Part shown: piece after piece, positions 1 through 64,000 of the stretch
How positions within the stretch are numbered: the stretch's first letter is position 1
Layout of the letters: each line of letters begins with the position of its first letter
Assembly (NCBI GenBank): GCA_001804805.1
Contig: MHBH01000072.1
Location: 1 to 64,000, forward strand
Origin: Lentisphaerae bacterium GWF2_49_21
Lineage (GTDB): Bacteria > Verrucomicrobiota > Lentisphaeria > Victivallales > GWF2-50-93
Direction of reading: 5' to 3'
Length of the DNA: 64,000 bases
Translations under genes and position numbers: made by a program
Notes under the pieces: generated by a model
Seen by the model: only the letters and a program-made list of their open reading frames with translations
What the model was told of the DNA's origin: nothing
The model's database searches: none

Positions 1-2
1 CA

Positions 3-1157
3 TGGACCGTCTACGAACTTCCCAAAGGCCATATGGGGGGATTTGAGAAACTTGACGGGCACAATAAAGACTGCCTGAAAAGGCCTCCGGCCATACTTAT
101 CACGCATTTCACATATTTCCCGTGGGCAGATTCCGGGACTTATCTGGTTCCGCCGGCAAAAAAAGCCAACGGAAAGCTGATTATTCCTGAACCGGTCCGT
201 CTTTTTGAAGGTGCGCTTGTCGGCCCCGTCCATTCGGGCGACGGCAATTTCATGGTCACCAGCGGCGATGACATTATTATTGTCGCCGGATGGTGCCCTG
301 CGCATAAACCGCCGACAGAGCAGGAACTTTCCGCACGACCGACGATTCCCCCGGACCATCCCGGACTCCGGCAGAAGTTCACAAGGAAGACTCACACCAC
401 CATTCAGATGCAGAGTGCCAACGGGGTTCCGGCATTTGCGTTTAAATACAATATCCTGTCCGGAAAAATGAGTTTACCTGTTTATATCGGATCCGGGGGT
501 GGCGAAATGGACGGTCACAACTGGCCGGCATTAACCATTGACGGCGACGGATATCTGCATGCATTGATAAACGGGCATCACAATCCGGCAAACTACGTAC
601 GTTCCCTGAAACCGCTGGACATAACCTCGTGGACCGATCCGGAATATATCATGGTGGAAACAGAACTTCCGAACGTTTCCTACGCAACACTCAACTGTGA
701 CATGGCAGACACCCTGCATGCAGTATTCAGAAGCACCAAGGATGTCTACAACAACCATCTCGGCTACTACAGGAAACGGCAGGGCCAGCCCTGGGAAAAG
801 GAAAGGACTTTGGTTTCCACCTTCAAAGGCATGTACAATGTCTGGGGCCAGAAAATGACTTTGGACTCAAAGAATGACCGTCTTTTCCTAACCTACTTCA
901 GCTTGGGAAACATGATGCAGTGTGGCAGGGACCAATACGAATTTCTCGTTTTCCAGCTGCCTGACAGGGAAATAGCGCTTTGCGAAAACCTTGGAGATAT
1001 CCGGGCCATTTGGAATTCGGGACCGCCCTCTCCTGGCGACAAATGGCCCTTCTTCAGGCCTGGCCCTGCAGAACTGACGATCCTGGTTTCAGACGACCAT
1101 GGAGAGACCTGGAGGCTTGCCCTGACACCGGATTTTCAACTTAAACAGATTCCATGA
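3..1157 (+). CDS. BNR-repeat (sialidase-like beta-propeller) protein, 5' partial
   Basis: The reading frame is already open at the first base of the window, so the N-terminus is missing; the visible part is about 385 residues. The sequence has the look of the BNR_4 family: a DGHNWPALTIDGDGYLHA segment and a C-terminal Asp-box, SDDHGETW, typical of beta-propeller glycosidase-like proteins. Such proteins usually bind or cleave glycans. No catalytic assignment is possible from the fragment. It lies about 100 bp upstream of a mutarotase-like/F5-8C gene on the same strand, with a prepilin and an SGNH esterase following, which suggests a polysaccharide-use locus. The family call is a recognition from motifs; the enzymatic role is inference. 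Confidence 0.7.
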   Translation, partial: WTVYELPKGHMGGFEKLDGHNKDCLKRPPAILITHFTYFPWADSGTYLVPPAKKANGKLIIPEPVRLFEGALVGPVHSGDGNFMVTSGDDIIIVAGWCPAHKPPTEQELSARPTIPPDHPGLRQKFTRKTHTTIQMQSANGVPAFAFKYNILSGKMSLPVYIGSGGGEMDGHNWPALTIDGDGYLHALINGHHNPANYVRSLKPLDITSWTDPEYIMVETELPNVSYATLNCDMADTLHAVFRSTKDVYNNHLGYYRKRQGQPWEKERTLVSTFKGMYNVWGQKMTLDSKNDRLFLTYFSLGNMMQCGRDQYEFLVFQLPDREIALCENLGDIRAIWNSGPPSPGDKWPFFRPGPAELTILVSDDHGETWRLALTPDFQLKQIP

Positions 1158-1256
1158 CGGAAAGGTATTTGGCTTACAATATGGCGGGTGCAAATTTGAG
1201 ATTGTCCTGATTGATAAAATACTTTTCAGACATTCGCTTGACAAAGGAATTTAAAT

Positions 1257-2897
1257 ATGCAGTTTCCCCGAAAAACATGGATTCCACTGGCAATGACAGT
1301 TTTCCTGTCAATTAATTGTTCATTTGCCGACACCTCCTATCCCACTGCGGTTTTATCGAACAATCATCTCAAAGCTGCCGTGTATCTGCCCGATGTGGAA
1401 AAAGGCTACTACCGCAACTCCCGTTTTGACTGGTCGTCAATGCTTGCTTCCGTGCAATATGATGGACACCGTTATTTCGGTGATTGCTTCTTAACCGGCC
1501 CAGCCCCGGACATGAGCGATCGTGCAAGCGGTATCGCCGAGGAGTTTAAAACTCCTCTCGGCTACGATTCAGCGGCTCCAGGCGAATCCTTCCTCAAGAT
1601 CGGAGCCGGTATCTTCAAGCGCATTGACGGGGCTTCCTACGATTTTAGCAGGCAGTATCCGCTGATCAAGCCTGCAAGCTGGCTGGTGACGACAGGCAAC
1701 GACTGGATAAAATTTGAAAGCGAGGCGGCTCTTCCTCCATATTCCTACCGCTATTTCAGAAAAGTTTTCCTGGACGGCGCCACGATTGTGATTGACCATA
1801 CGCTCCGGAATACCGGCAAAGCTGATATTTCCACTAAACACTATTCACATAACTTTATCATAGTCGATGGCATGCCTGTCGGCAGGACATATTCAGTAAA
1901 ATTCAATTTCCATCTCCTGACCGGCAACAAATGGAAGGATATTGTCAAACTTGATGACAACAGGCTGGAGTTCATCAGGGCTTTAGGCAATGGAGATTTC
2001 CTCAACCTCAATCCCGCAGGTATTGCCAATGCCTGCGATAATACCTCCGTCCTGGTTTTCAATACCGATAAGAATGCAGGTGTTATCGTCAACGCAAAAT
2101 TTCCGGTTTCCCATTATCTGCTGCACATTAATGAAAAAGCCATATGTCCTGAACCATTCTTCAATATCAACTTGAAACCGGAATCTTCAATCTCCTGGCA
2201 GACCAGATACGTCTTCTTTACGGGGCCTCCCCCTGTATTTGATAAAAAGGAAATAGATCAGAATTCAAAACCGGGACTGGCATCCATTTCGGTCGACGGT
2301 GCTGAAATTGAAGAATTCATTACAACGAAACGCTCCTACAACATCGTCCTGCTTGCAGGCAGAGATTCCATCCCGAAAATTGACGCATCCGTACCCTCGG
2401 ACAGTTTTTCCTTCTCGGTCAAACAGCCGGCATCGCTTGATGGGAAAGCAATTATTTCCCTGACTTCCCCAGACAGCAAGGAGACGATGGACTACGCATT
2501 GAATTTCGTAAAGAGTGCTGTTGCCGCAGTCACTGCAAGTGTAAACAGTGGAAATTCACCTGTCAATACATTGGACAAAGACTTGATGACATCCTGGGCC
2601 GCCGAAGGTGATGGCCAGTGGATCATGTTTGATTTTGGCGAGCTGCAATCGTTCACCGGAATGGGGATCGCCTGGTTTGCCGGAGACAAGCGCAAATCGC
2701 GCTTTGATATTGAGTTGTCTCATGACGGGAAGAACTGGACTGGGATTCTCAACGGTGAAAGCAGCGGGACAACGGCAGGAATTGAACCGTTCCCCTTCAA
2801 CGGGAAGAACAAGGCTCGGTTTATCAGAATAACAGGACATGGCAATAACATGGGCAAATGGAACAACATTACTGAAACAGTGTTTTATCAAGAATAG
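1257..2897 (+). CDS. Secreted galactose-mutarotase-like protein with C-terminal F5/8 type C (discoidin) domain
   Basis: The 546-residue product starts with a signal peptide (cleavage expected near residue 24, after CSFA). Residues about 30-330 resemble the galactose-mutarotase-like beta-sandwich seen beside glycoside hydrolases: a run of aromatic-rich strands, YYRNSRFDWSSMLASVQY near the start, and a FRKVFLDGATIVIDHTL segment. Residues about 410-546 form a discoidin/CBM32-like domain: LDKDLMTSWAAEGDGQWIMFDFG, then FDIELSHDGKNW and ARFIRITGHGN. The arrangement suggests a secreted glycan-binding or glycan-processing protein. Catalytic residues were not identified. It follows the BNR gene and is followed after 9 bp by a prepilin gene with a perfect AGGAGG ribosome site, so the three are probably cotranscribed. 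Confidence 0.7.
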   Translation: MQFPRKTWIPLAMTVFLSINCSFADTSYPTAVLSNNHLKAAVYLPDVEKGYYRNSRFDWSSMLASVQYDGHRYFGDCFLTGPAPDMSDRASGIAEEFKTPLGYDSAAPGESFLKIGAGIFKRIDGASYDFSRQYPLIKPASWLVTTGNDWIKFESEAALPPYSYRYFRKVFLDGATIVIDHTLRNTGKADISTKHYSHNFIIVDGMPVGRTYSVKFNFHLLTGNKWKDIVKLDDNRLEFIRALGNGDFLNLNPAGIANACDNTSVLVFNTDKNAGVIVNAKFPVSHYLLHINEKAICPEPFFNINLKPESSISWQTRYVFFTGPPPVFDKKEIDQNSKPGLASISVDGAEIEEFITTKRSYNIVLLAGRDSIPKIDASVPSDSFSFSVKQPASLDGKAIISLTSPDSKETMDYALNFVKSAVAAVTASVNSGNSPVNTLDKDLMTSWAAEGDGQWIMFDFGELQSFTGMGIAWFAGDKRKSRFDIELSHDGKNWTGILNGESSGTTAGIEPFPFNGKNKARFIRITGHGNNMGKWNNITETVFYQE

Positions 2898-2906
2898 GAG
2901 GTTGCG

Positions 2907-3713
2907 ATGAAAATAACTTCTAGAAATACCCATCTGCGGAAAAATGGAGGGCCGGCTTTCACATTGATTGAACTTTTAATAGTGATTGCGATAATTGCCA
3001 TCCTCATGGCGATGCTGCTCCCGGCGTTAAAACAGGCGCGTGAAATTGCAAAGAAAGCCTTCTGCATGAACAACCTGAAGCAATATGGGCTATGCATGGC
3101 AATGTACAGCGGCGAAAACAATGAACTTCTGCCATGGGCTGTCGTGGTCGATCCTGACGCAGATCGTTTTATGGATTGGACCTGGGGAGAAGCTATTTTA
3201 TGCACCGCCCAGTCACATGTTATTTCAGGAGGAGTTTATAAGCTGGTTGGAGTCAGCCATGATTTTATTGCCTGCCCATCTGTTCCGGAGCTAGTTGCAA
3301 CCGCCACCAATACAGCCATCGCGACGACCCACAATTCAAGGCCCCAGTTCAATACCCATTATAACGCAAATTCCAACTTCCTCATGAAACCTAATACTCC
3401 AGGAGCGCGTCAATTTCACTCATATGAGGCACGCACTCCGGAGGCAATTGTCCTAGTCGGCGAGTCATGGCACTGGGACCAGCAATTTGGCCGCCCCGGT
3501 CCGGAAAACTTAATGAACGGGATCAGCGCCAGCGGCCGCTATTTTGCTCCATACTTAACCCCGACAGGCAATGGCACCTGTCCTTTCGGATATGGCGCCA
3601 ACCATCTGGGCGCAGGGGGAAATTATGTTTTCTTTGATGGCCATGCTGATTTCATGAAATACAGCGAATCGATAAGAACTGAAAGCGCCAGACTGGTTCA
3701 CTGGGACAAATAA
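2907..3713 (+). CDS. Prepilin-type N-terminal cleavage/methylation protein with H-X9-DG-like motif
   Basis: The N-terminus has a classic type IV prepilin/pseudopilin signal: a basic leader, then [25 protein letters not shown], with cleavage expected before the F of FTLIE. The C-terminus carries [17 protein letters not shown], the signature of the prepilin-type processing-associated H-X9-DG proteins (DUF1559-like) that are greatly expanded in Planctomycetes and Lentisphaerae. Here the H-to-DG spacing is ten residues, not nine, owing to one additional Gly. Length (268 aa) is normal for the family. The start is preceded by AGGAGG at good spacing. Such proteins sit in many polysaccharide-use loci in this group; whether they form surface fibres or an export platform is unknown. 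Confidence 0.85.
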
Positions 3714-3742
3714 GAGTATCGGATCAACAAGGGTTGATAATT

Positions 3743-4813
3743 ATGCGGGTATATCGTAATTGCCAGCTTCACAATGTAGCGGAAACAGAGCCTTTCGAAG
3801 GTGGCGGAGTTTTTCTGCGGAGATTTCCGGGCAGAATCCGCAATGTACTGAATCCGCTCGGTCAAATGGTATCGCAGGAGTCGGCAGGAGTGGAATTGCG
3901 TTTTATAACTGACGCTAAATCTTTCACCCTTTCAGTGGGATCCTTGCCTGCTTTTTTTGCGCAATATGAAAACCATCACCAGGACATCTTCATTTTCCGT
4001 GGTGCCTTCTTCCATTCCCACCACCGGATTGAACCCGGAAAAATCAACCATATCAGCCCGATATCCCTGCAGTATGTCGACAGATTTGCAGAAATCGGGA
4101 CTGAATACCATGCACAATCGGGATTTTCAAACCAGGTATGGCGCGTGATGTTCGGACGCTATCCTGCAATATTTTATGGCATTGAAACTTATGGTTCTCT
4201 CCTGAGACCTCCGGAAAAACATGAAACCCCCGCAGTAAAATGGCTGGCATATGGCTCATCAATCACTAACGGGGCTTCTCCAACAGTCCACCATAATGCA
4301 TATATATACAATGCCGCCAGAACTGCCGGAATCGATGTCTGCAATCAAGGATTGTCAGGTTCCTGCCGATGCGAACCGGAAATCACCGATTATTTCTGTT
4401 CCCGGAATGATTGGGATATCATCACGCTGGAGATTGGCGTCAACATGCGGGGAGAATTCAATCCGGAAAGTTTTAGCGAACGGGCCGGGAACCTGATACA
4501 TTCCCTATGCAAGAAACATCCACAGGATAAAATAGCCGTAATCACCATCTTTCCGAACTCAATGACAACGGGTTTCACTTCCATGCCGGATTCCAATGCC
4601 GCTACATCAGAAATGGATTTTTGCAGGATATTGCGGAAAATAGTCAAGAAGAGCAATTATCCGAATCTTTTCCTTATCGAAGGCAAGGACTTACTTGTTG
4701 ATTTTGGCACACTCTCGACCGACCTGATACACCCGGGAGACTATGGACACCTTACAATGGGAAAACTACTTGGGGGAAAACTTAAAACCATATTAAAAGG
4801 GAAGTTGACATGA
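3743..4813 (+). CDS. SGNH/GDSL-type esterase with N-terminal jelly-roll-like domain
   Basis: The ATG at 3743 was chosen over an in-frame TTG 9 bp upstream because AAGGG sits at suitable spacing. The product has about 356 residues. The C-terminal two thirds are an SGNH hydrolase: block I WLAYGSSITNGA (nucleophile Ser), block II Gly in NQGLSGS, block III ITLEIGVNMRG (Asn), and block V DLIHPGDYGH with the catalytic Asp/His pair. The N-terminal 150 residues form a beta-rich region typical of the two-domain SGNH esterases that act on acylated polysaccharides. No signal peptide is seen, so the protein may be cytoplasmic or need another route. It ends the + strand glycan cluster. Substrate is not predictable. 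Confidence 0.8.
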   Translation: MRVYRNCQLHNVAETEPFEGGGVFLRRFPGRIRNVLNPLGQMVSQESAGVELRFITDAKSFTLSVGSLPAFFAQYENHHQDIFIFRGAFFHSHHRIEPGKINHISPISLQYVDRFAEIGTEYHAQSGFSNQVWRVMFGRYPAIFYGIETYGSLLRPPEKHETPAVKWLAYGSSITNGASPTVHHNAYIYNAARTAGIDVCNQGLSGSCRCEPEITDYFCSRNDWDIITLEIGVNMRGEFNPESFSERAGNLIHSLCKKHPQDKIAVITIFPNSMTTGFTSMPDSNAATSEMDFCRILRKIVKKSNYPNLFLIEGKDLLVDFGTLSTDLIHPGDYGHLTMGKLLGGKLKTILKGKLT

Positions 4814-4959
4814 ATTATGATTTCATGAGGGAAACACCTCGTCGCATATTCATGATGAAACTCAAGAATGCAAACCATTGGCCCTTTCGAAGTGAAAATC
4901 TTTCAAACCGGTGATTGCAATATAAGGATAACAAATAATAAAACAGGGGTGCAAGCAAG

Positions 4960-5538
4960 ATGGCGACAAATGAAATCGGCGAGAAAATCTACTACAGCGA
5001 TCCATTGGCAAAGGTGACAAATGTGAGGATCACATGCAATGACATCTCTGTTCCTATCGGAAAAATAGAGAAGGTCCATGTCAGCCCCAGAATTGAAGCA
5101 TACTGTTTTTCCGTCAGTATTTTTATCGCAAGCCTATACTCATTCCTATTCTATCAGACAGTCCCTTCAAGCATCAGGATTGTTTTTGCGGCGGTCATGG
5201 CATCTGCCGCAGCTGCATCTTTCGCATGGGTATATCAGGTGTGCGGGAACTATATCGAACTGGAGCTTTCCATAGGGAAACAAAGGATTGCAGTCCTGAG
5301 ATCCGGCATGTCGAAAAGGAGCTATGTCCGCAGGATTGCCGGCTTGCTGGAAGAGGCCATTCTCGATGAGAAGAAATATCGGAAGATGAAGGAAACCGGG
5401 GAGATTGCCGAATCCCCGGCGCTAAGTCTGACCGAGACAATGCGTATCAAGTTCATTCTGGAGGACTATGCGAGCATAAAGATGAAGATAAGGGAACAGT
5501 ATGAAAGAAAGGTAAAAACTCAGGGGGCCATGGCATGA
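4960..5538 (+). CDS. DUF6232-like membrane protein
   Basis: The 192-residue protein begins with a short beta-rich segment (YYSDPLAKVTNVRITCNDISVPIGKIEKV) typical of DUF6232-type proteins. Two closely spaced hydrophobic segments follow at about residues 46-66 and 72-95. A charged cytoplasmic tail has a helical KKYRKMKETGE region. The leader contains an extended purine-rich site (AGGGGTG) 11 bases before the ATG. The stop overlaps the start of the FHA gene by four bases (ATGA), so the two are translationally coupled and probably work together. Function of the family is unknown. The upstream gap from 4814 to 4959 holds no gene I can support. Confidence 0.55.
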   Translation: MATNEIGEKIYYSDPLAKVTNVRITCNDISVPIGKIEKVHVSPRIEAYCFSVSIFIASLYSFLFYQTVPSSIRIVFAAVMASAAAASFAWVYQVCGNYIELELSIGKQRIAVLRSGMSKRSYVRRIAGLLEEAILDEKKYRKMKETGEIAESPALSLTETMRIKFILEDYASIKMKIREQYERKVKTQGAMA

Positions 5539-6740
5539 ACAGGATGGAGACAATGACTAATCACGAGTCAATCCCGAATTCAACCATGTTATTTGGCGCG
5601 GAAGCCCCATTCGAGATGGCCGGGAAAGTAATCAATGCTTCGGCAACTGGCGGCTATCAGGCGGTCGACTTAAGGTACACTGAACATTATCCTGGCGCTG
5701 GAACATTCATCAAATCACTGGGGGCCTATTCCGAACAGATGTCCATTTTCAGGCAGTCCAGGACAAAATGGAACCAGCTTGTTTTCCCGAAAGGAAAGAC
5801 CTTGGTAAGAATTGGTTCGGTCAGGGAGAAAAATGACATAGTCATAGAAGATGATGGCGATGTCGATACCATCCAGACCACCATAGTCTATCTGGGCGAA
5901 AAGATTTTCATAATTGAAAGAGGTGTCAATAGCATCACATATGTCAACGGGGTACGGACACCGAACTCCCTCCTGGACGATAAAAATCCCATCCTCCTGT
6001 CAGTAGGCAAAACAAATTTCATCATCAGGCCGAAAAGAAGCATTCCAGCCAAGGACCATAAAAAGACCTGCACTTTTTCATTGAAGACTCCTTCCGGCGA
6101 GCAGCATGGCGAATTCAGCCGTTGCAATCTCATCGGTTCCCATGATGCCTGCGACCTGAAATTCGATGGGCCTGAATTCATCGGGATGATCCTCCCACAC
6201 AGAAAGAACATATACCTGATCCCCTTGTCCGAAATAAGATTTAACGGTGAGGCGATACCCATGGTACTGCCCTGCCATATGGATTCGGGAAATTTCATAA
6301 ACAGCCTGGGGGCGAATATTATCATTCCCGAAGGCCTGACTGACGGAATCGCCGATGCTTTCCACGCAAAGTCCCCGACAAGCTTCAAGTTCACGGAGAT
6401 TCTGGCAACTGAAGAGATAGGCAGGATCAAAATGAGACTTCCCCAGCCAGGAGCCACCTTCATCATAAGCAGGAAGAAATCACATGAATACTTCCATATA
6501 GAAAGCGAGTTCATATCGAGGGAGCATGCCCAGGTGATCGTATATGACAAATGCATCCGCGTTGAAGATCTCAAAAGCAAGAATGGAACTTATGTCAACG
6601 GGGAGAGGATAAAAAAGAAGGTTGTATACCCCGGCGACTTCTTCAGCGTCGGAGATAGGACATTCATTCTCGGTTATTCCGTAGAAGATGATCTGGCGGC
6701 TAAAACTCAAGATGTACAAGAGCCATTTACCGGACTGTAA
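5535..6740 (+). CDS. FHA-domain protein with a C-terminal FHA and two degenerate FHA-like units
   Basis: The C-terminal domain (about residues 305-385) is a clear forkhead-associated fold: FIISRKKSHEYF, then SREHAQV and KNGTYVNGERI, which hold the conserved Arg/Ser/His and Asn of the phosphothreonine pocket. Two earlier stretches look like diverged FHA units: residues about 92-170 (LVRIGSVREKNDIVI, ending TYVNGV) and 182-265 (CNLIGSHDACDLKF, IRFNGEAI). These lack most binding residues. FHA proteins read Thr phosphorylation in signalling or assembly. No kinase gene is adjacent in the window. The gene is coupled by a 4-base overlap to the DUF6232-like gene, suggesting a membrane-linked pair. 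There is no signal peptide. Confidence 0.8.
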   Translation: MNRMETMTNHESIPNSTMLFGAEAPFEMAGKVINASATGGYQAVDLRYTEHYPGAGTFIKSLGAYSEQMSIFRQSRTKWNQLVFPKGKTLVRIGSVREKNDIVIEDDGDVDTIQTTIVYLGEKIFIIERGVNSITYVNGVRTPNSLLDDKNPILLSVGKTNFIIRPKRSIPAKDHKKTCTFSLKTPSGEQHGEFSRCNLIGSHDACDLKFDGPEFIGMILPHRKNIYLIPLSEIRFNGEAIPMVLPCHMDSGNFINSLGANIIIPEGLTDGIADAFHAKSPTSFKFTEILATEEIGRIKMRLPQPGATFIISRKKSHEYFHIESEFISREHAQVIVYDKCIRVEDLKSKNGTYVNGERIKKKVVYPGDFFSVGDRTFILGYSVEDDLAAKTQDVQEPFTGL

Positions 6741-6899
6741 AACTGAGAAGGCTGGCACGAAGAACGAGATGCAAAGAGTACAAAGCCATGCCCATAGGAC
6801 AACTGGTTTAGCCTACCCAATATACGGTTTTGTCTTCAAAGCCGGATAATTCCGAAAAAGACGTATTGCAGTCCGTCCGTATAGGAACTGCATATGACA

Positions 6900-7763
6900 T
6901 CAGGAGATGAACTTATTTCCGTGGAATTCTTTCAGTGTCTCGTAAACGGAAAATGGTATGGCGAGATTTCCGTCGCCGGTTCCAAGCTCTATGTTTTTCA
7001 TGTTCACTCCGTGGAAATCGCTGCCGCCCGAAACTGCAAGGGAATATTTTCCCGCGAGTTCAAGAAGGCACTTGCTCTGTTCCGGGGAAAACAATGGATA
7101 ATATGCTTCCAGGCCGTCAAGCCCTTTACTCACAAGGAATTTCAGGAGTTTGTTGATTGTCTTCCTGTCGGCGTCGGCATAACTCATGGGATGCGCCCAT
7201 ATCGCAAGCCCTCCGGCGCTGTGGATGGCATCTATTGCTTCGGAAGGCATGGGCAGTTCGCGCTTGCAGTATCCCGACCTGCCACGCTTCAGACACTTGT
7301 CAAAGGCCTCCTGCATCGTCGAGAAATATCCTTTCTTGACTAGAATGCTGGCGAAATGAGGACGTCCGGGACATTCACCGCCCGCAAGTGCATTGACCTC
7401 CTCAATAGTAATATCATAGTCCTGTTTCTGGAGCTTGAGCGCAATCAGATCGTTCCTGGCGTTCCTGCCCTTGCGGATTTCGCAGAGCATCTTTTCAAGC
7501 GGTTCGGAACTGTGGTCAATGAAAAGACCGACCACATGTATGGAAAAATGATGATGTTTGACTGAGACCTCCACGCCAGGAACAACCTTGATACCTGGAT
7601 ACTTCTTTGATTCCCGGAGGAACTCATCGAGCCCGGAGGAAGTATCGTGATCCGTGAGCGCAAGGGCCGACAGCCCCTTCTCCTGCGCAAGAGAGAGAAG
7701 TTCTGCAGGACTCAATGTCCCGTCTGAAGCCGTGCTGTGGGTGTGAAGGTCAATTAACATCAT
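6900..7763 (-). CDS. PHP-domain phosphoesterase (RNase AM / nucleoside bisphosphatase type)
   Basis: From the ATG at 7763 (an upstream extension is AT-rich repeat-like DNA and unlikely to be coding) the product has 287 residues and begins MMLIDLHTHSTASDG. Metal-binding motifs of the PHP superfamily are all visible: LHTHST, LTDHDT, PHFAS, WAHPMSY and a C-terminal GGSDFHG. The size and the CPGRPHFASILVKKGY insertion match the YciV/TrpH branch, which acts on 3',5'-nucleoside bisphosphates and trims 5' ends of RNA. It is transcribed convergently with the FHA gene. The gene is complete. Exact substrate cannot be told from sequence. Confidence 0.85.
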   Translation of the reverse strand: MMLIDLHTHSTASDGTLSPAELLSLAQEKGLSALALTDHDTSSGLDEFLRESKKYPGIKVVPGVEVSVKHHHFSIHVVGLFIDHSSEPLEKMLCEIRKGRNARNDLIALKLQKQDYDITIEEVNALAGGECPGRPHFASILVKKGYFSTMQEAFDKCLKRGRSGYCKRELPMPSEAIDAIHSAGGLAIWAHPMSYADADRKTINKLLKFLVSKGLDGLEAYYPLFSPEQSKCLLELAGKYSLAVSGGSDFHGVNMKNIELGTGDGNLAIPFSVYETLKEFHGNKFIS

Positions 7764-7999
7764 AAAGATTATCGAACTCCGAATTTCGAATATCGAACAC
7801 CGAACGAACATCGCATGTTGAATATCGAACATACATTTAAATCTAAAATTGGAAATTAAAAAGACAAAAACCGGATAATTCCAAATTAAAGTTGTTTATT
7901 TCTCTTGACTAATTATAAATACATGTTAGTTTTTGCGCCTAATTTAGAAGTTTTCCATAGTTAAACTTATATTTTATTTACTAAGAACAGGGGTGTCCC
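7764..7999. other. AT-rich divergent intergenic region with GAATATCGAAC-type repeats
   Basis: This region separates the minus-strand PHP gene from the plus-strand dksA-like gene and must hold both promoters. Between 7771 and 7834 there are several related short units (ATCGAAC, TTCGAATATCGAAC, GAATATCGAAC), part of the family of simple ATC-rich intergenic repeats that recurs at 23.1 and 63.2-63.4 kb. A TTGACT near 7902 followed by AT-rich DNA may belong to the dksA promoter, but no good -10 at ideal spacing stands out. Confidence 0.5.
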
Positions 8000-8659
8000 A
8001 TGGCAAAAGCAAAATCGAAAAAGAAACCAGCCGCACAGGTCAAGAAGGCTCATTCATCTATAAAGAAAATCAAGGCCACGGTCAAAAAAGCGGCACCTGT
8101 GAAAAAGAAGGCTGTTAGGCCCGCGCCCCGGAAAATCATTAAAAAGGCCGTCAAGAAGACCGCAAAGGCTTCCATTGTCAAGACTCCGAAGTTCCTGAAG
8201 AAACTCAAACAGATCCCGATGGCAAGGCCTCTTGCGACTCCGACACCGCTCCACAAGATGCCAGCATTCAAAGGCCCGAAGAAAAAGTACTACGGATTGC
8301 TCATGGAGGCAAGAAGACAGTTCGAACAGCAGATCAACTTCCACTCGACTGAAGCACTTACGGCCCCTGGATCGGGAGGTGAACTTTCAAACAGCATGTC
8401 AAACCACATGGCTGATTTCGGAAGCGACAACTTCCTGCACGACATGGAGCTTGAAATGATGTCCAGCGAAGTCGAAGTCCTTGAGATGATCGACGAGGCC
8501 ATTGAAAGGCTCATCTCCGGCGAGTTCGGCAAATGCCTCGACTGCGGATGCCAGATCCCGGGGGAACGGCTCGACGCCAAGCCTTACGCCCGTTTCTGCG
8601 TCAAATGCAAGACGGCCAGGGAAGAGAACAACGGGCTTCGTCCTGAATTCAACCGTTGA
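8000..8659 (+). CDS. DksA/TraR-type zinc-finger protein with histone-H1-like lysine-rich N-terminus
   Basis: The first 70 or so residues are Lys/Ala/Pro-rich (repeated KKA, KKP, VKK), like bacterial histone H1-like tails, and should bind nucleic acid. The C-terminal half is a DksA/TraR family domain with the zinc finger CLDCGCQIPGERLDAKPYARFCVKC (C-X2-C-X17-C-X2-C) near residues 175-205. The preceding helical segment (about 95-170) is rich in acidic residues, but the paired Asp tip of E. coli DksA is not obvious. Such proteins can modulate RNA polymerase. The ATG at 8000 has AGGGGTG eight bases upstream. Its TGA overlaps the TTG start of lspA, so it heads a tight lspA-miaA operon. Confidence 0.8.
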   Translation: MAKAKSKKKPAAQVKKAHSSIKKIKATVKKAAPVKKKAVRPAPRKIIKKAVKKTAKASIVKTPKFLKKLKQIPMARPLATPTPLHKMPAFKGPKKKYYGLLMEARRQFEQQINFHSTEALTAPGSGGELSNSMSNHMADFGSDNFLHDMELEMMSSEVEVLEMIDEAIERLISGEFGKCLDCGCQIPGERLDAKPYARFCVKCKTAREENNGLRPEFNR

Positions 8660-9156
8660 AGCATTTTTTCAAAAGCCAGGTTGCATCAGTTCCGGCCATA
8701 CAATGCCTTTCAGTGGTTGCGTCCATACTGGTTCTCGATCAGCTGACAAAGATCCTGACCGAGCGCTGCATAACTTCATCCATCAGGATCATGCCCGGTT
8801 TCTTCAACCTTGTGTATGTGAAGAATCCCGGTGCAGCCTGGGGGATAATGGCCGGCAAGGGAATGATCCTGCTGCTTATATCCATAATCGTACTGATCCT
8901 CATATCCATCTTCATAAAAAGACTCACTGAAGGCTGGATGGAGCGATATTACGCCCTCTCTCTCATCTGCGGAGGCATCATTGGAAATTCCATCGACAGG
9001 ATAACGCGCGGAGCAGTCGTCGATTTCCTTGACTTCTATGCAGGTTCCTACCACTGGCCGGCATTCAATGTCGCAGACAGCGCAATCTGCGTCGGAGTTT
9101 TCATCTTCATTATTTCATCCTGGATACGCCCTCAGATTCAAGAAGAGAAAAAATGA
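8656..9156 (+). CDS. lspA: Lipoprotein signal peptidase (signal peptidase II)
   Basis: This inner-membrane aspartyl protease cleaves prolipoprotein signal peptides before the lipidated Cys. The 166-residue product has four hydrophobic segments and both catalytic Asp motifs: GNSIDRITRGAVVDFLDF and FNVADSAI. The NLVYVKNPGAAWGI segment is also conserved in the family. Translation starts at a TTG at 8656 that overlaps the stop of the dksA-like gene (TTGA), implying coupling. The stop overlaps the miaA start by four bases. The window encodes at least three lipoprotein substrates (16.5-17.8 kb). Product identity is firm. Confidence 0.95.
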   Translation: MKHFFKSQVASVPAIQCLSVVASILVLDQLTKILTERCITSSIRIMPGFFNLVYVKNPGAAWGIMAGKGMILLLISIIVLILISIFIKRLTEGWMERYYALSLICGGIIGNSIDRITRGAVVDFLDFYAGSYHWPAFNVADSAICVGVFIFIISSWIRPQIQEEKK

Positions 9157-10073
9157 AACTTGTAGTCATCTGCGGCCCGACTGCGGGCGGAAAAAGCGAA
9201 CTGGCCCTCGAAACAGCCTGCCGTCTCCGGGGTGAAATCATCACGGCAGATTCCATGCAGCTCTACAAGGGGCTTGCCATCGGCACCGCCAAGCCCGGAA
9301 AAGAGGAAAGGGCCAAAGTCCCGCATCATCTCCTGGATCTTTTCGACATCTCGGAAAGACTCGATGTCTTCCGCTATGTCGCCCTCGCAGAAACAGCCAT
9401 ACGCGAAATCCATGGGCGGGGAAATACTCCATTCGTTGTCGGAGGAACAGGAATGTATATCCGCGCACTGCTCTACGGACTAGATCCCCTGCCCTCGGAT
9501 TCCGGACTCCGTGCAAAGCTTGACATAGAATTCGACAATGAGCCGGGATTCGAAAAACTGAAAACGATAATGTCCGCCGGAGATCCCTTGGATTTCCAGC
9601 GATGGAAACAGCACAGGCGGAAACTCATCCGTGCGCTGGAAGTCTTCGAACTCACCGGCAAATCCATCACGGAACTGCAGAAGACCTGGAATGGCGCAGC
9701 GCTTCCGAAATATGACGTGTTCTCCCGGAAGCTTGTCTGGGACAGGGATGCCCTCAAGCAGCGGATATCGAAACGGACAGATGCGATGCTTGCGTCAGGA
9801 TGGATTGACGAAGCCCGGGAGATGAAAAGCCGTGGCCTGCTGACATCACCGACCGCCCATCAGGCGCTAGGATACAAGATCATTGCCGCACACCTTGAAG
9901 GAAAAATTGATTTTGAAACGGTGCGTGCAAGGATAGTCACGGAAACATGGCAGTTCGCCCGCCGGCAGATCACCTGGTTCAAGAACAAACATCCCGAATC
10001 ATTGCCCTTGGAAATGCCAGCGGATGCGGGAAGTTTAGCATCGGAAATAAAATCTTTCGCCTGTATTTCCTGA
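9153..10073 (+). CDS. miaA: tRNA dimethylallyltransferase
   Basis: The enzyme transfers a dimethylallyl group to A37 of tRNAs reading codons that begin with U. Conserved features are the P-loop GPTAGGKSE at residues 8-16, DSMQLYKGLAIGTAKP, PHHLLD, VVGGTGMYIRALLYG and HRRKLIRALEVFELTGKS. The C-terminal WFKNKHPES segment is also typical. At 306 residues it is of standard length. Its ATG overlaps the lspA stop (ATGA). It converges on the minus-strand zinc-ribbon gene, which ends 26 bp away, with no clear terminator between them. Confidence 0.96.
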   Translation: MKLVVICGPTAGGKSELALETACRLRGEIITADSMQLYKGLAIGTAKPGKEERAKVPHHLLDLFDISERLDVFRYVALAETAIREIHGRGNTPFVVGGTGMYIRALLYGLDPLPSDSGLRAKLDIEFDNEPGFEKLKTIMSAGDPLDFQRWKQHRRKLIRALEVFELTGKSITELQKTWNGAALPKYDVFSRKLVWDRDALKQRISKRTDAMLASGWIDEAREMKSRGLLTSPTAHQALGYKIIAAHLEGKIDFETVRARIVTETWQFARRQITWFKNKHPESLPLEMPADAGSLASEIKSFACIS

Positions 10074-10098
10074 CATGCCACGGATCCTTGAACGGAAG

Positions 10099-10527
10099 TT
10101 ACTGGGAATCCACAGGCATGGGGTATGTCCTCGTGGAACCACAGTTCGGGCACTTCTGCAGATCCTGGGCGAATTGAAACTTGCCCATTGTCTTTAACTT
10201 CTTGAGTTCCTTGGGAGGAGGGACCTCCACGGGTATGTATGCAAACTCGTAGTCGCAGTCCTCGCATTTGAACGAATATCCGACCGGCTTGCCGCATTTC
10301 TCACAAACACAGTTGGGGTCATGTTTATTTCCTATGTCCATTATTTTTTTTACCGCTGAATGCTTGCATTCCTCATCAGTGCATTTCACCACGCGAATTG
10401 CCCCCTGTTCGGGCTTAGTACCGGGGAAAAGCTGCTTGTAGAGGGCCCAGCATAGGACAATAAGAAGCATGCCAAGGATTATGGAATTTCTTATCCGCCT
10501 GTTTGTAATGAGTTCAATCGGCTTCAC
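10099..10527 (-). CDS. Single-pass membrane protein with zinc-ribbon-like CxxC pairs
   Basis: The 142-residue protein has one hydrophobic segment at about residues 15-32, then a soluble domain with several Cys pairs: CTDEEC, CVCEKCGKP, CEDCDYEF and a C-terminal CPNCG. They could make one or two zinc ribbons. The start lies 6 bp after the stop of the LamG pseudopilin gene, so the two are very likely one operon. No family was recognised. The pairing with a pilin-like protein suggests a role in envelope assembly or display, which is inference. Confidence 0.7.
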   Translation of the reverse strand: MKPIELITNRRIRNSIILGMLLIVLCWALYKQLFPGTKPEQGAIRVVKCTDEECKHSAVKKIMDIGNKHDPNCVCEKCGKPVGYSFKCEDCDYEFAYIPVEVPPPKELKKLKTMGKFQFAQDLQKCPNCGSTRTYPMPVDSQ

Positions 10528-10533
10528 AGTCCA

Positions 10534-11592
10534 CTATTCCTTTCCCATTTCGTAATGGCCGATGATCTCATTGTCGGAAAGAGCGCGCTTGTAAAGGAGG
10601 AACTCATCCATCCTGCCCTTGAAGAAGAATTTCAGGATAAGCTCATTACTGAGGACACCCACCTTGGTCTTGTCGTAAGTTGCCGGGCTCCAGTATTTCC
10701 TATAGCAACCTGCGGCTCCGAGTACAAGAGGCACATTGAGTCCGCTGCCGGAACATGCTTTCCATCCTGTTGCGGATGCAGTGCTTGGATTTTCGCTTGT
10801 AGTGTTGAGGAAATCACCGAGCGCCTGTCCGTTTATGAACGAAGTGATCTGCCCCGTCGGATCCCCGCTTGCATCCAGGCCAGTATGTTTGTATCTCAGA
10901 CCCAGCTGGACCCAGTTCGCCTTGTTGAAATTCACATGGGTGTCAAGCCAGGTGCCGCATGTCGTGAATACGTCCACATCAAAGGAGCCCTGCCCATAGG
11001 TTCCCGCATAGGGATTGGAATACATGTCGTACTGGCAGGCTGCATCAGTCTCAGTTCCCCAAAGCGACTTGGAGAAAGGGCAGTCGCCAAGTCCGAGCTT
11101 GTCGAATTTGACCCAGCACAGGACGGTGAAATCGTCAAAAGGCGAAAAATCCAGCCCCTGGGTGCCGGGGATCAGGATATATGTGTCGACTCCGTTGAAC
11201 TGCAGGGCGTATTTATATCCGTATTTCGCCCATCTTCCGCCGGACTTGATCCATTGAAAATTGTTGACCGTGGTGCTCGTGCTGTTGTTTTTCATGAGGT
11301 GGCCGTCATATTCATATGCCTTGAAATTCTCCACATCGGCACCGGCACAGATGTTGTTGAGCGTGTTGCCTGTCCCCTCCTGGAAGTTGAAGTTCACAAT
11401 ATTGGCTGGATCATTGGCGCACTGCCTGTTGAAGGCAAACCAGCGTACGAATTTCGCCCTGTCCTTGGCGCGGCTGATGGCAGGCAGCATAATAGCCATG
11501 AGTATTGCAAGCAGAAGTACGGCCATTGTAATTTCAATAAAATTAAAACCTCTGCGGAGAATCCGTCTCTTGAGTGTTTTTACAGTTTTCAT
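10534..11592 (-). CDS. Type IV pilin-like protein with C-terminal LamG/concanavalin-like domain
   Basis: The N-terminus is a prepilin signal: a long basic leader, then GFNFIEITMAVLLLAILMAIMLPAI, with cleavage expected after Gly15. The rest (about residues 60-345) looks like a LamG_3 (laminin G-like jelly roll) domain: VNFNFQEGTG, ALQFNGVDTYILIPG, FSPFDDFTVLCWVKF, then GRMDEFLLYKRALSDNEI. That last motif is the usual closing strand of LamG_3 domains. A carbohydrate- or protein-binding minor pilin is a reasonable reading. It has 352 residues and forms an operon with the downstream zinc-ribbon protein. No other pilus machinery is in the window. Confidence 0.8.
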   Translation of the reverse strand: MKTVKTLKRRILRRGFNFIEITMAVLLLAILMAIMLPAISRAKDRAKFVRWFAFNRQCANDPANIVNFNFQEGTGNTLNNICAGADVENFKAYEYDGHLMKNNSTSTTVNNFQWIKSGGRWAKYGYKYALQFNGVDTYILIPGTQGLDFSPFDDFTVLCWVKFDKLGLGDCPFSKSLWGTETDAACQYDMYSNPYAGTYGQGSFDVDVFTTCGTWLDTHVNFNKANWVQLGLRYKHTGLDASGDPTGQITSFINGQALGDFLNTTSENPSTASATGWKACSGSGLNVPLVLGAAGCYRKYWSPATYDKTKVGVLSNELILKFFFKGRMDEFLLYKRALSDNEIIGHYEMGKE

Positions 11593-12007
11593 GGCGCCAC
11601 CTCGCTTATTTATTTCAGCCCCTAAACCTATGTTGACCCTAATTTGATTTCAAGCATATTCGATGCCAATATTGGTTTAAAACTGAAAAATGAGCTCAAA
11701 ACGATATTTGGAAATACCACTTTGAACATCAAAGCTCAGGATTTTCCTGATGTGGCTTACGTGATTTACATTAAAGGCTATGGAAGGAGGGAGCTCGAAG
11801 GGATTCTGGATGACTGGCTGAAAATGACCGCAAGGCGCAAGGCTGTCCACGGCAAAGACATGACATGACATTATATCTCAAAATCAAGGATTAATCAAGG
11901 GCATTTTGCCAAAAACATGACCAATGATGCATATTTGACATTGCCGCCTTGATTTTTACAGGTATAAAAATATATTGAGGCAGATTAAAAAAATAAGGAG
12001 GCCTGCT
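11593..12007 (+). other. Intergenic region with a doubtful 74-codon frame and the leader of the repeat locus
   Basis: An open frame from a TTG at 11644 to 11868 translates as 74 residues without a recognised family and without a convincing ribosome site; it could be a gene remnant. The 3' part, about 11930-12007, leads the repeat-protein gene. It has TTGACA at 11935-11940 and a TATAAA at 11963-11968, but the 22-bp spacing is too long for a standard promoter. TTGCCG at 11941-11946 gives 16 bp. A strong AAGGAGG at 11995-12001 belongs to the TTG start at 12008. Confidence 0.4.
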
Positions 12008-12967
12008 TTGAAAATTCTAATTTCCCTTTTCCTGCTTTCAGCATCTCTCTGCGTATCAGCGCTTCCCCAGGGCGGAGCCTCCGACTCCAGTGGCAAGACT
12101 GAAGTCAAGGATTCGGTAATTGTCAATTCCAGCTCCGGAGTGAATATCGCGGTAGGGAACAGCAAGGTCAATTCAGGAATAAATGCCCAAGGCGCCGAAA
12201 TCAAAGACTCTACAATCATCAATAATACCGCCGGTGCAAATATCGCCGTTGGAAACAGCAAGGCTAATTCAGGTATTGACGCCAATGGTGCAGTAGTCAA
12301 GGATTCCCTGCTCCTCAATAATACCGCAGGAGCCACGATCGCCGTTGGAAACAGCAAGGCCAACTCAGGAATTGAGGCAAACGGCGCAACCATCAAAAAT
12401 GCAGCTGTCATAAACAACACCGCCGGAGCCACGATTGCCGCAGGCAACAGCCATGCAAACTCAGGCATCGAGGCCAATAATGCGAATATCAAGAATGCAG
12501 CCGTCGTAAACAATACCGCCGGGGCCACGATTGCCGCAGGCAATAGCCATGCCAATTCCGGAATCGAAGCAAACGGCGCAACCATCAAAAACGCGGCTGT
12601 CATCAACAATACTGCAGGCGTTACAATCGCCGCAGGCAACAGCCATGCAAACTCCGGTATCGAGGCCAACAATGCAAATATCAGCAACGCCGCCCTTGTC
12701 AACAATAATGCCGGTGCGACAATCGCTGTCGGCGGAGGCCATGCCAACTCAGGGATCGAAGCCAATAACGCCACCATAAAAAATACCGCCATTATAAACA
12801 ACAATGCCGGTGTTACAGCAGCATGGGCCGGTGGAAGCGCGAATTCCGGAGTAAAGCTTAACAATGCAACGGTCGACAGCACGCCTATAGTAAACACTAA
12901 TACCGGTGTAACTGTCAATGTCCTGCCTGGCTCATCTGTGAGCACAGGCGTAAATCTGGGGGATTGA
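12008..12967 (+). CDS. Secreted 32-residue tandem-repeat protein A (putative fibre/beta-solenoid subunit)
   Basis: A TTG start at 12008 is preceded by AAGGAGG at ideal spacing and gives a signal peptide, MKILISLFLLSASLCVSA. After a short Ser/Gly linker the protein is made of eight 32-residue units plus a 24-residue terminal unit ending TGVNLGD. The consensus pattern is NNTAG-x-TIA-x-GNS-x-ANSGIEAN-x-A-x-IKNA. Asn, Ser, Gly and alternating aliphatic residues recur at fixed positions, as in beta-solenoid or curlin-like subunits. There are no Cys and few aromatics. It is followed 42 bp later by a clear paralogue with 33-residue units. Known function: none that I recognise. A self-assembling surface protein is inferred from repeat regularity and the secretion-type neighbours. 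Confidence 0.75.
   Translation: MKILISLFLLSASLCVSALPQGGASDSSGKTEVKDSVIVNSSSGVNIAVGNSKVNSGINAQGAEIKDSTIINNTAGANIAVGNSKANSGIDANGAVVKDSLLLNNTAGATIAVGNSKANSGIEANGATIKNAAVINNTAGATIAAGNSHANSGIEANNANIKNAAVVNNTAGATIAAGNSHANSGIEANGATIKNAAVINNTAGVTIAAGNSHANSGIEANNANISNAALVNNNAGATIAVGGGHANSGIEANNATIKNTAIINNNAGVTAAWAGGSANSGVKLNNATVDSTPIVNTNTGVTVNVLPGSSVSTGVNLGD
12125..12964 (+). repeat. 96-bp coding tandem repeat, 8 full units plus a 72-bp terminal unit
   Basis: Units begin at 12125, 12221, 12317, 12413, 12509, 12605, 12701 and 12797, with the last partial unit from 12893. Divergence between units is moderate, mostly at third positions and at the K/H and V/A positions, so the array is older than the one in the next gene. 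Periodicity stays in frame throughout. Confidence 0.9.
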
Positions 12968-13009
12968 TTTCGAATTTAAAATAAAGTATTTAAACAGGAG
13001 GGAAAGAAG

Positions 13010-13909
13010 ATGAAAAGGTCGAAAATTCTGGTGATGGGAATCGCGGCGGCATTAACACTCACGGGAGTCTCCACATTTGGACTTCCTGGAGGCGAAGGCG
13101 GTGGTGGAGGCGGAACCACTGTCAAGGATTCAACAATCATCAATGAAAACGCCAACGTCACGAACCTTGCGGTCGGAAACTCCAAGATTAATTCCGGTAT
13201 CGAGGCGAAGGGTTCTGAAATCAAGGACTCCACTCTCATCAATGAGAACAAGAACGTCACGAACCTTGCGGTCGGAAACTCCAAGATCAACTCCGGCATC
13301 CAGGCCAATGGCAGCGAGATCAAGAACTCCACCCTCATCAATGAGAACAAGAACGTCACGAACCTTGCGGTCGGAAACTCCAAGATCAATTCCGGCATCG
13401 AGGCAAATGGCAGCGAGATCAAGAACTCCACCCTCATAAATGAGAACAAGAACGTCACGAACCTTGCAGTCGGAAACTCCAAGATCAATTCCGGCATCCA
13501 GGCCAATGGCAGCGAGATCAAGAACTCCACCCTCATAAATGAGAACAAGAACGTCACGAACCTTGCGGTCGGAAACTCCAAGATCAATTCCGGCATCCAG
13601 GCTGACGGCAGCGAGATCAAGAACTCCACTCTCATCAATGAGAACAAGAACGTCACGAACCTTGCGGTCGGAAACTCCAAGATCAATTCCGGCATCCAGG
13701 CTGACGGCAGCGAGATCAAGAACTCCACCCTCATAAATGAGAACAAGAACGTCACGAACCTTGCGGTCGGAAACTCCAAGATCAATTCCGGCATCCAGGC
13801 CAATGGCGCTGAAATAAAGAATTCTACGATCATAAACGAGAACAAGAACACCACGAATCTCGCGGTCGGCGGCTCTGAAATCAATTCAGGCGTCAATCTC
13901 GGAAACTAA
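13010..13909 (+). CDS. Secreted 33-residue tandem-repeat protein B (putative fibre/beta-solenoid subunit)
   Basis: Paralogue of the preceding gene. It has a signal peptide (KILVMGIAAALTLTGVSTFG), a Gly-rich linker (GGEGGGGGG), then seven 33-residue units of the form NENKNVTNLAVGNSKINSGI followed by QANGSEIKNSTLI, and a 24-residue cap ending SGVNLGN. The cap is the same length as in protein A. The AVGNS and NSGI blocks are shared by both proteins, while the residues between differ by one in length. Near-identity of units 2-7 at DNA level suggests recent unit duplication or gene conversion. The ATG follows AGGAGGGAAAGAAG. A strong hairpin lies between this gene and the next. High Asn/Ser/Gly content and lack of Cys fit a self-assembling extracellular protein; this is inference. 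Confidence 0.75.
   Translation: MKRSKILVMGIAAALTLTGVSTFGLPGGEGGGGGGTTVKDSTIINENANVTNLAVGNSKINSGIEAKGSEIKDSTLINENKNVTNLAVGNSKINSGIQANGSEIKNSTLINENKNVTNLAVGNSKINSGIEANGSEIKNSTLINENKNVTNLAVGNSKINSGIQANGSEIKNSTLINENKNVTNLAVGNSKINSGIQADGSEIKNSTLINENKNVTNLAVGNSKINSGIQADGSEIKNSTLINENKNVTNLAVGNSKINSGIQANGAEIKNSTIINENKNTTNLAVGGSEINSGVNLGN
13142..13906 (+). repeat. 99-bp coding tandem repeat, 7 full units plus a 72-bp terminal unit
   Basis: Units start at 13142, 13241, 13340, 13439, 13538, 13637 and 13736; the cap starts at 13835. The central units differ at only a few bases, mainly the IEANG/IQANG/IQADG codons. Short-read assembly could easily collapse or expand this array, so the copy number is uncertain. 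Confidence 0.92.
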
Positions 13910-13932
13910 ATTCCTTAAGAGAACAACTCCAT

Positions 13933-13965
13933 CGGGAAGCCCGGAGAAACGCTCCGGGTTTCCCG
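13933..13965 (+). promoter_or_regulatory. Strong intergenic hairpin between repeat protein B and the next gene
   Basis: Arms 13933-13946 and 13952-13965 pair over 14 positions with one G-T wobble and a 5-base loop (AAACG). There is no T-run after it, so it is not a standard terminator. It ends one base before the ATG at 13967. It could stabilise the upstream repeat-protein message, slow translation of the downstream genes, or both, so that subunit is made in excess over assembly factors. That role is inference. Confidence 0.6.
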
Positions 13966-13966
13966 C

Positions 13967-14377
13967 ATGGCTTATAAAATGAAAAAACATACAATAATTG
14001 CATCTGTCTTATTTTCCTTTCTGCTGGTTTATTCCGCTCCCGCAGGGCAGAAGGAGCTTATGGAGAAGAAAGTCAAGGAGCTTATCGAACTCAACAAGAT
14101 AGTCGTTGAAAAGAACATCGACCTCAAGAAATACAATAACCAGACCGTTTTCATAAAGGCGAAGCTCCTGCAGGTAACTGACACCGAGTACAAAGTCAAA
14201 GTCGAGGAGGTTTCCGCCGAGGCCATAAAGGATGAAGGCAAGAAGGATGATGACAGCGTCATAGTCAAGGCGAAGATATCCGAAAAGCCGGACAAGACGT
14301 TCTATTTGGACATTGAACACGTGCTCCCTCCTGAAAAGAAGGAATCAGATAAAAAAGAAAAGGAAACTACAAAATGA
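13967..14377 (+). CDS. Small secreted charged protein of the repeat locus
   Basis: The product has 136 residues from the ATG at 13967, or 132 from an in-frame ATG at 13979 that gives a more compact signal peptide (MKKHTIIASVLFSFLLVYSAPAG). The mature part is very rich in Lys/Glu with a predicted helical first third (KKVKELIELNKIVVEKNIDLKKYN) and a beta-like second third (QTVFIKAKLLQVTDTEYKVKVEEV). No family recognised. Its stop overlaps the next start by four bases, so it is coupled to the LPP20-like gene. A periplasmic accessory or chaperone role for the repeat proteins is possible but unproven. Confidence 0.7.
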   Translation: MAYKMKKHTIIASVLFSFLLVYSAPAGQKELMEKKVKELIELNKIVVEKNIDLKKYNNQTVFIKAKLLQVTDTEYKVKVEEVSAEAIKDEGKKDDDSVIVKAKISEKPDKTFYLDIEHVLPPEKKESDKKEKETTK

Positions 14378-15201
14378 GAACTGCAGCAATAATAATAATT
14401 GCCGGCCTGCTTTCAATAAACCTGTTTTCACAGGAGCAGATGGGCCCTGCAAACAAGAAGCTCAATTCGATAAACTGCGCCAAGGTGCTTGCCGAGCGGA
14501 ACATAGTTGAAACTGTATATGGCATCAAGCTGAGGTTCACCGAGGAAGTCAACAACATCCTTGAAGGCAGTTTCGAAGGTTCTGTTGAGACCAAGACCGG
14601 CAAGCGCACGATAAAAGGCATTGAGTTCGAACCGGTGAAATATGACGCTGAAAAGGATATTGCGCAGGCGACGGCAACACTGAAGCTGAAAAACATCTCC
14701 GACATCGTCGACAAGGAGAAGTTCAACATAGATAAGTTCCCGGAAAAAGTCATCAAGAGGACTGCGTTCGCAACTTCATCTCCCGACAAGGCGAGGAAAA
14801 TCGCTGCAATAAGGGCTGCGGAAATCGATGCCTACAAGAACCTGTACAAGAAGATCGGCGGATTCACGCTCGAAAGCAATACGAAAATTGAAAACTTCGT
14901 CCTCAAGTCGGAAAACGTGAAGGCATCTGTCATTGGCGCGCTCATGGGCGCTGACTTCATGGGCTTCACATGGGACGGAGAAGGCAACGATGCAATAGCA
15001 ACGGTGAAGCTGCGTATCAACGTCAAGGAGCTCAGCGAGATGATCGGTGAGAAGATCGTAGATGCAGACAAGGATTTTATCGAAGCAGAAGGACAAGGCG
15101 CCCAGAAATCCGCTGCCGCCTCCCCAAGGAAATCCAAGGACGAGGGGAAACAGGCCATGAAGACCGATATCATTGAAGGCAATATAAACGTCATGCCATG
15201 A
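14374..15201 (+). CDS. LPP20/FlgP-like periplasmic protein
   Basis: The 275-residue product has a signal peptide (MRTAAIIIIAGLLSINLFS) and no lipobox Cys. The core, about residues 130-225, reads KARKIAAIRAAEIDAYKNLYKKIGGFTL followed by TKIENFVLKSENVKASVIGALMGA and a beta strand ATVKLRINV. This is the usual pattern of the LPP20 lipoprotein/FlgP-like domain, found in outer-membrane-associated assembly factors. The N-terminal part appears to be a second, weaker copy of a related beta-rich fold. A Lys/Ser/Ala-rich tail ends the protein. It overlaps the preceding gene (ATGA) and precedes the FlgT-like gene by 54 bp. Confidence 0.7.
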   Translation: MRTAAIIIIAGLLSINLFSQEQMGPANKKLNSINCAKVLAERNIVETVYGIKLRFTEEVNNILEGSFEGSVETKTGKRTIKGIEFEPVKYDAEKDIAQATATLKLKNISDIVDKEKFNIDKFPEKVIKRTAFATSSPDKARKIAAIRAAEIDAYKNLYKKIGGFTLESNTKIENFVLKSENVKASVIGALMGADFMGFTWDGEGNDAIATVKLRINVKELSEMIGEKIVDADKDFIEAEGQGAQKSAAASPRKSKDEGKQAMKTDIIEGNINVMP

Positions 15202-15212
15202 CTCCCATCATG

Positions 15213-15242
15213 AGTAAACGACATAGTTTACTGAATACGTAC
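15213..15242 (+). repeat. 30-bp dispersed repeat with hairpin, copy 1
   Basis: This stretch begins AGTAAACGACATAGTTTACT, a 7-bp stem with a 6-base loop, and continues for ten more bases ending in GTAC. It is identical over 30 bp to 40885-40914. Here it sits 13 bp before the start of the FlgT-like gene, inside the operon. Confidence 0.85.
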
Positions 15243-15255
15243 AGGCAAACAAGGT

Positions 15256-16464
15256 ATGTCCACTATGAAATCATTATTATCCCTATTGCCGTTGCTTCTG
15301 GCGATTTCACTCCTTTCAACAGGACTTCAGGCGCAGGATGCCGGCGGCAAGGAAGTAACTGGTATCGGCATCGCCGATGGCGATCCGGACTCCGCTTCAG
15401 AACAGGCCCTGGCACAGGCCCTCCGGGACGCCGTGCGCAAAGGCGCGGGTATAGATGTCATGAGCGAAACAAAGGTGGAAAACTTCCAGACCGACTACGA
15501 CAGGGTACTCACATCCTCCTTCGGCTATGTGGAGAAATATGAGATTACCGGGCAGAACTATGACAGCAAGGCCAAGACATATACGGTAAAGATCAAGGCG
15601 CTTGTCACCAAGGGCACTCCTGGCATGGACAATGTAATGGCGTTGCGCCTTCTGATCAAACGTGTCGAATCGCCAAGGGTGCTCGTCCTCTGCGAAGAAA
15701 AGATAATAGGCCTTGATAACAAAACCCCGCTCGCAAACGACATAATCACTGAAATGGCCCAGAAGAACGGCTTCCAGGTGCTGGACAAGGAGGCCGTCGA
15801 CACACGTAGCGAGAAGGAGGCAAGAAGGGACGAATTGCTCGGGGATGACCGTTCTGCAAAGGTCAAGCGTGCCGGCATTGCAACGGCTTATGACATAATA
15901 ATAACAGGAACTGTGACTGGTGAAATCGGTGCGATTGAGGAGCCTTTTCCCGACATGAAAGCAAGGGATATTTCACTTGGATTCAGCTTGAAGGCGGCCT
16001 GGGCGGATTCCGGCGAGATGATTGCGGTCGCCAAGCTCCCGGCAGCGACATTCCAGGCGAAGGGACTCGATCCCGTCACCCTGCCCAACCAGCTCGCCAG
16101 AAAATATCTTGCCAAGATCCTCGAAGGACAAGACGTGGAACTCAAGGACGAAAACGCCTACAAGCTTTTCAGGAAGATAATTTCCAAATGGATTACTGAA
16201 CTCGACCTCGGCGCCAAAATCAGGGTGGAATTAAAGCAGATAGACAAGAAATCACTCGACGCCCTGATAGTTTCGCTTCAAAAGAGCAACTCCCCTATTT
16301 CCTATGTCTGGCTACGGGAGTTCGACAGCCGTCTCTTTTCGACAATTGAAGTTGAAACCCGGCTGACATCTGCGAAACTCGCAGATGAGATCACGAAAAA
16401 CCTTGGCGACAAGTATGTCCTTGATCAGTCAACCAGGAGAAATTTGAGGCTTATTCCAAAATAA
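15256..16464 (+). CDS. FlgT-N/CsgG-like secreted protein, putative outer-membrane assembly factor
   Basis: The 402-residue product has a signal peptide ending near LQAQDAG. Residues about 30-120 match the FlgT N-terminal/LPP20-type fold: EVTGIGIADGDPDSASEQALAQALRDAV, then FQTDYDRVLTSSFGYVEKYEI. Residues about 135-300 begin with RVLVLCEEK and contain a LANDIITEMAQKNGFQVLDKEAV helix and YDIIITGTVTGEI strand. This order is typical of the CsgG/TolB-N/FlgT-middle alpha-beta domain. A C-terminal domain of about 100 residues follows. FlgT supports the Vibrio flagellar H ring and CsgG is the curli pore; no flagellar or known curli gene is present here, so the likely client is the repeat proteins upstream. 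There is no lipobox, unlike CsgG. An alternative ATG lies 9 bp downstream. Confidence 0.7.
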   Translation: MSTMKSLLSLLPLLLAISLLSTGLQAQDAGGKEVTGIGIADGDPDSASEQALAQALRDAVRKGAGIDVMSETKVENFQTDYDRVLTSSFGYVEKYEITGQNYDSKAKTYTVKIKALVTKGTPGMDNVMALRLLIKRVESPRVLVLCEEKIIGLDNKTPLANDIITEMAQKNGFQVLDKEAVDTRSEKEARRDELLGDDRSAKVKRAGIATAYDIIITGTVTGEIGAIEEPFPDMKARDISLGFSLKAAWADSGEMIAVAKLPAATFQAKGLDPVTLPNQLARKYLAKILEGQDVELKDENAYKLFRKIISKWITELDLGAKIRVELKQIDKKSLDALIVSLQKSNSPISYVWLREFDSRLFSTIEVETRLTSAKLADEITKNLGDKYVLDQSTRRNLRLIPK

Positions 16465-16488
16465 ACACTGGAAAAACTGATTTCAGCT

Positions 16489-16516
16489 TTGACAAGGTTG
16501 TTATTCCGAATAATGT
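16489..16516 (+). promoter_or_regulatory. Possible sigma70-type promoter for the lipoprotein genes
   Basis: A consensus TTGACA (16489-16494) is separated by 16 bp from TAATGT (16511-16516), about 33 bp before the GTG start of the first lipoprotein gene. The -10 is imperfect and the spacing one short of ideal. It would allow the three lipoproteins to be expressed apart from the subunit genes. Confidence 0.4.
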
Positions 16517-16549
16517 TTACATCGAGTTATTTTTTTTAGGAGATACATT

Positions 16550-16915
16550 GTGAAAAAGCATATTGCCACCATTCTTGCAGCTGTTGTGCTGTGCCTTATA
16601 ACCAGCGGCTGCATCACTTCTCCTGGTGGAATTGCCCCTTCGACTGTTCCAATCACATCCAAGGACGCCTATACGATCATCAAGACAGATGCTTCAGCCA
16701 GCGACGGGGCGGTAGTGATCTTCGGAATCCCATTGAAACCAACCAGTGCGTATGACGCCCTCCAGACGGTAAAAACGAGCTACGGCGCCGACGCCCTCAT
16801 CAATGTAACACTGGAAAACAAGTCATACTGGATTACCCTTCTTCCAATAGTAACGTATTCAAAGATCTCGATCAGGGGTGACGCCATAAAATTCAACAGG
16901 GGAAAGGCTGATTGA
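16550..16915 (+). CDS. Small lipoprotein, first of a tandem pair
   Basis: The GTG start is preceded by TAGGAGA. The 121-residue product has a type II signal ending ITSGC, so the mature protein should be lipidated on Cys21 or so. The mature part contains GIAPSTVPITSKDAYTII and ADALINVTLENKSYW, both repeated with changes in the next gene, so the two are tandem duplicates. The pattern resembles small outer-membrane lipoproteins of the TRL-like/DUF6567 kind, which I cannot confirm without a search. It belongs to the repeat-protein locus by strand and spacing. Confidence 0.75.
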   Translation: MKKHIATILAAVVLCLITSGCITSPGGIAPSTVPITSKDAYTIIKTDASASDGAVVIFGIPLKPTSAYDALQTVKTSYGADALINVTLENKSYWITLLPIVTYSKISIRGDAIKFNRGKAD

Positions 16916-17271
16916 AAATGCTCAGGATCATCATATTTGTCCTTATGCTTGCACTACTTCCAGCCTGCACAACCGTAGTCGGCATATCTCCATCGACCAC
17001 TCCGATCACCTCGGAGGATTCGTATACTGTAATAGGTCCGGTAACTGGACGTTCGACAGGGGCGATCTGGTTTTTCATACCTACGATGCCTGACACGCCC
17101 TCCAGGAATGCACGTGACAACGCAATAGCCTCGAAGCATGCGGACGCTCTCATTGAAGTTACTGAGGAATACACCTCTTTTTCATTGTTGCTTGTGACTT
17201 TCGTATGGACTACTGTTGAAGGAACGGCTGTAAAAATCAAACGCGGGGGAGCGATAGGAGCTGAAAAATGA
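16912..17271 (+). CDS. Small lipoprotein, second of a tandem pair
   Basis: The start is a TTG at 16912 overlapping the previous stop, or an ATG two codons later. The lipobox is LLPAC. It shares GISPSTTPITSEDSYTVI, ADALIEVTEEYTS and a terminal AVKIKRGG with the previous gene, which sets the two apart as recent paralogues. Length is 119 residues. Its stop overlaps the ATG of the next gene by four bases. Function unknown; probably on the periplasmic face of the outer membrane. Confidence 0.75.
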   Translation: MKMLRIIIFVLMLALLPACTTVVGISPSTTPITSEDSYTVIGPVTGRSTGAIWFFIPTMPDTPSRNARDNAIASKHADALIEVTEEYTSFSLLLVTFVWTTVEGTAVKIKRGGAIGAEK

Positions 17272-17840
17272 AGATCTTGAGTCTATTTCTGCTGGTTTCA
17301 GCAACGGTCCTGATGACCGGATGCGGTTCAACCTATTATCTTAAGCATACACCCCAGGGCGCCGAGTTCTCCGCCGCCCAGCGTGGCGTTCTCACCGCCA
17401 ATAGAAGCAATGTGCCCTGCAGGGTCGAGGTGATCTGTCCCGATGACATGGTCGGGGAACTGGGACACTTCTCACTTGCACATTATCCGTTGAAGCAAAT
17501 CCTCAAGGATACCTTCAGCAATGCCGTATATGCATCTTTCAACCAGCCCGGGGGTGAAGTTGTCGATGCATTCACGCTGCAAGTCAATGTATTCAAGTCC
17601 GAGCTGGACATGCATGATGAAACCTACACGCTGGTATTGCTGATCACGCTCCAGGAGCCCGGGGAGAAGAAGGTACTCACCCTGCAACAGGAGAAGACCA
17701 TGCACGGCGAGGTGAAATCCGATGAACTTGTACCCGACATCGTCTATGATGCCGCAAAGGAGCTTGCAATAGAATCAGTGAAGGAACTTAAGACAAATCC
17801 CAAAGTCATAAAGACCGTCTCGAGGTTCGAAGAGAAATAA
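17268..17840 (+). CDS. Lipoprotein of the repeat locus
   Basis: The 190-residue product has a lipobox LMTGC at residues 15-19. The mature region has PLKQILKDTFSNAVYASF and LQVNVFKSELDMHDETYTLVLLITL, a layout reminiscent of small ABC-auxiliary or LptE-like lipoproteins, with alternating helix and amphipathic strands; this is only a resemblance. It is coupled to the preceding lipoprotein and ends 12 bp from a convergent minus-strand gene, closing the locus. Confidence 0.7.
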   Translation: MKILSLFLLVSATVLMTGCGSTYYLKHTPQGAEFSAAQRGVLTANRSNVPCRVEVICPDDMVGELGHFSLAHYPLKQILKDTFSNAVYASFNQPGGEVVDAFTLQVNVFKSELDMHDETYTLVLLITLQEPGEKKVLTLQQEKTMHGEVKSDELVPDIVYDAAKELAIESVKELKTNPKVIKTVSRFEEK

Positions 17841-17852
17841 GGCAGATCATTT

Positions 17853-18227
17853 CTACTCATCAAGCGTCCTGAGGCTTTTCATGCCCGGCTTCTGGCCATT
17901 CTCGTCCTTTCTGGCTTCCTTGTCTGCGACTATGTTGTCGGCATCTTCAATTAGGATCCACTGGACAGCACGACCGTTCCCGGCCTTGTCAACCTTGAGC
18001 ATCCAGACTTTCCCGGTGTAGGTGTCAAGCTTGAATACTGCGCTCTCCCTGTTTTCCCCCGGTCTTTCGCCATTGACAGTATAAGAGCCCCCGAAGAGGA
18101 TATATCTTGCAGTGTTTATCGTAGTCGTAATGTTCTGGGCTCCGCCCTCGCCTTTCTGCGCGAATGAAGCCGGGGTTGCCGCGAACAGGAGGACAGCTGT
18201 AACAAAAAGGCATGCCTTTGTCTTCAT
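17853..18227 (-). CDS. Small secreted protein with beta-rich domain
   Basis: Two adjacent ATGs are possible; the one at 18227 has AAAGGAG at better spacing. The signal peptide is KTKACLFVTAVLLFAATPASFA. The mature part (about 100 residues) contains ARYILFGGSYTV, SAVFKLDTYTGKVWML and AVQWILIED, a pattern seen in many small secreted proteins of this phylum in which a sequence of the type RVDTYTGKVW forms one beta hairpin. Function unknown. It converges on the lipoprotein operon. Confidence 0.7.
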   Translation of the reverse strand: MKTKACLFVTAVLLFAATPASFAQKGEGGAQNITTTINTARYILFGGSYTVNGERPGENRESAVFKLDTYTGKVWMLKVDKAGNGRAVQWILIEDADNIVADKEARKDENGQKPGMKSLRTLDE

Positions 18228-18316
18228 CATGAACTCCTTTATTTATAAACATGTATTTTCAAATCACCGTAATAAGATTGTGCTTTTACCGGCAAAGTCA
18301 AATAAGCCAGACCAGT

Positions 18317-19525
18317 TTAGAGCAAATCCCTGATGTCGGACAAATATATGCGCCCATCTTCGGATTCAGCAAGCCGCGGGGATATGTCCTTCTTTATTCC
18401 GGCGGCCCTGCAGCGCTTAAGAAATTCACCGACAGTTTCGGTCTTTATTGTATTGATAATCACTGTCTTTGGATATACCAGGATATTTTCGGCCTCATTG
18501 ATCTTTATCCACGCCAAGGGCATCTTGTGCGTTATCCTATGGAACTGGAGATGGAATGAAATCAGCCACAGCTCCCTGGCTTCAGCTTCAGTCAACCTGA
18601 CAGACTGATACCGTTTCTCAAAATTCTCATCCATCAATATTCTGTTGTCGATCATCGCCCGTCCGTCCATGGAGTTCCTAATGCTCATCCCCTGCCCGAG
18701 GGCGCTTTGGAATACTCTGCAGTATGATGCTTTCCCGGCAAGCACCTGCTCCTTCCTCTTTGCCCAGAGTTTTTCCATTTCATCAGCTTCCGCCTTGAGA
18801 ACATCGTACCATATTTCATCGGCTGCGGAGAAGTCCTTTGCAAGACGCGCCTTAAGGAGGATCTCCCCCGCCTCACGGTCATTAATCTCGCCCCTGAAGG
18901 AGCCGATGATCCTTATCATCTTGAAAACCTGTGCATCTGTCAGCCTGCTTTTCTTCTCGACTCCATAAGGATCAACCAGGGAAAACTTCATGTCATCCTT
19001 TCCCAACATGAGATTACCCAGGTGGAAATCCGGGTGGAAAAAACAGGACGACATTATTTTTCTTAGAAATTCGGAGAATGAGTCTAAAAACTTTTCTTTC
19101 AGTTCGGCACGGGTTGACGCTTCTGAGAACCAGTAGTTCCTTGCATTCACGGAATTCTCGAGCTCCCTGGTTATGAGCATGCTTTCGTGCCCCTTCCTTG
19201 CCCAGCCGCAAATCTCGATGGAAGGAATTCCATGCTCCTTAAGCTGCAATGCAGAAAGGAATTCCGATTTGCTCTTGGGGATTATGGAAGAATGTATCCT
19301 GGATGCCAGAGACAGGGGGTGGTTGAATTTCACATAATATGTCTTGCCGCCGCTCTCGACCTTGAATACGGCCCTTACGCGGTTTGACTTGACCATGTTT
19401 TTCCTGGCCACCTCTTTCCATGAATCAAACCATGGTTCAAGAATGGCCGGATCGGATATCGACCATTCCCAATTGTTCACGGTCACTGACTGGAATTTTT
19501 TTGTTGTCCTGACGTCCATTTGCAT
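18317..19525 (-). CDS. WaaP/Kdo-kinase-like protein kinase fold enzyme
   Basis: The product of about 402 residues has the lipopolysaccharide kinase (WaaP/InaA) layout: YYVKFNHPLS with the ATP-binding Lys, a helix SEFLSALQLKEHGIPSIEICGWA, then the catalytic loop FFHPDFHLGNLML and metal-binding FSLVDPYGV. Members phosphorylate heptose or Kdo in the LPS core. The C-terminal 150 residues are not recognised and are longer than in typical WaaP. It is monocistronic on the minus strand. The start was placed at the ATG after a GTG, both near TAGGTAG. Confidence 0.8.
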   Translation of the reverse strand: MQMDVRTTKKFQSVTVNNWEWSISDPAILEPWFDSWKEVARKNMVKSNRVRAVFKVESGGKTYYVKFNHPLSLASRIHSSIIPKSKSEFLSALQLKEHGIPSIEICGWARKGHESMLITRELENSVNARNYWFSEASTRAELKEKFLDSFSEFLRKIMSSCFFHPDFHLGNLMLGKDDMKFSLVDPYGVEKKSRLTDAQVFKMIRIIGSFRGEINDREAGEILLKARLAKDFSAADEIWYDVLKAEADEMEKLWAKRKEQVLAGKASYCRVFQSALGQGMSIRNSMDGRAMIDNRILMDENFEKRYQSVRLTEAEARELWLISFHLQFHRITHKMPLAWIKINEAENILVYPKTVIINTIKTETVGEFLKRCRAAGIKKDISPRLAESEDGRIYLSDIRDLL

Positions 19526-19617
19526 CACTACCTATCAAGTATACAATATAATATCCATCAAAGGATTACATATATCAAGCCATATTAGGCATTTATTTGC
19601 ATGTAACTCATGAATAT

Positions 19618-20727
19618 TCAGTTCATCAGGCCGCTGGCCTGATCACGGCCATGCCCATTCTCCGGCTCCTTCTTCGCCGCGCTGAGGATTATTCCTGCGC
19701 CAAGCATTGTTGAAACAAGGGAGCTGCCGCCGTAGCTGAACATGGGGAGTGTTATTCCCGTGGGAGGCATGAGTCCGACATTCACGCTTATATGCACGAA
19801 GGCCTGGAAAGTGATCATGGCGGTCATTGAGCATATGAACAATCTCCTGAAATCAGAATCCGCCCTTTCCGCAAGCCTGTACCCCACATAGGCGAAAAGA
19901 GAAAAGCCGAATATCACTGGAAGTACTCCGATGAATCCAATAGCCTCGGTCAGTGATGCAAAGGCTGAATCGCTGTATGAAAGTGGAAGATATGAATTGG
20001 CCCACAGGCAGTTCCCCCAGTTCACACCGAAAAAACCTCCTCTGGCAAGCGTATAATGGAATTGCATTATATGCCACCCGGAACCTGTCGGATCCGCCAT
20101 CGGATCGATAAAGCCCTTGAGCCTCATCAGGACATATGGCTTTTCCAGGATCACCCAGATGGAGGCAGGGATGGCGGCAAGAAATGGAAAAACAAGCATA
20201 AGATATGAACCTCCGCTGATGAGATATACCGCCAGCATGCCAAATACATATATTATGACGGTTCCAAAGTCCGGCTGGGCGGCCACGGGCAACAGCCATA
20301 CAAGCGCCATCATCATAAGGAGCATGAATTTTTTCAAGCTGCCGGCCGAGAGAGATGATATCCAGCAAAGGACAAGAATATAGAAAGGCTTTGCCATCTC
20401 GGAAGGCTGTATGAAGACGGAGCCAAATGCATACCATCCCCTCATCCCGTTTATCCTCACTCCAAGGAACAGTACGAGCACCAACGGTATGAAAAATGCG
20501 GCCGCAAGCCAGGGTGCATGCTTCATATATTGGGAAAATGGTATCTTCGAAGCGCAGAACATGCATGCAAATCCGATAATCAGCCAGATGAACTGGCGCA
20601 GGGCGAAATGAAACGGCGCATTGCTGTAGACAGTCGCGTTATATATGGCGAGGCATCCCCATAGTCCCAGCAGGAGAAGCACCGCATGGACAAACAGCGG
20701 AAACGTGACAGTTCCGCGGAAATCCAT
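19618..20727 (-). CDS. SEDS peptidoglycan polymerase (FtsW/RodA family)
   Basis: The SEDS protein polymerises lipid II into glycan strands. Motifs: NGMRGWYAFGSVFIQPSEMAK, QPDFGTVII, YTLARGGFFGVNWG, LPLSYSDSAFASLTEAIGFIG and the terminal GITLPMFSYGGSSLVSTML. About ten membrane segments are visible. The ATG at 20727 lies just past the stop of the preceding gene with TGAGGT upstream, and is preferred to longer in-frame starts that overlap that gene. Following mraZ and a PBP-like gene, it may be the division polymerase FtsW; a RodA role is equally possible from sequence. Partner transpeptidase domain is missing next door (see findings). Confidence 0.88.
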   Translation of the reverse strand: MDFRGTVTFPLFVHAVLLLLGLWGCLAIYNATVYSNAPFHFALRQFIWLIIGFACMFCASKIPFSQYMKHAPWLAAAFFIPLVLVLFLGVRINGMRGWYAFGSVFIQPSEMAKPFYILVLCWISSLSAGSLKKFMLLMMMALVWLLPVAAQPDFGTVIIYVFGMLAVYLISGGSYLMLVFPFLAAIPASIWVILEKPYVLMRLKGFIDPMADPTGSGWHIMQFHYTLARGGFFGVNWGNCLWANSYLPLSYSDSAFASLTEAIGFIGVLPVIFGFSLFAYVGYRLAERADSDFRRLFICSMTAMITFQAFVHISVNVGLMPPTGITLPMFSYGGSSLVSTMLGAGIILSAAKKEPENGHGRDQASGLMN

Positions 20728-20734
20728 GCCGACC

Positions 20735-21448
20735 TCAGAGTTTTCTTCCCTCATCTGTTTTCCTGTCCCTGCTGATAATCTCCTCAAGGGAACTTTCAAG
20801 CCTGATATCATCGCCGGGACGCATTTCAGTCTTCAACTTCCATGTCCCGGGTATCCAGTTCCTGTTCCTGTCCTGCATAACCTCATATTCACCATCCATC
20901 CCCTTCAGATGCTGGTCATATTTCCGCTCAGTACCGGAAACTCCGAAAATCCTGACTACCCCGTAATCCCTCTCCTCATAGGAATCGACCGTACCGAGTA
21001 TTTTCCTTACTTCAGGATAGTCCACATACCTTCTTTCCAGACGCGGGACAATCCTTATACCCTGATATCTGCTGAGATAATCCTTCAATGCATAGATTTC
21101 AGATGGCAGGAGGTTCCTCTTGATATATTTCTCCTTCTCCTTGTCCGGAGACAGGCCTTTGATCTTCCCCTGGAGTTCCTTGATGACTGCAGTGTTTGCG
21201 AGGCAGATCCCGGGATAGGTTTCCACAACGAGATCGTTATAACGCTGGGTCCACGCAAGAACCTGTCCGTTCCTGTCGAGTATCTTCCCTCTTGCGGCCG
21301 GGATTATTCCGCTGCGCAAAGCATGCCTGTTCCCCTCTTCCAGATAATGATCGCGGCTGTAGACCGTGTAATTAAAAAGCCGGAAAGTGATCAGGCACGC
21401 CCATGCAATGAACACAGCTATTATGATCTTGTTGCGGTTCTTGAACAT
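20735..21448 (-). CDS. Penicillin-binding protein dimerisation domain only, transpeptidase domain absent
   Basis: The 237-residue protein has an N-terminal membrane anchor (about residues 8-28) and a class B PBP pedestal/dimerisation domain: the conserved motif PAARGKILDRNGQVLAW at about 50-66, RIVPRLERRYVDYP, FGVSGTERKYDQHLKGMDG and PGDDIRLESSLEEI. In normal PBP2/FtsI this last strand leads straight into the transpeptidase domain with SxxK, SxN and KTG. Here the protein stops about ten residues later, 7 bp before the SEDS gene. None of the transpeptidase motifs lies downstream in any frame. So the gene is a natural or mutational truncation at a domain boundary. Membrane insertion with the pedestal in the periplasm is expected. 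Confidence 0.8.
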   Translation of the reverse strand: MFKNRNKIIIAVFIAWACLITFRLFNYTVYSRDHYLEEGNRHALRSGIIPAARGKILDRNGQVLAWTQRYNDLVVETYPGICLANTAVIKELQGKIKGLSPDKEKEKYIKRNLLPSEIYALKDYLSRYQGIRIVPRLERRYVDYPEVRKILGTVDSYEERDYGVVRIFGVSGTERKYDQHLKGMDGEYEVMQDRNRNWIPGTWKLKTEMRPGDDIRLESSLEEIISRDRKTDEGRKL

Positions 21449-21498
21449 TGGCCTTCATGCACCCGCTTTGTTTTCTGGTTGAGATCCCCCTTATAAGG

Positions 21499-21545
21499 AA
21501 AGGAGGTCCGCCGGGGATTCAAGGATCCGGCGACGGACCACCTTT
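21499..21545. other. Imperfect hairpin between PBP-like and small membrane protein genes
   Basis: Arms 21499-21510 and 21534-21545 pair at 11 of 12 positions with a 23-base loop. No T-run follows on either strand. It lies in the 123-bp gap inside the cell-wall operon and could adjust readthrough. Confidence 0.4.
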
Positions 21546-21571
21546 ACGCAAGGGTAAACCTTAAGCGAACC

Positions 21572-21871
21572 TTAATTGTTCCCGGAGGAGTCGAGCTGGC
21601 AGAAACTGCTCGTGTTGGCAATCAGCATCAGCTGGGGATCCTTCAGAGCAAGCTCCTTCCATTCCACAGCATTTTCCGCAGGCACTTCAGATGAAAGCCT
21701 GAGGACCGTCTCAGTCCATTTCTCCATTTCACTCGTCCTGCTGCTCTTCCTTTCAGAAAGACCTGCGGTGACCTTGACCGCGCCAAGAAGCAGCATTGCC
21801 ACGAGGAAAAGGAAAACGAAAAACGCGGTCTTCCTCCTGTATTTCACTGAATGTACAATCGCTTCTTCCAT
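21572..21871 (-). CDS. Small bitopic membrane protein in the ftsL position
   Basis: The ATG at 21871 has AAGGGG at seven bases; a second ATG 6 bp upstream is too close to it. The product has 99 residues with a basic N-terminus (SVKYRRK), one hydrophobic segment (about residues 16-37) and a periplasmic part of 60 residues that is helical at first. Place in the cluster (after mraZ, before a PBP-like gene) is that of ftsL in ordinary dcw operons, and the topology fits, but the leucine pattern of FtsL is weak. I treat the FtsL idea as a position-based guess. Confidence 0.6.
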   Translation of the reverse strand: MEEAIVHSVKYRRKTAFFVFLFLVAMLLLGAVKVTAGLSERKSSRTSEMEKWTETVLRLSSEVPAENAVEWKELALKDPQLMLIANTSSFCQLDSSGNN

Positions 21872-21893
21872 TATCATTCCCCTTATATTTAAA

Positions 21894-22115
21894 TCATGCA
21901 GTCATGCGGTTTTCGGACATGTACGTCTCGACACAATGCCTGCAGATAAGAATACCCGTCTTCTCGTCGATGCCGGCAATCTCGCTGTCCGGGACTACGT
22001 CTCCGGCTGTAAGCACTGTTGCCATGCACAACGAACACTTGGCGCTGTTGCCATGGTGGCAACGCCTGTTCGCTTCCTGATATTTCCCATTGGCAGCTGT
22101 AATCATAAGTTTCAT
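21894..22115 (-). CDS. Small protein with two CxxC pairs, likely zinc-binding
   Basis: The ATG at 22115 follows AGAGGGGGATAAA and is chosen over an ATG six codons upstream. The 73-residue product carries CSLC and CRHC about 33 residues apart, enough for one structural zinc site. The rest shows no known family. It sits between mraZ and the membrane protein, in place of rsmH in ordinary dcw clusters. Confidence 0.6.
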   Translation of the reverse strand: MKLMITAANGKYQEANRRCHHGNSAKCSLCMATVLTAGDVVPDSEIAGIDEKTGILICRHCVETYMSENRMTA

Positions 22116-22166
22116 TTTATCCCCCTCTTTCATTTCCTATATTATTATTACTGACTTCTATTCGAG

Positions 22167-22661
22167 TCAGATCTCTTCCTTGTTCTCTTTGCTGAAGAGC
22201 AGGTCGGCCGCCATCTCCCTTTCGCCTTTTTCACGGAGATGCGTGTTGATCTTCACGAACTCTTCCTTCCACTTCTCGGCATTCCATATTTCAACGCCCA
22301 GCTCGGTCCCCAGCACTATCACTTCCGTTCCCGGATGGAGTTCCGCATAATCCCTGTACATCTGGGGAATTGTTATCCTGCCCTGCGTTGTAATCTTGTC
22401 GGACTCGGTCATCGCCCCGAAACGCCTCATGACTCTTCTGAAGACCATGCTTGAAGCCGCCTTTTCAGCCGGCTTAGGCTCAGCCTTCCTCATCTGGAGG
22501 TAGATGTCCTCAGGATATACGGCCAGGGCCCCTTCAGGCAGACAGTGAATGACAATGTCCCCGCCGCTGTGCTTCATGAAATCAGCGAGGAACCGCGGAC
22601 TGAATTTGATTCGTCCGTTGGCGTCAACCGAAGCCTTGTCCTGTCCACAAAAAGACAACAT
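22167..22661 (-). CDS. mraZ: MraZ transcriptional regulator
   Basis: MraZ is the dodecameric SpoVT-AbrB-type repressor at the head of division/cell-wall clusters. The start at 22661 (AAAAGGTG upstream) gives MLSFCGQDKASVDANGRIKFSPRF, the first AbrB half, and a second half TESDKITTQGRITIPQMYRDY, with the DxxGRIxIP core in both. The 164 residues are a little longer than usual, with a Lys/Glu-rich inter-domain segment (AEPKPAEKAAS). The promoter carries direct repeats with 10-bp periodicity over the -35/-10 region, as expected for autoregulation. The rsmH/mraW gene that normally follows is missing. Confidence 0.92.
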   Translation of the reverse strand: MLSFCGQDKASVDANGRIKFSPRFLADFMKHSGGDIVIHCLPEGALAVYPEDIYLQMRKAEPKPAEKAASSMVFRRVMRRFGAMTESDKITTQGRITIPQMYRDYAELHPGTEVIVLGTELGVEIWNAEKWKEEFVKINTHLREKGEREMAADLLFSKENKEEI

Positions 22662-22678
22662 GTTTTCACCTTTTCTAT

Positions 22679-22733
22679 TCCAATATGTTCCATTATAGTC
22701 CAATTTATTCCAATAGTCAAGAGGATTATCCAA
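22679..22733 (-). promoter_or_regulatory. mraZ promoter overlapped by MraZ-type operator repeats
   Basis: Read on the minus strand, TTGACT (22715-22720) and TATAAT (22692-22697) stand 17 bp apart, an excellent sigma70-type promoter. Units of the form TTGGA/ATGGA start every 10 bp at plus-strand positions 22679, 22689, 22699 and 22709, and again at 22729; the slot at 22719 is lost to the -35. MraZ binds TGGGN-type direct repeats at 10-bp spacing in other bacteria, so this is very likely its box with a shifted consensus (TTGGA). Confidence 0.85.
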
Positions 22734-23163
22734 TATTTTTGAAAGTTTTTTTGGGGAAGAAAAAGACAGGGCATAGACTGGGCAGAAAGGTTCTAAATGA
22801 CAGTGTGCGGAAGTTCGAAAATGAGGAAGTTTGAAAGTTTAAACAAATACAGTAACAGTCCTTACAGGCCTTAACTGCTGGCAATCAAGAACACGTCTTG
22901 CGATGTTGACTACAAACATATTCAATAATTGCATTCGTTCGTAGCCTGTCCTCCGTAGCTCTCTTGGCGAAGGAGGATTAAGCTCGCAAGAGCTGTTCTT
23001 TTCTTAGTTTGGAATTTTCTTCCCTTCCTGCAAAATCTTATCCAACTCAGTATTTCCGCAAAAGTCAAATCCCGATGCTCAAGGGCCGGGGAATTTGACC
23101 CAATTAAGATTCCAATTTCCAGTATCCAGTTTCAAGTATCAAGTATCGAATTACATGCTTCCC
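22734..23163. other. Gene-free intergenic region with nested hairpin repeats
   Basis: No gene was found. The region holds a copy of a dispersed element also found at 27.3 kb: a GTTGACTACAAACA stretch near 22907-22920, TTCGTTCGTAG, and a hairpin AGCTC-GCAA-GAGCT at 22981-22994. In this copy, 22945-22979 is an inserted hairpin-like segment (CCTCC...GGAGG). At 23123-23150 there are CAGTATC/AAGTATC units, the same 7-mer family as at 63.2-63.4 kb. Confidence 0.6.
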
Positions 23164-25026
23164 TCATTCTTCCCGCACCTTCCGCGGTGCAAGATACAGC
23201 TTTGACACAAGTTCGGCCCCGGGATTTTTCCCGTTTAATTCAGTACGCCCGTAATTCCTCTGGAAGTCAAATAGCGGATAGGCCTTGCAGTCAAGAAACG
23301 TGAATCTTATTTCTACCTGGGAAGCCGACAAGTCAAAAGGAATCTGGAAAAGCTGCTCATTCATTCCCTGCTTTACTTCAAACTGCTGGGACTTGCCGTT
23401 AACTTCCAATTTGACAGTGCCGGGAACTTCACAATGGAATGGGAGTGCGAACTCCGCAATCCTACCTTCAAGGGAGTCTTTTACCGCGAATTTCTTTCTG
23501 ATTATATCGCCTTCCTTGATGTCAACCGGGGTCCACGAACCAAATGTCACCGGTCCATTATCCATATAAAGAATCTTATTCCCCATTGCTTCCGTCCTTA
23601 TTCCATTCGGGCGCACGATATTCATTATCGAAGATTCATAATACAATCTGTAGAAGTCATATCCGAAGAAAACAATCAAGCTTGTTATAAAAAGCGGCAG
23701 GACTGACTTGAATATCAATTCCCTCCAGTCGCGCCTTCGAAGATTGATCATCAGGACGCCCGCAAATCCTCCTGCACCGACAGCTAAAAGAGGCACGCAT
23801 GGCAATCTGAACCTTGCCAGTATATAAAATGCCGCAGTCGCAAAAAAGAAGGCGATCATAAGATAGGAAATAATCAGCAGCCGGGGATGGTACGACATCC
23901 TCTTGAATCCTTTTCTCGCATGATAAATGAAAAAATACAGCATCCAGGCAAGCGCAAGAGCCATTATCAATGACGTAGGGACGAATGCCAGCGCCTTGAA
24001 GGTGCTGCTCATCATGCCCTGGTAGGCAAACGCAATGTTGTTCGGAATCTCACGGTGATCCCAGAAGAGAAGCATCTTCCTCCATTGAAGCTCAAGAAAA
24101 GCCAGGGGTTCCTGCTTGAACCATCCGAAAATCCTGGTCGTTTCGGAAATCTCCTTCGCCTTTTCAGCCCACGCCCAGAACGTCTCGGGATATTCCATCG
24201 GGCCCGGTCCGGTTCCGGGATTACGTCCGCCTGCAGGCGCTTCCGGAGTGTTTCCGAGTGCAAGAACAGCTCCGGCCGCAGTAGAAGGCCCGCATAACTT
24301 CCCCGTCAGCCTTGTGTTCCTTGCAGCAAACGGGACCTGGGGCAGGATTACCATTATGACAAATACCGCCACAGGCGCAAGCCTCATTAAAATATTCTTG
24401 AGATCCCAGAAGGGCTTCTCCTTTGACTTTATCCTGACGGAGAAGAAAGCCGCAATCATCAGTCCCGGCACGAAAAACCAGATATTGCCGCGGGTCAGTA
24501 TGGAAAGCGACACAATAAATCCTGTTATGGCCCAGTGTACAGTCTTTCCACTCCTCCATGCGACAATCGCAACATAAAGGATCAGGATCACCCAGAACGC
24601 CTGCAGTGTTTCAATAAGATGATAAGGCACGTAAAGTATGAGCACCGCTGAAAATGCCGTGAGCAATGCCGTCAGCCCCCCTGCCCTTCTGCCCCAGAGC
24701 ATCGCTGATGCCAGTCCTGCGAAGAAGATAGTCAATGCAGAAAGGACAGACTGGGCGATCATCACCGCCCAGATCCCATTGCCCAGCACCTTGTGGACTA
24801 CCGGAAGAAAGACAGCATAGTAGAAAGGCTGGTAGTAGTATTTCTCGTTGAACTCCCCTTTGGATATCGTTTCGGAAAGCTCCTTGTATGTCTGCATGTC
24901 GGTACCGGCGGACGGACGTGACACCTGGACATCCTTTTCAAGGAGTTCCCTGCACACCTGCAGGCGGAGCAGGAATCCCGCCGAGGCAAGAACAACGAGC
25001 AGGATATAGAAGTGTTTTTTTATCAT
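23164..25026 (-). CDS. Polytopic glycosyltransferase of the GT39/ArnT (PMT) type
   Basis: The 620-residue protein has about 10-12 membrane segments, then a C-terminal beta-rich soluble domain (about residues 500-620) that is probably periplasmic. The first periplasmic loop holds GTDMQTYKELSETI and YYQPFYYAVFLPVVHKVLG, matching the acidic pair region of PMT/ArnT-type enzymes that use polyprenyl-phosphate sugars. Such enzymes glycosylate lipid A or surface proteins. An alternative is a glycan-related membrane protein without transferase activity. The gene is complete and follows frr on the minus strand. Confidence 0.65.
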   Translation of the reverse strand: MIKKHFYILLVVLASAGFLLRLQVCRELLEKDVQVSRPSAGTDMQTYKELSETISKGEFNEKYYYQPFYYAVFLPVVHKVLGNGIWAVMIAQSVLSALTIFFAGLASAMLWGRRAGGLTALLTAFSAVLILYVPYHLIETLQAFWVILILYVAIVAWRSGKTVHWAITGFIVSLSILTRGNIWFFVPGLMIAAFFSVRIKSKEKPFWDLKNILMRLAPVAVFVIMVILPQVPFAARNTRLTGKLCGPSTAAGAVLALGNTPEAPAGGRNPGTGPGPMEYPETFWAWAEKAKEISETTRIFGWFKQEPLAFLELQWRKMLLFWDHREIPNNIAFAYQGMMSSTFKALAFVPTSLIMALALAWMLYFFIYHARKGFKRMSYHPRLLIISYLMIAFFFATAAFYILARFRLPCVPLLAVGAGGFAGVLMINLRRRDWRELIFKSVLPLFITSLIVFFGYDFYRLYYESSIMNIVRPNGIRTEAMGNKILYMDNGPVTFGSWTPVDIKEGDIIRKKFAVKDSLEGRIAEFALPFHCEVPGTVKLEVNGKSQQFEVKQGMNEQLFQIPFDLSASQVEIRFTFLDCKAYPLFDFQRNYGRTELNGKNPGAELVSKLYLAPRKVREE

Positions 25027-25032
25027 ACTATT

Positions 25033-25058
25033 ATATTTTTTCCGTCCGGAAAAAATAT
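25033..25058 (-). terminator. Palindromic hairpin after frr, terminator-like
   Basis: Arms 25033-25044 and 25047-25058 pair perfectly over 12 bp around a TC loop. The stem is TTTTTTCCG/CGGAAAAAA in its core, so either strand yields a U-rich stem; it touches the frr stop codon and lies 7 bp before the ATG of the glycosyltransferase. It may terminate part of the frr transcripts. Confidence 0.55.
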
Positions 25059-25624
25059 CACATGCTCATCAGCTCTTTCTCTTTCTTGAGCAGGACATTG
25101 TCGACTTCCTTGATATAGTCGTCGGTGAGCTTCTGGATGCCGTCAAGCTTCAGCTTAAGTTCGTCCTCTGTGATCTCGCTGCCCTTCTGGGCTTTCTTTG
25201 CGACCTCATTTCCGTCGCGGCGGATATTGCGGATGGCGACCCTTGCCTCTTCTGCGCGGGATTTCACCTGCTTTGCAAGAGCCGAACGTCTTTCCTCGCT
25301 GAGTTCCGGGACAGGAAGCCTTATGACACGGCCGTCATTGACCGGGGAGATTCCAATATTTGCGGCTATGATCGCCTTTTCAACCGCCCCCATCGATGAA
25401 GGATCCCAGGGCTGGACAACAAGAAGCCTTGCCTCGGGAGTGGTGATGCCGGCGAGTTCCTTCAGCCTTGTCGGATTGCCATAATAGTCAACCATGACGT
25501 TCTCCACAAGGGTTGGAGAAGCCTTTCCTGTCCTGACAGCCACAAAATCCGTCTGCATGTGCTCAACCGTCTTCATCATATGCTCTTCGACCTGATCCAT
25601 CAGCTGTCCGATTGAAACGTTCAT
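25058..25624 (-). CDS. frr: Ribosome recycling factor
   Basis: RRF splits post-termination ribosomes with EF-G. At 188 residues it has standard length. Conserved blocks: FVAVRTGKASPTLVENVMVDYYG (residues about 27-50), LLVVQPWDPSSMGAVEKAI, DGRVIRLPVPELSEERR, and AKKAQKGSEITEDELKLKLDGIQKLTD. The usual neighbour pyrH lies about 800 bp away on the other strand, so the common pyrH-frr operon has been split and turned here. Confidence 0.97.
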   Translation of the reverse strand: MNVSIGQLMDQVEEHMMKTVEHMQTDFVAVRTGKASPTLVENVMVDYYGNPTRLKELAGITTPEARLLVVQPWDPSSMGAVEKAIIAANIGISPVNDGRVIRLPVPELSEERRSALAKQVKSRAEEARVAIRNIRRDGNEVAKKAQKGSEITEDELKLKLDGIQKLTDDYIKEVDNVLLKKEKELMSM

Positions 25625-25755
25625 ATGTATTCTCCTTGTTTAGGGAACCTTTATTGTTTGCTTTCCAGGTTCGCAAATAATTTATTCTTGATTCCGTCAA
25701 AAACAAGCATGGGCTAAAGCATTTGGCGGAATGCCATTGTTCTCAATTGCAGGAT

Positions 25756-26256
25756 TTAAAACTTGACGTTTTTCAGGAAGGCCACAAAAAGCTTCCATAT
25801 CGCAGGGGCAAAATAAACCAGCACTCCGACAAGCAGGATGACAAGCAGGATTTTGAAGATCGCCATGAAGGAGCTTGCGGAGACAAAGGACTTGACTCTT
25901 TTCTTCTTGTTCTTATAGGCGCTCGGAGGCTCTTCAATATTATGGCTGGACTCTTCATCTTCATGAGCGGAAACTTCCGGGGCCCCTGCTCCCTTGTTCA
26001 ACGGCCTGTTGATGGAAGGTTTGGCCGTGGAGCCTGCTCCAGAGGAATATTTCTCCGTCTGCCCATCTGTCGACGCCTCCTTCAACTGGATCTTCTCCTG
26101 GCCTGTGACATCCTTGTAGGTGACATCTTCAAGGTTGTTTATATCCGGCATGACAACTGCGGCACCGCATTTCTTGCATATGATTGTCTCACCGGCACGC
26201 TTCTGGAAGGCAATAAATTCCTTCCCGCACTTGCAGACCAGCCTCAGAGCCATCAT
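25756..26256 (-). CDS. Zinc-ribbon protein with C-terminal transmembrane anchor
   Basis: The start is at one of two adjacent ATGs (26256 or 26253); the frame extends upstream into AT-rich promoter DNA but that part is not protein-like. The first 35 residues form a zinc ribbon, CKCGKEFIAF...CKKCGAAV, followed by a long polar low-complexity linker and one hydrophobic segment near the C-terminus (about residues 130-155). This ribbon plus TM layout is common in Planctomycetes/Lentisphaerae proteins of unknown role. It lies upstream of frr. Confidence 0.65.
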   Translation of the reverse strand: MMALRLVCKCGKEFIAFQKRAGETIICKKCGAAVVMPDINNLEDVTYKDVTGQEKIQLKEASTDGQTEKYSSGAGSTAKPSINRPLNKGAGAPEVSAHEDEESSHNIEEPPSAYKNKKKRVKSFVSASSFMAIFKILLVILLVGVLVYFAPAIWKLFVAFLKNVKF

Positions 26257-26448
26257 GTCATTGTTTTCGCTCAATATGTCCCCATACATGTTTCGCAAGC
26301 AGCAGATCATGCTTGAAATATTTAACACTAATATAATACTAAAACAGTTTTTTTCGATAAATTCCTCATTTTCCTTGCTAATTCCAAAAAGATTTTTATT
26401 TTTAAAAACCATGGCTATCTTATGGAAAACAACTCAGGAGCGTCTTTT

Positions 26449-27177
26449 ATGGAATCATTATATGTATATCACAGGATCCTGCTGAAACTCAGCGGAGAGG
26501 CATTGAAAGGCGATGCGGAAAGCGGATATGACGCTGATGCGATAGGGGAACTTGTTGAACGCATAGGCTCGGTCGCCGATAAAGGCATCGAACTGGCGAT
26601 AGTCGTAGGCGGAGGAAACATCTGGCGGGGCGTCAGGGGAGTCAATTCGGGAATGGACAGGGTTACCGCCGACTATATGGGGATGCTCGGGACCGTAATG
26701 AACGCGATCTGCCTCCGTGACGCATTCAACGCCGCAGGCTACATCGCCGAAGTCCAGTCATCAATCTCCATGATTCCGATAGCTCCTCCCTTTGACAGGG
26801 AAAAAGCCGTGAAGTCGCTCAGTGAAGGAAAGATTATGATATTTGCAGGCGGAACCGGCTCGCCATTCTTCACCACCGACACGACCGCCACGCTAAGGGC
26901 TCTTGAGATCGGCGCCGAAGCGGTTCTCAAGGCGACAAAGGTAGATGGTGTATATACTGATGATCCCATGAAGAATCCGAATGCAAAAAGATATGAGAAG
27001 ATCAGCTACGACGAAGCACTCACCCAGCAGTTGAAGATCATGGATTCCACGGCGTTCTCAATGTGCCGGGACAACAATCTTCCGATAATCGTCTTCAACT
27101 TTTCCGAACCTGAAAGCCTCGAACGCGTCCTCCAAGGCGATACCAGTATCGCCACTGTCGTGGGTGAGAAAGAGTAG
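26449..27177 (+). CDS. pyrH: UMP kinase
   Basis: UMP kinase makes UDP from UMP in pyrimidine synthesis. The ATG at 26449 has AGGAG nine bases upstream and is preferred over an ATG nine codons earlier. Motifs of the amino-acid-kinase family: ILLKLSGEALKG, IVVGGGNIWRG, DYMGMLGTVMNA, MIFAGGTGSPFFTTDTTA and DGVYTDDPMKNPNA. About 242 residues, as usual. It is divergent from the zinc-ribbon/frr genes. Confidence 0.96.
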   Translation: MESLYVYHRILLKLSGEALKGDAESGYDADAIGELVERIGSVADKGIELAIVVGGGNIWRGVRGVNSGMDRVTADYMGMLGTVMNAICLRDAFNAAGYIAEVQSSISMIPIAPPFDREKAVKSLSEGKIMIFAGGTGSPFFTTDTTATLRALEIGAEAVLKATKVDGVYTDDPMKNPNAKRYEKISYDEALTQQLKIMDSTAFSMCRDNNLPIIVFNFSEPESLERVLQGDTSIATVVGEKE

Positions 27178-27459
27178 AAGTACCGGCGATTTGAATTGGA
27201 AAATTCGAATCACAGGCGAAACGCCTATGTCACATTCTTATTGGGAAATCCAATTGCCGGCAGGATGCCAGCGCTCCATTCAAATTTCAAGACCCGCTTG
27301 CGACGTTAACTACAAACAAGGCAATTCGCCTGAATCCGTTCGTAGTCAAGCTCGCAAGAGCTGTCGGGATATGATTTCGAGTTTGAATGTTGCCCGTCTG
27401 CCAGAGACGGGCAACATTACATCGAATATCAAGTTACAAATGAACGGGTTGAATCCCGT
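27178..27459. other. Intergenic region with several perfect hairpins and dispersed repeats
   Basis: No gene. It contains ACAGGCGAAACGCCT near 27214 (same family as three copies at 49.6 kb), ATTGCCGGC-N5-GCCAGCGCTCC at 27253-27277 (shared with 29220-29244), the AACTACAAAC/AGCTCGCAAGAGCT element at 27307-27362, and two perfect hairpins: arms 27386-27399/27405-27418 (14 bp) and arms 27436-27448/27455-27467 (13 bp). The second overlaps the stop codon of the convergent rng gene. They may limit transcript readthrough from both sides. Confidence 0.7.
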
Positions 27460-29094
27460 TCATTTGTACTCCACTCCCGTCACCGGATCGAGCAGCTTGA
27501 ACTCCTCGAGGTGCAGGGCTGGATCCGCACGGAAGCTCAATTGCTTGCCGTACTTGTCCTCCATATCAGTGAGGTGCGCGGCGTCTTCGTTCTTCAGACG
27601 TGCAAGGATGCTCGGATGCATCATGACCTTGATGGCAAGCCCTCTCTCGCTCTTGTGCTTCCTGAGGATCTCCTGGAGGCTGCGCTGGATTTCAACGCTC
27701 ATGCTCAAGGCGGATTTGACTTTGCCACCGCCCTGGCAATACGGACACGCATCATAGACCGCATCGCTCAGGCTTTCATGTTCACGCTGTCGCGTCATTT
27801 CCATCAGACCAAACTTGCTGATTGGAAGGATATTTGTCTTGGCGCTGTCCTCGCGGACCAGGCTTTTCATCTGCCGATACACGGCTTCACGGTCGCGCGC
27901 ATGGTCCATGTCGATGAAATCGATAACCACAAGGCCTCCGATGTTCCTTAGCCTGAGCTGCCTTGCGATCTCGTTGGCGGCTTCGAGGTTCGTCTTCAGG
28001 ATTATCTCGGGCTGTTTCTTGCCCTTGGTGCTTCCGCTGTTGACGTCGATTGCAATGAGGGCCTCAGTCTCGTCTATGCAGATATAGCCGCCGGAAGGGA
28101 GCCTGCTCTGGCGATGGAAGACCTCGCTGATCTGCTTTTCAATTCCGAAGTGCTCGAAGACCGGAGTCGGCTTCTTGTAAAGAGTGACCTTCCCGACCAT
28201 CTCGCTTCCTGCGATCTTCGCAAGGAAGTCCCTTATGTAGGTGTATTCGTGCTCATCGTCGACGACGATCTCGTCGATCTCTTCCGTTAGGAAATCCCTC
28301 ATTGTCCTCAGTATGAGACTTGGCTCCTCGTATACAATGCATGGAGCCTTTGGATTTTTCTGTATGTGCTCGACGCGCTGCCAGAGCTCAAGGAGCAGGT
28401 CAAGATCGTGCTTGAAGAAAATGTCCTTGCGATCCTCCCCGACTGTCCTGCAGATGCAGCCCATGCCTTCGGGGATTTCCAGATCGTTCATTATCTTGCG
28501 CAACCTCTGCCGTTCGGCCGGATCCTCGATCTTCTTTGAGAGTCCGATATGGTCTGAGAACGGGAGAAGCACAAGATAGCGTCCTGGAATCGAGATGTTC
28601 GTGGATACGCGCGGGCCCTTGGTGCCGATCGGCCCTTTTGTGACCTGCACGAGGATTTCAGATCCCTGGTTGAAGAGTCTTGGGATGTCCTCGACCCTGA
28701 TCCTGCTGTTCCTGCGCTTCTTCTCGAGTTCGGCGAAGCGTTTCGTGAAGTTCCCGAGGGGGTTCTTCCTGCCCTGCTGGTGCTGGCGGCGGGGGCCGTC
28801 GCTCTTCACCTTCTCGATCATGTCATATGTCGCGGGCAGCATGTCCTTGTAGTGGAGGAAGGCGTTCTTTTCGGTTCCGATGTCAACGAACGCGGCCTGC
28901 AGCGAATCCTGAAGGTGCGTGATTTTCCCGAGGTATACAGAGTTTACAAGCTGTTTTTCCTCCTTGCGTTCAATCTGGTACTCCTCGAGACGGCCCTGGT
29001 TCATGAGAGCGACCCTGGTCTCAAGCTTTTCACAGTTGATCACAAGCATTTTGGCCTTTTTTGCAGGCCTGAATAATTTCATTAAGATGTTCAT
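27460..29094 (-). CDS. rng: Ribonuclease G/E family endoribonuclease
   Basis: RNase E/G cleaves rRNA precursors and mRNA. From the ATG at 29094 the product has about 544 residues. An S1-type region is at the N-terminus (VYLGKITHLQDSLQAAFVDIG) with a basic insertion (RRQHQQGRKNPLG); the catalytic core has YICIDETEALIAIDVNSGS and VVIDFIDMDHARDRE with the Mg-binding Asp residues, and the zinc-link ACPYCQGGG. No long C-terminal degradosome scaffold is present, so it is of RNase G size. Convergent with pyrH. Confidence 0.95.
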   Translation of the reverse strand: MNILMKLFRPAKKAKMLVINCEKLETRVALMNQGRLEEYQIERKEEKQLVNSVYLGKITHLQDSLQAAFVDIGTEKNAFLHYKDMLPATYDMIEKVKSDGPRRQHQQGRKNPLGNFTKRFAELEKKRRNSRIRVEDIPRLFNQGSEILVQVTKGPIGTKGPRVSTNISIPGRYLVLLPFSDHIGLSKKIEDPAERQRLRKIMNDLEIPEGMGCICRTVGEDRKDIFFKHDLDLLLELWQRVEHIQKNPKAPCIVYEEPSLILRTMRDFLTEEIDEIVVDDEHEYTYIRDFLAKIAGSEMVGKVTLYKKPTPVFEHFGIEKQISEVFHRQSRLPSGGYICIDETEALIAIDVNSGSTKGKKQPEIILKTNLEAANEIARQLRLRNIGGLVVIDFIDMDHARDREAVYRQMKSLVREDSAKTNILPISKFGLMEMTRQREHESLSDAVYDACPYCQGGGKVKSALSMSVEIQRSLQEILRKHKSERGLAIKVMMHPSILARLKNEDAAHLTDMEDKYGKQLSFRADPALHLEEFKLLDPVTGVEYK

Positions 29095-29350
29095 AGCATT
29101 TTCTATTTTTTTGATTTTTGATCCGCCTGAGGCGGACAAGTTTAATTTTGCAGCAGGACTGATAAGACTAATTCGACCTATGTTTTATCCTGTCTGCGGT
29201 TTTAATTTCCCATCAAGGAATTGCCGGCGAGACGCCAGCGCTCCTAATTTCTAATTTCTTTCAAGTTACAAGTTTCAAGTTTCAAATTACGAGCTGCGAA
29301 TCCGCAGCTCTTCCCAACATGCCGCGGCATAGCTTCTTAGCGACGCCGGG
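29095..29350. other. Intergenic repeats upstream of rng
   Basis: No gene. The stretch 29220-29244 repeats the ATTGCCGGC-N5-GCCAGCGCTCC pattern found at 27253. It is followed by AAGTTACAAGTTTCAAGTTTCAAATTAC-like simple repeats (29269-29288) and a perfect 8-bp hairpin GAGCTGCG-AATC-CGCAGCTC near 29290-29309. The rng promoter must lie in the first 150 bp. Confidence 0.55.
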
Positions 29351-30313
29351 TCATCCATTCCCCAGGATCATCCCTTCAAGTCCATGGCATCCCTGTACGA
29401 ATTCCGTACCGGACATCTCCCTCTTCCCTTCAGGAATGACTTTCTTCAAGGACACGGCTCCTTCGCCGCAGGCGACGATCAGATCTTTCCTGTCAGCCTT
29501 CAGCACCTGTCCGGGCGTGCCTGGAATCTCAAGACAGGCGAGTTCGGTAATCGCCATCCTGAGCTTCCTGGCTCCGAGCTGGAGATTGAAGAAAATGCCG
29601 GGCCATGGGTGATAGGCCCTGAGCATCCTTTCAATCCTGCGTGCCGGACTGCCCCAGTTTATTCCGCCATGCTCCTTCTTTATCTTCCCCGCATATGTGG
29701 CCCTGACATCGTCCTGTGGTACCGCTTTCAATTTCGCGGAAGCGATATCCAGCAGGACGGACTCCACTTTCTGCGAGGCCAGCACTCCGAGCGCATACTC
29801 AAGCTCGTCTGCCTTCTGTCCCGGCTGTATCCGGTATTCGGATGCAGAAAAGACCGGACCTGTGTCAAGGCCCTTTTCCATCAGCATGAAACACACGCCT
29901 GTTTTTTCATCCCCGTTCAGGATTGCGGTCTGGACAGGTGAAGCGCCCCTGTATGCGGGAAGGAGCGATGCGTGAAGATTGATGCAGCCAAGGCGGGGAA
30001 GTGACAATATGTCCTGTTTCAGGATCTGTCCGAAACTGGATACGAGTATCATGTCCAGTCCGCCGAGACTTCTCAGCTTCTCCAGGAATTCGGGGGTGTT
30101 CACGGATGCAGGCTTGTCTGCCTGGATTCCTCTCCCGCTGCACCATTCTCCAACTGGAGTCGGCGTGACGTGTCTTTTCCGTCCAGCAGGCCTGTCCATC
30201 TGCGTGCCAATGCCGGCAAGAGAAATTCTAGGGGATTCTGCTAGACTGGAAAGAATTGGAACGGCAATCCTGCCAGAGCCAAGAAAATAAACTTTTAGTT
30301 TGTCGCAATTCAT
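29351..30313 (-). CDS. fmt: Methionyl-tRNA formyltransferase
   Basis: Fmt formylates initiator Met-tRNA. The ATG at 30313 follows a TTG. Motifs: VYFLGSGRIAVPILSSL, DRPAGRKRHVTPTPV, INLHASLLPAYRGASPVQTAI with the catalytic Asn/His, and MEKGLDTGPVF with the Asp. About 320 residues, complete. The common partner def is not adjacent. Confidence 0.95.
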   Translation of the reverse strand: MNCDKLKVYFLGSGRIAVPILSSLAESPRISLAGIGTQMDRPAGRKRHVTPTPVGEWCSGRGIQADKPASVNTPEFLEKLRSLGGLDMILVSSFGQILKQDILSLPRLGCINLHASLLPAYRGASPVQTAILNGDEKTGVCFMLMEKGLDTGPVFSASEYRIQPGQKADELEYALGVLASQKVESVLLDIASAKLKAVPQDDVRATYAGKIKKEHGGINWGSPARRIERMLRAYHPWPGIFFNLQLGARKLRMAITELACLEIPGTPGQVLKADRKDLIVACGEGAVSLKKVIPEGKREMSGTEFVQGCHGLEGMILGNG

Positions 30314-30407
30314 CAATTAGGGAACTAATATAATGCATAAGTTTAAAAATAACAGGGCATCATGTTAAAATATGCAGCCAATTGCATAAGCAGGTAATTG
30401 GCGGTGT

Positions 30408-30502
30408 TCAGGTGTCAGTGTTCAGGAAAGAGAAACAAATGCAGGATAATTCAGTTCTGATCATTATCTTTCTTTTCCCGACACCTGAACACTGACACCT
30501 GA
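30408..30502. repeat. 19-bp perfect inverted repeat upstream of folK
   Basis: Arms 30408-30426 and 30484-30502 are exact reverse complements (TCAGGTGTCAGTGTTCAGG) around a 57-bp centre. Related GGTGTCAGGTGTCAG words occur at 38.60-38.65 kb. It lies in the gap between divergent fmt and folK. No gene is in the gap. Confidence 0.8.
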
Positions 30503-30541
30503 CACCCATATATTAAAAAGTTAACTTTGCAATTACCACTT

Positions 30542-31072
30542 ATGGACAAGACTGACCAGATCGAAGTTGCGCTTTCCCTTGGCGGGAACATGGGGGATGT
30601 CCCTGGGACTTTCAAAAAGGCGCTCGGAAAACTGAAGTCCGGCGGGCTTTCCTCAATTTGCATCTCATCCTTATACAGGACACCCCCTGTCGGCTGCAGG
30701 CCAGGCACCGCAGAATTCATAAATGCAGCCGTCACAGGCAAGTGGTCCGGTTCCATCAAGTCACTTCACAGGCTCTGCAAGAAAATCGAGGTTGAAGCGG
30801 GCCGGCCTGAAAAGCACGTCAAGTTCAGTTCGCGTCCGCTTGATATCGACATTGTGTTTTTTGGAGATATGATTTATTCGGATGAGAAGCTCACCATACC
30901 CCACAAGGAAGCCCGCAAACGGGTTTTCGTACTGCTCCCCCTCGGGGAGATAGCAGGAGAACGCATATTCCCGGGGCTGGGACTGTCCGTCAGGAACCTG
31001 CTTGTAAAATCAAGGAATCGCCCAGCGTTCAAAACAATTTCAAAAACCCGTTTCCCCCTGTTCAAGAAATAG
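30542..31072 (+). CDS. folK: 2-amino-4-hydroxy-6-hydroxymethyldihydropteridine pyrophosphokinase
   Basis: HPPK transfers pyrophosphate to the pterin alcohol in folate synthesis. The ATG at 30542 gives 176 residues. Motifs: VALSLGGNMGD, SSLYRTPPVG, EFINAAV, SSRPLDIDIVFFGDM with metal-binding Asp pair, and IPHKEARKRVFVLLPLGEIAG. Complete. folP and folB are not in the window. Confidence 0.94.
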   Translation: MDKTDQIEVALSLGGNMGDVPGTFKKALGKLKSGGLSSICISSLYRTPPVGCRPGTAEFINAAVTGKWSGSIKSLHRLCKKIEVEAGRPEKHVKFSSRPLDIDIVFFGDMIYSDEKLTIPHKEARKRVFVLLPLGEIAGERIFPGLGLSVRNLLVKSRNRPAFKTISKTRFPLFKK

Positions 31073-31150
31073 AGGGTATCCAGCTTGACAAATGGCCAAA
31101 TCCCCTTAAATTTCTTTCCCAATATAACAATAATTCATGGGAGAGGTAAA

Positions 31151-31669
31151 ATGAAAAAGTTATCCATGATCCTGGCAGCAGTATTCCTTGTGGGAAGCTT
31201 TGCAGCACGCGCCGAAACATTGCCTCCCATCCCTCCATTGCCCGATGGCAATCCTTTTGAGATCTTCGACAAACGAGTGAAGAAGCTTGAAGATGAAAAG
31301 ACCAAGGAGAAAGACAAGAAGAAACAGGAGAAAATAGCTGATAAAATCAAGAAGGAAGAGGAAAACAAGGATAAAAAGATATCTTCCTTAGTCGAACCAA
31401 GGGAAAAGAAAAAGGAAGCCCTCCTCAACCAGATCGACACCATGAAACAGAAGAACAAGGAAGCCGATATCACCCAGGTACAAGCACAGGCGGACAATCT
31501 TGACAAGGAAATCAACTACCTCAACGATCTCGCTGCCGGGAAAAATCCTGAACCCCTGAAGAAGGGCGGAGCTCCTGCGGTGGCACCAAAGGACGGAGCA
31601 GCTGATCCCAAACCGGCTGATGCTGCAGACAAGGCCAAAAAGGCCCTGCAGGGGGATCTGGGAAAATAA
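31151..31669 (+). CDS. Secreted coiled-coil protein
   Basis: The ATG at 31151, with GGGAGAGG upstream, gives a signal peptide MKKLSMILAAVFLVGSFAARA. The mature chain of about 150 residues is one long Lys/Glu coiled coil (residues about 40-130) ending in a Pro/Ala/Lys-rich tail. No family can be named from such composition. Together with the coiled-coil gene at 39.2 kb it may act as a periplasmic spacer or chaperone. A strong terminator follows. Confidence 0.75.
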   Translation: MKKLSMILAAVFLVGSFAARAETLPPIPPLPDGNPFEIFDKRVKKLEDEKTKEKDKKKQEKIADKIKKEEENKDKKISSLVEPREKKKEALLNQIDTMKQKNKEADITQVQAQADNLDKEINYLNDLAAGKNPEPLKKGGAPAVAPKDGAADPKPADAADKAKKALQGDLGK

Positions 31670-31692
31670 GTGCGTTTGAAATTAAAACAAAG

Positions 31693-31720
31693 AGCCTGCG
31701 ATATTCGCAGGCTTTTTTTT
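31693..31720 (+). terminator. Rho-independent terminator after the coiled-coil gene
   Basis: A perfect 9-bp stem (31693-31701 with 31705-31713) around a 3-base loop is followed by eight T residues. It ends the 31151 gene transcript 9 bp before the permease start, so the permease needs its own promoter or readthrough. Confidence 0.93.
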
Positions 31721-31728
31721 GAAATGCC

Positions 31729-33105
31729 ATGAAAAACAGAATCATTTCTTATTTTGAGATTGAAGTCCGGGGAAGCAGGATTCCGGTCGAGATTGTCGCC
31801 GGAATCACCACCTTCATGACCATGGCATATATAATATTCCTGCAGCCTGACATCCTCGCCGGCCTGCTGCCCGGTTCACAGCCCACTGGAATGGATGTCA
31901 AGGCGCTGATGGTGACAACATGCATAGCCGCAGCAGTCGGTTCCATCCTGATGGGCATACTCGCAAACTATCCTATCGCACTTGCACCAGGCATGGGTGA
32001 GAATTTCTTTTTCGTCTCAGTAATCGCCGCATGCGCTTCACCGAAGATCGGACTTGCCGGAGATGCAGCCTGGCAGACCGCACTTGCCATTGTCTTCGTA
32101 TCCGGAATCATTTTCCTGATCATAACCATCCTCAGGCTGAGGAAGATGATAATGAACATAATAAGTCCGAGCCTGCAGTATGCAATAGCCGGTGGGATAG
32201 GGATATTCATCGCTCTTCTGGGGCTGAGGAACAGCGGACTTATCGTTGCGACAAACCAGGGACTTTTCCTTACAAGCGACTTCCATAGCAAGACACTTCT
32301 GATATTCGCGATCGGCCTGCTTTCAACCGCCGCGTTCCAGGCGCTGAAGATAAGAGGAGGAATCCTCTGGGGGATACTGGTCGGCGCAGCTGCTGCCTTG
32401 TTGCTGGGGAAAATAGAGCTCCCGTCCTCCCTTGTCAGCGCACCGCCCGACATCTCTCCTGTATTCATGAAAATGGATTTTGCCAGCCTCTGGGCCCATC
32501 TGCATCTGCTCATACCCTTTATTCTGATTTTCACGGTAATGGATGTCTTTGACACCCTGGGGACACTGGTAGGAGTTGGGACGCAGGCAGGCCTGATGAA
32601 AAACAACCAGCTGCCAAACTGCGAGAAGGCCTTCGCCGCCGACGCCTGCGGTACAGTCTTCGGAGCGTTCTGCGGGCACAGCACGGTCACAAGCTATATA
32701 GAGAGCGCCGCAGGCGTGGAGAACGGAGGACGTACAGGACTCACGGCCATAGTTGCCGGCCTATGCTTCATTGTCGCCATATTCTTCTCCCCTCTTATCG
32801 GGATGATCGCCAAATATCCTCCGCCCTTCAATCCGATCACCGCTCCTGCACTGGTCATTGTCGGCGCAATGATGCTTAAGAACGTGTCAAAGATAAGCTG
32901 GGATGACTATACCGAATCTATCCCAGCGTTCCTAATACTCATTGGTATACCGGCCTGCACGAACATAGGCGATGGACTGGCGCTGGGCCTCATCAGCTAT
33001 CCAGTGATCAAGCTTTTAACCGGAAAAGGCAGGGAAATCAGCTGGCTTACCTACCTTACAGGTGCTATACTTCTAACGTATCTTGTCTTCCTCAGGACAA
33101 TATGA
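31729..33105 (+). CDS. NCS2-family purine permease (AzgA/PbuG type)
   Basis: The 458-residue protein has 12 or more membrane segments. Features of the AzgA-like branch: N-terminal ISYFEIEVRGSRIPVEIVAGITTFMTMAYIIFLQP, ANYPIALAPGMGENFFF, FTVMDVFDTLGTLVGVG, and ADACGTVFGAFCGHSTVTSYIESAAGVENGGRTGLTA. It most likely imports adenine, guanine or hypoxanthine with protons. The ATG lies just after the terminator; no riboswitch-like purine aptamer was seen in the 60 bases upstream. Confidence 0.9.
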   Translation: MKNRIISYFEIEVRGSRIPVEIVAGITTFMTMAYIIFLQPDILAGLLPGSQPTGMDVKALMVTTCIAAAVGSILMGILANYPIALAPGMGENFFFVSVIAACASPKIGLAGDAAWQTALAIVFVSGIIFLIITILRLRKMIMNIISPSLQYAIAGGIGIFIALLGLRNSGLIVATNQGLFLTSDFHSKTLLIFAIGLLSTAAFQALKIRGGILWGILVGAAAALLLGKIELPSSLVSAPPDISPVFMKMDFASLWAHLHLLIPFILIFTVMDVFDTLGTLVGVGTQAGLMKNNQLPNCEKAFAADACGTVFGAFCGHSTVTSYIESAAGVENGGRTGLTAIVAGLCFIVAIFFSPLIGMIAKYPPPFNPITAPALVIVGAMMLKNVSKISWDDYTESIPAFLILIGIPACTNIGDGLALGLISYPVIKLLTGKGREISWLTYLTGAILLTYLVFLRTI

Positions 33106-33138
33106 AAAGGGAAAGGCTTCTGCCTTGGAAATTTGAAC

Positions 33139-33810
33139 ATGATTGAAACAGACAGCACATTCATAATCCAGCCCCTGGCGATAGACAGCTCCTTCTTCTA
33201 CGAGCCGTCAACAATGGTGCTCATTTGGATTGCCATATACAGCTCCGACTGGATCATGAACTATCTTGGGGCACGCCTCTACCATAACAAGGTCAGGAGC
33301 TTCTGGCTGTTTGAAAAAGGATATTACCTGAAATCCATATCCGAGGAGGAAATAAAAAATCCTTCGAAGCTGATGGTGCGCTTCTTCTCCGAGCTCCTGA
33401 TAACCTCCACTTCCATATGGATCCTGCTCTATTCCTGCAGGCTCCTCTCAAGCTGGAACATATATGAATTCTTCTGCGGCACCTTCGTCCTCCTCGAGGC
33501 ATGCATCCATTTCAGGCACGTGCGCAATGTCGCATTGTTCTCCCTGGCTAAAAAGGGAAGCGGCCTCTACGGCTGCATCGCAATCCCGAAATGGATAACC
33601 CTCAGGAACAGTTTCACTGAATTCGCGATATTCTCCCTTTCCTATCTGCTGATCTATTTCTTCGACACAAGCAATTATTTCGTCCTGGGCGGAGTTACAT
33701 CATGCTTCATCGTGTCAGTCTACAACCTTGTCGCTGCCGAAACTGAAAAAAAGATATTTTTAAAGAAGAACCAGAACTCCCCCCGGGATCTACATGCCCA
33801 GCTCCAATAA
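33139..33810 (+). CDS. Polytopic membrane protein, unrecognised
   Basis: The ATG at 33139 is preferred to a TTG six bases upstream. The 223-residue protein has about five hydrophobic segments (near 25-40, 85-105, 110-130, 160-180 and 185-205) and a short Lys-rich cytoplasmic end. A loop GARLYHNKVRSFWLFEKGYYL lies between the first two. No family recognised. Its 3' end overlaps the NamZ-like gene by 17 bp, so they are probably coupled. Confidence 0.7.
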   Translation: MIETDSTFIIQPLAIDSSFFYEPSTMVLIWIAIYSSDWIMNYLGARLYHNKVRSFWLFEKGYYLKSISEEEIKNPSKLMVRFFSELLITSTSIWILLYSCRLLSSWNIYEFFCGTFVLLEACIHFRHVRNVALFSLAKKGSGLYGCIAIPKWITLRNSFTEFAIFSLSYLLIYFFDTSNYFVLGGVTSCFIVSVYNLVAAETEKKIFLKKNQNSPRDLHAQLQ

Positions 33811-35032
33811 GCTCCCATTGAAAATATCCGCAATCCTGCTATTTTCCTTGCTGATGAGCATGGAAAGCAACGCACGAGTCTATACCGGACTCGAAGTATT
33901 TCTTTCGAAATACACCCACCTCGTAAAGGGGAAACGCGTCGGCCTGGTCACAAACCAGACCGGCGTCGATGCCAACCGCGTCTCAACGGTCGCCCTGTTC
34001 TACAGGAATCCGAACATCCGCCTCGTAGCGCTTTTCGCCCCCGAGCATGGCATCCGCGGCAACCTCAAGGCAGGAGAAACAGTTCCCGGCGGAAGAGATC
34101 CTGTCACTCGCCTGCCTGTCTATACGCTATATGGTCCGAACGGACACAGACCGACACGGGAGGCACTTGCACAGATCGATGTCCTCGTATATGACATCCA
34201 GGACGTCGGCAGCCGCACCTATACCTATATCTGGCATCTCGCCGAATGCATGAGCGCCTGTGCCGCGGCCGGCAAACCTGTAATCGTGCTCGACAGGCCC
34301 AATCCTTATGGAGCCTATACCGTCGACGGACCGCTGGTCGATCCTGAACTCAAATCTTTTATCGGCCTTTATTCGATACCAAGGGTATATGGAATGACAG
34401 TCGGAGAACTTGCGATCTACCTGAACTTCGAGGAGAGAATCAAATGCAACCTCACGGTCGTCCCCATGATGAACTACAGGCGCGGCACCACCTGGGCGCA
34501 GACCGGCCTGCCATGGATCCCGCCATCACCGAACATACCAACACCCGAGTCGGCGTATTCCTATGCCTCCACCGGAACACTCGGTGAAACCGGAGGCATC
34601 AATATAGGAATCGGTTCACTTCCATTCCAGATAGTTTCAGCCCCATGGCTCAATGGCAACTATGCTGCAAGCGCCCTGAACTCCATGCGTCTCCCCGGAG
34701 TGGTTTTCCGCCCGTTGAAATACAGGAACGTGGGAGGAGGCATGGCCAGCGACTATGCCGTCCAGATCGTCGTCACCAATCCCGCAATCTTCCGGCCCGC
34801 CACAACTGAAATAGCAATGTTGTGGTTCCTCAGGAAATATTATCCGAGAAATTTCAAGTTCTCCGCCGACGGCAAGCAGTCACGGCTACTGATGTTCGAC
34901 AAGGCCATGGGTACATCAATGGTAAGAAGGGCCCTCGATGCCGGCTGGAACTACCAGCAGATCATCCAGGCCTACCAGAAGAATCTCGACGTCTTCATTC
35001 AGAAAAGAAGCAAATACCTGATCTACAAATAG
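33794..35032 (+). CDS. NamZ-like exo-beta-N-acetylmuramidase (DUF1343, GH171)
   Basis: Family members remove terminal N-acetylmuramic acid from peptidoglycan fragments. The 412-residue product has a signal peptide (about residues 8-27) and the conserved blocks: KGKRVGLVTNQTGVD, FAPEHGIRG, VYDIQDVGSRTYTYIWHL, VIVLDRPNPYG, RVYGMTVGELA, LPWIPPSPNIPT and NIGIGSLPFQIVSAPW. The Glu of PEHG is the likely catalytic acid. It may serve muropeptide recycling in the periplasm. It overlaps the membrane-protein gene upstream. Confidence 0.9.
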   Translation: MPSSNKLPLKISAILLFSLLMSMESNARVYTGLEVFLSKYTHLVKGKRVGLVTNQTGVDANRVSTVALFYRNPNIRLVALFAPEHGIRGNLKAGETVPGGRDPVTRLPVYTLYGPNGHRPTREALAQIDVLVYDIQDVGSRTYTYIWHLAECMSACAAAGKPVIVLDRPNPYGAYTVDGPLVDPELKSFIGLYSIPRVYGMTVGELAIYLNFEERIKCNLTVVPMMNYRRGTTWAQTGLPWIPPSPNIPTPESAYSYASTGTLGETGGINIGIGSLPFQIVSAPWLNGNYAASALNSMRLPGVVFRPLKYRNVGGGMASDYAVQIVVTNPAIFRPATTEIAMLWFLRKYYPRNFKFSADGKQSRLLMFDKAMGTSMVRRALDAGWNYQQIIQAYQKNLDVFIQKRSKYLIYK

Positions 35033-35191
35033 TCGAACTTACCTCTTCTTGCTTTACGCTTATAGCATATATTGAATTTTTACATTTAATCGGCCAGTGA
35101 AAATCCAGATTTATGTCAAAAGAGGAATTCCCCATAACCACTGTTAAGAATTAAAGAATTTATTGGTCATTTTAGATTCAAATGGTTTTAC

Positions 35192-35337
35192 GATGAGTCC
35201 GGTAGAGCGGACGAATCCGATGGAGTGCGCAGACGGAATTCCAAGAAGTCTGCGCTTTTGATATAAGGCATGAAAAAGAAAGCGGTGACTTTGTCACTCG
35301 CACTCCCACGGTCAGGCCGGAGCGCCTGACGTAAAGG
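35192..35337 (+). repeat. Multi-hairpin dispersed element, copy A
   Basis: Order on this strand: GATGAG...CGAATCC, then GGAGTGCGCAGAC with arms 35227-35234/35248-35255, a spacer, GCGGTGAC-TTT-GTCACTCGC near 35282-35300, CGCACTCC at 35299-35306 (complementary to GGAGTGCG at 35222-35229), and a terminal GTCAGGC/GCCTGAC hairpin (35311-35317/35324-35330) followed by GTAAAGG. Copies B and C lie at 38.9 and 49.3 kb in the opposite orientation. The gap 35033-35341 holds no gene. Confidence 0.85.
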
Positions 35338-35341
35338 CCCA

Positions 35342-36469
35342 CTACAATATCCCTAACTTTCTTAGAATCATTTCAACCACAAACTTCGATGTGCCCATGA
35401 CCGGAGCATAGAAGAATCTTCCTACGCCTATGCTTAAAGCAAAAAGCCCGGCGGCAAGAAACAGAGACAGCATGAGATTCGAAAGCCGCGTGAAGGAACC
35501 GGCCGGCGGAACAATGTCCGCCAGCACAGCAATCGGTTCGACAATGAAAAATATCAGAACCAAATAGAAGAAGGCGAGAGACAATCTCCACCCCCATGTC
35601 CTGGATTTCAAATCCGTCTTCTCGAGCTGGATCATTTCCCCTGATGCATATTTCCCGCATCTCATCGGAGACAGAGTCGTCGCTCCATCACCGCAGACAT
35701 ATGGCATGATCCTGTCTCCATCCTGCCTGCCTACAACTGTGTAAATATCGCTTACAGCTCCAGTGTAGCTGATCCGATGATCTCCGATTGCCGGACTTTC
35801 CTGATCTTTCCCGATGAAGATTTCTCCATTCTTTGTCAGAGATATCCTTCCTGGAAACTGCGCCTTCAGGGGAAGAGGGATGTTTCCCAACGGAAGAGGT
35901 TTCGACGATATGGAGTCAATATGAGTTTCAGATATCATAAACTTTTCGAGTCTGGCCTCGGGAACTATGAATTTGGCGTGCTCAAACAACATGCTTTGTG
36001 GATTGACATATTCCTGCTTGTGGAAGGAGGATGATCTTATAAGTTCTGAAGACCATTTTTTATCATAGGTATACGTCTTCTTTTCAATGGAACCGCCACC
36101 GGGAAGGACTGTTTCAGTCTTATCGGTTTTCTCATACCACTGATACATTTCTACGTTTCGCTCCACCTTCGGGGCGTCGAGTTCAAGAAAGAGCGCCGGA
36201 TCCTTCAGCTTTTCTCCGGCCTTTACACTGCCGCCGAGAAGAACAACCTTTCCATGGCTTGCCGGTTCAACGACTTCCCCCGAAATTGTCCTGAGAGTCC
36301 TCCCTATCTCGCCAAGCCCCTCCTGCTTCAGTTTTGCATCGTGTTCGATATAGATGAAAAGATGGAAAAAGAGGATCAGGAAGATGAAACAGATTATGGC
36401 ACCCGCTATCGAGCTCCCCAGTCTCTGACCATGCGTCTTGTATCTTATTTCTGTATAGGTGTCTGGCAT
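35342..36469 (-). CDS. TMEM43-like membrane protein
   Basis: The 375-residue protein has one N-terminal membrane segment (about residues 18-40), a large periplasmic or luminal domain and three C-terminal segments (about 285-365), the topology of the TMEM43/LUMA family. Family-like motifs: GKVVLLGGSVKAGEKLKDP, LELDAPKVERNVEMYQWYEK, GDHRISYTGAVSDIYTVVGRQDGDRIMPY and RTWGWRLSLAFFYL. The molecular function of bacterial members is unknown. It lies 5 bp downstream of the U32 gene and is likely cotranscribed with it. Confidence 0.8.
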   Translation of the reverse strand: MPDTYTEIRYKTHGQRLGSSIAGAIICFIFLILFFHLFIYIEHDAKLKQEGLGEIGRTLRTISGEVVEPASHGKVVLLGGSVKAGEKLKDPALFLELDAPKVERNVEMYQWYEKTDKTETVLPGGGSIEKKTYTYDKKWSSELIRSSSFHKQEYVNPQSMLFEHAKFIVPEARLEKFMISETHIDSISSKPLPLGNIPLPLKAQFPGRISLTKNGEIFIGKDQESPAIGDHRISYTGAVSDIYTVVGRQDGDRIMPYVCGDGATTLSPMRCGKYASGEMIQLEKTDLKSRTWGWRLSLAFFYLVLIFFIVEPIAVLADIVPPAGSFTRLSNLMLSLFLAAGLFALSIGVGRFFYAPVMGTSKFVVEMILRKLGIL

Positions 36470-36474
36470 ATATA

Positions 36475-38541
36475 TTACCTGAGCTTCCTCAGATAATTGA
36501 ATGTCTTCGGTTCATCGGTATAAGGCAGGCCATCTTCTATTTTGAGCTCCCCTGAAAGATCGGCTGCGAAATCCGCAACGGCGATATTACCCTTCGTATT
36601 ATTCCGCAGATCGAATGGAAGATCAGGCCTGAACACGCTGAGGTTCCACTCTTTCTCAAGCTTCATGCTGCAGTTTCTTCTTTCCCGGAAAATCCTGCCA
36701 TAGAACTCCTGCGGGAATTCCACCCGGCTCATCATCAGCACAGGCCTTCCATACACATATAATATCAATGGCACCGGGCTCTTCGGAGCCATCTCCCTTG
36801 CCTGCTGGCTGTCGGCTTCGGATGAAATTACAACGCTTCCGCATCCCTTGTCATGCAGGAATCCTGCCGCCATTGAATTCAAGATGGCGAGACCCGGTCC
36901 AGCATTGAACTTCAGTCCTGCATCCTTTGCCAGGAACCATCCATCCCAGCTGTTGACCTCCAAAGTGAATTTCTTCGCCTTGCATGTTTCAAGCAGTGTT
37001 TTGAGCTGGCTGATGTCATTTTCATAGAATACCGGTGGAAGGGCGATCACGGGAGGAGGATTCCCCCAGTTGAAGTCGGAAACCCGGAGATCAGCTGCGG
37101 AAATATCATCGGCAATGATTCCGCATCCGGGATTTTTTCTGCGAAATTCGCAGGCATTTCCATATCCGCGTATCCTCACCAAGTCGAGCGTCCCATTGAA
37201 CTGTTTTCTGTTGGGGCCTGCCACCAGATCAGTTTTCGCCAAATCAAGGATTTGCTGCACGTCCACAGGCAGCTTGATCTTTATCTTGTCATCTGTTTTT
37301 TTCTTGGCGAGATGAAGAAACGAAGACAGGTCTTCCCTAATCTTCTTCAATATGTTCCGGGTCATGAGCATCTCAGGATTGTCCGCAGTGAATTTCGAAA
37401 GGAACTGTCCCTGGATCAGCTCTTCTGAAAAAGCTTCGCTTATCCCCGCCAATGATACCGTTTTGCCGTGCGGCCCGACAAGGCTGACCGGATAAAGATA
37501 TTTCTTGCTGATACCGCCGGACGTGAAGACACATGCGAGCTTTCCGCCTTCACTTTTAAGTTCAATGCCATATCCTTCTTCTTCGGGGACAGATTGCTTA
37601 TTGTCCTCAATCGCTTCAGCTTGATCCTCATCTGGTTTTGCGATCCTGCCGGATTCACCGGTAAGCCCTGACCTGCAAGACCCAAGATATGCGTCAGTGA
37701 ACTTCCTGCCAGTATATTCCCCGAGTGCGATCACTTCCTTCCTGAGTTCTTCATCAACTCCGGAATCAATCGCCCTGCGGTAAACTTGAACAGCCTTGGA
37801 AACCCAGTCCGGACTCTTCAGCCTGCCTTCAATCTTGAGGGCCCTGACTCCCGCCTGCTTCAAATCATCCAGCTTTTCAAGGAGCGAAAGGTCATGCATT
37901 GAGAGGAAGCGCCCTGCTCCGCTGTCACCGATCTTCCATTCAAACCGGCATGGACTTGCGCAGAGTCCCCGGTTACCGCTCCGGCCACCTATCCAGCTCG
38001 AAAGCAGGCAGCGTCCTGAAACTGAAAAACAAAGGGCTCCCTGCACGAAAACTTCGGTATCAACGCCTTCAACCGACGAGGCCGCCCTAATTTCATCCAA
38101 AGATAGTTCCCTGGCAAGTACTACACGCCTTATGCCAAGATCCCTCGCAGCCATCACTCCTGCCGACGATGAAATACCGGCCTGCGTGCTGAAATGGAAT
38201 TCCAATTCAGGATAACAGGGGATCATCTTCAGGAGAGCGGGATCCTTTATCAGGACGGCGTCAACCTTGCATTGCCTCGCAAGTTCAAGATGTCTCGCAG
38301 CCTCGCCAAGTTCGCGCTGCGAAATGTCGATATTCAAAGTGAGATATGCCTTGGCCTTCCGTTCATGGACATATTGGATATTATCTACGAGATTTTCCTG
38401 GGTGAAGTTTTCCGCTCCTCGTCTTGCGTTCAGCTCCTTGAGTCCGAAATATACGGCATCAGCTCCGGCATCTATAGCGGCTTTCAGCGCCCTAGGTCCT
38501 CCGGCTGGAGCAAGCAATTCCATTTTTGTATTTTCATTCAT
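36475..38541 (-). CDS. U32-family protein, RlhA-like (23S rRNA hydroxylation) with DUF3656-like region
   Basis: The 688-residue product starts MNENTKMELLAPAGGPRALKAAIDAGADAVYFG, the hallmark of U32 proteins. The Cys-rich block SGRCLLSSWIGGRSGNRGLCASPCRFEW (about 190-220) is the site of the conserved cysteines needed in RlhA/TrhP enzymes. The C-terminal 350 residues fit the longer, DUF3656-bearing branch. In E. coli RlhA (653 aa) makes 5-hydroxycytidine in 23S rRNA, and that length is close. The alternative is a TrhP-type tRNA hydroxylase, which is shorter. The protease annotation of the family is historical. Confidence 0.82.
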   Translation of the reverse strand: MNENTKMELLAPAGGPRALKAAIDAGADAVYFGLKELNARRGAENFTQENLVDNIQYVHERKAKAYLTLNIDISQRELGEAARHLELARQCKVDAVLIKDPALLKMIPCYPELEFHFSTQAGISSSAGVMAARDLGIRRVVLARELSLDEIRAASSVEGVDTEVFVQGALCFSVSGRCLLSSWIGGRSGNRGLCASPCRFEWKIGDSGAGRFLSMHDLSLLEKLDDLKQAGVRALKIEGRLKSPDWVSKAVQVYRRAIDSGVDEELRKEVIALGEYTGRKFTDAYLGSCRSGLTGESGRIAKPDEDQAEAIEDNKQSVPEEEGYGIELKSEGGKLACVFTSGGISKKYLYPVSLVGPHGKTVSLAGISEAFSEELIQGQFLSKFTADNPEMLMTRNILKKIREDLSSFLHLAKKKTDDKIKIKLPVDVQQILDLAKTDLVAGPNRKQFNGTLDLVRIRGYGNACEFRRKNPGCGIIADDISAADLRVSDFNWGNPPPVIALPPVFYENDISQLKTLLETCKAKKFTLEVNSWDGWFLAKDAGLKFNAGPGLAILNSMAAGFLHDKGCGSVVISSEADSQQAREMAPKSPVPLILYVYGRPVLMMSRVEFPQEFYGRIFRERRNCSMKLEKEWNLSVFRPDLPFDLRNNTKGNIAVADFAADLSGELKIEDGLPYTDEPKTFNYLRKLR

Positions 38542-38799
38542 CCAGCAATATACATGCAGTCTGGCAGATTGGAAAACCGGGAAGAAGAAGAGAGGTGTCA
38601 GGCCTGCCCCTCGTAGCCTTTAGGCGAAGTGGGGTGTCAGGTGTCAGCCTGCAATTTCTTGGAGGCGCTGAGAATGGCAGACATGCAAGCTGATTATCCA
38701 TCGAAACAATAATACGCAAGCCCACAAGGGCTGTTCTTATGTCGCCTCCCTGTGGGGACTCTGGACATGTTATATTCCACCCATATCCCATGGCGAAAG

Positions 38800-39083
38800 C
38801 CCTATCTACTATACGCATTTTCCAGCAGTGTCCACGTCACGCTCTCCGATTCTTATGTCTTTTCATCTTTACGTCAGGCGCTTCCCTGGCCGGCACTCGG
38901 GCAAGGCGGCCTGACCCGGGAGTGCGTGTGACGAAGTCACCGCTCTCTTGTTCAGTCATGCAAAGCTTCGATGAAAACAAAAGCGCAGACTGCATGGAAT
39001 TCCGTCTGCGCACTCCAACGGATTCGCTACGCTCATCATAAAACTTCAAAACAGATTCAGAAAAATGCGTATAGTAGATAGGG
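38800..39083. repeat. 22-bp perfect terminal inverted repeats bracketing element copy B
   Basis: Arm 38800-38821 (starts CCCTATCTACTATACGCATT) and arm 39062-39083 are exact reverse complements. The 284-bp unit between and including them contains the whole copy B. Homology continues poorly beyond the arms. No transposase is encoded, so this may be a non-autonomous mobile unit or a secondary-structure cassette. Confidence 0.75.
38867..39037 (-). repeat. Multi-hairpin dispersed element, copy B
   Basis: In reverse orientation it matches copy A from GATGAGCG...CGAATCC through GGAGTGCGCAGACGGAATTCC, a GTCTGCGCTTTTG arm, AGCGGTGACTTCGTCAC, CGCACTCC and the closing GTCAGGC...GCCTGACGTAAAG hairpin. 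The closing hairpin loop carries an extra GC-rich stretch of about 25 bases absent from A, itself able to fold. Confidence 0.85.
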
Positions 39084-39211
39084 CGAAAGATCTCTACACA
39101 CGCGTCCCATGGGGACGAAATGGAAATAGGCAGGGGCTTCAGCCCCTGTTTATTGCCGTGGTTGTATTCGCGTGCCATAGGTACGCGATGTCAATGTCCC
39201 GGTTTTACGGA

Positions 39212-39856
39212 TTAGAACTCAAGATTCTCCTCGACTCCGGTCAGATCCTTGAACTTTTTCTCTATGATCTTCTCCCGGTTCTCCTCCCTCTGCTTGATAT
39301 GCTGCTTCAGCTTTTCAATGTCCTTTTCAAGGTTCTTAAGCTCCTCCTTCTCCCTCTGGAGCTTCATGTCGAAAAGCCTCCCTATCTCTCCCTTGAGCTC
39401 CTTCTCAATCTTCTCGATCTCAGCCTTGTTCTTGACGGCATCCTCATCCTTCAGATCCTGGATCTTCTCTCCCATCAGGTCCACCTTGACCTCAAGCTTC
39501 ATGTATTCGAGTTGTTTCTTGAACTCTTCCGGACTTTCATCCTTCAACGCAAGCATCCCATTGCATTCCCCAAGATCCTCGGAAAGCTCGGAGACAACCT
39601 CGTCAGAATCATCCTTCAGCTCCTTCTCCAGACACTTAATCTTTTCAGCAAAATTAGCCTTGTAGAACTCCATTGCCTTCTTTGCGCTCTCCTGGTCATC
39701 ACCAAACTGTTCAAGAGCCGACTTCCAGGCCTGCTCCATCGTCTTTACCTGTTTTGCACCATCATCATCTTTATCCTTGTCCTCCTGCGCCATCAGGCTC
39801 ATCGGACCCAGCATTCCCATGCAAAGGATCAGTGCCATCAGTTTTGAGATCTTCAT
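39212..39856 (-). CDS. Secreted coiled-coil protein, acidic/basic helices
   Basis: The ATG at 39856 with AAGGAG upstream gives a signal peptide (MKISKLMALILCMGMLGPMSLMAQ). The mature chain, about 190 residues, is almost all charged helix: an acidic start (EDKDKDDDG), then a heptad-rich Lys/Glu region (EIEKIEKELKGEIGRLF, LEKDIEKLKQHIKQ). A single Cys pair (CLEKE, ECNG) may form a disulphide. No family recognised. Similar in style to the coiled-coil gene at 31.15 kb. Confidence 0.75.
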   Translation of the reverse strand: MKISKLMALILCMGMLGPMSLMAQEDKDKDDDGAKQVKTMEQAWKSALEQFGDDQESAKKAMEFYKANFAEKIKCLEKELKDDSDEVVSELSEDLGECNGMLALKDESPEEFKKQLEYMKLEVKVDLMGEKIQDLKDEDAVKNKAEIEKIEKELKGEIGRLFDMKLQREKEELKNLEKDIEKLKQHIKQREENREKIIEKKFKDLTGVEENLEF

Positions 39857-40320
39857 CTTCGACTCCTTCTTGTTAATGTTAAAATCAAACCTCATCATTT
39901 TAAAAATCGCAATTACAGGTAAAATGCAATTGTAAAAAACATATCTTTTGAGCTAATTGCTTTTGTTGGAGTACAAGCTTTAGCTTGCATAAGCTGTTGA
40001 AAAGCAAGACAAGCTAAAGCTTGTACTCCAACGGGCACGTTTCCACAACAACCGTTTTATGCATTATGCAATCACCTCTCCTATCCATACGATCAAGTCA
40101 AACCTTTTCAATGCTTTTCCTAAGTTCATTCACTTTCCTCTTCAACGTGTTCGTCTCCTTGTTGACAGGATTGAGACTGAAGTTCCTTCAGCCATGCAAA
40201 ACGGGATATTGTTGTCTGATAGTGCCACGATCATAATATATCATCCGTATTTTATAAATTAAAACGGACGGGATGCGGCACTATTGGCGGAAATTCAAAG
40301 AAAATGCAGTTTTTCCTTAT
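39857..40320. other. Gene-free region with a 23-bp perfect inverted repeat
   Basis: The only clear feature is the inverted repeat 39965-39987/40010-40032 (starts GTTGGAGTACAAGCTTTAGC) around a 22-base loop. The flank 40040-40320 has no convincing gene; short open frames lack ribosome sites and family signal. Confidence 0.6.
39965..40032. repeat. 23-bp perfect inverted repeat
   Basis: Left arm 39965-39987 and right arm 40010-40032 are exact reverse complements. There is no T-run beyond either arm, so a simple terminator is unlikely. It could be a small palindromic repeat unit or the core of a short mobile element. Confidence 0.85.
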
Positions 40321-40629
40321 GGGAACCTCTAAAAATTCGCATTTGGCGCGTTGCGGAAGATTTTTGAAAGCTCAAAAAGAATTTCTGAAAGGAGGCGTAT
40401 CCAAGCGATACGCCGACAAAAGTCGAAGATCCCGAGTCCATAGGAGCACGGGGAACATTCTTCTTTGAGCCAAAAAGATCCGCAACCCGCAGGGCGACAG
40501 ATTCTTATGGATTCCGGCATCGTCGCAAATCCAGTCACAGCCCGTTTCAGGGCTGCTCCTGGCGTTTGCTCCTTGCCGTCTCTCCATAATCTCCTGTCGC
40601 GCGCCATATGCCAATTTTTAGAGGTTCCC
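40321..40629. mobile_element. 309-bp MITE-like element with 30-bp terminal inverted repeats
   Basis: The ends, 40321-40350 and 40600-40629, match as inverted repeats at 28 of 30 positions and start GGGAACCTCTAAAAATT. The element is flanked on both sides by TTAT (40317-40320 and 40630-40633), a likely 4-bp target duplication. No transposase or other gene is inside. This is a textbook non-autonomous (MITE) layout; the parent insertion sequence family is not known to me, and ends of this type occur in several DDE families. Confidence 0.88.
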
Positions 40630-40759
40630 TTATGTCTCACCATGTTGATTTCATGGATTATGGGAATCATCGCCTGTTGAAGAAAAGGATCATCAGCAAT
40701 ATATTCTTGGGTTTTACTGATTACCGGTTACTGTTTACTGATTATTAAAAGGCATTCGT

Positions 40760-40836
40760 GCGCCCGTAGCTCAGCTGGATAGAGTATTTGCCTCCGAAGC
40801 AAAGGGTCGTGGGTTCGACTCCCGCCGGGCGCACCA
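40760..40836 (+). tRNA. tRNA-Arg (CCG)
   Basis: Acceptor stem GCGCCCG (40760-40766) pairs with CGGGCGC (40826-40832). The anticodon loop CTCCGAA gives anticodon CCG at 40794-40796, closed by TTTGC/GCAAA. The T arm has GGGTTCGACTCCC and the CCA end is encoded (40834-40836). It decodes CGG arginine codons. A 17-bp hairpin and a dispersed repeat follow it directly. Confidence 0.97.
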
Positions 40837-40839
40837 TTT

Positions 40840-40879
40840 GTAAATATTCACTGAAGTACGACCTTCAGTGAATATTTAC
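40840..40879 (+). terminator. 17-bp perfect hairpin after tRNA-Arg
   Basis: Arms 40840-40856 and 40863-40879 are exact complements (GTAAATATTCACTGAAG) around TACGAC. There is no poly-T tail, so it may act as a 3' processing or stability element for the tRNA transcript instead of an intrinsic terminator. Four bases separate it from the CCA end. Confidence 0.6.
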
Positions 40880-40884
40880 GATTA

Positions 40885-40914
40885 AGTAAACGACATAGTT
40901 TACTGAATACGTAC
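40885..40914 (+). repeat. 30-bp dispersed repeat with hairpin, copy 2
   Basis: Identical over 30 bp to 15213-15242, with the AGTAAAC/GTTTACT stem. It sits between tRNA-Arg and the 3' end of the giant M6 protease gene. Confidence 0.85.
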
Positions 40915-40964
40915 CCTTTGGCGGATCAAGAAAAGATGGGACAGCCTAAAGGCCGTCCCTACTT

Positions 40965-43900
40965 CTACTTCACGAATGCCGCTGAGAGCACGTTGATGAT
41001 CCTGGCGCCGTCGTCTATGGACACCTTGGACTTTTTGGTGAGGATGCCGGAATACTTGCCGCCGTCCGTGACCGCATCCTGAGTCCCAGCTGCGATCTTC
41101 GCAAGGATTTCGAGCTTCTCACCCGGAATCAGGTAGATGTCAAGGCCATCGGCGACATCGTCGAAGTTGCTGAGCGCCGCTACGGAGACGATTCCTATCT
41201 TTCCTCCGATGATCTCGGCCTCCTGCGTGGCATCAATGATTCCCTGCGTCCTTAGGTTGGCCAGGACGGCGACCATCTTGTCCGGTGCCACATGTACGGA
41301 GAACGGAACTGATGAGAGCGCCGAAGTGGAGGTCTTGTCGTTGCCGACACCCGCGCCTTCTACGCCGTAGAAGAGCATGTAGAGGCCCGAGTCAATCTTT
41401 GCGGCGAGTTGTGCGTCTTCGCCAGTCTTGAGGATGGTGTTCTCCACCCACATGTCTTCGTAGGCAGGGACTATTGCGTCCTCGTCCCATCCGTTGCGGG
41501 AGTCGAGGAAGTTCTGGAGACCCATGATGTCGGCCTGGAGCGTGACAGATACCGGTGCGGCCGGCAGGAACGCCGAGGAGTCGAAGAAGTTGTTCACCTC
41601 AAGACATCCCTTCTTCGTCGCCACCGTGTGGCTTGCCGTGCCCTTGGCGACATCGGGCATCGTCGTGAAGAAGAAGTCGAAGGTGTGTGTCCCTTCTAGG
41701 CCTATCGTCGTGGAGTAGGCAAAGTATCCGGTTGCATCCGTGTTCGCAAGTACCGAGGTAATTCCTGTTATCGGGTTCCTGACCTTCACCTGCATGCCGG
41801 GGATGCCCGTCGCGGGAATGGACTGGTCTATTACCCTGCCCTTGAACACGGCCGTGAACGGGGCCACCTGATCATTGGCCGGAACCTGCGTCAGGATGAT
41901 GTCCACCGCCGAATAACAGTTCACGGTCAGCGTAACATTCGTGTAACCCAATGTCGATACTCCGTACAGCAGGAAGTACCATGTGCCTGCAGCAGGCTTG
42001 GTGACGGTCAGGGATTCTCCGGTGGCCGACTCAATGCCCTTGGCGTTGCTGGAAATGGTCGTCGGCAGCGAGCCGAACTTGGCGTAGAGGTCGCAGTCGT
42101 TGAGTATAGCGTTCGTGGTGCCTGTCAGCTTGGCGACAAGCCTCGTGGTTCCTGCTGGGACGTCTATCGAATAATACGCGCAGCTGTCCTTGGTACCGGC
42201 AATGTTGGCGATCGGGACGTTGTCCGCTACCGCAGTCGTTATGCCTAGGACGCGGCCTTGCGCGGGCGTAGTGCTCTGGGGACTGGTCTTTGGGATTGTG
42301 TCGTTGTTCGACTTGATCCAGTAATAGTAGAGGACGCCGGGAACCGCAGTTCCTGCAGCAGGCGCCAGATCGTCATATGTAAGGCCTGTGACTTTTGCCA
42401 GCTGTACTCCGGTGAACACGTTGGTGGTGTTCCTGTAGATGATGTAGTTCTCAGCGAGCGGCACCTCGGTCCAGGTGAGCCGCACCTTGTCAGTATAGAC
42501 ATCCTTGCTCGCCGTGAGCGTCGGAGCCGCCAGGCTCGCGATCGTCGGAAGTTTGTAGGCGTACCCTTTGGCGATTGCGCTCGCATTGCTGGTATATGCC
42601 CCGAAAATAGCCTTGACGATATAGTCGTGGCTGATGGTGTCCCCAGGAACATCGTCGTACTTTGTCGCGGCGATGACAATTACGCTCCCTCCATCACGGA
42701 ACAGCTCGTAGCTGGTCGCTCCTGTGACTGCGGCCCAGGTCACCCGAACCTTCCCGTAAAGCGTTCCGGCTGTCGCGGTGATGGTCGCCGGTCCTGTGAG
42801 GCTTATGTGTTTTCCGGTCACTGTCGTGCTGTAGTTAGTCGTGCAGCCGGTGGCGTCGAGTTTCGCCTTGATCCTGTAGAAGTATGGCGTATTGGCCGCA
42901 GCGGCAGTGTGATCATAGACTATGGCACCAGGTACGTTTATCGCTGCATGGGCGTTGGCGAATGTGTTGACGGTGTCCCAGTAGACATCGTAGCTTGTGG
43001 CTCCAGCAACCGCCGTCCATGACAGGTGCACCTTGCCGAAGTATGTTCCCGCGCTCGCGGTGACTGTCGGACCGGGCATCAGCTTGTGGTATCCGGACCC
43101 GGCAGTGGTGTTGAAGTCGCTCGTGTAGAATGTGGAATACTTCGCCTTGACCTTGTAGTAGTAGACGTTGTTCGGCGGCGTGATGACAGTCTGCATCAGG
43201 GCCGACGTGTCGTCGTACAGGAGCGTTGGCGCCGCGATGTCCGCGAAGATGGCCTGGTTCAGCGTGCAGCCCTTGTCCGTGTAGCGGTACACATCGTATC
43301 CCGTCGCTCCAGGAACCGCCGTCCATGTCACGCGCACCTTGCCGAACAATGTGCCCGCAGTTGCGCCGACCGTTGCAGGCCCGGCCTTCTTGACCGCGCC
43401 GGTGTTCGGACCCTGTTTCAGGGCGCTTTCACCGTTGCCGTTCAATGCGCTGACCCAGTAGAAATAGCTCCTGGAAGGATTCGGATCAGGATCTGCGAGA
43501 TCCGCAGAGTCGTTGTACGTGTATGCCGCGAGGACGGGATTTGACTGGACCGTGACGAGCAGGTCTGCGGATATCGCTGTCCCGCCGGACAGGTAGGCCA
43601 GCCCTGTCGTCTTCACCGGTACTGAGAAACTGTTGTCGTCGATTTTGGTGACAACGAAAGATTTTCCGTTGAGAGGAGTGGACATCGTACCCGCCACTCC
43701 GCTTATCAGTACCGTGTCGCCGGTCGCAAATCCATGGGAGTTCGAGGTTATATCACTCTTGTTGACGTTGCTTACGATGCCAGTTATCGTCTCGAGCGTG
43801 GCAGTTCCTCCGGGCAGATAGGTCCTGGCCAGTGTGCTCACTGGCACCGAGAAGTTGTCAGCATCTACCACCGTAATCACATGGGATTTCCCATTCAAAA

Positions 43901-46900
43901 GGGTCGATATCGTCCCGGCAGTTCCGTTTATCAGTACCTTGTTCCCATTTATGAGACCGTGTCCGGCCAGGGTGATGACACAGTTGGCGGCGGCGCTTGC
44001 ATTGCTTATCGCCCTCGCCGGATTCGGGGTCCTGTATATCCTGTAGGAGCCCGCGCCAATGACTTTTGGCCAGCCCACAACGACCTTGTCGAAGGTTGTC
44101 GCGTTGGAGACGGTGATGCTTCCCGGGCTTGCCGGCACTCTCGTGACGTAGCCGGAGTTGTAGGCGCTGAAGACGCTCGTATTGACGGCGTTCTTCGCCT
44201 TGAGCCAGTAGAAGTAGGTCTTCGCCGGGTCGAAAGTCACGTCGATGTCGACATATGCGCAGTCGGCGGTGTCGGCGATCTTCGCCGCCGCGACGGTCGT
44301 TGGAATTAATGTCCCGGTCGCGGCAGCCCTCCAGACCTCGTAGCTGGTTGCACCAACCGACGCAGTCCATGTCAGGGATATCGCGTTCTCGAAGGTGCCG
44401 TCGCTTGCCAGGAGGCCGGCAGGCGCCAGAGGCGCCGTCTTCAGGTACTGTGCCAGGAGCGTCACTCCGGCATATCCCGTGTTCCCATAAAGATGGATGA
44501 ACCAGTCTCCTGCGGCGGGATCATTTATCTGGATCAGTCCGTTGTTTGTGCTCATCACGCATCTCTTCACAATTGTTCCGGTCTGGTTGGTGACATCGAA
44601 ATCGCAATCTCCGGTTCCGCCGGTGAGTTTTATCTCCAGCAGCTTGTATCCGGCTGGGACAACTATCTTGAAGGTCTGAATTGAACCTGCGGTGCCGGAT
44701 ATCGGAGTCTTTGCAGTGCCACTTACAAGAGTGGTGATTATCCCGTTGCTCCTGGTGGCAGGGACGGAAACGCTGTAGTCTCCTTCATCAGTAATGTTTC
44801 CACCGACATCTTCTGTGACTGCCCGCACCCAGTAGTAATAATCATAATTTGCGGTACCGGCGGAGAACTGGTCGGTATAGGTCCAGGGATCAGAGGATTC
44901 CACCTCGGCGAGCTTGGTTGCCATTTCGATATCATCAAATTCGGATCTGAAAATCTCATAGGCATCGGCGCCGCCTACGGCATCAGTCCACGTAAGTATT
45001 ACCTTGTCCGCAACTGTAGTGTCAGCAGTCAGGACGGGTTTCCCGAGGACCGGATCTGCGAGGCTTATGTCCAGTGTGACCGAGTCATAGTTGGCGAAGG
45101 CGTATAGCAGCACATACCAGATGCCCGGTGTCGGATCGAATACCCGTATCTTCTCATTGGCTCCTTCATTGGTGGAGCGCTTTTCATAGACCGAGAGGGA
45201 AGGTGCGGCATCATGGCGCAGGTAGATATCGCAGTCGCCGTTGCCTGTTGTCGTGATCTCGAGGAGCTTTGTTCCGGGGGCGACGGTGACCGTGAAGTAT
45301 TTCGCATCGCCTGCCAGGACCGGCGGTGGAGTTTCCGGGGTGCCGGGCGTGACAACCGTAGGTGCGCTGGAGATGAAGTTGGCGGTGACAGTGGCATTTC
45401 CGGTGAGCGTGACATTGGCATTAAGCGGATCTTGTGCGTTATCGACAGCCGCATTGCCGACTACGGACCAGCCCGCGAAGAAGTCTGCACCTCCGGCGGT
45501 GGCGGTAATTGGAATTGCCGTCGCCGTGAGCTGGCTGCTTGACCCGGATACGGGAGTTGTTGTGCCGTTGCCTGCGACTGCCATTGTCAAAGTTGTGGTG
45601 TCATGTGCGAAATTCGCAGTGACGATTGAATTCCCGGTGTAGGAGATGCTTGCATCTGCGGAATTCGCATTGGGAGTGAAAGTGACAGGACCGCCTATAT
45701 ACGTCCAGTTGACGAAATGATAATTGGCATTGAAAGAAGCGGAAATATTGGCAGTAGTGGTCCCTGACGCTTGAACAGGAGTTGTATTATCGACTGTTCC
45801 ATTTCCACCGCTTTGCACTGTGAGCGAGTAATCGTTGTCTCTGATGGTGAGTTCAAACGAACTCAAAGTCCCAAGTGATGCGCCAGTGGCGTTGCTCAGT
45901 ATGAAGTTCACAGTTTCATCGCCTTCGACAGTTGTATCAACTGTGTTAACTTTAACATTGAAATATTTATAAGCTGCATCTTGGTCAGCCCATGATAAAT
46001 TCAGGCTGTATTTATTATTAATTGTATCATATATGACGTTATGAGGCGTATTGTTGATAACTTCGACAATATAATAATCATCACCATGAGTTGCCGTGCC
46101 ATCTGTAATCGTGACATCTACACTTGCGATACCGTCTTTACCTCCTGTACGATTCACATAAATAGTTTTGCTGCCGGAAAATTCGTCCACAGGATTGGTG
46201 GAGTTTGTGCTGAAATCAAGCACTCCCGGATCATTGCCATTTCCCTTTATCGAGAATGTGAAAGGATTCTTCGTGGTGTCATTGCTGGCTATGCTTACTG
46301 TTGCGGTCCTGAATCCGGAAGCGCCGGGGGTGAATTTCACCTGGAATGTAGTGCTGCCTGCGGAAGCAATCGGAGTGGAAGGATCGGCTATGACTTGGAA
46401 TTCTGAAGCATTTGTACCTGTAATCGAAACCTTTGGGGTTCCGGTAAGGTCCAGGGCGAGAGCTCCAATATTGCTGATGGTGAATGTCCGGGTGACTGTA
46501 CTGACTCCAACTTCCGCATTCCCAAAGTCAGTATGATCCGTGAGGGACGGAGTGGAATCCCCATTGGCAATTAAAACGGTATTGCCTTTGACTGTTATCT
46601 TGGGAGCTGGCAGATCAACGGTAATGGTGGCAGGAGGGGACCATTTCTGCCAGACGCCGTTTGCATAGGCCCTGACTCTGTACTGGTAGGATCCATTCGC
46701 CTTACCGAAGATATCCCAGGTTGCAACGACCCCGACATTGTTGCTCAGAGTATTGCCTACGAAACCGCTGTATTGGGTGTTTGTCACTGAGATATCATCT
46801 ATCGCCCAGCCATTAGCTGGGAAGGCAGTCTCATCGGAAGAGCTTTCAACGTTCATGATAAAACGGAGCTTGATAGTGTCTCCCAGCGAGAAACCCAGAG

Positions 46901-49085
46901 CGCTGAAGCTTGCATAAGACTTTGAAATGGCCTGCCAAGAGGAAATCAATCCGCCGTTATGTGTCCAGAGAGTCTCCCAGGTATCTCCGTTGTCGCTGGA
47001 AGCCTGGAGTTTCAGATAGCCGCTGTTGGCTGCAGAGTTTGATTTAAAGTAGAAAAAGAGATTGATATTGCTTGTCAAGGTGATGGATTCCCTCATCGCC
47101 AGGGATGATACAGATGAATACCATTTGTCACCGTCGTAGCTGGTGAAATAATAACTGTTAGTGCCTGTCCTGCTATCAACGTCAGTACGCTGTACCTGTC
47201 CGCCGATTGACCAGTTCTCCCACATGGCATCTTCGTTTTCCGCACCGTCCGTGAACGAGGTCTGGTAGGCAGTTCCTTCCTGGATCTCGTATTTTGTCGC
47301 ACCGAGTGAGGGAGTCCATGAAACAATATAATCTGAAGTTGCAACGGTCTGATCATGGACAGTCGGAACGAGGCTGACAAGGTCGTATGTCATCGTTGTG
47401 CCGGAAGCGGAGAAATTGCTCAGAGTGTTGTATGTGTAATAGGTGGCGTTGTCAGCTCTCAGATAGTCCACAGTCCCCTGGTACAGCATTGAATTCGAGG
47501 AGTCGACTCCGGCCTGATCCTTGAAATCTCCGCTTAGATTAGTCCATGCGTCCGACGCCTGGCAGATACTGGATGAACCTATAGAATCATTACCGTCTGC
47601 CTCCTCGATTTTAACCAGCGGGTGCAGCCATTCGCCAAGGTCGTTGTTTGCGCTTTTGCTGTCGACATGGTAGATGATTATACCTGAACCGGGGAGAGCT
47701 GTGTCGAATCCTTCCTGCTGTCGGTTTTCTATGAGGAAGTATTCACCGTTCGAACAGCCGTCGCGGAGGAGATGGACATCCGGATTGTCATAAAGGCGTC
47801 CGATGGGAATGGAAGTGTCTGAATGTATCAGCTTTGGGTTGACAAAACCGAGGGAGTTCTTGCACCAGGCGCTGAAATGTGGAGGACAGTTTCCGTCGGA
47901 TCCGTTCCAGCTGCCGCCCGACATCAGGCACCAGTCGCCAAGACCTCCAAATGTGCTACTGTAGTCGTAAAGATCTGGAAGACCGAAGAAATGGCCCAGT
48001 TCATGGCAGATGACGCCAATTCTTGTAATTTCACCGAACTGGTCGCTTTCGTAGCCTCTGCATGCGGGTTCAGTATGGTACGTATACATCTTGACCGTGT
48101 CTTTTGTTGCGGTGCTGGCAAGTTCCCACTTGTGGGACCAGATGCAATCATCCTGTCCGCCCCATTCCTCTCCATATCCCGAGTGGATCACGGTAAGACA
48201 GTCCACCCAGCCGTCACCGTCTCCATCACCCTGGGAGAAATCAAATCCAGCGGCATCTGCTGCATTAATTGCATCTTGGATCATTGCCTGTGGATTCTGA
48301 TCATTGCCATATACGTCATTCCCGCCATAATACGCCTGGTTGCTTGGTAGCATGACCCAGGGTGTAACTATGGTCTGGATAGTAACATTGCCATATGAAG
48401 CTTCACTGTAGTAATCACGTACAGATCCGACGGCTCCATCAGTTATATGGCCTGCCTGATTGAAAAGGTCATTGTATTCGGCCTGCGGGCGTCCGTAGGC
48501 CGGATTTACCGTTCCGCCGCTCCATTGGTCTGCGAAACATGCGAGAATGACAATATTCTTTACTGTGACCTGGCCTGAAACCGGGACTTTCTGCATGGGA
48601 GGGGCGGGTAGCGAGAGGGTTGAGCCTCCTACGGGAGCCGCCAGGACTTTGCTAGCCGGAGCATTGGGATTTTGGGCAGGCGCATTTGCAGGGGCTATGG
48701 CAACCTTGGTTTTTCTCTTGTTTACTTTTTCAAGAATAAGCTTCTTGTCGGGAAGATCGCCTTTTTTTAAACCTTTTGCCTGGGGATTGGTTTCCCCCAC
48801 CTTGTCATTGGGAAGGACGTCAAAGGCAGCCTCGTTCTTCTTGGGAACGGCGTATTTCCAGAAACCATCGGCCTTGTCCTTCTTAACGACATATCCCTTT
48901 TCATCCTCCTGCCAGGAGAAGTGCTCATCACCTCTGTTCTTGATTTTGACTTTTTTACCGTCAGGCTGTACGACTTCGACCGCCTTGGGATTTGCAGGTA
49001 CCGCAAAAAGGGAGGTGGTGGTGATGAAAAAGACAGACAGCAGGAATATCAGAAGATATTTCCTATGGGAAATCAGATGTTTCAT
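40965..49085 (-). CDS. Giant secreted M6-family metalloprotease with multiple adhesion-type domains
   Basis: The ATG at 49085 (GGAGCG upstream) gives 2706 residues with a signal peptide (about 14-28, ending LFA). The protease domain (about 180-550) holds HELGHFFGLPDLYD at about 361, preceded by a DGDGDGWVD calcium loop, and the Met-turn GDWCLMSGG. Then follow, in order: a jelly-roll/MAM-like domain; a choice-of-anchor D-type domain; a Calx-beta domain; two InlB B-repeat-like units; a pre-peptidase C-terminal (PPC) domain; FN3 and a second PPC domain; more FN3 repeats with two FCCH-like inserts (GHGLINGNKVLI, HGFATGDTVLI); a third PPC; and an unassigned C-terminal 250 residues. It should be exported and act on surface or environmental protein. 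No obvious sorting tail was seen. Confidence 0.9.
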   Translation of the reverse strand: MKHLISHRKYLLIFLLSVFFITTTSLFAVPANPKAVEVVQPDGKKVKIKNRGDEHFSWQEDEKGYVVKKDKADGFWKYAVPKKNEAAFDVLPNDKVGETNPQAKGLKKGDLPDKKLILEKVNKRKTKVAIAPANAPAQNPNAPASKVLAAPVGGSTLSLPAPPMQKVPVSGQVTVKNIVILACFADQWSGGTVNPAYGRPQAEYNDLFNQAGHITDGAVGSVRDYYSEASYGNVTIQTIVTPWVMLPSNQAYYGGNDVYGNDQNPQAMIQDAINAADAAGFDFSQGDGDGDGWVDCLTVIHSGYGEEWGGQDDCIWSHKWELASTATKDTVKMYTYHTEPACRGYESDQFGEITRIGVICHELGHFFGLPDLYDYSSTFGGLGDWCLMSGGSWNGSDGNCPPHFSAWCKNSLGFVNPKLIHSDTSIPIGRLYDNPDVHLLRDGCSNGEYFLIENRQQEGFDTALPGSGIIIYHVDSKSANNDLGEWLHPLVKIEEADGNDSIGSSSICQASDAWTNLSGDFKDQAGVDSSNSMLYQGTVDYLRADNATYYTYNTLSNFSASGTTMTYDLVSLVPTVHDQTVATSDYIVSWTPSLGATKYEIQEGTAYQTSFTDGAENEDAMWENWSIGGQVQRTDVDSRTGTNSYYFTSYDGDKWYSSVSSLAMRESITLTSNINLFFYFKSNSAANSGYLKLQASSDNGDTWETLWTHNGGLISSWQAISKSYASFSALGFSLGDTIKLRFIMNVESSSDETAFPANGWAIDDISVTNTQYSGFVGNTLSNNVGVVATWDIFGKANGSYQYRVRAYANGVWQKWSPPATITVDLPAPKITVKGNTVLIANGDSTPSLTDHTDFGNAEVGVSTVTRTFTISNIGALALDLTGTPKVSITGTNASEFQVIADPSTPIASAGSTTFQVKFTPGASGFRTATVSIASNDTTKNPFTFSIKGNGNDPGVLDFSTNSTNPVDEFSGSKTIYVNRTGGKDGIASVDVTITDGTATHGDDYYIVEVINNTPHNVIYDTINNKYSLNLSWADQDAAYKYFNVKVNTVDTTVEGDETVNFILSNATGASLGTLSSFELTIRDNDYSLTVQSGGNGTVDNTTPVQASGTTTANISASFNANYHFVNWTYIGGPVTFTPNANSADASISYTGNSIVTANFAHDTTTLTMAVAGNGTTTPVSGSSSQLTATAIPITATAGGADFFAGWSVVGNAAVDNAQDPLNANVTLTGNATVTANFISSAPTVVTPGTPETPPPVLAGDAKYFTVTVAPGTKLLEITTTGNGDCDIYLRHDAAPSLSVYEKRSTNEGANEKIRVFDPTPGIWYVLLYAFANYDSVTLDISLADPVLGKPVLTADTTVADKVILTWTDAVGGADAYEIFRSEFDDIEMATKLAEVESSDPWTYTDQFSAGTANYDYYYWVRAVTEDVGGNITDEGDYSVSVPATRSNGIITTLVSGTAKTPISGTAGSIQTFKIVVPAGYKLLEIKLTGGTGDCDFDVTNQTGTIVKRCVMSTNNGLIQINDPAAGDWFIHLYGNTGYAGVTLLAQYLKTAPLAPAGLLASDGTFENAISLTWTASVGATSYEVWRAAATGTLIPTTVAAAKIADTADCAYVDIDVTFDPAKTYFYWLKAKNAVNTSVFSAYNSGYVTRVPASPGSITVSNATTFDKVVVGWPKVIGAGSYRIYRTPNPARAISNASAAANCVITLAGHGLINGNKVLINGTAGTISTLLNGKSHVITVVDADNFSVPVSTLARTYLPGGTATLETITGIVSNVNKSDITSNSHGFATGDTVLISGVAGTMSTPLNGKSFVVTKIDDNSFSVPVKTTGLAYLSGGTAISADLLVTVQSNPVLAAYTYNDSADLADPDPNPSRSYFYWVSALNGNGESALKQGPNTGAVKKAGPATVGATAGTLFGKVRVTWTAVPGATGYDVYRYTDKGCTLNQAIFADIAAPTLLYDDTSALMQTVITPPNNVYYYKVKAKYSTFYTSDFNTTAGSGYHKLMPGPTVTASAGTYFGKVHLSWTAVAGATSYDVYWDTVNTFANAHAAINVPGAIVYDHTAAAANTPYFYRIKAKLDATGCTTNYSTTVTGKHISLTGPATITATAGTLYGKVRVTWAAVTGATSYELFRDGGSVIVIAATKYDDVPGDTISHDYIVKAIFGAYTSNASAIAKGYAYKLPTIASLAAPTLTASKDVYTDKVRLTWTEVPLAENYIIYRNTTNVFTGVQLAKVTGLTYDDLAPAAGTAVPGVLYYYWIKSNNDTIPKTSPQSTTPAQGRVLGITTAVADNVPIANIAGTKDSCAYYSIDVPAGTTRLVAKLTGTTNAILNDCDLYAKFGSLPTTISSNAKGIESATGESLTVTKPAAGTWYFLLYGVSTLGYTNVTLTVNCYSAVDIILTQVPANDQVAPFTAVFKGRVIDQSIPATGIPGMQVKVRNPITGITSVLANTDATGYFAYSTTIGLEGTHTFDFFFTTMPDVAKGTASHTVATKKGCLEVNNFFDSSAFLPAAPVSVTLQADIMGLQNFLDSRNGWDEDAIVPAYEDMWVENTILKTGEDAQLAAKIDSGLYMLFYGVEGAGVGNDKTSTSALSSVPFSVHVAPDKMVAVLANLRTQGIIDATQEAEIIGGKIGIVSVAALSNFDDVADGLDIYLIPGEKLEILAKIAAGTQDAVTDGGKYSGILTKKSKVSIDDGARIINVLSAAFVK

Positions 49086-49256
49086 AGTGTAACGCTCCGT
49101 AATTAATTGAGCAAAATGCAAAATTTTCAATTTAAAGGAGCGCGGGTTTTCTTACCCGCGAAAATCTATTTAAAATGGCGGACAAGAATGACCGCCCTCC
49201 TTTATTTTGAAACTCCATTCTATTATGAGACTATTAGTAACTCTTGCCTTTTGATC

Positions 49257-49390
49257 TTACGTCAGGCCCCTTGGCCTGACCTTGGAGTGCGGCACCCCTG
49301 TGCCGCTTTGTATTTATTTCCGATTCTGCCTGAATCCAGAATTCAAAGCGGCAGAGGACTGCCGCACTCCAAAGATTCGCTTCGCTCATC
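49257..49390 (-). repeat. Multi-hairpin dispersed element, copy C
   Basis: Read on the minus strand it runs GATGAGCGAAGCGAATC, GGAGTGCGGCAG with arm CTGCCGC, a spacer, AAAGCGGCACAGGGGTGCCGC, CACTCC, then GTCAGGCC-AAGG-GGCCTGACGTAA. The order matches A and B but stem 1 is GCGGCAG/CTGCCGC here and GCGCAGAC/GTCTGCGC in A and B, so both arms changed together. Confidence 0.85.
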
Positions 49391-49541
49391 AATAAATCAT
49401 TTGAATCCGGAACAATCAATTCTTAACCAGGAAAACAGCCCTTATGGGCTTAACTACAAACCAAATAAACATGGTACAGGCTTCCGACTTCGCCCGAGGG
49501 CTACGCCGTGACAAGGAAAGCCCGTACCTACTTAAATAAAA

Positions 49542-49567
49542 AGGGCTGTCCGGTAAAGGACAGCCCT
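49542..49567 (-). terminator. Rho-independent terminator of the 4387-residue gene
   Basis: A perfect 10-bp stem (49542-49551 with 49558-49567) and 6-base loop, followed on the minus strand by TTTTATTT. It lies 134 bp past the stop of the giant gene. Confidence 0.88.
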
Positions 49568-49580
49568 GAAAAACAAAAGT

Positions 49581-49695
49581 GACAGGCGAGACGCCTGTCC
49601 TACACTCACAAAGCACAGGCGAGACCTGCCCTGAGCCTGTCGAAGGGCGCCTGTGCTACACTCCAAATGACAGGCGAGACGCCTGTCCTACACTA
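49581..49695. repeat. Three ACAGGCGAGAC-type hairpin units
   Basis: Units at 49581-49605 and 49669-49693 read GACAGGCGAGACGCCTGTC then CTACACT. The middle one (about 49614-49661) has the same ends but its loop carries CCCTGAGCCTGTCGAAGGG (49629-49647), a word seen in intergenic DNA of many unrelated bacteria. A diverged single unit occurs at 27.21 kb. Confidence 0.8.
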
Positions 49696-49700
49696 TCAAA

Positions 49701-52700
49701 TCAAACTGCAAGCAGGGCTTCCAGTCCGAGATCAACTTCACTCTTGAACAGATTATTGCGTTCCATGAGCCTGCCACGGTCGGCCATCTGGGCGAACATG
49801 TCGTCCGCTGCAGCTTTTTCCTGCGCTTCTGCGACCAACTGAGGCTCGACAATCTCCTCCCTACCGCTCATTATCGCGTCAATGAACTCTTCTTCCAAGT
49901 CATCAAACTGGATGTCAGTGCTATATACGCTGTCAATCATTGCCAGCATAGGATAGTTGGACACCGAGTATGAACCAGATGTTGTAACGTTGCTTGAGCC
50001 AAACCAGTGGTTGCCAAGATCGAGGCCGCCACCCGTGCCTGCGGCAGGACCGGTGACCCAGCCTGTGCCGGACGAGAAGAAGAGGCTTCCATCCGTTATG
50101 TTGAGGCCTGCGCCCTGTTCAGTGACATCCCACCAGAACTTCATGGTAAGTGCAGAGACATCGCCAGTAGCCCTGGTGACGGTCCAGACTCTGTTGGCGG
50201 TATTGACCAGATTTGAAGCACCTACTGGTATGCCGTCATACTTGCCATTTACAGTTATAGGATAGAATGTGTTGAGACCGACGAGTTTGTTCACATTGCC
50301 CGGGCTTGTGATGTCGATCTGGATTACAGGATCCCCAACAAGGTCTGTCATGAATACACTCTTCATCACATTTGTGGCCTTCACATAGACCTTGCTGGTT
50401 CCATCCGTCACGAAGTAATGCGTGGCGTCACATCCCACGAGATTGTTGTTGATTTCCAGCGAAGTGAATGTCGTGGAAGTTCCCACGGTCGTGTTGTTCA
50501 TCTGGAAGTAGACAGGAGCTCCGCCGAATGTGAAGTTTGTCACCCTCATTGCACCCTGGGACATGATAGCATCGCTGTTGAGAACCAGGTTGGCTATCGT
50601 TGTGGTTGGCAGAGCAAATGTACCAGCGAGCTTGATATTCCTGGTTCCAGCACCAGTCAGCGTCAAAGTATCACCGACTGTGAGTGTCTTCGAGCTGTCA
50701 AGGTTGCTGCCGTTGAGTGTGAGGTTGTCGATTATCAGTGAAGTGCCGCTGTTGGTAAGAGTCTTGCCAGCACCGTTAAGAGTGATGGTAGAAACGTTGG
50801 AAACAACTGCATTATTAAGTATTGGATTAACGAGAGCAGTGAGGAATGTTATTGATGTAGGTGTTGATCCACCAACTGTACCGGTTACTACATGGGTATT
50901 TGGATCGCCTGCAATTGTAATAACGCTGCCATTTGCTATCGGATATTTAATGCCATCAACCGCAATAGTTGTAGTTCCCGCAGGATATCCTGCTAGATTA
51001 TTAATAGCAGCGCCAGCTATTTCTGCTATAGTACCAGTTCCCGAGTTTGTGAGATTGCCATTCGCGAGAGTGATGACATTGGCTTTCAATGCCATTGTGT
51101 TGACAATATTGCCAGTGCCGGTAATATTGATTCCTGTTACTCCGTTGGTGACATTCAGATTTGCCTTGTTGGTCAGATTTCCATCCACCATGTCTATGGT
51201 GTTTGCTGTCAAGGTTCCGGTGTTGTTGTTTATTGCACCAGCGCCTGTCAGGATGAGGGCATCGACCGTTACCATTGAACCGGTGTTTGTGAGACTGCCA
51301 CCAGCAAATGTGATGTCGATTGGGCCGCCAGGAAGGGCGCCTACGCCTCTAATGTTCATTGAATTGACAAGGTTTCCTGTGCCGGTGAATGTGATATCGG
51401 TGGAGATCAGCGTGGCCTTGTTGGTGATTGTACCATTGACAAGGTCAACAGTGTTCGTGGTCAAGGTTCCGGTGTTGTTGTTTATCGCACCAGCGCCTGT
51501 CAGGATGAGGGCATCGACAGTCATTGTACCGGTGTTGGTGAGATTCCCACCGGCAAGAGTAATGTCAACAGGAGTACCAACAAGCCCCACTCCCTTCATT
51601 ACATTGGAATTGACAATGCTTCCTGTACCGGTGAAGGTGATGGTATTCGAATTCAATGCCGCTTTGCTGGTCAGCGTGCCATTTACCATGTCTATGGTGT
51701 TTGCCGTCAGGGTTCCGGTGTTGTTGTTCAAGTTACCAATCACGGCACCAGAACCGGTAAAATCCAAGGCATCGACAGACATTGTTCCAGTATTGGTAAG
51801 ATTTCCACCGGCAAGAGTGATGTCAACGACGTCGCCAACACCAGAAGCGCCCCTCATGAAATTGGAATTTACAATATTTCCATTGCCTGTGAAGGTGATG
51901 GTGTCTGTATTCAGAATCGCCTTGCTGGTCAACGTGCCGGTAGCCATGTTGATGGCATTTGCCGTCAGGGTTCCCGTGTTGTTGTTCAAGGCGCCATTGC
52001 CGACAAGGGTAATATTGTTCGACAATGTCATCGTACCGGCATTGGTGAGGGTGCCATTTCCAACATAAGTGATGGAATTGGCTTCCAGTTTCTTAATATT
52101 GTTGAGGAGACCTGTCCCCATTGTGATGTCTGTGCTGGCATCGCCTTTAATCCAATTGGAATTCGTGAAATAGGCTGTTCCGTTGAGGATGAAATCCTCC
52201 CCAGTGAGAATGTCGATTGTTCCTAACGTCTGGTTTATTATACCGCCGTTTGTGAGAGTGACATTACCAGCGGCACCAATTGTCAGGAGTCCGTAGTTGT
52301 CCAGCTTGCCACCGGCAAGAGTGATATTGCCATTGACTGTCAGCGTGCCCTTGTTCGTAAGGTTCGGGGCCACTACTGGTGCCGGAGCTGCCGTAAGATC
52401 GATACTGGTTGCAGTGAAAGTACCTTTAACTACAGTGAGTGAATTGTTGGAAGCAAATGTTCCGATATTGCTGCCAGCAATGGAAGCCGTCAGCTGCAGT
52501 TCGCTTGCTCCACCGGGGCCGGACATGAATCCATTGGGGCTTGTGATCGTGCCGGCGAGGCCTGTTGTAATAATGCTTATGGGTGACAGTACCGTTGCAG
52601 TGGCTGTCGCCTTGGCAGGCTGTATGACAACTGCGCTACCTGATGTGAACAGTATGTTGCCGGTGGAGTTTATTGAATTGGTCAGGAATATATTGTCTCC

Positions 52701-55700
52701 AGCACCTCCGCCATCGTCAATGGTTACGGCTCCGACGTTCAGGACATTGCCTATCCATATGTCGCCTGTAACTGATGTGATGTTGAGAGCACCCTTGTTT
52801 CCGGTGAACTTAGGACCGGCTATTATGCTGTTTCCAATCGTTACATCTCCGTTTGCCGTAATCGATACGGCTCCGGTCACGAGTGTGTCAACCTTGACAT
52901 TGCCAGTGAAGGTGAGATTGCTGTCCTTATTGATTGTAACAAACGCGAGCAATCCATCCTTCTTGATCGTGACTTCGCCCATGAATTCAAGGGTTGCGCC
53001 GGCGTTGAGTTCAAGAGTGAAGATGGTGTCATTAAGATTGACCTTGCCATTCAGAGCAAGAGTACCGTCGATAGTCGCCGCGAGTCCGGCCGCAGTGGCC
53101 GCTATCGGGGTCGTGCCTGTAGTGACTATCTCGAACCTGTTGTTCGCATTGATGTCGAGGCGTGTGACATCAAGGCTGAGAAGAGTAGCCGTACTGCCTC
53201 CCGTACCTATTGGAACAAGTGAGAGGTTCTGTGTGCCAATGGTCAGCTTAAGTGAACCATTTGCCCCATCAATCACCTGTATCGTTCCGGCAAGCCAATT
53301 AGTAATATCCAATCCTTTTGTCACGATGTTGTTGTTCAGGGCAGTGACAATTACGTTTGTTGGATTATTGAGCTTCACAATACTGGTGGCCGAGCCTATG
53401 GTGGTGTTGCCAGAAAGGATCATGTCGCCGCCGAACGATATGGTCTTGGGAGACACTACGGTAATATTCTGTAAGGTTATATCACCGTTGAATGTGATGT
53501 TGCCGGTAGCGGAAAGCGTTTTGCCGCCTGCATTCACATTTCCGCCTGCGCTAATTACCAGATCTCCACCAACGGATATTGAAGTGAGCAGGTTGATGTT
53601 TCCAAGCGTGGCTGTCACTGTCAGTGTCTTCACGTTCGTAACACTGCCAAGAGTGATATCATTGTTTGCAAGAAGTGTGAGGTTCTGAGCATTGCCAGTG
53701 AACGTGGCCATTGTGCCGATGGAAAGGCTGCCGCCCGTAGACTGTATTGTTATGGCTGCAAGAGGAAGCGTTACGACTTTTGCAGAACCGACAAGGAACA
53801 GGCTGTTGGCCGTGGTGAAGGTTCCGGGAATCGTAATCGTACCGCCAAGTTCAAGGGTAGCAGTGGCCTTGACTACATCAACAAATGTATTGTTGAGTGT
53901 AATCTTTCCTGCCAGCGCAAGGGTTCCGTCGATTGCTCCAGGCGCAGCACCAGCGGCCGTCGAAAGGACAGTTCCGGTGGTGACCACTTCAAACCTGTTA
54001 TTGGCGGCTATTGTCAAGGTGTCGAGACCGAGCGTCAATAAAGTTGCAGTGCTTGTCGTCCCGTTAGGAACGATGGTAAGATTCTGGGCTCCGATATTGA
54101 TCTTGAGGGAACCGACGTAGAGTGCGGGCGGAACTGGTACTCCTGGATCAGTTACCTGGATGACTCTGCCGCCTGCCCAGTTCCAAGTGCTGAGATCCAG
54201 GCCCTTGGAAACGATGTTGTTGTTCAGGCCGGTGACTATCAGATCGCTGTCTACCATCTTCACTGTGTTGGTGGCCGCGCCGATTGTCACATTGCCATAG
54301 AGATTTACCGTGGTCAGGGCGGTATCGCCCATGAAGACTGTCTTGTTGCTTCCAGCGACCAGTGACAGGTTCGTCAGGTCGATGATTCCGCCGTCAAGAT
54401 GGACATCGCCGGTGACATTGATGACTGTGGAGTTAGGAGCCACAAGCCCGGTGATCGCGACATTGTTCATGAACAGGTTGCCGCCGACCGTGATAGTCCT
54501 CTGCGTGTTGATAATGACATTTGTCATCGTGACATTTGAAGTGGCGGTCAATTTCCCGCCGCTGTCGATCGTCGTGCCGGTTATTGTCATAGCGGCCGCA
54601 TTGATCTCGCCGAAGTTATGGAGCGTAGGTCCGAGGATCTGCAGGTTCGCTGTGCCTGCACCGGTGACGGTGAACACGTTCAACTTGACGTTGTCAGTGC
54701 CGTTGCCCACTTCAAAATTGCTGTAGACATTGATCGGACCCCAGGCGCTCTTGGTGCTCAGGGTGGCGCCAACCTTGCCATAGAGAAGAAGGCTGTCGTA
54801 CTTCATCGCCTGCTGCGTGATGGCGTCGACTGCGAGCACTTTCTGTGTTGCGTTGACGGAATCATATATGACAGTGGTGTTGCTTGTGGCGGTATGGTTG
54901 ACAGACAACTTCGTGCTGTCTATGCTGTAGGTCAGGAATTCCAGAGTTGCGGTCTCAGCGACAGCAGCCGGCAGCTGGATGTCATTGTCATTTAGGACGA
55001 TCCTGCCGTTGAGGGTCACGGGAGTCGTTGTTGTGCCGACAGTGGCGGCGATCGCAAGATATGCGTTGTTGACAACAGATATCTTGGAGGTGTATTTGCC
55101 AACCCAGTCAGGACCGTTGATGGTCCAGCTGTAGTTGAGAGTTGCCTTGCCTGCAGGTACGAGCAGAGGATCCATCTGGGTGTCGTCGAAAGCGAAGATG
55201 GCGTTGTTCGCGTTGAGGACGCCGTCGGCTTCCGTGAGTGCAATGCCATTGGCGCTTATCCATGTGGAACCGCCGTCGCGGCCCTTGGTTATCTCGCCGT
55301 TGAAGTAGTAGAGGACCTTGCTGACTGAATTCTCATATGCGCCTGAAGTGATCCTGCTTGCAAAGTTTTCAAGCTCGGTCTGGTCAAATCCTGCACCACC
55401 GACCGCCATGTTGAACCAGTTGGGATTGTAGACGAAGATGGTCTTGGAATGTCCGCCGTTGTCTGTCAGCTTTGAATCAAGCTTCTGAGTGCTGAAGGTC
55501 GCCCAGTCGGTGGACTGTATCGCCTTGCTTGCCGCTGGAGCGCCGTAGCCGTAGACAGCCCCATATACGCTGTTGCTGATGTTGTTCGTGCCATAGCTGA
55601 AGAGGTCGTCATGGATGCCAAGGTTCTGGTTTGCCAGCGTAATTGCAACTGAAGGAGCAATCGAGGGATTGCCGCTCTGGATCAGGGCAGTGGCATTGTT

Positions 55701-58700
55701 GAACTTGCCGCAGAAATTCTGGGCGAGTATCGAATTGGTCAGGTTCAACGTACCGCTGTTCAAATAAATTCCACCGCCAGTGGCGAACCCATTGCCGGAA
55801 GCTACGCCAAGAATGGTCCAGCCGGACTGGTTGTTGGCGATAGTGGTGTAATCCAGATCGAGATTGTTGTTGGAATTGAATGAAATACCTCCGCCATGGC
55901 GTCCTGCCGTATTGTTTGCGACAGTGCTGTTGGTCATGGCCAGATTGCCGGTCGTGGCGACATAAATGCCGCCGCCGTCGGATACCGCCTTGTTGCCGCC
56001 AAGAGTACTGAAAATGACATTGCCGTTACCGCTCAGGAGATAAACGCCGCCACCGCTGCCGTTGGTGGCATTGTTGGCTGTGTTGTTGATGATCGAGCAT
56101 CCGCCGAAGGTGTTGACAGCGCCAATCAAAGTATGTCCGATATCCAGGACTACGCCACCGCCATTGTTCTTGCCGCTGACATAGAGACCGCCGCCGAATG
56201 TAGCGGTATTGCCGCTGATCGTCGAATTGACCATCTGCAGATATCCCTGGTCTGAGTAGATTCCGCCACCCATGCCGTCCGTGCCGGATGATCCGACATT
56301 GGCCTTGCAGTTCTGGATCGTTACGTTGTCGAGCCAGAGGTTTGCGGAAGACAGGATTCCACCGCCATTGCCTATCACGTTGCCGCCGGACATTACCATG
56401 TTGCTCATGCCGACCGTGGAAAGATTTCCGGGTACGTCGCTCTTTATATTGAAGAGCCTGCTGTTTGCGCTGGCTACTATCTGGGCGATACTGCCAGTGT
56501 GGGTAAGAGTGATATTGCCGTTGGCGTCAACGACGTTCCAGTCGTATATACCATCAATGGTCACAGTGCGGTTGAGTGTAAGTTCACCGCCTACGAGGGT
56601 GATGATGAGCTGTCCGCTGGCGTTGAGTTCTGATGTGCCGGTTGCAGGAAAGGCAGTGGTGCCAGTCAGACCGACAGTATAAACCTGCAGTGTCACCGGA
56701 TCAATATACTTGGATCCGTTGATCTGCCAGGTGTCCTTGAAGGTGATGTCCGAGCCGTCATCGGCCAGGAGGCACGCTTCGCGAAGTGTCAGGGTGCTGC
56801 TGTCCCAGAGAGGAGTGTATGTGGTGTAGTCAAATCCGACTCTCGGGGTGGCGCTGTCATAAGTGGTCTTGACAATAAGGTTTCCGGACAGATAGTCAAA
56901 GGCTCCGATGTTGGTCGGGTCACCGATGTTCGGAGCAGGAATAGTTACGTCTGGTACGCGCGGGGCACCGCGCTGGTCTGTGAAGAATACGGTATTCGGG
57001 ATGGCGCCAAACGGATTTGCGACGACAACTCCTGCATCCATGGCCACGCTGCCATTGAGAATGCGGTAGGTGCGTGTCATGCCACCATTATAATTGAGGT
57101 TCCAGTCAATGTTCAATCCTGCAACAAGTCCGTATTGAGGATTTATTACATTTGGTATGCCGCCTGCAGCGGTGATAACGGTGATCGGCATAGGAGTAAC
57201 GGTGGTATATGTGTCGTTAGGATAACCAGGAGTGGTGTTTGCCACTGTGAAGCTGTTGTCAAGAGTACCGCCGCCCAATACGGACCATACGACACCTGCC
57301 AAAGTGTAAAGGCCGTCGAAAGTATTTCCAGGATTGAGGGTGGTATAGGAACCATCAGCATTGATCCTGAAATATTTTCCTGTAGGAGCCCCGAATCCGT
57401 CCAGCTCAGCAACATAGATGAACGGAGTGGCAGGACTATTGTAAGGGGGCTGTTGGATTGCAAGTGGTATATTAGTCGCATCTGTGATATTGACACTGAG
57501 GTAGGTAGTAACTCCTACAGTTGGTATGAATGCGCCGGTATAGCCCAGCTGGTTGCCGACTCCCGCGGTCCAATCATGTCCGGTAACGATAGGAGCGCCA
57601 GTTGCCTGAGGCACATACTCATATACTGCGTTGTTTGTCCAGGTGGAAGTAGCAGTATCATATGTCCGCTCATAGAAGATAGGAGTGTTCACTCCAACTC
57701 CAGAATCAACATAAGTGTAATACTGTTCAGTCCTCGGAGTATTATACGCGCCGATGATGTTGTAATCTCCGGCGATGACATCCGCCGTAGCGTAGATAAA
57801 AATATCAGATCTCTGGTAGAGTATGTCCGCCGCACCGGTTACTGTCATTATCGCCATGTTTTCTGCAATGAGCGAATTTGACATGATCAACAGAGCTCCG
57901 CCGGCGTTATAGAAACCTGCCATAGCCTCCAGCCCTATTGTTGTTGAATTCTTTGTATCCCAGAATGACTGGTCGGTGACAATAGTGTTGTTCTTGATGA
58001 TGGTGTTGTAATAGCTGTCGATAGTTCCAGCGTTATATACCCCGGAGCCAAAGCTTCCGAAAGTATAGGTTCCCACCGGGACTGCTGGAGGATTCGCCGC
58101 ATAATCAATCTTGACGCCCGTGGTGTCAAGTGTGTTTTCCCCGATCGTACAGTTGACCATGTTCAGAGTGGCGCCATTGTAGATGCCTCCGCCCTGCAGG
58201 GCGCTCTTGTCGGAAGTCGAACCTTTTACGGTGTTTCCCGTGATTTCAGAGCGGGACAGATTCATAGTACCGCCGTTGTAGATGCCTCCACCGAGCATTG
58301 CTGTGCCTATATCTGTTGCACCCTGGGCAGTGTTATCGCAGAACTGGGAACGGTCAATGGTAATAGTACCAAGATTTGCTAATCCACCACCCCATCCGGC
58401 AGAAGCTGTGTTCTTCGGATTGGCGCCTGTTACTCCTGTGCAGGTCACAGTGTTGTTCAGGAACGATGAATCATAGATAAAAGCTGTTCCAGTCGCTGAG
58501 TTGAAAAGGCCTCCTCCAACGCCGCCTCCAGGAGGAGTGACAAACCATCCATCATTTGAACTGGTACCCGATGACGAGCTGTTCTGGACTGTAACGTTTA
58601 CCAATGTCAGGTTAGCTGCATTTCTGATACCTCCACCCATTGCATCAAGGCTGTTCTCTGTGCTGTCTACTGTGGCTACTCCTCCGGAGAGCGTAAGGTT

Positions 58701-61700
58701 ATTGATTGCAAGGACGGAGCCATCAGTATTGAGAAATAGCCTGTTGACGCCACCGCCGCTGTTGCCTGCAAGTACGGTGATCCTGCTCGGATCATCCTTG
58801 GCGCGGAGAGTATTGTCATGGGCAGTAATATCTCCAGATCCGTCCACATCCCTTATAAGATAGCCAATGGCAATATCCCTCCAGGAGTTATTGCTGCTAT
58901 CCCAGTTGCCCCAGCGTCCGCCAATTTCAATTTCCCCATAATTTAACTGGATTATATTGTCAGGATTCGTTGAAGCGAAGACAATAGCGTCAAATCCGAC
59001 ATAACGGTGTGAATATTCTGTCGGATCTGCAACCGTAATACGTGAATCGATCCAGTAGATCGCCTCACGGAGTGTAAGTCCGCCAGCGGATGCGACATCG
59101 AAGTAATGGGAGTTTTCATCAAAGGTCCACCATAGCTGGGAATCATCGCCCTTGCTTGTGACTTCAGTATGGAATATAGGATCAAATGCGCCAATGGTGG
59201 TCTTGCTCTTGGCAGCTGTTACCCAGGTCTGTTTGACATTGTCCCAGGTCCATGTCGTGCCAGTACGAGTGTTGCCGCGCTGATCATAGGTGATTCCGCT
59301 GATAGGTGTCATTGCCGCATATGCCCAGCTGTCTTCGCTCATTATTGTCAGGACTTTTGTGCGGTAGTTTGCCTGATACATGGTGACGGTGTCGAGGAAG
59401 AGGTTGTTTTCGATCAAGGTGGATTTTCCCGCATCCGTGCCTATCAGCTTGTTCGCAGTCTGGGAATCAAGATTCAAGGAATTCAGAGGATTTGCCAGGC
59501 GATCAATATGGTAATGGCTGTAAATATTGGTCGACATTGAAAATCCGGTAGTCGTTATCTGTGCTGCGACAGGAATATAGATCTGGCTCGTAAACGCATC
59601 TGTGGTGAGGTTGTATATGATAGAGCCTTCGACTACAAGCGTACTCTTGTTGACGGCGTCGCCGAGGATGTAGATTGCCGCGCCGTTTCCAGCGTCCGTG
59701 TTATATCCCAATGTTGCATACTTGACTGTCAGATTGCCGTATCCCATGTAAATTGCGCCGCCGTCGGTGGCGTCGTTATAAGCAAGAGTGTCGTTTGTAA
59801 TATTGAGATTGCCCTTGTCAATATAAATACCACCGCCGTCGCCGGTCGCGGTATTATTGTTGAGACTGCTTCTCTGTATGTCCAAGGTGCCAGTTGTGAC
59901 GTTGGTATAATATATTCCACCACCATCAACTGCGGAATTGCTTGCGATCTCCATGTCCGTCAGAGTTATAGTGCCTGAATCCTTGACAAAAATTGCTCCG
60001 CCGTTGACCGTGGCCGTATTAGACATTATCCTGAGGAAATCCATCGTCACATTAGCGCAGTTTTCAATATATATGCCGCCACCATTAACTGCGAAGTTTG
60101 AGTCTATGGATGAACGGGTATTATGAGATATCAGAGAGATGGAGGTCTTCAAAAGGATACTTCCAGCATTGTTGAAAAGGCAGATTCCTCCGCCATTTCC
60201 AACACCATCAAAATCGGCATCGGCAAAATTCGCGGTAATTTGGCTCCATTCCCATTCGAGGACGTTAGTAGCAGTGGAATTTCCATTTGTCATGTAGAAG
60301 CCGCCACCGTCATTGTCTGCAGTATTGCCTTCTACATCGACGGCATTGAAGGACATCGGAGAGGACTGCGTGTAGTTCGAGAATAAGTAGATACCTCCGC
60401 CATTGAGTCCGGCAGCATTATAGGAAACATCAACATTCTCCAGGGAAATATTGCCGTTGTTGCTGTAGATTCCGCCGCCGCTTCCACCGGCAGTATTTCC
60501 GGCAGCTGCGTTTGCAGGATCGATTCCTATGTTGAACGGATTAACTGCAGAAGTTCCGGTAATGGTTATTGTTCCGTTGTTATAGATTCCCCCGCCATGC
60601 TCGATGGAGGTGTTTGAATAGACATATCCTGCCGTGGCTGTCAGGGAACCGGCATTGTAGATTCCGCCACCGTTGCCGGCTGTGCCCGCACCGTTGTCAG
60701 CCGTATTTCCGGAGACTTGTCCGCCAAGGGTCAATACACCGGCGTTATAAATGCCTCCGCCATAGGGAGCCTGATTTCCTGATATGCTTGTGGTTGAACT
60801 TGTCGTAAGTGCGCTTACGCTCGATATATATATTCCACCACCATTGCCGGCAGCAGGGGCGTTGTCCGTGGAAAGGCAACGACCATTCTGTATGACTATG
60901 TTCGTCAGCGAGACGCCGGTATTGCCTGCGCCCATCTGGGAGTCAATATAGATTACGCGGAAAAGTCCTTGGCCGTCAAGGATCACGGAATTATTTACAG
61001 CATTATGGTTGGTTACAGGTGTCGTCGTACTGTCAGTCCAGGCAGGAGTTAATATGGCGCCATCAATAGTTATATTTTTTGAAATCGTCAGTGTATCTGC
61101 CAGTCCAAGGGATGGAGTCCTACAGGTGATGACAGCGGTATCGACAATGGCGACGGCAAGGGGGGTGGAGGCGAATGTTATGGTTCCGGCTCCTAATGCT
61201 GTGACACGATGCGCGGCGGCGTCTCCATCGATATAAATAAAGCTTCCTACCGCCAGGGATCCGCCAAGCAGTCCGCTATATGCGATAGTTGTAGTACCTT
61301 TGGCATATCCACCGGGATTATTTACTGCGCCGGAATCAACTACAACGTCATTGTATATGGTCGAGCCAATGAACGGATGGCCGTTGTACCAGGGCTGGAG
61401 ATCAGGCATGGAACTGCTTGCGTTATGGAGCACAGTGTAATCGGCAAAAGCAATATTGTCACCGTCTACGGCTATAAGGATGGCTTCACGGAGGGTCAGG
61501 TTCGTCGCATTCGGATTTACGTACTGGACCACATAGTCGTCAAGACGTTTGACGGTGATGGTCTTCAAGTTGTGATTGTAGTCGCCAATGACAAAACCTG
61601 CAGTCTGGACATCTCCGGTAGTGTATTCGAGATTCCAGTTTCCAGCAAGTCCGGTACGGTCTACCGATGCCGCGACATCAGCTCCGGTGATCACGGATAT

Positions 61701-62864
61701 CTGATTTGCGAGATCCTTTCCGACCTGTGTCTCCGCGACATTACAGCCGTAGATATGGATGTCCCCGTCCGCGGACATCGATTTGCCCCAGGCGGCCAGA
61801 TCGGCCTGATGTGCCGCTATGAATTCGGAGTTGACAGTGTCATAGCCGAGATAGATCTCCCCGGCGGTACCGTCGGAAATAAGATGGATGGCGTCGACAT
61901 CAGTGCGGTTGCTGAGGAATTCCGTGATGTCGCTGAAGGCATTGTCCTTGCTGAGATATACGACTTCGACATCGCTGTCCAGCTGGCTGACTATAGTGTC
62001 GATGTCCCTGACGGACGAGTCGATGAATGCGATCTCGGTGGGATCTTCGATCCTGTGGTCGAAGGACTGGATTGCTTCGCGGCTGAAATATTCATCGATC
62101 AGATCGACGGAATCCGTTCCTTTGGCGACGTATTCGAGTTCCCAGTTTCCGCCTGCATCGGTGTCGCCTGTGACATCGGCGCTTGCTGCCACCTGGTGGT
62201 CGGTGATCTGAGAGAGAGAGTCTACGAGATGACGGCCGCTGTCGGTGGATGCGAGATCCGACGCAAAAATGTTTATCCTGCCTTTTTCGGAAAGCATGCC
62301 TTCGATGCCGTTCCAGAAATTCTGCTGTGCTTCGGATGAAAGGGTCTGGTCGCTCGTGGCGCCGTCGGAGAAGATGGAGACGGAGCCGTCATGGGCCTTG
62401 TCCGTGACGAAGCCGATGCTGTCGGCCTTCTGCCCTTCGAGGGCGTCATTGATTTCCTGGAGGAGCTGTGTACCGGAGGTGGTTTCGGCATTGTAGCGGA
62501 CAACTATGGTGTCGGAATTGGCGCTCTGGAAAAGGGAGTCTGCGTTTTCAAGGGAGTCGGAAACAACGAGGACGTTCACATGAGGGGTGGGGTTCGCAGC
62601 TGTCGGGGGCGCGATGGCTGCGGATGTGTCGCTGATGTCGGCTGACGCGTCTGTGGCTGGCACGGACGGGGCGGAATCCGTGGGCAGTACAGGGGACGTG
62701 TCATGAATGGACTGGGCCTGGTCCTGATCAGAGGCAGTGTCAGTCTGCGGCTCTGCCGGGGTCTGAGTACTTTCTGTCTGCTGGGCCTGCTGTTCCTGCT
62801 GTGCGGCCGTTATATCCGCTGCTGCAGCACCGTCGAATAGAATGCGTTCCTCGAGTTGATACAT
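49701..62864 (-). CDS. Giant 4387-residue surface protein: LEERILFDGA N-terminus, two DUF4347 domains, Pmp-like beta-helix, haemagglutinin-like repeats
   Basis: The N-terminus MYQLEERILFDGAAAADI is the LEPR-like signature of DUF4347 giants, not a normal signal peptide. A Gln/Thr/Ser/Ala-rich linker follows to about residue 90. Two DUF4347 units lie at about 95-265 (weaker) and 275-440 (IAFIDSSVRDIDTI, IHLISDGTAGEIYLG, IHIYGCNVAE, GNWNLEYTT). Then come three modules, each opened by an LTLREA motif (near plus positions 61490, 59075 and 56785), with many GGGIY and SGNTA repeats of the chlamydial Pmp kind, hence a right-handed beta helix. The C-terminal third (about 55.0-50.5 kb) has haemagglutinin-like repeats, including a run of about 84-residue units. 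A 65-residue charged tail (FDDLEEEFIDAIM ... LGLEALLAV) ends the protein and may be a targeting signal. Export by the upstream HlyD-containing system is inferred. The ATG at 62864 follows AGGGGTG. Confidence 0.9.
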   Translation of the reverse strand: MYQLEERILFDGAAAADITAAQQEQQAQQTESTQTPAEPQTDTASDQDQAQSIHDTSPVLPTDSAPSVPATDASADISDTSAAIAPPTAANPTPHVNVLVVSDSLENADSLFQSANSDTIVVRYNAETTSGTQLLQEINDALEGQKADSIGFVTDKAHDGSVSIFSDGATSDQTLSSEAQQNFWNGIEGMLSEKGRINIFASDLASTDSGRHLVDSLSQITDHQVAASADVTGDTDAGGNWELEYVAKGTDSVDLIDEYFSREAIQSFDHRIEDPTEIAFIDSSVRDIDTIVSQLDSDVEVVYLSKDNAFSDITEFLSNRTDVDAIHLISDGTAGEIYLGYDTVNSEFIAAHQADLAAWGKSMSADGDIHIYGCNVAETQVGKDLANQISVITGADVAASVDRTGLAGNWNLEYTTGDVQTAGFVIGDYNHNLKTITVKRLDDYVVQYVNPNATNLTLREAILIAVDGDNIAFADYTVLHNASSSMPDLQPWYNGHPFIGSTIYNDVVVDSGAVNNPGGYAKGTTTIAYSGLLGGSLAVGSFIYIDGDAAAHRVTALGAGTITFASTPLAVAIVDTAVITCRTPSLGLADTLTISKNITIDGAILTPAWTDSTTTPVTNHNAVNNSVILDGQGLFRVIYIDSQMGAGNTGVSLTNIVIQNGRCLSTDNAPAAGNGGGIYISSVSALTTSSTTSISGNQAPYGGGIYNAGVLTLGGQVSGNTADNGAGTAGNGGGIYNAGSLTATAGYVYSNTSIEHGGGIYNNGTITITGTSAVNPFNIGIDPANAAAGNTAGGSGGGIYSNNGNISLENVDVSYNAAGLNGGGIYLFSNYTQSSPMSFNAVDVEGNTADNDGGGFYMTNGNSTATNVLEWEWSQITANFADADFDGVGNGGGICLFNNAGSILLKTSISLISHNTRSSIDSNFAVNGGGIYIENCANVTMDFLRIMSNTATVNGGAIFVKDSGTITLTDMEIASNSAVDGGGIYYTNVTTGTLDIQRSSLNNNTATGDGGGIYIDKGNLNITNDTLAYNDATDGGAIYMGYGNLTVKYATLGYNTDAGNGAAIYILGDAVNKSTLVVEGSIIYNLTTDAFTSQIYIPVAAQITTTGFSMSTNIYSHYHIDRLANPLNSLNLDSQTANKLIGTDAGKSTLIENNLFLDTVTMYQANYRTKVLTIMSEDSWAYAAMTPISGITYDQRGNTRTGTTWTWDNVKQTWVTAAKSKTTIGAFDPIFHTEVTSKGDDSQLWWTFDENSHYFDVASAGGLTLREAIYWIDSRITVADPTEYSHRYVGFDAIVFASTNPDNIIQLNYGEIEIGGRWGNWDSSNNSWRDIAIGYLIRDVDGSGDITAHDNTLRAKDDPSRITVLAGNSGGGVNRLFLNTDGSVLAINNLTLSGGVATVDSTENSLDAMGGGIRNAANLTLVNVTVQNSSSSGTSSNDGWFVTPPGGGVGGGLFNSATGTAFIYDSSFLNNTVTCTGVTGANPKNTASAGWGGGLANLGTITIDRSQFCDNTAQGATDIGTAMLGGGIYNGGTMNLSRSEITGNTVKGSTSDKSALQGGGIYNGATLNMVNCTIGENTLDTTGVKIDYAANPPAVPVGTYTFGSFGSGVYNAGTIDSYYNTIIKNNTIVTDQSFWDTKNSTTIGLEAMAGFYNAGGALLIMSNSLIAENMAIMTVTGAADILYQRSDIFIYATADVIAGDYNIIGAYNTPRTEQYYTYVDSGVGVNTPIFYERTYDTATSTWTNNAVYEYVPQATGAPIVTGHDWTAGVGNQLGYTGAFIPTVGVTTYLSVNITDATNIPLAIQQPPYNSPATPFIYVAELDGFGAPTGKYFRINADGSYTTLNPGNTFDGLYTLAGVVWSVLGGGTLDNSFTVANTTPGYPNDTYTTVTPMPITVITAAGGIPNVINPQYGLVAGLNIDWNLNYNGGMTRTYRILNGSVAMDAGVVVANPFGAIPNTVFFTDQRGAPRVPDVTIPAPNIGDPTNIGAFDYLSGNLIVKTTYDSATPRVGFDYTTYTPLWDSSTLTLREACLLADDGSDITFKDTWQINGSKYIDPVTLQVYTVGLTGTTAFPATGTSELNASGQLIITLVGGELTLNRTVTIDGIYDWNVVDANGNITLTHTGSIAQIVASANSRLFNIKSDVPGNLSTVGMSNMVMSGGNVIGNGGGILSSANLWLDNVTIQNCKANVGSSGTDGMGGGIYSDQGYLQMVNSTISGNTATFGGGLYVSGKNNGGGVVLDIGHTLIGAVNTFGGCSIINNTANNATNGSGGGVYLLSGNGNVIFSTLGGNKAVSDGGGIYVATTGNLAMTNSTVANNTAGRHGGGISFNSNNNLDLDYTTIANNQSGWTILGVASGNGFATGGGIYLNSGTLNLTNSILAQNFCGKFNNATALIQSGNPSIAPSVAITLANQNLGIHDDLFSYGTNNISNSVYGAVYGYGAPAASKAIQSTDWATFSTQKLDSKLTDNGGHSKTIFVYNPNWFNMAVGGAGFDQTELENFASRITSGAYENSVSKVLYYFNGEITKGRDGGSTWISANGIALTEADGVLNANNAIFAFDDTQMDPLLVPAGKATLNYSWTINGPDWVGKYTSKISVVNNAYLAIAATVGTTTTPVTLNGRIVLNDNDIQLPAAVAETATLEFLTYSIDSTKLSVNHTATSNTTVIYDSVNATQKVLAVDAITQQAMKYDSLLLYGKVGATLSTKSAWGPINVYSNFEVGNGTDNVKLNVFTVTGAGTANLQILGPTLHNFGEINAAAMTITGTTIDSGGKLTATSNVTMTNVIINTQRTITVGGNLFMNNVAITGLVAPNSTVINVTGDVHLDGGIIDLTNLSLVAGSNKTVFMGDTALTTVNLYGNVTIGAATNTVKMVDSDLIVTGLNNNIVSKGLDLSTWNWAGGRVIQVTDPGVPVPPALYVGSLKINIGAQNLTIVPNGTTSTATLLTLGLDTLTIAANNRFEVVTTGTVLSTAAGAAPGAIDGTLALAGKITLNNTFVDVVKATATLELGGTITIPGTFTTANSLFLVGSAKVVTLPLAAITIQSTGGSLSIGTMATFTGNAQNLTLLANNDITLGSVTNVKTLTVTATLGNINLLTSISVGGDLVISAGGNVNAGGKTLSATGNITFNGDITLQNITVVSPKTISFGGDMILSGNTTIGSATSIVKLNNPTNVIVTALNNNIVTKGLDITNWLAGTIQVIDGANGSLKLTIGTQNLSLVPIGTGGSTATLLSLDVTRLDINANNRFEIVTTGTTPIAATAAGLAATIDGTLALNGKVNLNDTIFTLELNAGATLEFMGEVTIKKDGLLAFVTINKDSNLTFTGNVKVDTLVTGAVSITANGDVTIGNSIIAGPKFTGNKGALNITSVTGDIWIGNVLNVGAVTIDDGGGAGDNIFLTNSINSTGNILFTSGSAVVIQPAKATATATVLSPISIITTGLAGTITSPNGFMSGPGGASELQLTASIAGSNIGTFASNNSLTVVKGTFTATSIDLTAAPAPVVAPNLTNKGTLTVNGNITLAGGKLDNYGLLTIGAAGNVTLTNGGIINQTLGTIDILTGEDFILNGTAYFTNSNWIKGDASTDITMGTGLLNNIKKLEANSITYVGNGTLTNAGTMTLSNNITLVGNGALNNNTGTLTANAINMATGTLTSKAILNTDTITFTGNGNIVNSNFMRGASGVGDVVDITLAGGNLTNTGTMSVDALDFTGSGAVIGNLNNNTGTLTANTIDMVNGTLTSKAALNSNTITFTGTGSIVNSNVMKGVGLVGTPVDITLAGGNLTNTGTMTVDALILTGAGAINNNTGTLTTNTVDLVNGTITNKATLISTDITFTGTGNLVNSMNIRGVGALPGGPIDITFAGGSLTNTGSMVTVDALILTGAGAINNNTGTLTANTIDMVDGNLTNKANLNVTNGVTGINITGTGNIVNTMALKANVITLANGNLTNSGTGTIAEIAGAAINNLAGYPAGTTTIAVDGIKYPIANGSVITIAGDPNTHVVTGTVGGSTPTSITFLTALVNPILNNAVVSNVSTITLNGAGKTLTNSGTSLIIDNLTLNGSNLDSSKTLTVGDTLTLTGAGTRNIKLAGTFALPTTTIANLVLNSDAIMSQGAMRVTNFTFGGAPVYFQMNNTTVGTSTTFTSLEINNNLVGCDATHYFVTDGTSKVYVKATNVMKSVFMTDLVGDPVIQIDITSPGNVNKLVGLNTFYPITVNGKYDGIPVGASNLVNTANRVWTVTRATGDVSALTMKFWWDVTEQGAGLNITDGSLFFSSGTGWVTGPAAGTGGGLDLGNHWFGSSNVTTSGSYSVSNYPMLAMIDSVYSTDIQFDDLEEEFIDAIMSGREEIVEPQLVAEAQEKAAADDMFAQMADRGRLMERNNLFKSEVDLGLEALLAV
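51200..52020 (-). repeat. About 250-bp near-identical tandem repeats within the giant gene
   Basis: The segment AGGTTCCGGTGTTGTTGTT recurs with its flanks around 51213, 51465 and 51711 (a diverged copy near 51970), giving a period of about 246-258 bp, or about 84 residues. The coded unit contains NTGTLTANTIDMVNGTLTSKA followed by NLTNTGTMTVDALI. Similarity suggests recent duplication, and assembly copy number is uncertain. Confidence 0.7.
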
Positions 62865-62871
62865 GTTTTCA

Positions 62872-62953
62872 CCCCTGTTTGATTAAATCCGAAACCCCTA
62901 TATGCAAAAAAAATCCCCCATGAATAAAAATTACCCCTGTTTGAAATACCCCC
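62872..62953 (-). promoter_or_regulatory. Leader with five evenly spaced G-runs
   Basis: On the minus strand, runs of four or five G start every 15-23 bases (plus-strand C-runs at 62872, 62895, 62915, 62934, 62949). Two sit in the repeated word TCAAACAGGGGT, and the last is the ribosome site of the giant gene. All lie between the promoter and the ATG, so they are in the mRNA leader. Role unknown. Confidence 0.55.
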
Positions 62954-62985
62954 ATTTTCATGTGAGATATACAATAAACATTTTC

Positions 62986-63014
62986 TTTATAACACAATTT
63001 TACAGGTTTGTCAA
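62986..63014 (-). promoter_or_regulatory. Promoter of the 4387-residue gene
   Basis: On the minus strand TTGACA (63009-63014) and TATAAA (62986-62991) are 17 bp apart. Transcription should start near 62979 and give a leader of about 115 nt. Confidence 0.85.
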
Positions 63015-63168
63015 TACAACAGGCAAAAAAAAGCGGAAATTTCTTCCTCTTTGACATGTTTACGAATTACGAGCGGAAATATTATGCACGGAACGCAAGA
63101 AAAGTGAAATATATTTTTCCGTCGATGGAGAAATACATGTTGTATTATAAGGTAATAAGAAATATTTA

Positions 63169-63196
63169 ATACTAGATACTCGATACTTGATACTGG
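63169..63196 (-). repeat. Four GATACTN units (7-bp period)
   Basis: ATACTAG, ATACTCG, ATACTTG and ATACTGG follow each other exactly. This is the reverse complement of the AAGTATC array at 63405-63449, so the two could pair across about 210 bp. Confidence 0.75.
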
Positions 63197-63404
63197 AAAC
63201 CGGGGATTGGAGATTCAGGAGCGATTCAGAATGCCGGCAGCTCTAAGAACTGCAAATTGAGCCTACGGGAACCTGAGCTTTTTCCCATTCTTTAATGATT
63301 GCGTAGCAATCTTTGGACTGCGCGCCTGACATAAAACAAAAGACAGGAGATATTTTCCTGATCAGGACGCGTTTTGGAAGGCCTTTCTGAAGCCGGTTCC
63401 CGGC

Positions 63405-63449
63405 ATCAAGTATCAAGTATCAAGTATCAAGTATCAAGTATCAAGCATC
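63405..63449 (+). repeat. Six ATCAAGT units (7-bp period)
   Basis: Five perfect ATCAAGT units, one ATCAAGC and a final ATC. The array ends on the stop codon of the export gene. Similar CAGTATC/AAGTATC words occur at 23.12-23.15 kb. Confidence 0.9.
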
Positions 63450-64000
63450 TAAAAACTCAGCTCCCGCTGCAGGACCTGGAGGGTTTTCCTGAACATGTTG
63501 CCGGCGACAGAAGAGTATTTCCCGAGGCTGGCGGTACCGGTGCGGCCGGGGACCGGAGAACCGGATTGGAAATCGATCTCGATCTGGTAATATGTCGAAA
63601 CGGGCTTGAAGAACCCGTCCTCGCCTACGAATCCGGGAATGGGTCCGCCGAAGACGCTGAGAAGCGGAGATGGCGGAAGCGCCGCCGGCAGGGGGTTGAT
63701 CCCCGTGACACGGCCTTTATAGGACGCAAGCTCGTCGCTGAGCGACACCGAGACACGGTCGCCCTTGCGGATGTGCTTGACATCGTCCTCGACGGCGAAG
63801 GCGACGGCCTTTCCGGCGACGGGCTGGTACACCTCTCCGACAATATCCCCCTTTGAAAGCCATTTCCCCTTCTTGAGATGCTGGTCGTGGAGGGAGAAGA
63901 CTCCGTCGATCTGGCTTGTGGTACGCATTTGTATAGAGCGCCTTTCCGTTTCAGCCTGGGCGGTGCGGCTGTACTCAAGCGATTCCTTCCGGACCTCTAT
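63449..64000 (-). CDS. HlyD-type periplasmic adaptor/export protein, 5' partial
   Basis: The frame is open to the end of the window, so only the C-terminal 183 residues are seen. The order is a helical segment (EVRKESLEYSRTAQAETERRSIQ), then TSQIDGVFSLHDQHLKKGKWLSKGDIVGEVYQP, a lipoyl/barrel-sandwich hybrid typical of HlyD/RND adaptor proteins, and beta-barrel strands (IRKGDRVSVSL, YYQIEIDFQ) ending PGRTGTASLG. An M50-type peptidase fused to such a domain is an alternative. It lies immediately upstream of the DUF4347 giant on the same strand, and DUF4347 proteins are commonly linked to type I-like export genes; I infer it exports that protein. Confidence 0.72.
   Translation of the reverse strand: MEVRKESLEYSRTAQAETERRSIQMRTTSQIDGVFSLHDQHLKKGKWLSKGDIVGEVYQPVAGKAVAFAVEDDVKHIRKGDRVSVSLSDELASYKGRVTGINPLPAALPPSPLLSVFGGPIPGFVGEDGFFKPVSTYYQIEIDFQSGSPVPGRTGTASLGKYSSVAGNMFRKTLQVLQRELSF

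Follow-up and report, generated by a model that had tools for sequence, protein, structure and literature searches.

Curli are the familiar case of bacterial surface fibres built by the stacking of exported repeat proteins, and to our knowledge diderm bacteria have only a handful of known routes dedicated to fibre secretion. FlgP/FlgT-type ring proteins are otherwise known from flagella, and we know of no repeat-protein context for the Leptospira lipoproteins LipL46 and LIC20211. Because searches for curli begin at curlin repeats, systems with unrelated subunits get missed. In curli, uncapped solenoids polymerise, and csgG is found in 98% of the genomes that carry csgA (PMC10192328). FapC contains repeats of 38-39 residues, with one repeat per solenoid layer (PMC12392863), and FlgP forms rings at the outer membrane (PMC12222027).

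The window analysed here is a stretch of 64,000 nt from Lentisphaerae bacterium GWF2_49_21 (GCA_001804805.1, contig MHBH01000072.1, positions 1-64,000, forward strand). All eight genes that a sequence-only reading had placed on one strand, A to H, were recovered on the forward strand at coordinates near those it gave, together with the several ATGA-type overlaps that it described (ATGA at 14374 for C/D and at 17268 for G/H, TTGA at 16912 for F/G). The best start of A is the TTG at 12008, with the ribosome-binding site AAGGAGG (at 11995) located 6 bases upstream. Gene I and a CsgG-like pair had been missed by that reading; gene I is inverted in the source genus and lies on the strand of H in other genera. 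We consider it probable that these genes belong to a curli-like fibre system of Lentisphaeria, in which a CsgG-type pore exports stacking solenoid subunits and FlgP/FlgT-like proteins form outer-membrane rings.

Table 1. Genes and subfeatures of the proposed fibre cluster in the window.
Feature	Position	Strand	Description
A	12008..12967	+	Secreted protein of 32-residue tandem repeats; probably a fibre subunit
B	13010..13909	+	Secreted protein of 33-residue tandem repeats; predicted to be an uncapped beta-solenoid of 8 coils; probably the main fibre subunit
B, solenoid part	13118..13906	+	Residues 37-299
C	13967..14377	+	Small secreted protein, 136 aa, conserved neighbour of D; suggested putative periplasmic partner
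D	14374..15201	+	LPP20/FlgP-like (SHS2-type); candidate ring protein of the periplasm or outer membrane
E	15256..16464	+	FlgT-like, FlgT_N/LPP20-type N-terminal domain, ring candidate
F	16550..16915	+	Lipoprotein, LIC20211-like kind
G	16912..17271	+	Lipoprotein, F paralogue
H	17268..17840	+	Lipoprotein, 190 aa, kept in cluster
I	17853..18230	-	Small secreted protein, conserved cluster end

The locus resembles curli in that A and B are secreted tandem repeats rich in Asn, Gly and Ser, that the subunit is predicted to be an uncapped beta-solenoid, with a flexible, Gly-rich N-terminus before the solenoid in B (LPGGEGGGGGG), and that in relatives the subunit genes are linked to a CsgG-family lipoprotein. 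It differs from curli in its unit of 33 residues (32 in A) versus the curlin unit, in having two CsgG-like paralogues, one of them with TPR repeats, and in its FlgP/FlgT-like proteins and F-G-H lipoproteins, which replace CsgE and CsgF. No Pfam model for CsgF, CsgE or curlin matched among the scanned proteins of the locus, and PF10627 (CsgE) had no match in the whole source genome, with a positive E. coli control; alphaproteobacterial curli are likewise without CsgE (PMC3521004). An Asn-rich repeat, here predicted to occupy one solenoid layer, is shared with Fap, whereas the putative exporter here is CsgG-like instead of the porin FapF, and the repeats are directly tandem, about 4 to 10 in number and without long linkers. 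Neither Pfam nor NCBIfam models detected FapB/FapC repeats or the FapF porin in the locus.

The proposal of two adjacent secreted repeat proteins was borne out by the tandem-repeat periods (TRF) of 96 bp in A and 99 bp in B (7.2 copies, 92% match, score 1157), periodicities far exceeding chance, and by eight NSG[IV] motifs in each protein, spaced by exactly 32 residues in A and exactly 33 in B. The units inside B are 94% identical to one another, and among B orthologues the number of repeats varies from about 4 to 10. A 24-residue C-terminal cap had also been proposed; the last 24 residues of A and B, ending in STGVNLG and NSGVNLG, are instead a partial final repeat stopping at the NSG turn, and aligned orthologues show the same truncated ending. 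No curlin repeat (PF07012) was found in A or B with Pfam and NCBIfam models, B showed no profile similarity to E. coli CsgA, and plasmid searches with B gave no match. The Pfam matches of B to OST_P1, DUF4472 and T2SS-T3SS_pil_N, confined to short stretches, were rejected as repeat artefacts, as was its single PDB sequence match, a designed ankyrin. The family of A/B-type subunits is new. An LP motif directly after the signal peptide was observed in 33 of 48 repeat proteins versus 6 of 79 other secreted proteins; we keep it only as a lead towards an N-terminal export signal, since the repeat proteins are paralogues and the motif may reflect shared descent.

The AlphaFold2 (AF2) model of B is a solenoid with pLDDT of about 99 across residues 37-299 and with a cap domain at neither end, so the repeats are predicted to be ordered and not disordered. 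AF2 can yield confident yet false solenoids for near-perfect repeats (PMC11795689). Among 125 distinct units, 15 positions were charged in at most 1%, whereas most of the alternating positions were charged in 17-71%. That the presumed inward positions are free of charge in these units gives independent support for the solenoid of B, and orthologues retain the position code despite unit identities of 50-60%. Foldseek searches with B returned only generic beta-solenoids and pentapeptide proteins, without a match at E < 1e-3, and we therefore claim no fold family for B.

The CsgG-like lipoprotein pair of the source genome is carried on another contig (C39), unlinked to A and B, and in relatives the pair adjoins the repeat genes. 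A Foldseek search of the PDB with the predicted structure placed E. coli CsgG at every rank from 1 to 23 (best E 3.2e-6, probability 1.00); the superposition was loose (TM about 0.4-0.5 by target, rmsd 8-14 Å). At the sequence level, a divergent orthologue (L116) matched PF03783 at 2.2e-8 with 34.1 bits, above the cut-off of 20.8, and another member (L117) reached 18.6 bits against the same cut-off; typical members, examined singly, had no match to Pfam CsgG. A widened alignment of the family matched CsgG in hhalign at 4e-4, covering CsgG 51-197, which spans the first membrane hairpin region. The narrow alignment gave a weak E of 0.011, and the controls D, E and CsgG-versus-E were worse (0.099, 0.13 and 0.51); hmmsearch of the family profile on the PDB reached CsgG at E of about 0.9 only. 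The Ser-Cys of the lipobox was kept in 17/17 aligned members. Taken on the predicted structure and the Pfam match of L116, the pair appear to be distant relatives of the CsgG family, a kinship that we regard as established at that level. Other genes of the source genome that match PF03783 (on C5, C17 and others) are distinct from this pair. The same CsgG-like domain was also found in an Azospirillum lipoprotein with PG_binding and DUF4384 domains (pAZO_p4; 22.9% identity, E 4e-7), which differs in its tail domains and has OmpA and FHA neighbours. In a single record of A. lipoferum, a small secreted protein with two repeats is encoded about 1.7 kb upstream of the CsgG-like gene; its repeats need not be homologous to those of B.

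Profile matches indicate that D and E carry SHS2-type domains, as in the flagellar FlgP/LPP20 and FlgT rings. The LPP20-like character ascribed to D was upheld by the match of its family profile to solved FlgP structures (E 1.2e-4), with Pfam LPP20 at 6.4e-4, under the cut-off; D differs from flagellar FlgP by an extra conserved N-terminal domain specific to the family. E had been described as FlgT-N/CsgG-like, and of this the FlgT-like part stands and the CsgG part does not, the true CsgG-like pair being outside the window. The copy of E in the window matched FlgT_N weakly (E 0.0016, 19.3 bits) and its orthologue L025 matched at 1.2e-6 with 29.4 bits, above the Pfam cut-off of 28.8, so that E carries a FlgT_N/LPP20-type domain; the middle and C domains of FlgT were not detected in E. 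The lipoproteins F and G are related to each other and close to Leptospira LIC20211, and the resemblances of E to LipL46 (about 1e-5) and of F to LIC20211 (3e-10) are far under the curated cut-offs.

Comparisons across Lentisphaeria established both the linkage of these genes and their co-occurrence. The order of the cluster is conserved across families of the class in 16 of 198 genomes, and several families have a single run of A-like, CsgGa, CsgGb, B, C, D, X, Y, E, F, G, H and I, where Y is a DUF2807 adhesin-type protein with one solenoid repeat. The neighbours are thus linked to the repeat proteins in related genomes. B was found in 16/198 genomes and the CsgG-like protein in 17/198, including 16/16 of those with B (hypergeometric 1.2e-22, by genus 5e-13, for one class whose genomes are not each independent evidence). 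One genome (G021) carries the CsgG-like gene without B, and the CsgG-like family may therefore have other clients.

Several other readings of the locus were weighed against a fibre system. Solenoids exported by the CsgG-like pore could remain unpolymerised and make up a surface coat of individual rods or adhesin stalks, held to the cell by the F-G-H lipoproteins. The three lipoproteins and the DUF2807 protein of the cluster would fit such a coat, as would some relatives that join a few solenoid repeats to another, large domain (835 and 846 aa); B, however, has a cap domain at neither end, and in the curli precedent uncapped solenoids behind a CsgG pore polymerise (PMC10192328), which makes the coat unlikely. 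It is less probable still that D, E and the CsgG-like pair are poreless periplasmic scaffolds or outer-membrane stabilisers, with the repeats as periplasmic or matrix parts. A CsgG fold does not always mean a pore: domains of the CsgG-fold and FlgT/LPP20 kinds are also present in envelope proteins that form no pore, Chlamydia CT253 is among the Foldseek matches of the CsgG-like model, the SHS2 fold is common to LPP20, FlgP and FlgT, and two genomes (G011 and G032) carry D and E without repeats or the CsgG-like gene. Against this, the E-value of CT253 is about three orders of magnitude worse than that of CsgG, the alignment to CsgG covers the first membrane hairpin region, and every genome with B has the CsgG-like gene.

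We give very little credence to the idea that D and E are FlgP/FlgT-type motor ring proteins next to incidental repeat proteins. It could draw on the matches to FlgP structures and FlgT_N and on the flagella of some system-bearing genomes, but D and E travel with the repeats and the CsgG-like gene instead of flagellar genes, and no match to the P-ring gene FlgI was found in the source genome, G001, G002 and G014, all of which have the putative fibre system. Equally improbable is a low-complexity repeat expansion without special function among ordinary envelope genes: the near-identical units of B look as they would after recent expansion, yet orthologues keep the position code in diverged units, and synteny and co-occurrence are strict.

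The curli-like or beta-solenoid fibre first proposed from the letters of the locus remains the best-supported reading, in which export and fibre formation are the steps that we infer. A, B and their relatives, which bear Sec signal peptides, would reach the periplasm and remain unfolded there, and would exit through an outer-membrane pore formed by the CsgG-family pair. Outside the cell, the subunits would fold into uncapped beta-solenoids and stack end to end by sheet extension into a fibre, which may serve adhesion or a matrix. D and E could form a ring or collar supporting the pore at the outer membrane, and Y may nucleate the fibre, anchor it or sit at its tip.

The case combines a remote CsgG family, a new solenoid repeat and flagella-type ring proteins. 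We tentatively suggest that it may be a separate fibre class beside curli and Fap, with subunits of 33 residues per coil, two CsgG-like paralogues (one TPR-tailed) that together form a heteromeric pore, a FlgP/FlgT-type ring, and scattered subunit genes beside partner X and a lipase-like lipoprotein. If the fibre reading is true, the CsgG pore would be reusable with an unrelated solenoid cargo, and the very regular 33-residue solenoid would be a possible scaffold for biomaterials. It would also provide surface biology for Lentisphaeria, a class whose genomes here are mostly from uncultured organisms (MAGs).

Two adjacent repeat genes, A and B, had been reported in the sequence-only reading, and both were recovered with exact repeat spacing (see table); the cap placed at the C-terminus of their repeats is actually the last repeat, which is partial. 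The genome containing the window, which forms its contig C72, is 5.9 Mb, and the relatives that carry names are Lentisphaerae/Victivallales MAGs (GWF2_50_93, GWF2_44_16 and GWF2_45_14 among them). Searches with the FlgT-like gene E gave clear orthologues in 9 of 41 genomes. The DNA around these orthologues showed that the gene order B C D (X) (Y) E F G H I is common to several families of the order, and the neighbours are linked to repeat proteins in relatives as well. The product of X is secreted and about 250-290 aa long; that of Y is a DUF2807 protein (E 3e-22) whose N-terminus bears one solenoid repeat. Both genes are absent from the window's copy of the cluster.

Features of the window and loci of the second module
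Feature	Position	Strand	Description
A	12008-12967	+	tandem-repeat protein, exact 32-residue spacing
B	13010-13909	+	tandem-repeat protein, exact 33-residue spacing
C	13967-14377	+	small secreted protein
D	14374-15201	+	profile match to FlgP
E	15256-16464	+	orthologue matches FlgT_N
F	16550-16915	+	lipoprotein
G	16912-17271	+	lipoprotein
H	17268-17840	+	lipoprotein
I	17853-18230	-	small secreted protein, after H on the opposite strand
Prepilin-LamG	10534-11592	-	LamG-like domain behind a prepilin-type N-terminus with GFxxxE motif; divergent from A
M6 protein	40965-49130	-	secreted, 2721 aa; peptidase M6 domain, PPC, HYDIN-like Ig domains
DUF4347 protein	49701-62864	-	4387 aa; internal 258-bp direct repeat at 51510-51990
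ATCAAGT repeat	63405-63449		7 bp, 6.4 copies; unit length no multiple of three
Second module	L019:6736-9558; L142:4794-7804; L146:4270-7089; L148:4467-7800; L150:3989-6669		B-like gene, X-like gene, LCAT-type lipase lipoprotein

B has an A-like repeat gene and a pair of CsgG-like genes upstream of it in five genomes (G013, G020, G022, G294, G333), and two B-like genes follow the CsgG pair in G219. In the window's genome, Y and the CsgG pair are located together on contig C39 with two A-like genes; G001, a sister species, has the pair on the same contig and strand as the B cluster. In G001 (L021:8295-13868) and G014 (L028:3-4614), the stretch of the cluster between CsgGb and B encodes an RHS-repeat protein and, after it, a protein of 835 or 846 aa that bears a few solenoid repeats at its C-terminus. 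In several genomes, the gene immediately upstream of the A-like one encodes a secreted FGE-sulfatase protein that contains a CsgG/FlgT_M-like domain (L065:10300-12168, L063:3323-5257, L112:16478-18409; PF03783 match 9.5e-6 in L065); this gene may itself belong to the cluster. A divergent cluster copy in G174 has a caspase-domain (Peptidase_C14) protein near its CsgG-like and D genes (L117:5257-6762).

The CsgG-like lipoproteins of relatives (524 and 493 aa) gave Pfam matches to TPR models only. The C39 copy was modelled with AF2 (mean pLDDT 76.8), and Foldseek of this model ranked E. coli CsgG structures (4uv2, 6l7c, 4q79 and others) 1-23, the best at E 3.2e-6 and probability 1.00 with a loose overlay. 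A divergent orthologue in G327 (L116:5281-6576), adjoining repeat genes, C, D and an E-like gene, matched PF03783 directly (34.1 bits; cut-off 20.8). This match and the predicted fold together support kinship with the CsgG family. The widened family aligned with E. coli CsgG by hhalign (E 4e-4) over residues 51-197, covering the region of the first membrane hairpin, and all 17 aligned sequences have the lipobox Ser-Cys. Across 198 genomes of the class, the CsgG-like core was found in 17 and B in 16, every one of the latter with a CsgG-like protein (hypergeometric P 1.2e-22; by genus 5e-13; both optimistic because the genomes are related). Strong D matches occurred in 17 genomes, and G011 and G032 have D and lack B. 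Among 388 genomes of the phylum, a single weak match was the only one to the CsgG-like family outside the class.

AF2 predicted B as an eight-coil beta-solenoid that begins at residue 37, runs to the C-terminal end at a pLDDT of about 99, lacks a cap and follows a disordered, Gly-rich N-terminal stretch, in agreement with the fold proposed earlier. Perfect repeats are known to lead AF2 to spurious solenoids of high confidence, which buried charges give away (PMC11795689); we therefore aligned the repeat units of 35 proteins, almost all of them encoded in other genomes and loci, and kept 125 distinct units. Positions 2, 4, 6, 10, 12-16, 18, 21, 23, 26, 28 and 30 were charged in <=1% of units and showed strong conservation (N, S, G, A, V, I or L), and most positions between them were charged in 17-71% (positions 1, 32 and 33, biased by local alignment, were left out). 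This in-out pattern, which is independent of AF2, is consistent with a genuine solenoid that has Asn ladders, like FapC (PMC12392863). B orthologues have about 4 to 10 units, as expected of stacking subunits. Since uncapped solenoids polymerise in curli, where csgG is present in nearly all csgA genomes (PMC10192328), we prefer fibres over single stalks.

The LPP20-like and FlgT-N-like assignments of D and E were also borne out: the D profile matches solved FlgP structures (E 1.2e-4), and E's orthologue passes FlgT_N. The E profile also hits an LPP20-like lipoprotein whose structure has been solved (E 1.2e-3), and D and E match each other over an SHS2-type domain (8.7e-5). In Campylobacter flagella, FlgP assembles into concentric rings at the outer membrane (PMC12222027). 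FlgI was not found in the window's genome, G001, G002 or G014, so D and E are not flagellar in these genomes. E paralogues with an added C-terminal transmembrane helix (L020:1401-2774 on C49 of the window's genome; L023:4656-6038) have no repeat genes beside them.

The system would work like curli, yet does not class as curli because the curlin repeats and CsgE, both tested for, were not found. Subunit identity is the stronger difference, as curli of Alphaproteobacteria tolerates loss of CsgE (PMC3521004). In the open-licence literature, our searches turned up no account of a system like this in Lentisphaeria. A small secreted two-repeat protein on Azospirillum lipoferum plasmid AZO_p4 (L154:5588-5881), ~1.7 kb upstream of a CsgG-like, PG_binding, DUF4384 lipoprotein (L154:7587-9158), is possibly another CsgG-linked repeat system, in Alphaproteobacteria.

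A second module, present in five genomes (G000 on C63, G002, G027, G216, G219), has its genes in a row and its own B-like gene, which suggests that several subunits may share the exporter. The repeat subunits, which carry secretion signals as judged by sequence, would pass unfolded through a CsgG-type pore formed by the CsgG-like pair, then fold and stack end to end outside the cell. D and E would provide ring support and Y would act in nucleation or at the tip, and the resulting fibres would be used for adhesion or matrix.

Follow-up and report, generated by a model that had tools for sequence, protein, structure and literature searches.

A class B PBP reduced to its pedestal, beside a SEDS protein of a third clade and behind a second mraZ, in Lentisphaeria

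The SEDS family is usually divided into FtsW and RodA types. Class B PBPs carry a transpeptidase domain with the motifs SxxK, SxN and KTG. According to passages of two papers, the pedestal of a class B PBP contacts extracellular loop 4 (ECL4) of its SEDS partner and thereby activates it, and B. subtilis and S. aureus need their FtsI homologues even though the transpeptidase activity of these proteins is dispensable (PMC8078798, PMC6207328). We analysed a 64,000-nucleotide stretch of the genome of Lentisphaerae bacterium GWF2_49_21 (hereafter the window), in which a cassette of the order mraZ2, small bitopic protein X, pedestal and SEDS3 includes a class B PBP-type protein that retains the pedestal and has no transpeptidase domain. 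A polymerase partner that has lost its crosslinking half and kept its pedestal suggests that wall-strand synthesis has been separated from crosslinking. Our main reading, to which we assign a probability of roughly two in three, is that the cassette encodes a third SEDS polymerase together with an allosteric activator of its own, and that the strands are crosslinked by FtsI and PBP2 or left uncrosslinked.

The open reading frame of the pedestal protein, at 20735–21448 on the minus strand, is intact from ATG to TGA and encodes 237 aa. Its sole Pfam family is PF03717 (PBP_dimer; residues 49–196, profile positions 2–173 of 180, E 4.7e-16), and the Pfam search returned no match to the transpeptidase family PF00905. 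The top NCBIfam match, pbp2_mrdA, covers profile positions 2–232 of 593 and no more, and in an alignment with EcFtsI and EcPBP2 the C-terminus falls just beyond the start of the FtsI transpeptidase. In the AlphaFold2 (AF2) model (mean pLDDT 90.1, pTM 0.74), residues 43–237 superpose on the solved pedestals of PBP3 and PBP2, with a Z of 12.2 against residues 53–241 of P. aeruginosa PBP3, and an N-terminal hydrophobic helix (residues 2–30) is the predicted membrane anchor. The sequence-only reading had described an anchored class B PBP pedestal that stops where the transpeptidase should begin, and these results bear it out. Of the features of class B PBPs, the PBP_dimer domain is present and the anchor is present in the model; because the transpeptidase domain is absent, we do not class the protein as a complete class B PBP. 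An HMM of that domain, made from two E. coli proteins and 22 of the same genome and its relatives (24 full-length class B PBPs in all), matched three control loci and gave no match in any frame of the 64-kb window.

The SEDS3 gene lies at 19618–20727 on the minus strand (PF01098, E 4e-76). We take its start to be the ATG at 20727, in which case the 7-bp gap after the pedestal stop noticed in the sequence-only reading is correct; the longer start chosen by the ORF caller, at 20811, gives a 77-bp overlap with the pedestal gene. The sequence of SEDS3 matches FtsW and RodA proteins of known structure. A maximum-likelihood tree of 68 SEDS proteins places the cassette proteins (25 cassette rows and three added rows without a label) in one clade (100/100), which is neither the FtsW clade with EcFtsW (98/80) nor the RodA clade with EcRodA (97/87). 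Likewise, a tree of 60 pedestals groups the pedestal-only proteins in a single clade (100/100), distinct from FtsI and PBP2. Both trees are unrooted and do not indicate the parent lineage of the pedestal; their simplest reading is that the transpeptidase was lost once, at an early point in the class.

The Asp at the catalytic position (residue 281 in SEDS3, D297 in EcFtsW, D262 in EcRodA) is kept in all 28 SEDS3 rows and all 38 canonical rows; a passage of one paper describes D297 of EcFtsW as the putative catalytic residue (PMC8765783). The residue that follows it is Ser in 28 of 28 SEDS3 rows, where the canonical rows have Phe or Leu, and further clade-specific residues are His 340 replacing Asn and Gly 125 replacing Arg. 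The changes beside the Asp could mean a different substrate or lower activity. These residues are one ground for an alternative that we consider unlikely, namely that SEDS3 polymerises or flips a different lipid-linked unit for a non-peptidoglycan glycan, so that a transpeptidase would be useless and the pedestal would serve as a structural cofactor; the lack of a transpeptidase beside every pedestal of the clade that was examined fits this alternative too, and the gene neighbourhood, described below, bears on it in both directions. At the site of EcRodA A234, 16 of the 28 SEDS3 rows, that of the window among them, have Thr, 11 have Ala and one has Cys; of the 38 canonical rows, 36 have Ala. 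RodA A234T is described, in passages of one paper, as an activating allele in which Thr bypasses the Rod regulators, and the equivalent A270T of EcFtsW as partly defective (PMC8078798). Given this partial defect in EcFtsW, we treat the Thr of SEDS3 as a lead only.

SEDS genes, PBP_dimer proteins and PF00905 proteins number three each in the assembly, which comprises 5.9 Mb in 91 contigs and is 95% complete. Full-length FtsI is encoded on contig C36, adjoining two Mur ligases (MurE/MurF-like), and full-length PBP2 on C54, near MreC; the other SEDS genes are those of FtsW, beside MurG, and RodA, near RsfS. The third PF00905 protein (about 290 aa; G000:C28, L044 6193–7038) is the only lone PF00905 protein of the genome. 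Since FtsI, PBP2, FtsW and RodA are all complete elsewhere, we conclude that the pedestal and SEDS3 of the window are a third pair and not a broken FtsW–FtsI. Where the earlier reading had called for a search for a second complete PBP, the same genome thus has both FtsI and PBP2; a SEDS–pedestal pair additional to FtsW–FtsI and RodA–PBP2, and its position behind a second mraZ, go beyond that reading.

A lone PF00905 protein would allow for a split PBP, in which an unlinked transpeptidase-only protein docks on the pedestal. However, this one resembles class D beta-lactamases (NF012161, 219 bits; cut-off 250), and such proteins are scattered among the relatives. PF00905 matches in 60 relatives were FtsI, PBP2, class A PBPs, the scattered beta-lactamase-like proteins, and duplicate or cut-off/fragmentary proteins; a recurrent third transpeptidase was not seen, and several pedestal-positive genomes, the closed G008 among them, have just two matches, FtsI and PBP2. 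This search largely refutes a split PBP, to which we give very little credence. No class A PBP (PF00912, GT51) was found in the window genome or in 48 of the 60 relatives. The idea that the cassette replaces class A PBPs is unsupported as a simple rule: GT51 occurs in five of 39 pedestal-positive and seven of 21 pedestal-negative relatives, these seven all belong to one genus, and the other 14 pedestal-negative genomes also have no GT51.

A search with the single protein gave a pedestal match in 40 of the 60 relatives, and a profile of 26 members found the pedestal-only form in at least 119 of 197 class genomes; this and the co-occurrence counts given below were tallied by hand among the matches listed, so that positives are lower bounds. 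The pedestal-only form was recognised by an open frame of no more than about 400 aa, with the exception of G171, in which the pedestal ends 27 aa before the stop of a 666-aa frame. Across the 387 genomes of a phylum-wide sample, the out-of-class matches listed have frames of at least 455 aa and score at most 72 bits. The 28 named loci are almost all from Lentisphaerae, Lentisphaeria or Victivallales, with two bearing the label Kiritimatiellota and a few simply that of 'uncultured bacterium'. They extend to a closed chromosome, that of Lentisphaerae bacterium WC36 (L058, G008; lineage Lentisphaerota), which has matches to three SEDS, three PBP_dimer and two transpeptidase proteins and none to GT51. 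Because the same length recurs in at least 119 class genomes, a frameshift at 20.74 kb, raised as a possible artefact when the locus was first noticed, is excluded. Full-length orthologues in close relatives, which the sequence-only reading had named as its refutation, were looked for and none was found.

Of 66 unique genomes inspected, 56 have a same-strand SEDS match no more than 120 nt from the stop of the pedestal gene; among the rest, one has a SEDS gene 465 nt off, two are cut by contig ends, and seven have room and no SEDS gene. At least three of these seven (G033, G064 and G140) have the SEDS gene on another contig, so both genes are kept. The transpeptidase HMM matched no frame near the pedestal in any of the 66 loci. 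Among the matches listed for the 131 class genomes of the phylum sample, at least 77 genomes have both pedestal and SEDS3, 48 have neither, five have the pedestal only (G062, G063, G088, G115 and G138) and one has SEDS3 only (G055, with a pedestal fragment at a contig edge). The real discordance is smaller, since in G138 a contig end truncates the SEDS gene and in G115 the SEDS gene is adjacent but scores low; in G062 and G063 the pedestal is kept and SEDS3 was not found. Note that many of the sampled genomes are metagenome assemblies. With more than a third of the class genomes (48 of 131) lacking it, the pair is not essential to the class. We found no case for SEDS3 outside the class: the best outside score is 226 bits, against 240–580 for nearly all class SEDS3 proteins (G115, 193), and the out-of-class SEDS loci L185, L186, L188 and L189 appear by eye to be ordinary FtsW contexts beside MurD-like genes.

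These counts bear on whether the pedestal might instead act in trans, competing with FtsI or PBP2 for FtsW or RodA, or for activators of the FtsL/MreC type, and so tuning the canonical complexes, with SEDS3 an inactive decoy or a protein with a role of its own. The pedestal does keep the whole fold bound by the canonical partners, without catalysis. However, it is found in 77 of 78 SEDS3 genomes among the matches listed, it directly precedes SEDS3 at most of the 66 loci, and the catalytic-position Asp of SEDS3 is invariant; we regard regulation in trans as improbable. Several residues of the FtsI/PBP2 activation site are not conserved in the pedestal: Met occupies the position of EcFtsI R210 throughout the 16 aligned cassette pedestal rows. 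Val190-Met191 is invariant (25 rows).

The case for a degenerating relic or an assembly error is confined to the missing domain and to the class genomes that lack the pair. Against this stand the near-constant length across the class, the monophyly of the pedestals, the closed genome of WC36 and a pedestal dN/dS of 0.118/0.558 = 0.21 for one close pair, G024/G029 (the window/L011 pair was left out, its dS of 2.1 being saturated). Assembly or sequencing error is refuted and the neutral evolution expected of a relic is not seen, which leaves this explanation with a negligible probability. The alternative of a fixed truncation, proposed from the window alone, is correct as to fixation: the truncated form extends across the class, is monophyletic, evolves under purifying selection and goes with a single SEDS clade, a more general pattern than had been supposed.

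The genome has two mraZ genes, mraZ1 on contig C36 before rsmH-ftsL-ftsI and mraZ2 in the window (22167–22661, minus strand; PF02381, E 1e-11; start chosen to agree with relatives of 164 aa). The mraZ2 start is preceded by a MraZ-box-like array of four TGG(A) repeats 10 bp apart (22680–22712, minus strand), the only four-TGG run with this spacing on either strand of the window; the same repeat test applied as a control upstream of E. coli mraZ gave three TGG. At least three repeats precede mraZ2 in 40 of 46 loci (42 of 49 rows before removal of L040, a canonical mraZ1 with a misplaced start, and two duplicate genomes); the shuffled controls for the array preserve base composition only. No array was found upstream of the genome's own mraZ1, before pedestals unlinked from mraZ2 (16 loci) or before two unlinked SEDS3 genes. 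MraZ boxes are described as the binding sites of MraZ in part of one paper (PMC8475190), and we infer from the array that MraZ2 may control the cassette.

Protein X (21572–21877, minus strand; probable start 21871) is a small bitopic membrane protein in the position that ftsL has in the dcw cluster. It belongs to a conserved family (alignment of 15 proteins; AF2 pLDDT 75, pTM 0.39) with no Pfam or NCBIfam match above cut-off, and hhalign gives a probability of 1.4% against an FtsL profile, whose 11 rows include two (L148 and L159) that are probably wrong ORFs. In six genomes (L195–L200) mraZ2 and X stay paired away from the pedestal–SEDS pair, from which we conclude that the cassette consists of two modules. 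Three loci without a detected pedestal (L192, L193 and L194, in G026, G014 and G007) keep mraZ2 and the TGG array, with a weak X match beside mraZ2 in G007 only.

Downstream of the cassette is an RfaP/WaaP-like kinase gene (18317–19528, minus strand; NF011703, E 2.2e-7, below cut-off). Such a kinase would suit the synthesis of a non-peptidoglycan glycan, but among the 28 named loci it is near the cassette only in close relatives (L045, L046 and L047) and is not part of the core. In addition, an informal look noticed no glycan biosynthesis gene common to the loci, and the cassette itself is built of dcw-type parts with a MraZ and a MraZ-box-like promoter. Elsewhere in the window, a 620-aa PMT_2-type membrane glycosyltransferase is encoded upstream of the cassette (23164–25026, minus strand), and two adjoining plus-strand genes (11975–12967 and 13010–13909) encode proteins of tandem repeats of about 30 residues; the first has no Pfam match, and the second matches four unrelated families with no single stretch passing alone.

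Returning to the preferred reading, many Lentisphaeria would have a third SEDS–class B PBP complex in which the PBP is reduced to anchor and pedestal. The pedestal would hold SEDS3 and activate it allosterically, bringing no crosslinking enzyme, and SEDS3 would polymerise lipid II into glycan strands; any crosslinks would be made by the cell's own complete FtsI and PBP2, and the strands would otherwise stay uncrosslinked. The unit would be expressed from its dcw-like cassette under its own MraZ. We infer pedestal–SEDS3 binding, activation, polymerase activity, the lipid II substrate, the source of crosslinks, localisation and MraZ2 control from gene content and conservation, and the activator mechanism would follow by analogy with the literature on PBP2 and FtsI. 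We count against the proposal the Met at the R210 site, the SEDS3-specific residues, the non-universal Thr, the two genomes G062 and G063, and the class genomes without the pair. A wider statement, which we hold to be evenly balanced, is that many Lentisphaeria have a third morphogenetic machine (pedestal activator, SEDS protein and private MraZ) in which polymerisation is naturally uncoupled from crosslinking, in cells that mostly lack class A PBPs and with a SEDS protein that has, in over half of the sampled rows, the residue seen in a hyperactive RodA allele.

The cassette amounts to a separation-of-function experiment, performed by nature, on the activation of SEDS polymerases by class B PBPs. 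Should the pedestal be sufficient by itself, activation could be studied without beta-lactam-sensitive catalysis, and SEDS polymerisation would not always be physically tied to a crosslinker. This would bear on strand synthesis in bacteria without class A PBPs, and the cassette adds a third clade to the SEDS family alongside FtsW and RodA.

Like RodA–PBP2 and FtsW–FtsI, the cassette has a SEDS gene beside that of a membrane-anchored pedestal protein, with the pedestal fold, PF01098 and the catalytic-position Asp in common; it differs in having no transpeptidase domain, in that both partners form separate clades, and in having no MreC, MurG or MurE beside it. In the order of mraZ, small bitopic protein, class B PBP and SEDS, and in the 10-bp-spaced TGG repeats before mraZ, seen also in E. 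coli, it resembles the dcw start mraZ-rsmH-ftsL-ftsI; unlike that start, it is a second copy without rsmH, its X is not detectably FtsL, and the SEDS gene follows directly. The bacteria without class A PBPs treated in PMC8406291 share the absence of a GT51 polymerase with the window genome and 48 of its 60 relatives; the passages concerned report SEDS and bPBP genes and do not mention a pedestal-only pair. In the open-access literature, which our search covered to the exclusion of subscription papers, we found no naturally occurring class B PBP that is reduced to its pedestal and paired with a SEDS protein. Close precedents are PBP2B of B. subtilis and PBP1 of S. aureus with their transpeptidases inactivated, in which, according to passages of PMC8078798, the SEDS partner needs the protein and not its crosslinking activity. 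Those are laboratory mutants or inhibited enzymes that retain the domain, whereas here the domain is gone from a whole natural clade, and by this analogy the cassette looks like a permanent form of the same division of labour.

Follow-up and report, generated by a model that had tools for sequence, protein, structure and literature searches.

Four-hairpin dispersed repeats in a Lentisphaerae genome are probably gene-less copies of an element cognate to one clade of RAYT transposases

Insertion sequences of the IS200/IS605 type insert 3′ of a fixed tetra- or pentanucleotide without target duplication, and their cleavage sites are selected by a guide sequence. Recognition of single-stranded DNA by the transposase TnpA-REP depends on features of both foot and hairpin, the foot occupying the position of the IS200/IS605 guide (Corneloup et al.; PMC8266576). 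In the parts of the survey by Di Nocera et al. (2013; PMC3733652) drawn on here, RAYT genes have GTAG REPs on either side in REPtrons and other terminal inverted repeats, in some cases repeated, in TIRtrons, and no Lentisphaerae appear among the TIRtron species named. The classification of Y1 proteins by Quentin et al. (2018; PMC6006769) assigns atypical structures to subclass 2.6 and to class 3, and the portion of its text drawn on here likewise makes no mention of Lentisphaerae. An open literature search, with many journals outside its coverage, returned no paper on RAYTs in this lineage. The origin of REP sequences, and whether RAYTs move them, are open questions. Here we describe three elements (copies A, B and C) in a window of 64,000 nucleotides, the whole stretch of DNA analysed, from Lentisphaerae bacterium GWF2_49_21. 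They are very probably non-autonomous forms, lacking the gene, of a mobile element whose cognate transposases make up a single RAYT/TnpA-REP (HUH Y1) clade.

An earlier note made from the sequence had described three elements with the same order of parts, and every part that it listed was found, with slightly shifted boundaries (see the table). The copies have one nested four-hairpin plan in common, comprising the P0 5′ arm, the outer hairpin PL, the foot GGAGT, hairpin P2 (GCG..CGC), a spacer, hairpin P3 (GCG..CGC), ACTCC, the outer hairpin PR and the P0 3′ arm. Copy A starts with TTTTACG and ends with CGTAAA, its termini also pairing (TTTAC/GTAAA), and direct reading of the three copies gives the consensus TTTA(C/T)(T)G ... 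C(G/A)TAA. Because both inner hairpins start with GCG and end with CGC, pairing of GGAGTGCG with CGCACTCC competes with P2 and P3, and the P1 fold and the two-hairpin fold are both possible. GGAGTGCG occurs eight times in the window (1.9 expected), a count reached in none of 100 shuffles. The compensatory differences claimed between copies A and C are also present, stem 1 being GCGCAGAC..GTCTGCGC in A and GCGGCAG..CTGCCGC in C, and stem 2 GCGGTGAC..GTCAC(T)CGC in A and GCGGCAC..GTGCCGC in C. Part of this difference is lineage divergence, since A-type and C-type copies go with different RAYTs. Copy C has a very long ORF on either side, one encoding 2721 aa with peptidase M6 and PPC domains and the other 4387 aa with DUF4347.

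Table. Coordinates in the window of copies A, B and C, their parts and neighbouring features
Feature	Position	Strand	Remarks
Copy A, complete gene-less element	35186..35335	+	order P0-PL-P1-P2-spacer-P3-P1'-PR-P0'
Copy A, P0 5′ arm TTTAC	35187..35191	+	pairs with GTAAA 35331-35335
Copy A, PL, outer left hairpin GATGAGTCC..GGACGAATC	35192..35217	+	GA/GA mismatches
Copy A, P1 5′ arm = foot/tag GGAGT	35222..35226	+	extends to GGAGTGCG
Copy A, P2, left inner hairpin GCGCAGAC..GTCTGCGC	35227..35255	+	
Copy A, spacer	35256..35281	+	position of the RAYT gene in gene-bearing relatives
Copy A, P3, right inner hairpin GCGGTGAC..GTCACTCGC	35282..35301	+	
Copy A, P1 3′ arm ACTCC	35302..35306	+	tag on the other strand
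Copy A, PR, outer right hairpin GTCAGGC..GCCTGAC	35311..35330	+	
280-bp MITE around copy B	38802..39081	+	terminal inverted repeats CTATCTACTATACGCAT..ATGCGTATAGTAGATAG
Probable 10-bp target-site duplication	left 38792..38801 GGCGAAAGCC; right 39082-39091 GGCGAAAGAT	+	8/10 identical
Copy B, complete gene-less element	38868..39043	-	120.3 bits in R1, outside R1 training set
Copy C, complete gene-less element	49256..49397	-	type cognate to L304/L310 RAYT copies
Copy C, right inner end	49282..49315	-	100%/34 bp vs L304 right end; 97%/31 bp vs L310
Copy C, left end and flank	49344..49421	-	92% identity to L310 left end over 78 bp
Very long ORFs around copy C	40965-49130 and 49701-62864	-	

A covariance model and genome-wide search, proposed in the earlier note, recovered the copies left out of training. 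Model R1, built from copy A and five others, scored copy B at 120 bits and copy C at 57.6 bits (E = 6e-10); copy A itself, which helped to build the model, scored 144.8 bits. R1 also has matches in G000 to G004, G000 being the genome of the window. Copy A as a query gave 49 matches in its own genome, and a broader model (R2) gave 131 strand-redundant matches (E <= 1e-3) that reduce to 80 distinct places there, strand redundancy inflating the raw counts; the 80 places are a lower bound, as 150 of 1266 first-look candidates were scored with R2. The low copy number that would have spoken against a dispersed element is thus not what the genome contains, and three genus-mates have 54-89 strand-redundant matches each. 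Outer flanks are common to copies over some tens of bases only and differ by subfamily. The nearest orthologous loci of A and B gave no R1 match and are too diverged (at most 68% protein identity) to supply an empty site for the element. Matches to GTCAGGC..GCCTGACGTAA in other phyla cover the PR hairpin only, with no clear element at those matches outside Lentisphaerae-type genomes. Small palindromes (CCGTCGTCGCCAAGGCTATGCCGG.. and CCCTTCGACAAGCTCAGGGC) lie in or beside element hairpins (L239; L008, L009), and for the one inserted at L239:501-631 a similar copy without it (L234:501-601) serves as the empty site.

The genome of the window has 20 Y1_Tnp matches, most of which are unflanked by the element. 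One of them, a 180-aa protein (L285:2400-2942), lies between two elements that share one orientation. A third element lies at L285:4816-4974, ~1.7 kb from this flanked RAYT of G000:C2 and past a 489-aa ORF. A first look around Y1 genes with R1 missed most flanking copies. Among homologues of the L285 protein in 41 relatives, those with at least 42% identity have elements on both sides in 13 of 13 cases (11 full-length proteins and the fragments L309 and L310, from G000-G004 plus G021 of another family); of these, L296 and L308 are not independent tests because R2 was trained partly on their adjoining elements, its alignment also including matches from both strands. At 35% identity or less, 14 of 15 homologues are without the element, the exception being a weak match (20 bits) that overlaps the gene of L311. 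The full-length flanked members, 11 in number, form one clade against 27 unflanked proteins (support 100/99) in a tree of 38 Y1 proteins, on which a single change accounts for the flanked state.

A profile built from the flanked clade proteins (A4) identified eight further members in other families of the class, six of which (L324-L328, L330) have GGA[GC]TGC-tagged hairpins on both sides, here of the TTTGGA(G/C)TGC type. L329 retains remnants only and L331 ends at a contig end. No tagged hairpins were found at four more distant homologues (L335-L338). The REP-associated transposase gene that the earlier note had suggested looking for therefore exists, as one RAYT clade flanked by, or embedded in, the element; association with any Y1 gene of the genome was rejected, a single clade being flanked. 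The proteins match PF01797 and keep N-H-x-H and Y-V-x-x-N-P in all 11 full-length members, with 57-59 residues between the HUH and Tyr motifs. They score 76-91 bits against NF047646 REP_Tyr_transpos (cut-off 80; two of three proteins just below), the REP-associated family outscores IS200 for the transposase, and the sole match among solved structures is TnpA-REP 4er8 (E = 3.8e-8). The clade thus has the Y1 HUH domain and class-2 Tyr motif (Y..NP) of the RAYT family, and its genes are flanked by dispersed palindromes of their own.

At several loci the gene lies within the element. L308 reads TTACG-PL-CTGGAGTGCGCAGAT..ATCTGCGC-RAYT-AGCGGTGAC..GTCACCGCACTCC-PR-CGTAA, the gene lying between P2 and P3 of one element, and L304 and L326 have the same arrangement. 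The element at L310 has ends like those of copy C and a gene missing its middle part, making it an internally shortened intermediate; by comparison with an L304-type locus, the deletion is bounded by TATGCAA-like repeats. Because its ends match those of gene-bearing L310 and L304 (see the table), copy C seems to have arisen from a RAYT-bearing element by internal deletion, judging from the sequences. Copies A and B match halves of the elements around L296 and L308, for A the right half. Type-3 copies (e.g., L012 and L249) have two extra spacer hairpins, a layout common to the elements around L299 and L306. By eye, element subfamilies appear to follow RAYT subclades. These arrangements bear on the idea that the palindrome is a static host feature, structuring the chromosome or terminating transcription, beside or into which RAYT genes insert. 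Host roles have been proposed for REPs (PMC3733652, in the parts drawn on here), and some RAYTs (L296, L303, L327) are flanked by at least two complete elements, as if inserted between copies; however, the paired elements at one RAYT locus are most alike each other (L294, L295, L298), and at several loci the gene sits between the inner hairpins of an element, so that we regard a static palindrome as very improbable.

Copy B differs from A and C in lying inside a MITE with terminal inverted repeats and a probable target-site duplication, features that among the three copies belong to B only. Many copies in G001 likewise sit in CTRTCTACTATACGCAT-ended elements, mostly of 270-325 bp and often with duplications of ~9-10 bp (clear 9-10-bp duplications at L163, L164, L167, L182 and L192), and matches to the CTRTCTACTATACGCAT end number 27 in G000 and 97 in G001. 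It could be supposed from this that all copies descend from a CTRTCTACTATACGCAT-ended element moved by a DDE transposase. Copies A and C and most other G000 copies, however, do not have these ends, the ends are found as well around an unrelated core, likewise made of several hairpins in a similar topology (L162, L163, L167, L190; an outer hairpin, a stem enclosing two CAGGGGCT..AGCCCCTG hairpins, and an outer hairpin), and the element adjoins RAYTs in other families of the class. Since the element occurs beyond the MITE ends and the MITE occurs with another core, the MITE is a second vehicle rather than the origin, that is, a separate DDE-like mobile element carrying the structure as cargo and accounting for part of its spread, including copy B. 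DDE-driven descent of the whole family is contradicted as a general explanation and we consider it very unlikely, though it holds for copy B.

Several other repeats were observed. The CTRTCTACTATACGCAT-ended MITE (also at L192) often lies within small palindromic repeats. An identical 30-bp palindromic repeat, AGTAAACGACATAGTTTACTGAATACGTAC, at 15213-15242 and 40885-40914 of the window is possibly another REP-type family, and two GTGACAGGCGAGACGCCTGTCCTACACT-like copies near copy C (49577-49615 and 49665-49703) represent another small palindromic repeat. Short tandem runs of a 7-base unit (TATCAAG) occur at 63384-63452, 23103-23164 and 29253-29300, and similar runs (ATCCAAT) in the flanks of elements in G002.

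The earlier note had taken the compensatory changes in copy C to favour selection on folded RNA or DNA, such as a new structured RNA or a REP-like element, and stem changes do track pairing once many copies are aligned. Across 64 distinct copies the stem cells comprise 2042 Watson-Crick, 46 G-T, 19 A-C and 75 other pairs. Near-identical rows were collapsed to 44 non-redundant copies for comparison with shuffled pairings, and observed pairing was 0.948 vs 0.643 for P2, 0.983 vs 0.778 for P3, 0.959 vs 0.679 for PR and 0.947 vs 0.763 for PL, figures biased towards the structure as the alignment was fitted to it and the copies are related. P1, which holds the foot, is nearly invariant (0.959 vs 0.930). 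In the raw sequences, several pairs plainly show swaps such as GC to CG or AT to TA.

Such covariation would be expected of a new structured-RNA family, cis-regulatory or a small RNA, hitch-hiking beside transposase genes. As RNA, the + strand folds slightly more stably than the - strand (mean MFE -66.8 vs -64.9 kcal/mol), and the closing stem P0 has 25 G-T vs 4 A-C mismatches. Outside P0, however, there are 17 G-T vs 12 A-C mismatches, which does not indicate selection on an RNA strand, because that should favour G-U; the loops are unconserved, the window gave no Rfam match to the element, the link is to one RAYT clade only, and copies face either way relative to the genes beside them, some between divergent genes (31 tandem, 10 convergent, 9 divergent, from rough ORF calls in 400-bp flanks and of little weight). 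We therefore hold a structured RNA to be highly improbable: the REP-like half of the earlier reading is borne out by the association with a RAYT clade, and the RNA half is not. The hammerhead ribozyme has a conserved core, CUGAUGA..GAAA, with A15.1-U16.1. PL resembles this core (GATGAGTCC..GGACGAA), but A-C replaces C-U before GAUGA, U replaces A after GAA, and Rfam gave no match, and a hammerhead was rejected. The invariant letters are instead a transposase-type foot, GGAGTGC. Given this invariant foot, the variable loops and the similar numbers of G-T and A-C mismatches, the best reading of the covariation is that hairpins of single-stranded DNA are recognised by their structure, or that palindromes are repaired; hairpin repair by template switching could be one source. 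Strong covariation in a dispersed repeat need not imply a functional RNA.

Mobility with a cognate RAYT, our preferred reading, can be cast as the following model. A complete element would have a left end formed by the foot TTTGGAGT and a GCG..CGC hairpin (P2), then the RAYT gene, and a right end formed by that foot and hairpin in inverted orientation (P3 plus ACTCCAAA), with, in this genus, usually an extra outer hairpin on each side and termini TTAC(G)/(C)GTAA. Gene-less copies would be a left end joined to a right end after loss of the gene by internal deletion, and structurally they would amount to two inverted foot-tagged hairpins, as in REPINs. In single-stranded DNA, such as that of the lagging strand, P2 and P3 may both fold, and the transposase would recognise the sequence of the invariant foot and the shape of the hairpin, nick with its tyrosine and move the element in trans. 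Reading by shape would leave stem sequences free to vary as long as pairing is kept, giving rise to covariation, to which palindrome replacement or repair may contribute. Direct support comes from the common architecture, the copy number, the exclusive link to one RAYT clade, the loci with the gene inside the element and the agreement of copy C with gene-bearing ends; movement, cleavage, target preference, single-strand recognition and the use of the foot as a guide we infer from the protein family. A more tentative proposal, which we find possible but on balance doubtful, is that this clade is not domesticated and consists of still self-mobile single-strand transposons linking IS200/IS605 and REPtrons, with their own guide foot (GGAGT) and a nearly sequence-free, shape-only recognition of hairpins. 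If so, copies A and C as deletion products would show the birth of REPIN-type miniature elements. A single genus thus contains elements that bear the gene, flank it, have been partly deleted or lack it altogether; their foot is invariant and their stems covary freely, and this makes both the internal-deletion origin and shape recognition directly testable.

Among known systems, CGTC REPs have an unpaired CGTC at one end and no dedicated transposase. The present element has ACGTCAGGC at one end, but its GTC is base-paired in PR and a dedicated transposase is present. Like IS200/IS605 elements, gene-bearing copies have a Y1 transposase between two subterminal hairpins; they differ in that the transposase is closer to the REP-associated family than to IS200, the ends are inverted copies of each other, and gene-less copies far outnumber gene-bearing ones. 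TnpA-Y1 subclass 2.6 (RAYT group 5, Bacteroidetes) resembles the clade in protein length (~179 aa), in the NH-x-H and Y..NP motifs and in genes flanked by ‘atypical secondary structures’ with copies elsewhere, but it belongs to another phylum and its median HUH-Tyr spacing is 82 residues, vs 57-59 here (PMC6006769, in the portion drawn on here).

The REPtrons, REPs and REPINs of E. coli, Pseudomonas and Stenotrophomonas, as far as the parts of the sources drawn on here describe them, are alike in that inverted pairs of dispersed, foot-tagged hairpins flank a Y1 HUH gene, that many copies have no gene and that the association is clade-specific (PMC3116915, PMC8266576, PMC6006769). The REPIN-type architecture is present, in that two inverted repeats on either side of a short spacer form a larger hairpin and the copies are dispersed and lack a gene, but in place of the canonical GT[AG]G, which is absent 5′ of the hairpin, the foot is GGAGTGC (GGAGT or GGACT before GCG). 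The elements are also 100-200 bp long, with a closing stem, extra outer hairpins and gene-in-element copies, and their stems vary widely within one genome. TIRtrons (TIRYTs) share with L304, L308 and L326 a RAYT-type gene within inverted repeats unrelated to GTAG REPs, and in the parts of the survey drawn on here some TIRs are self-complementary and some families are moderately repeated and dimeric, as here (PMC3733652). Many, though not all, of those TIRs share the motif GGGGWSAS (PMC3733652), which is absent from this element, where TTTGGAGTGC is conserved instead and precedes a hairpin; moreover, the gene is either flanked by complete two-hairpin elements, not by single TIRs, or enclosed in such an element. 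With neither the GTAG foot nor the GGGGWSAS motif, the element family nonetheless fits the general REPtron/TIRtron scheme.
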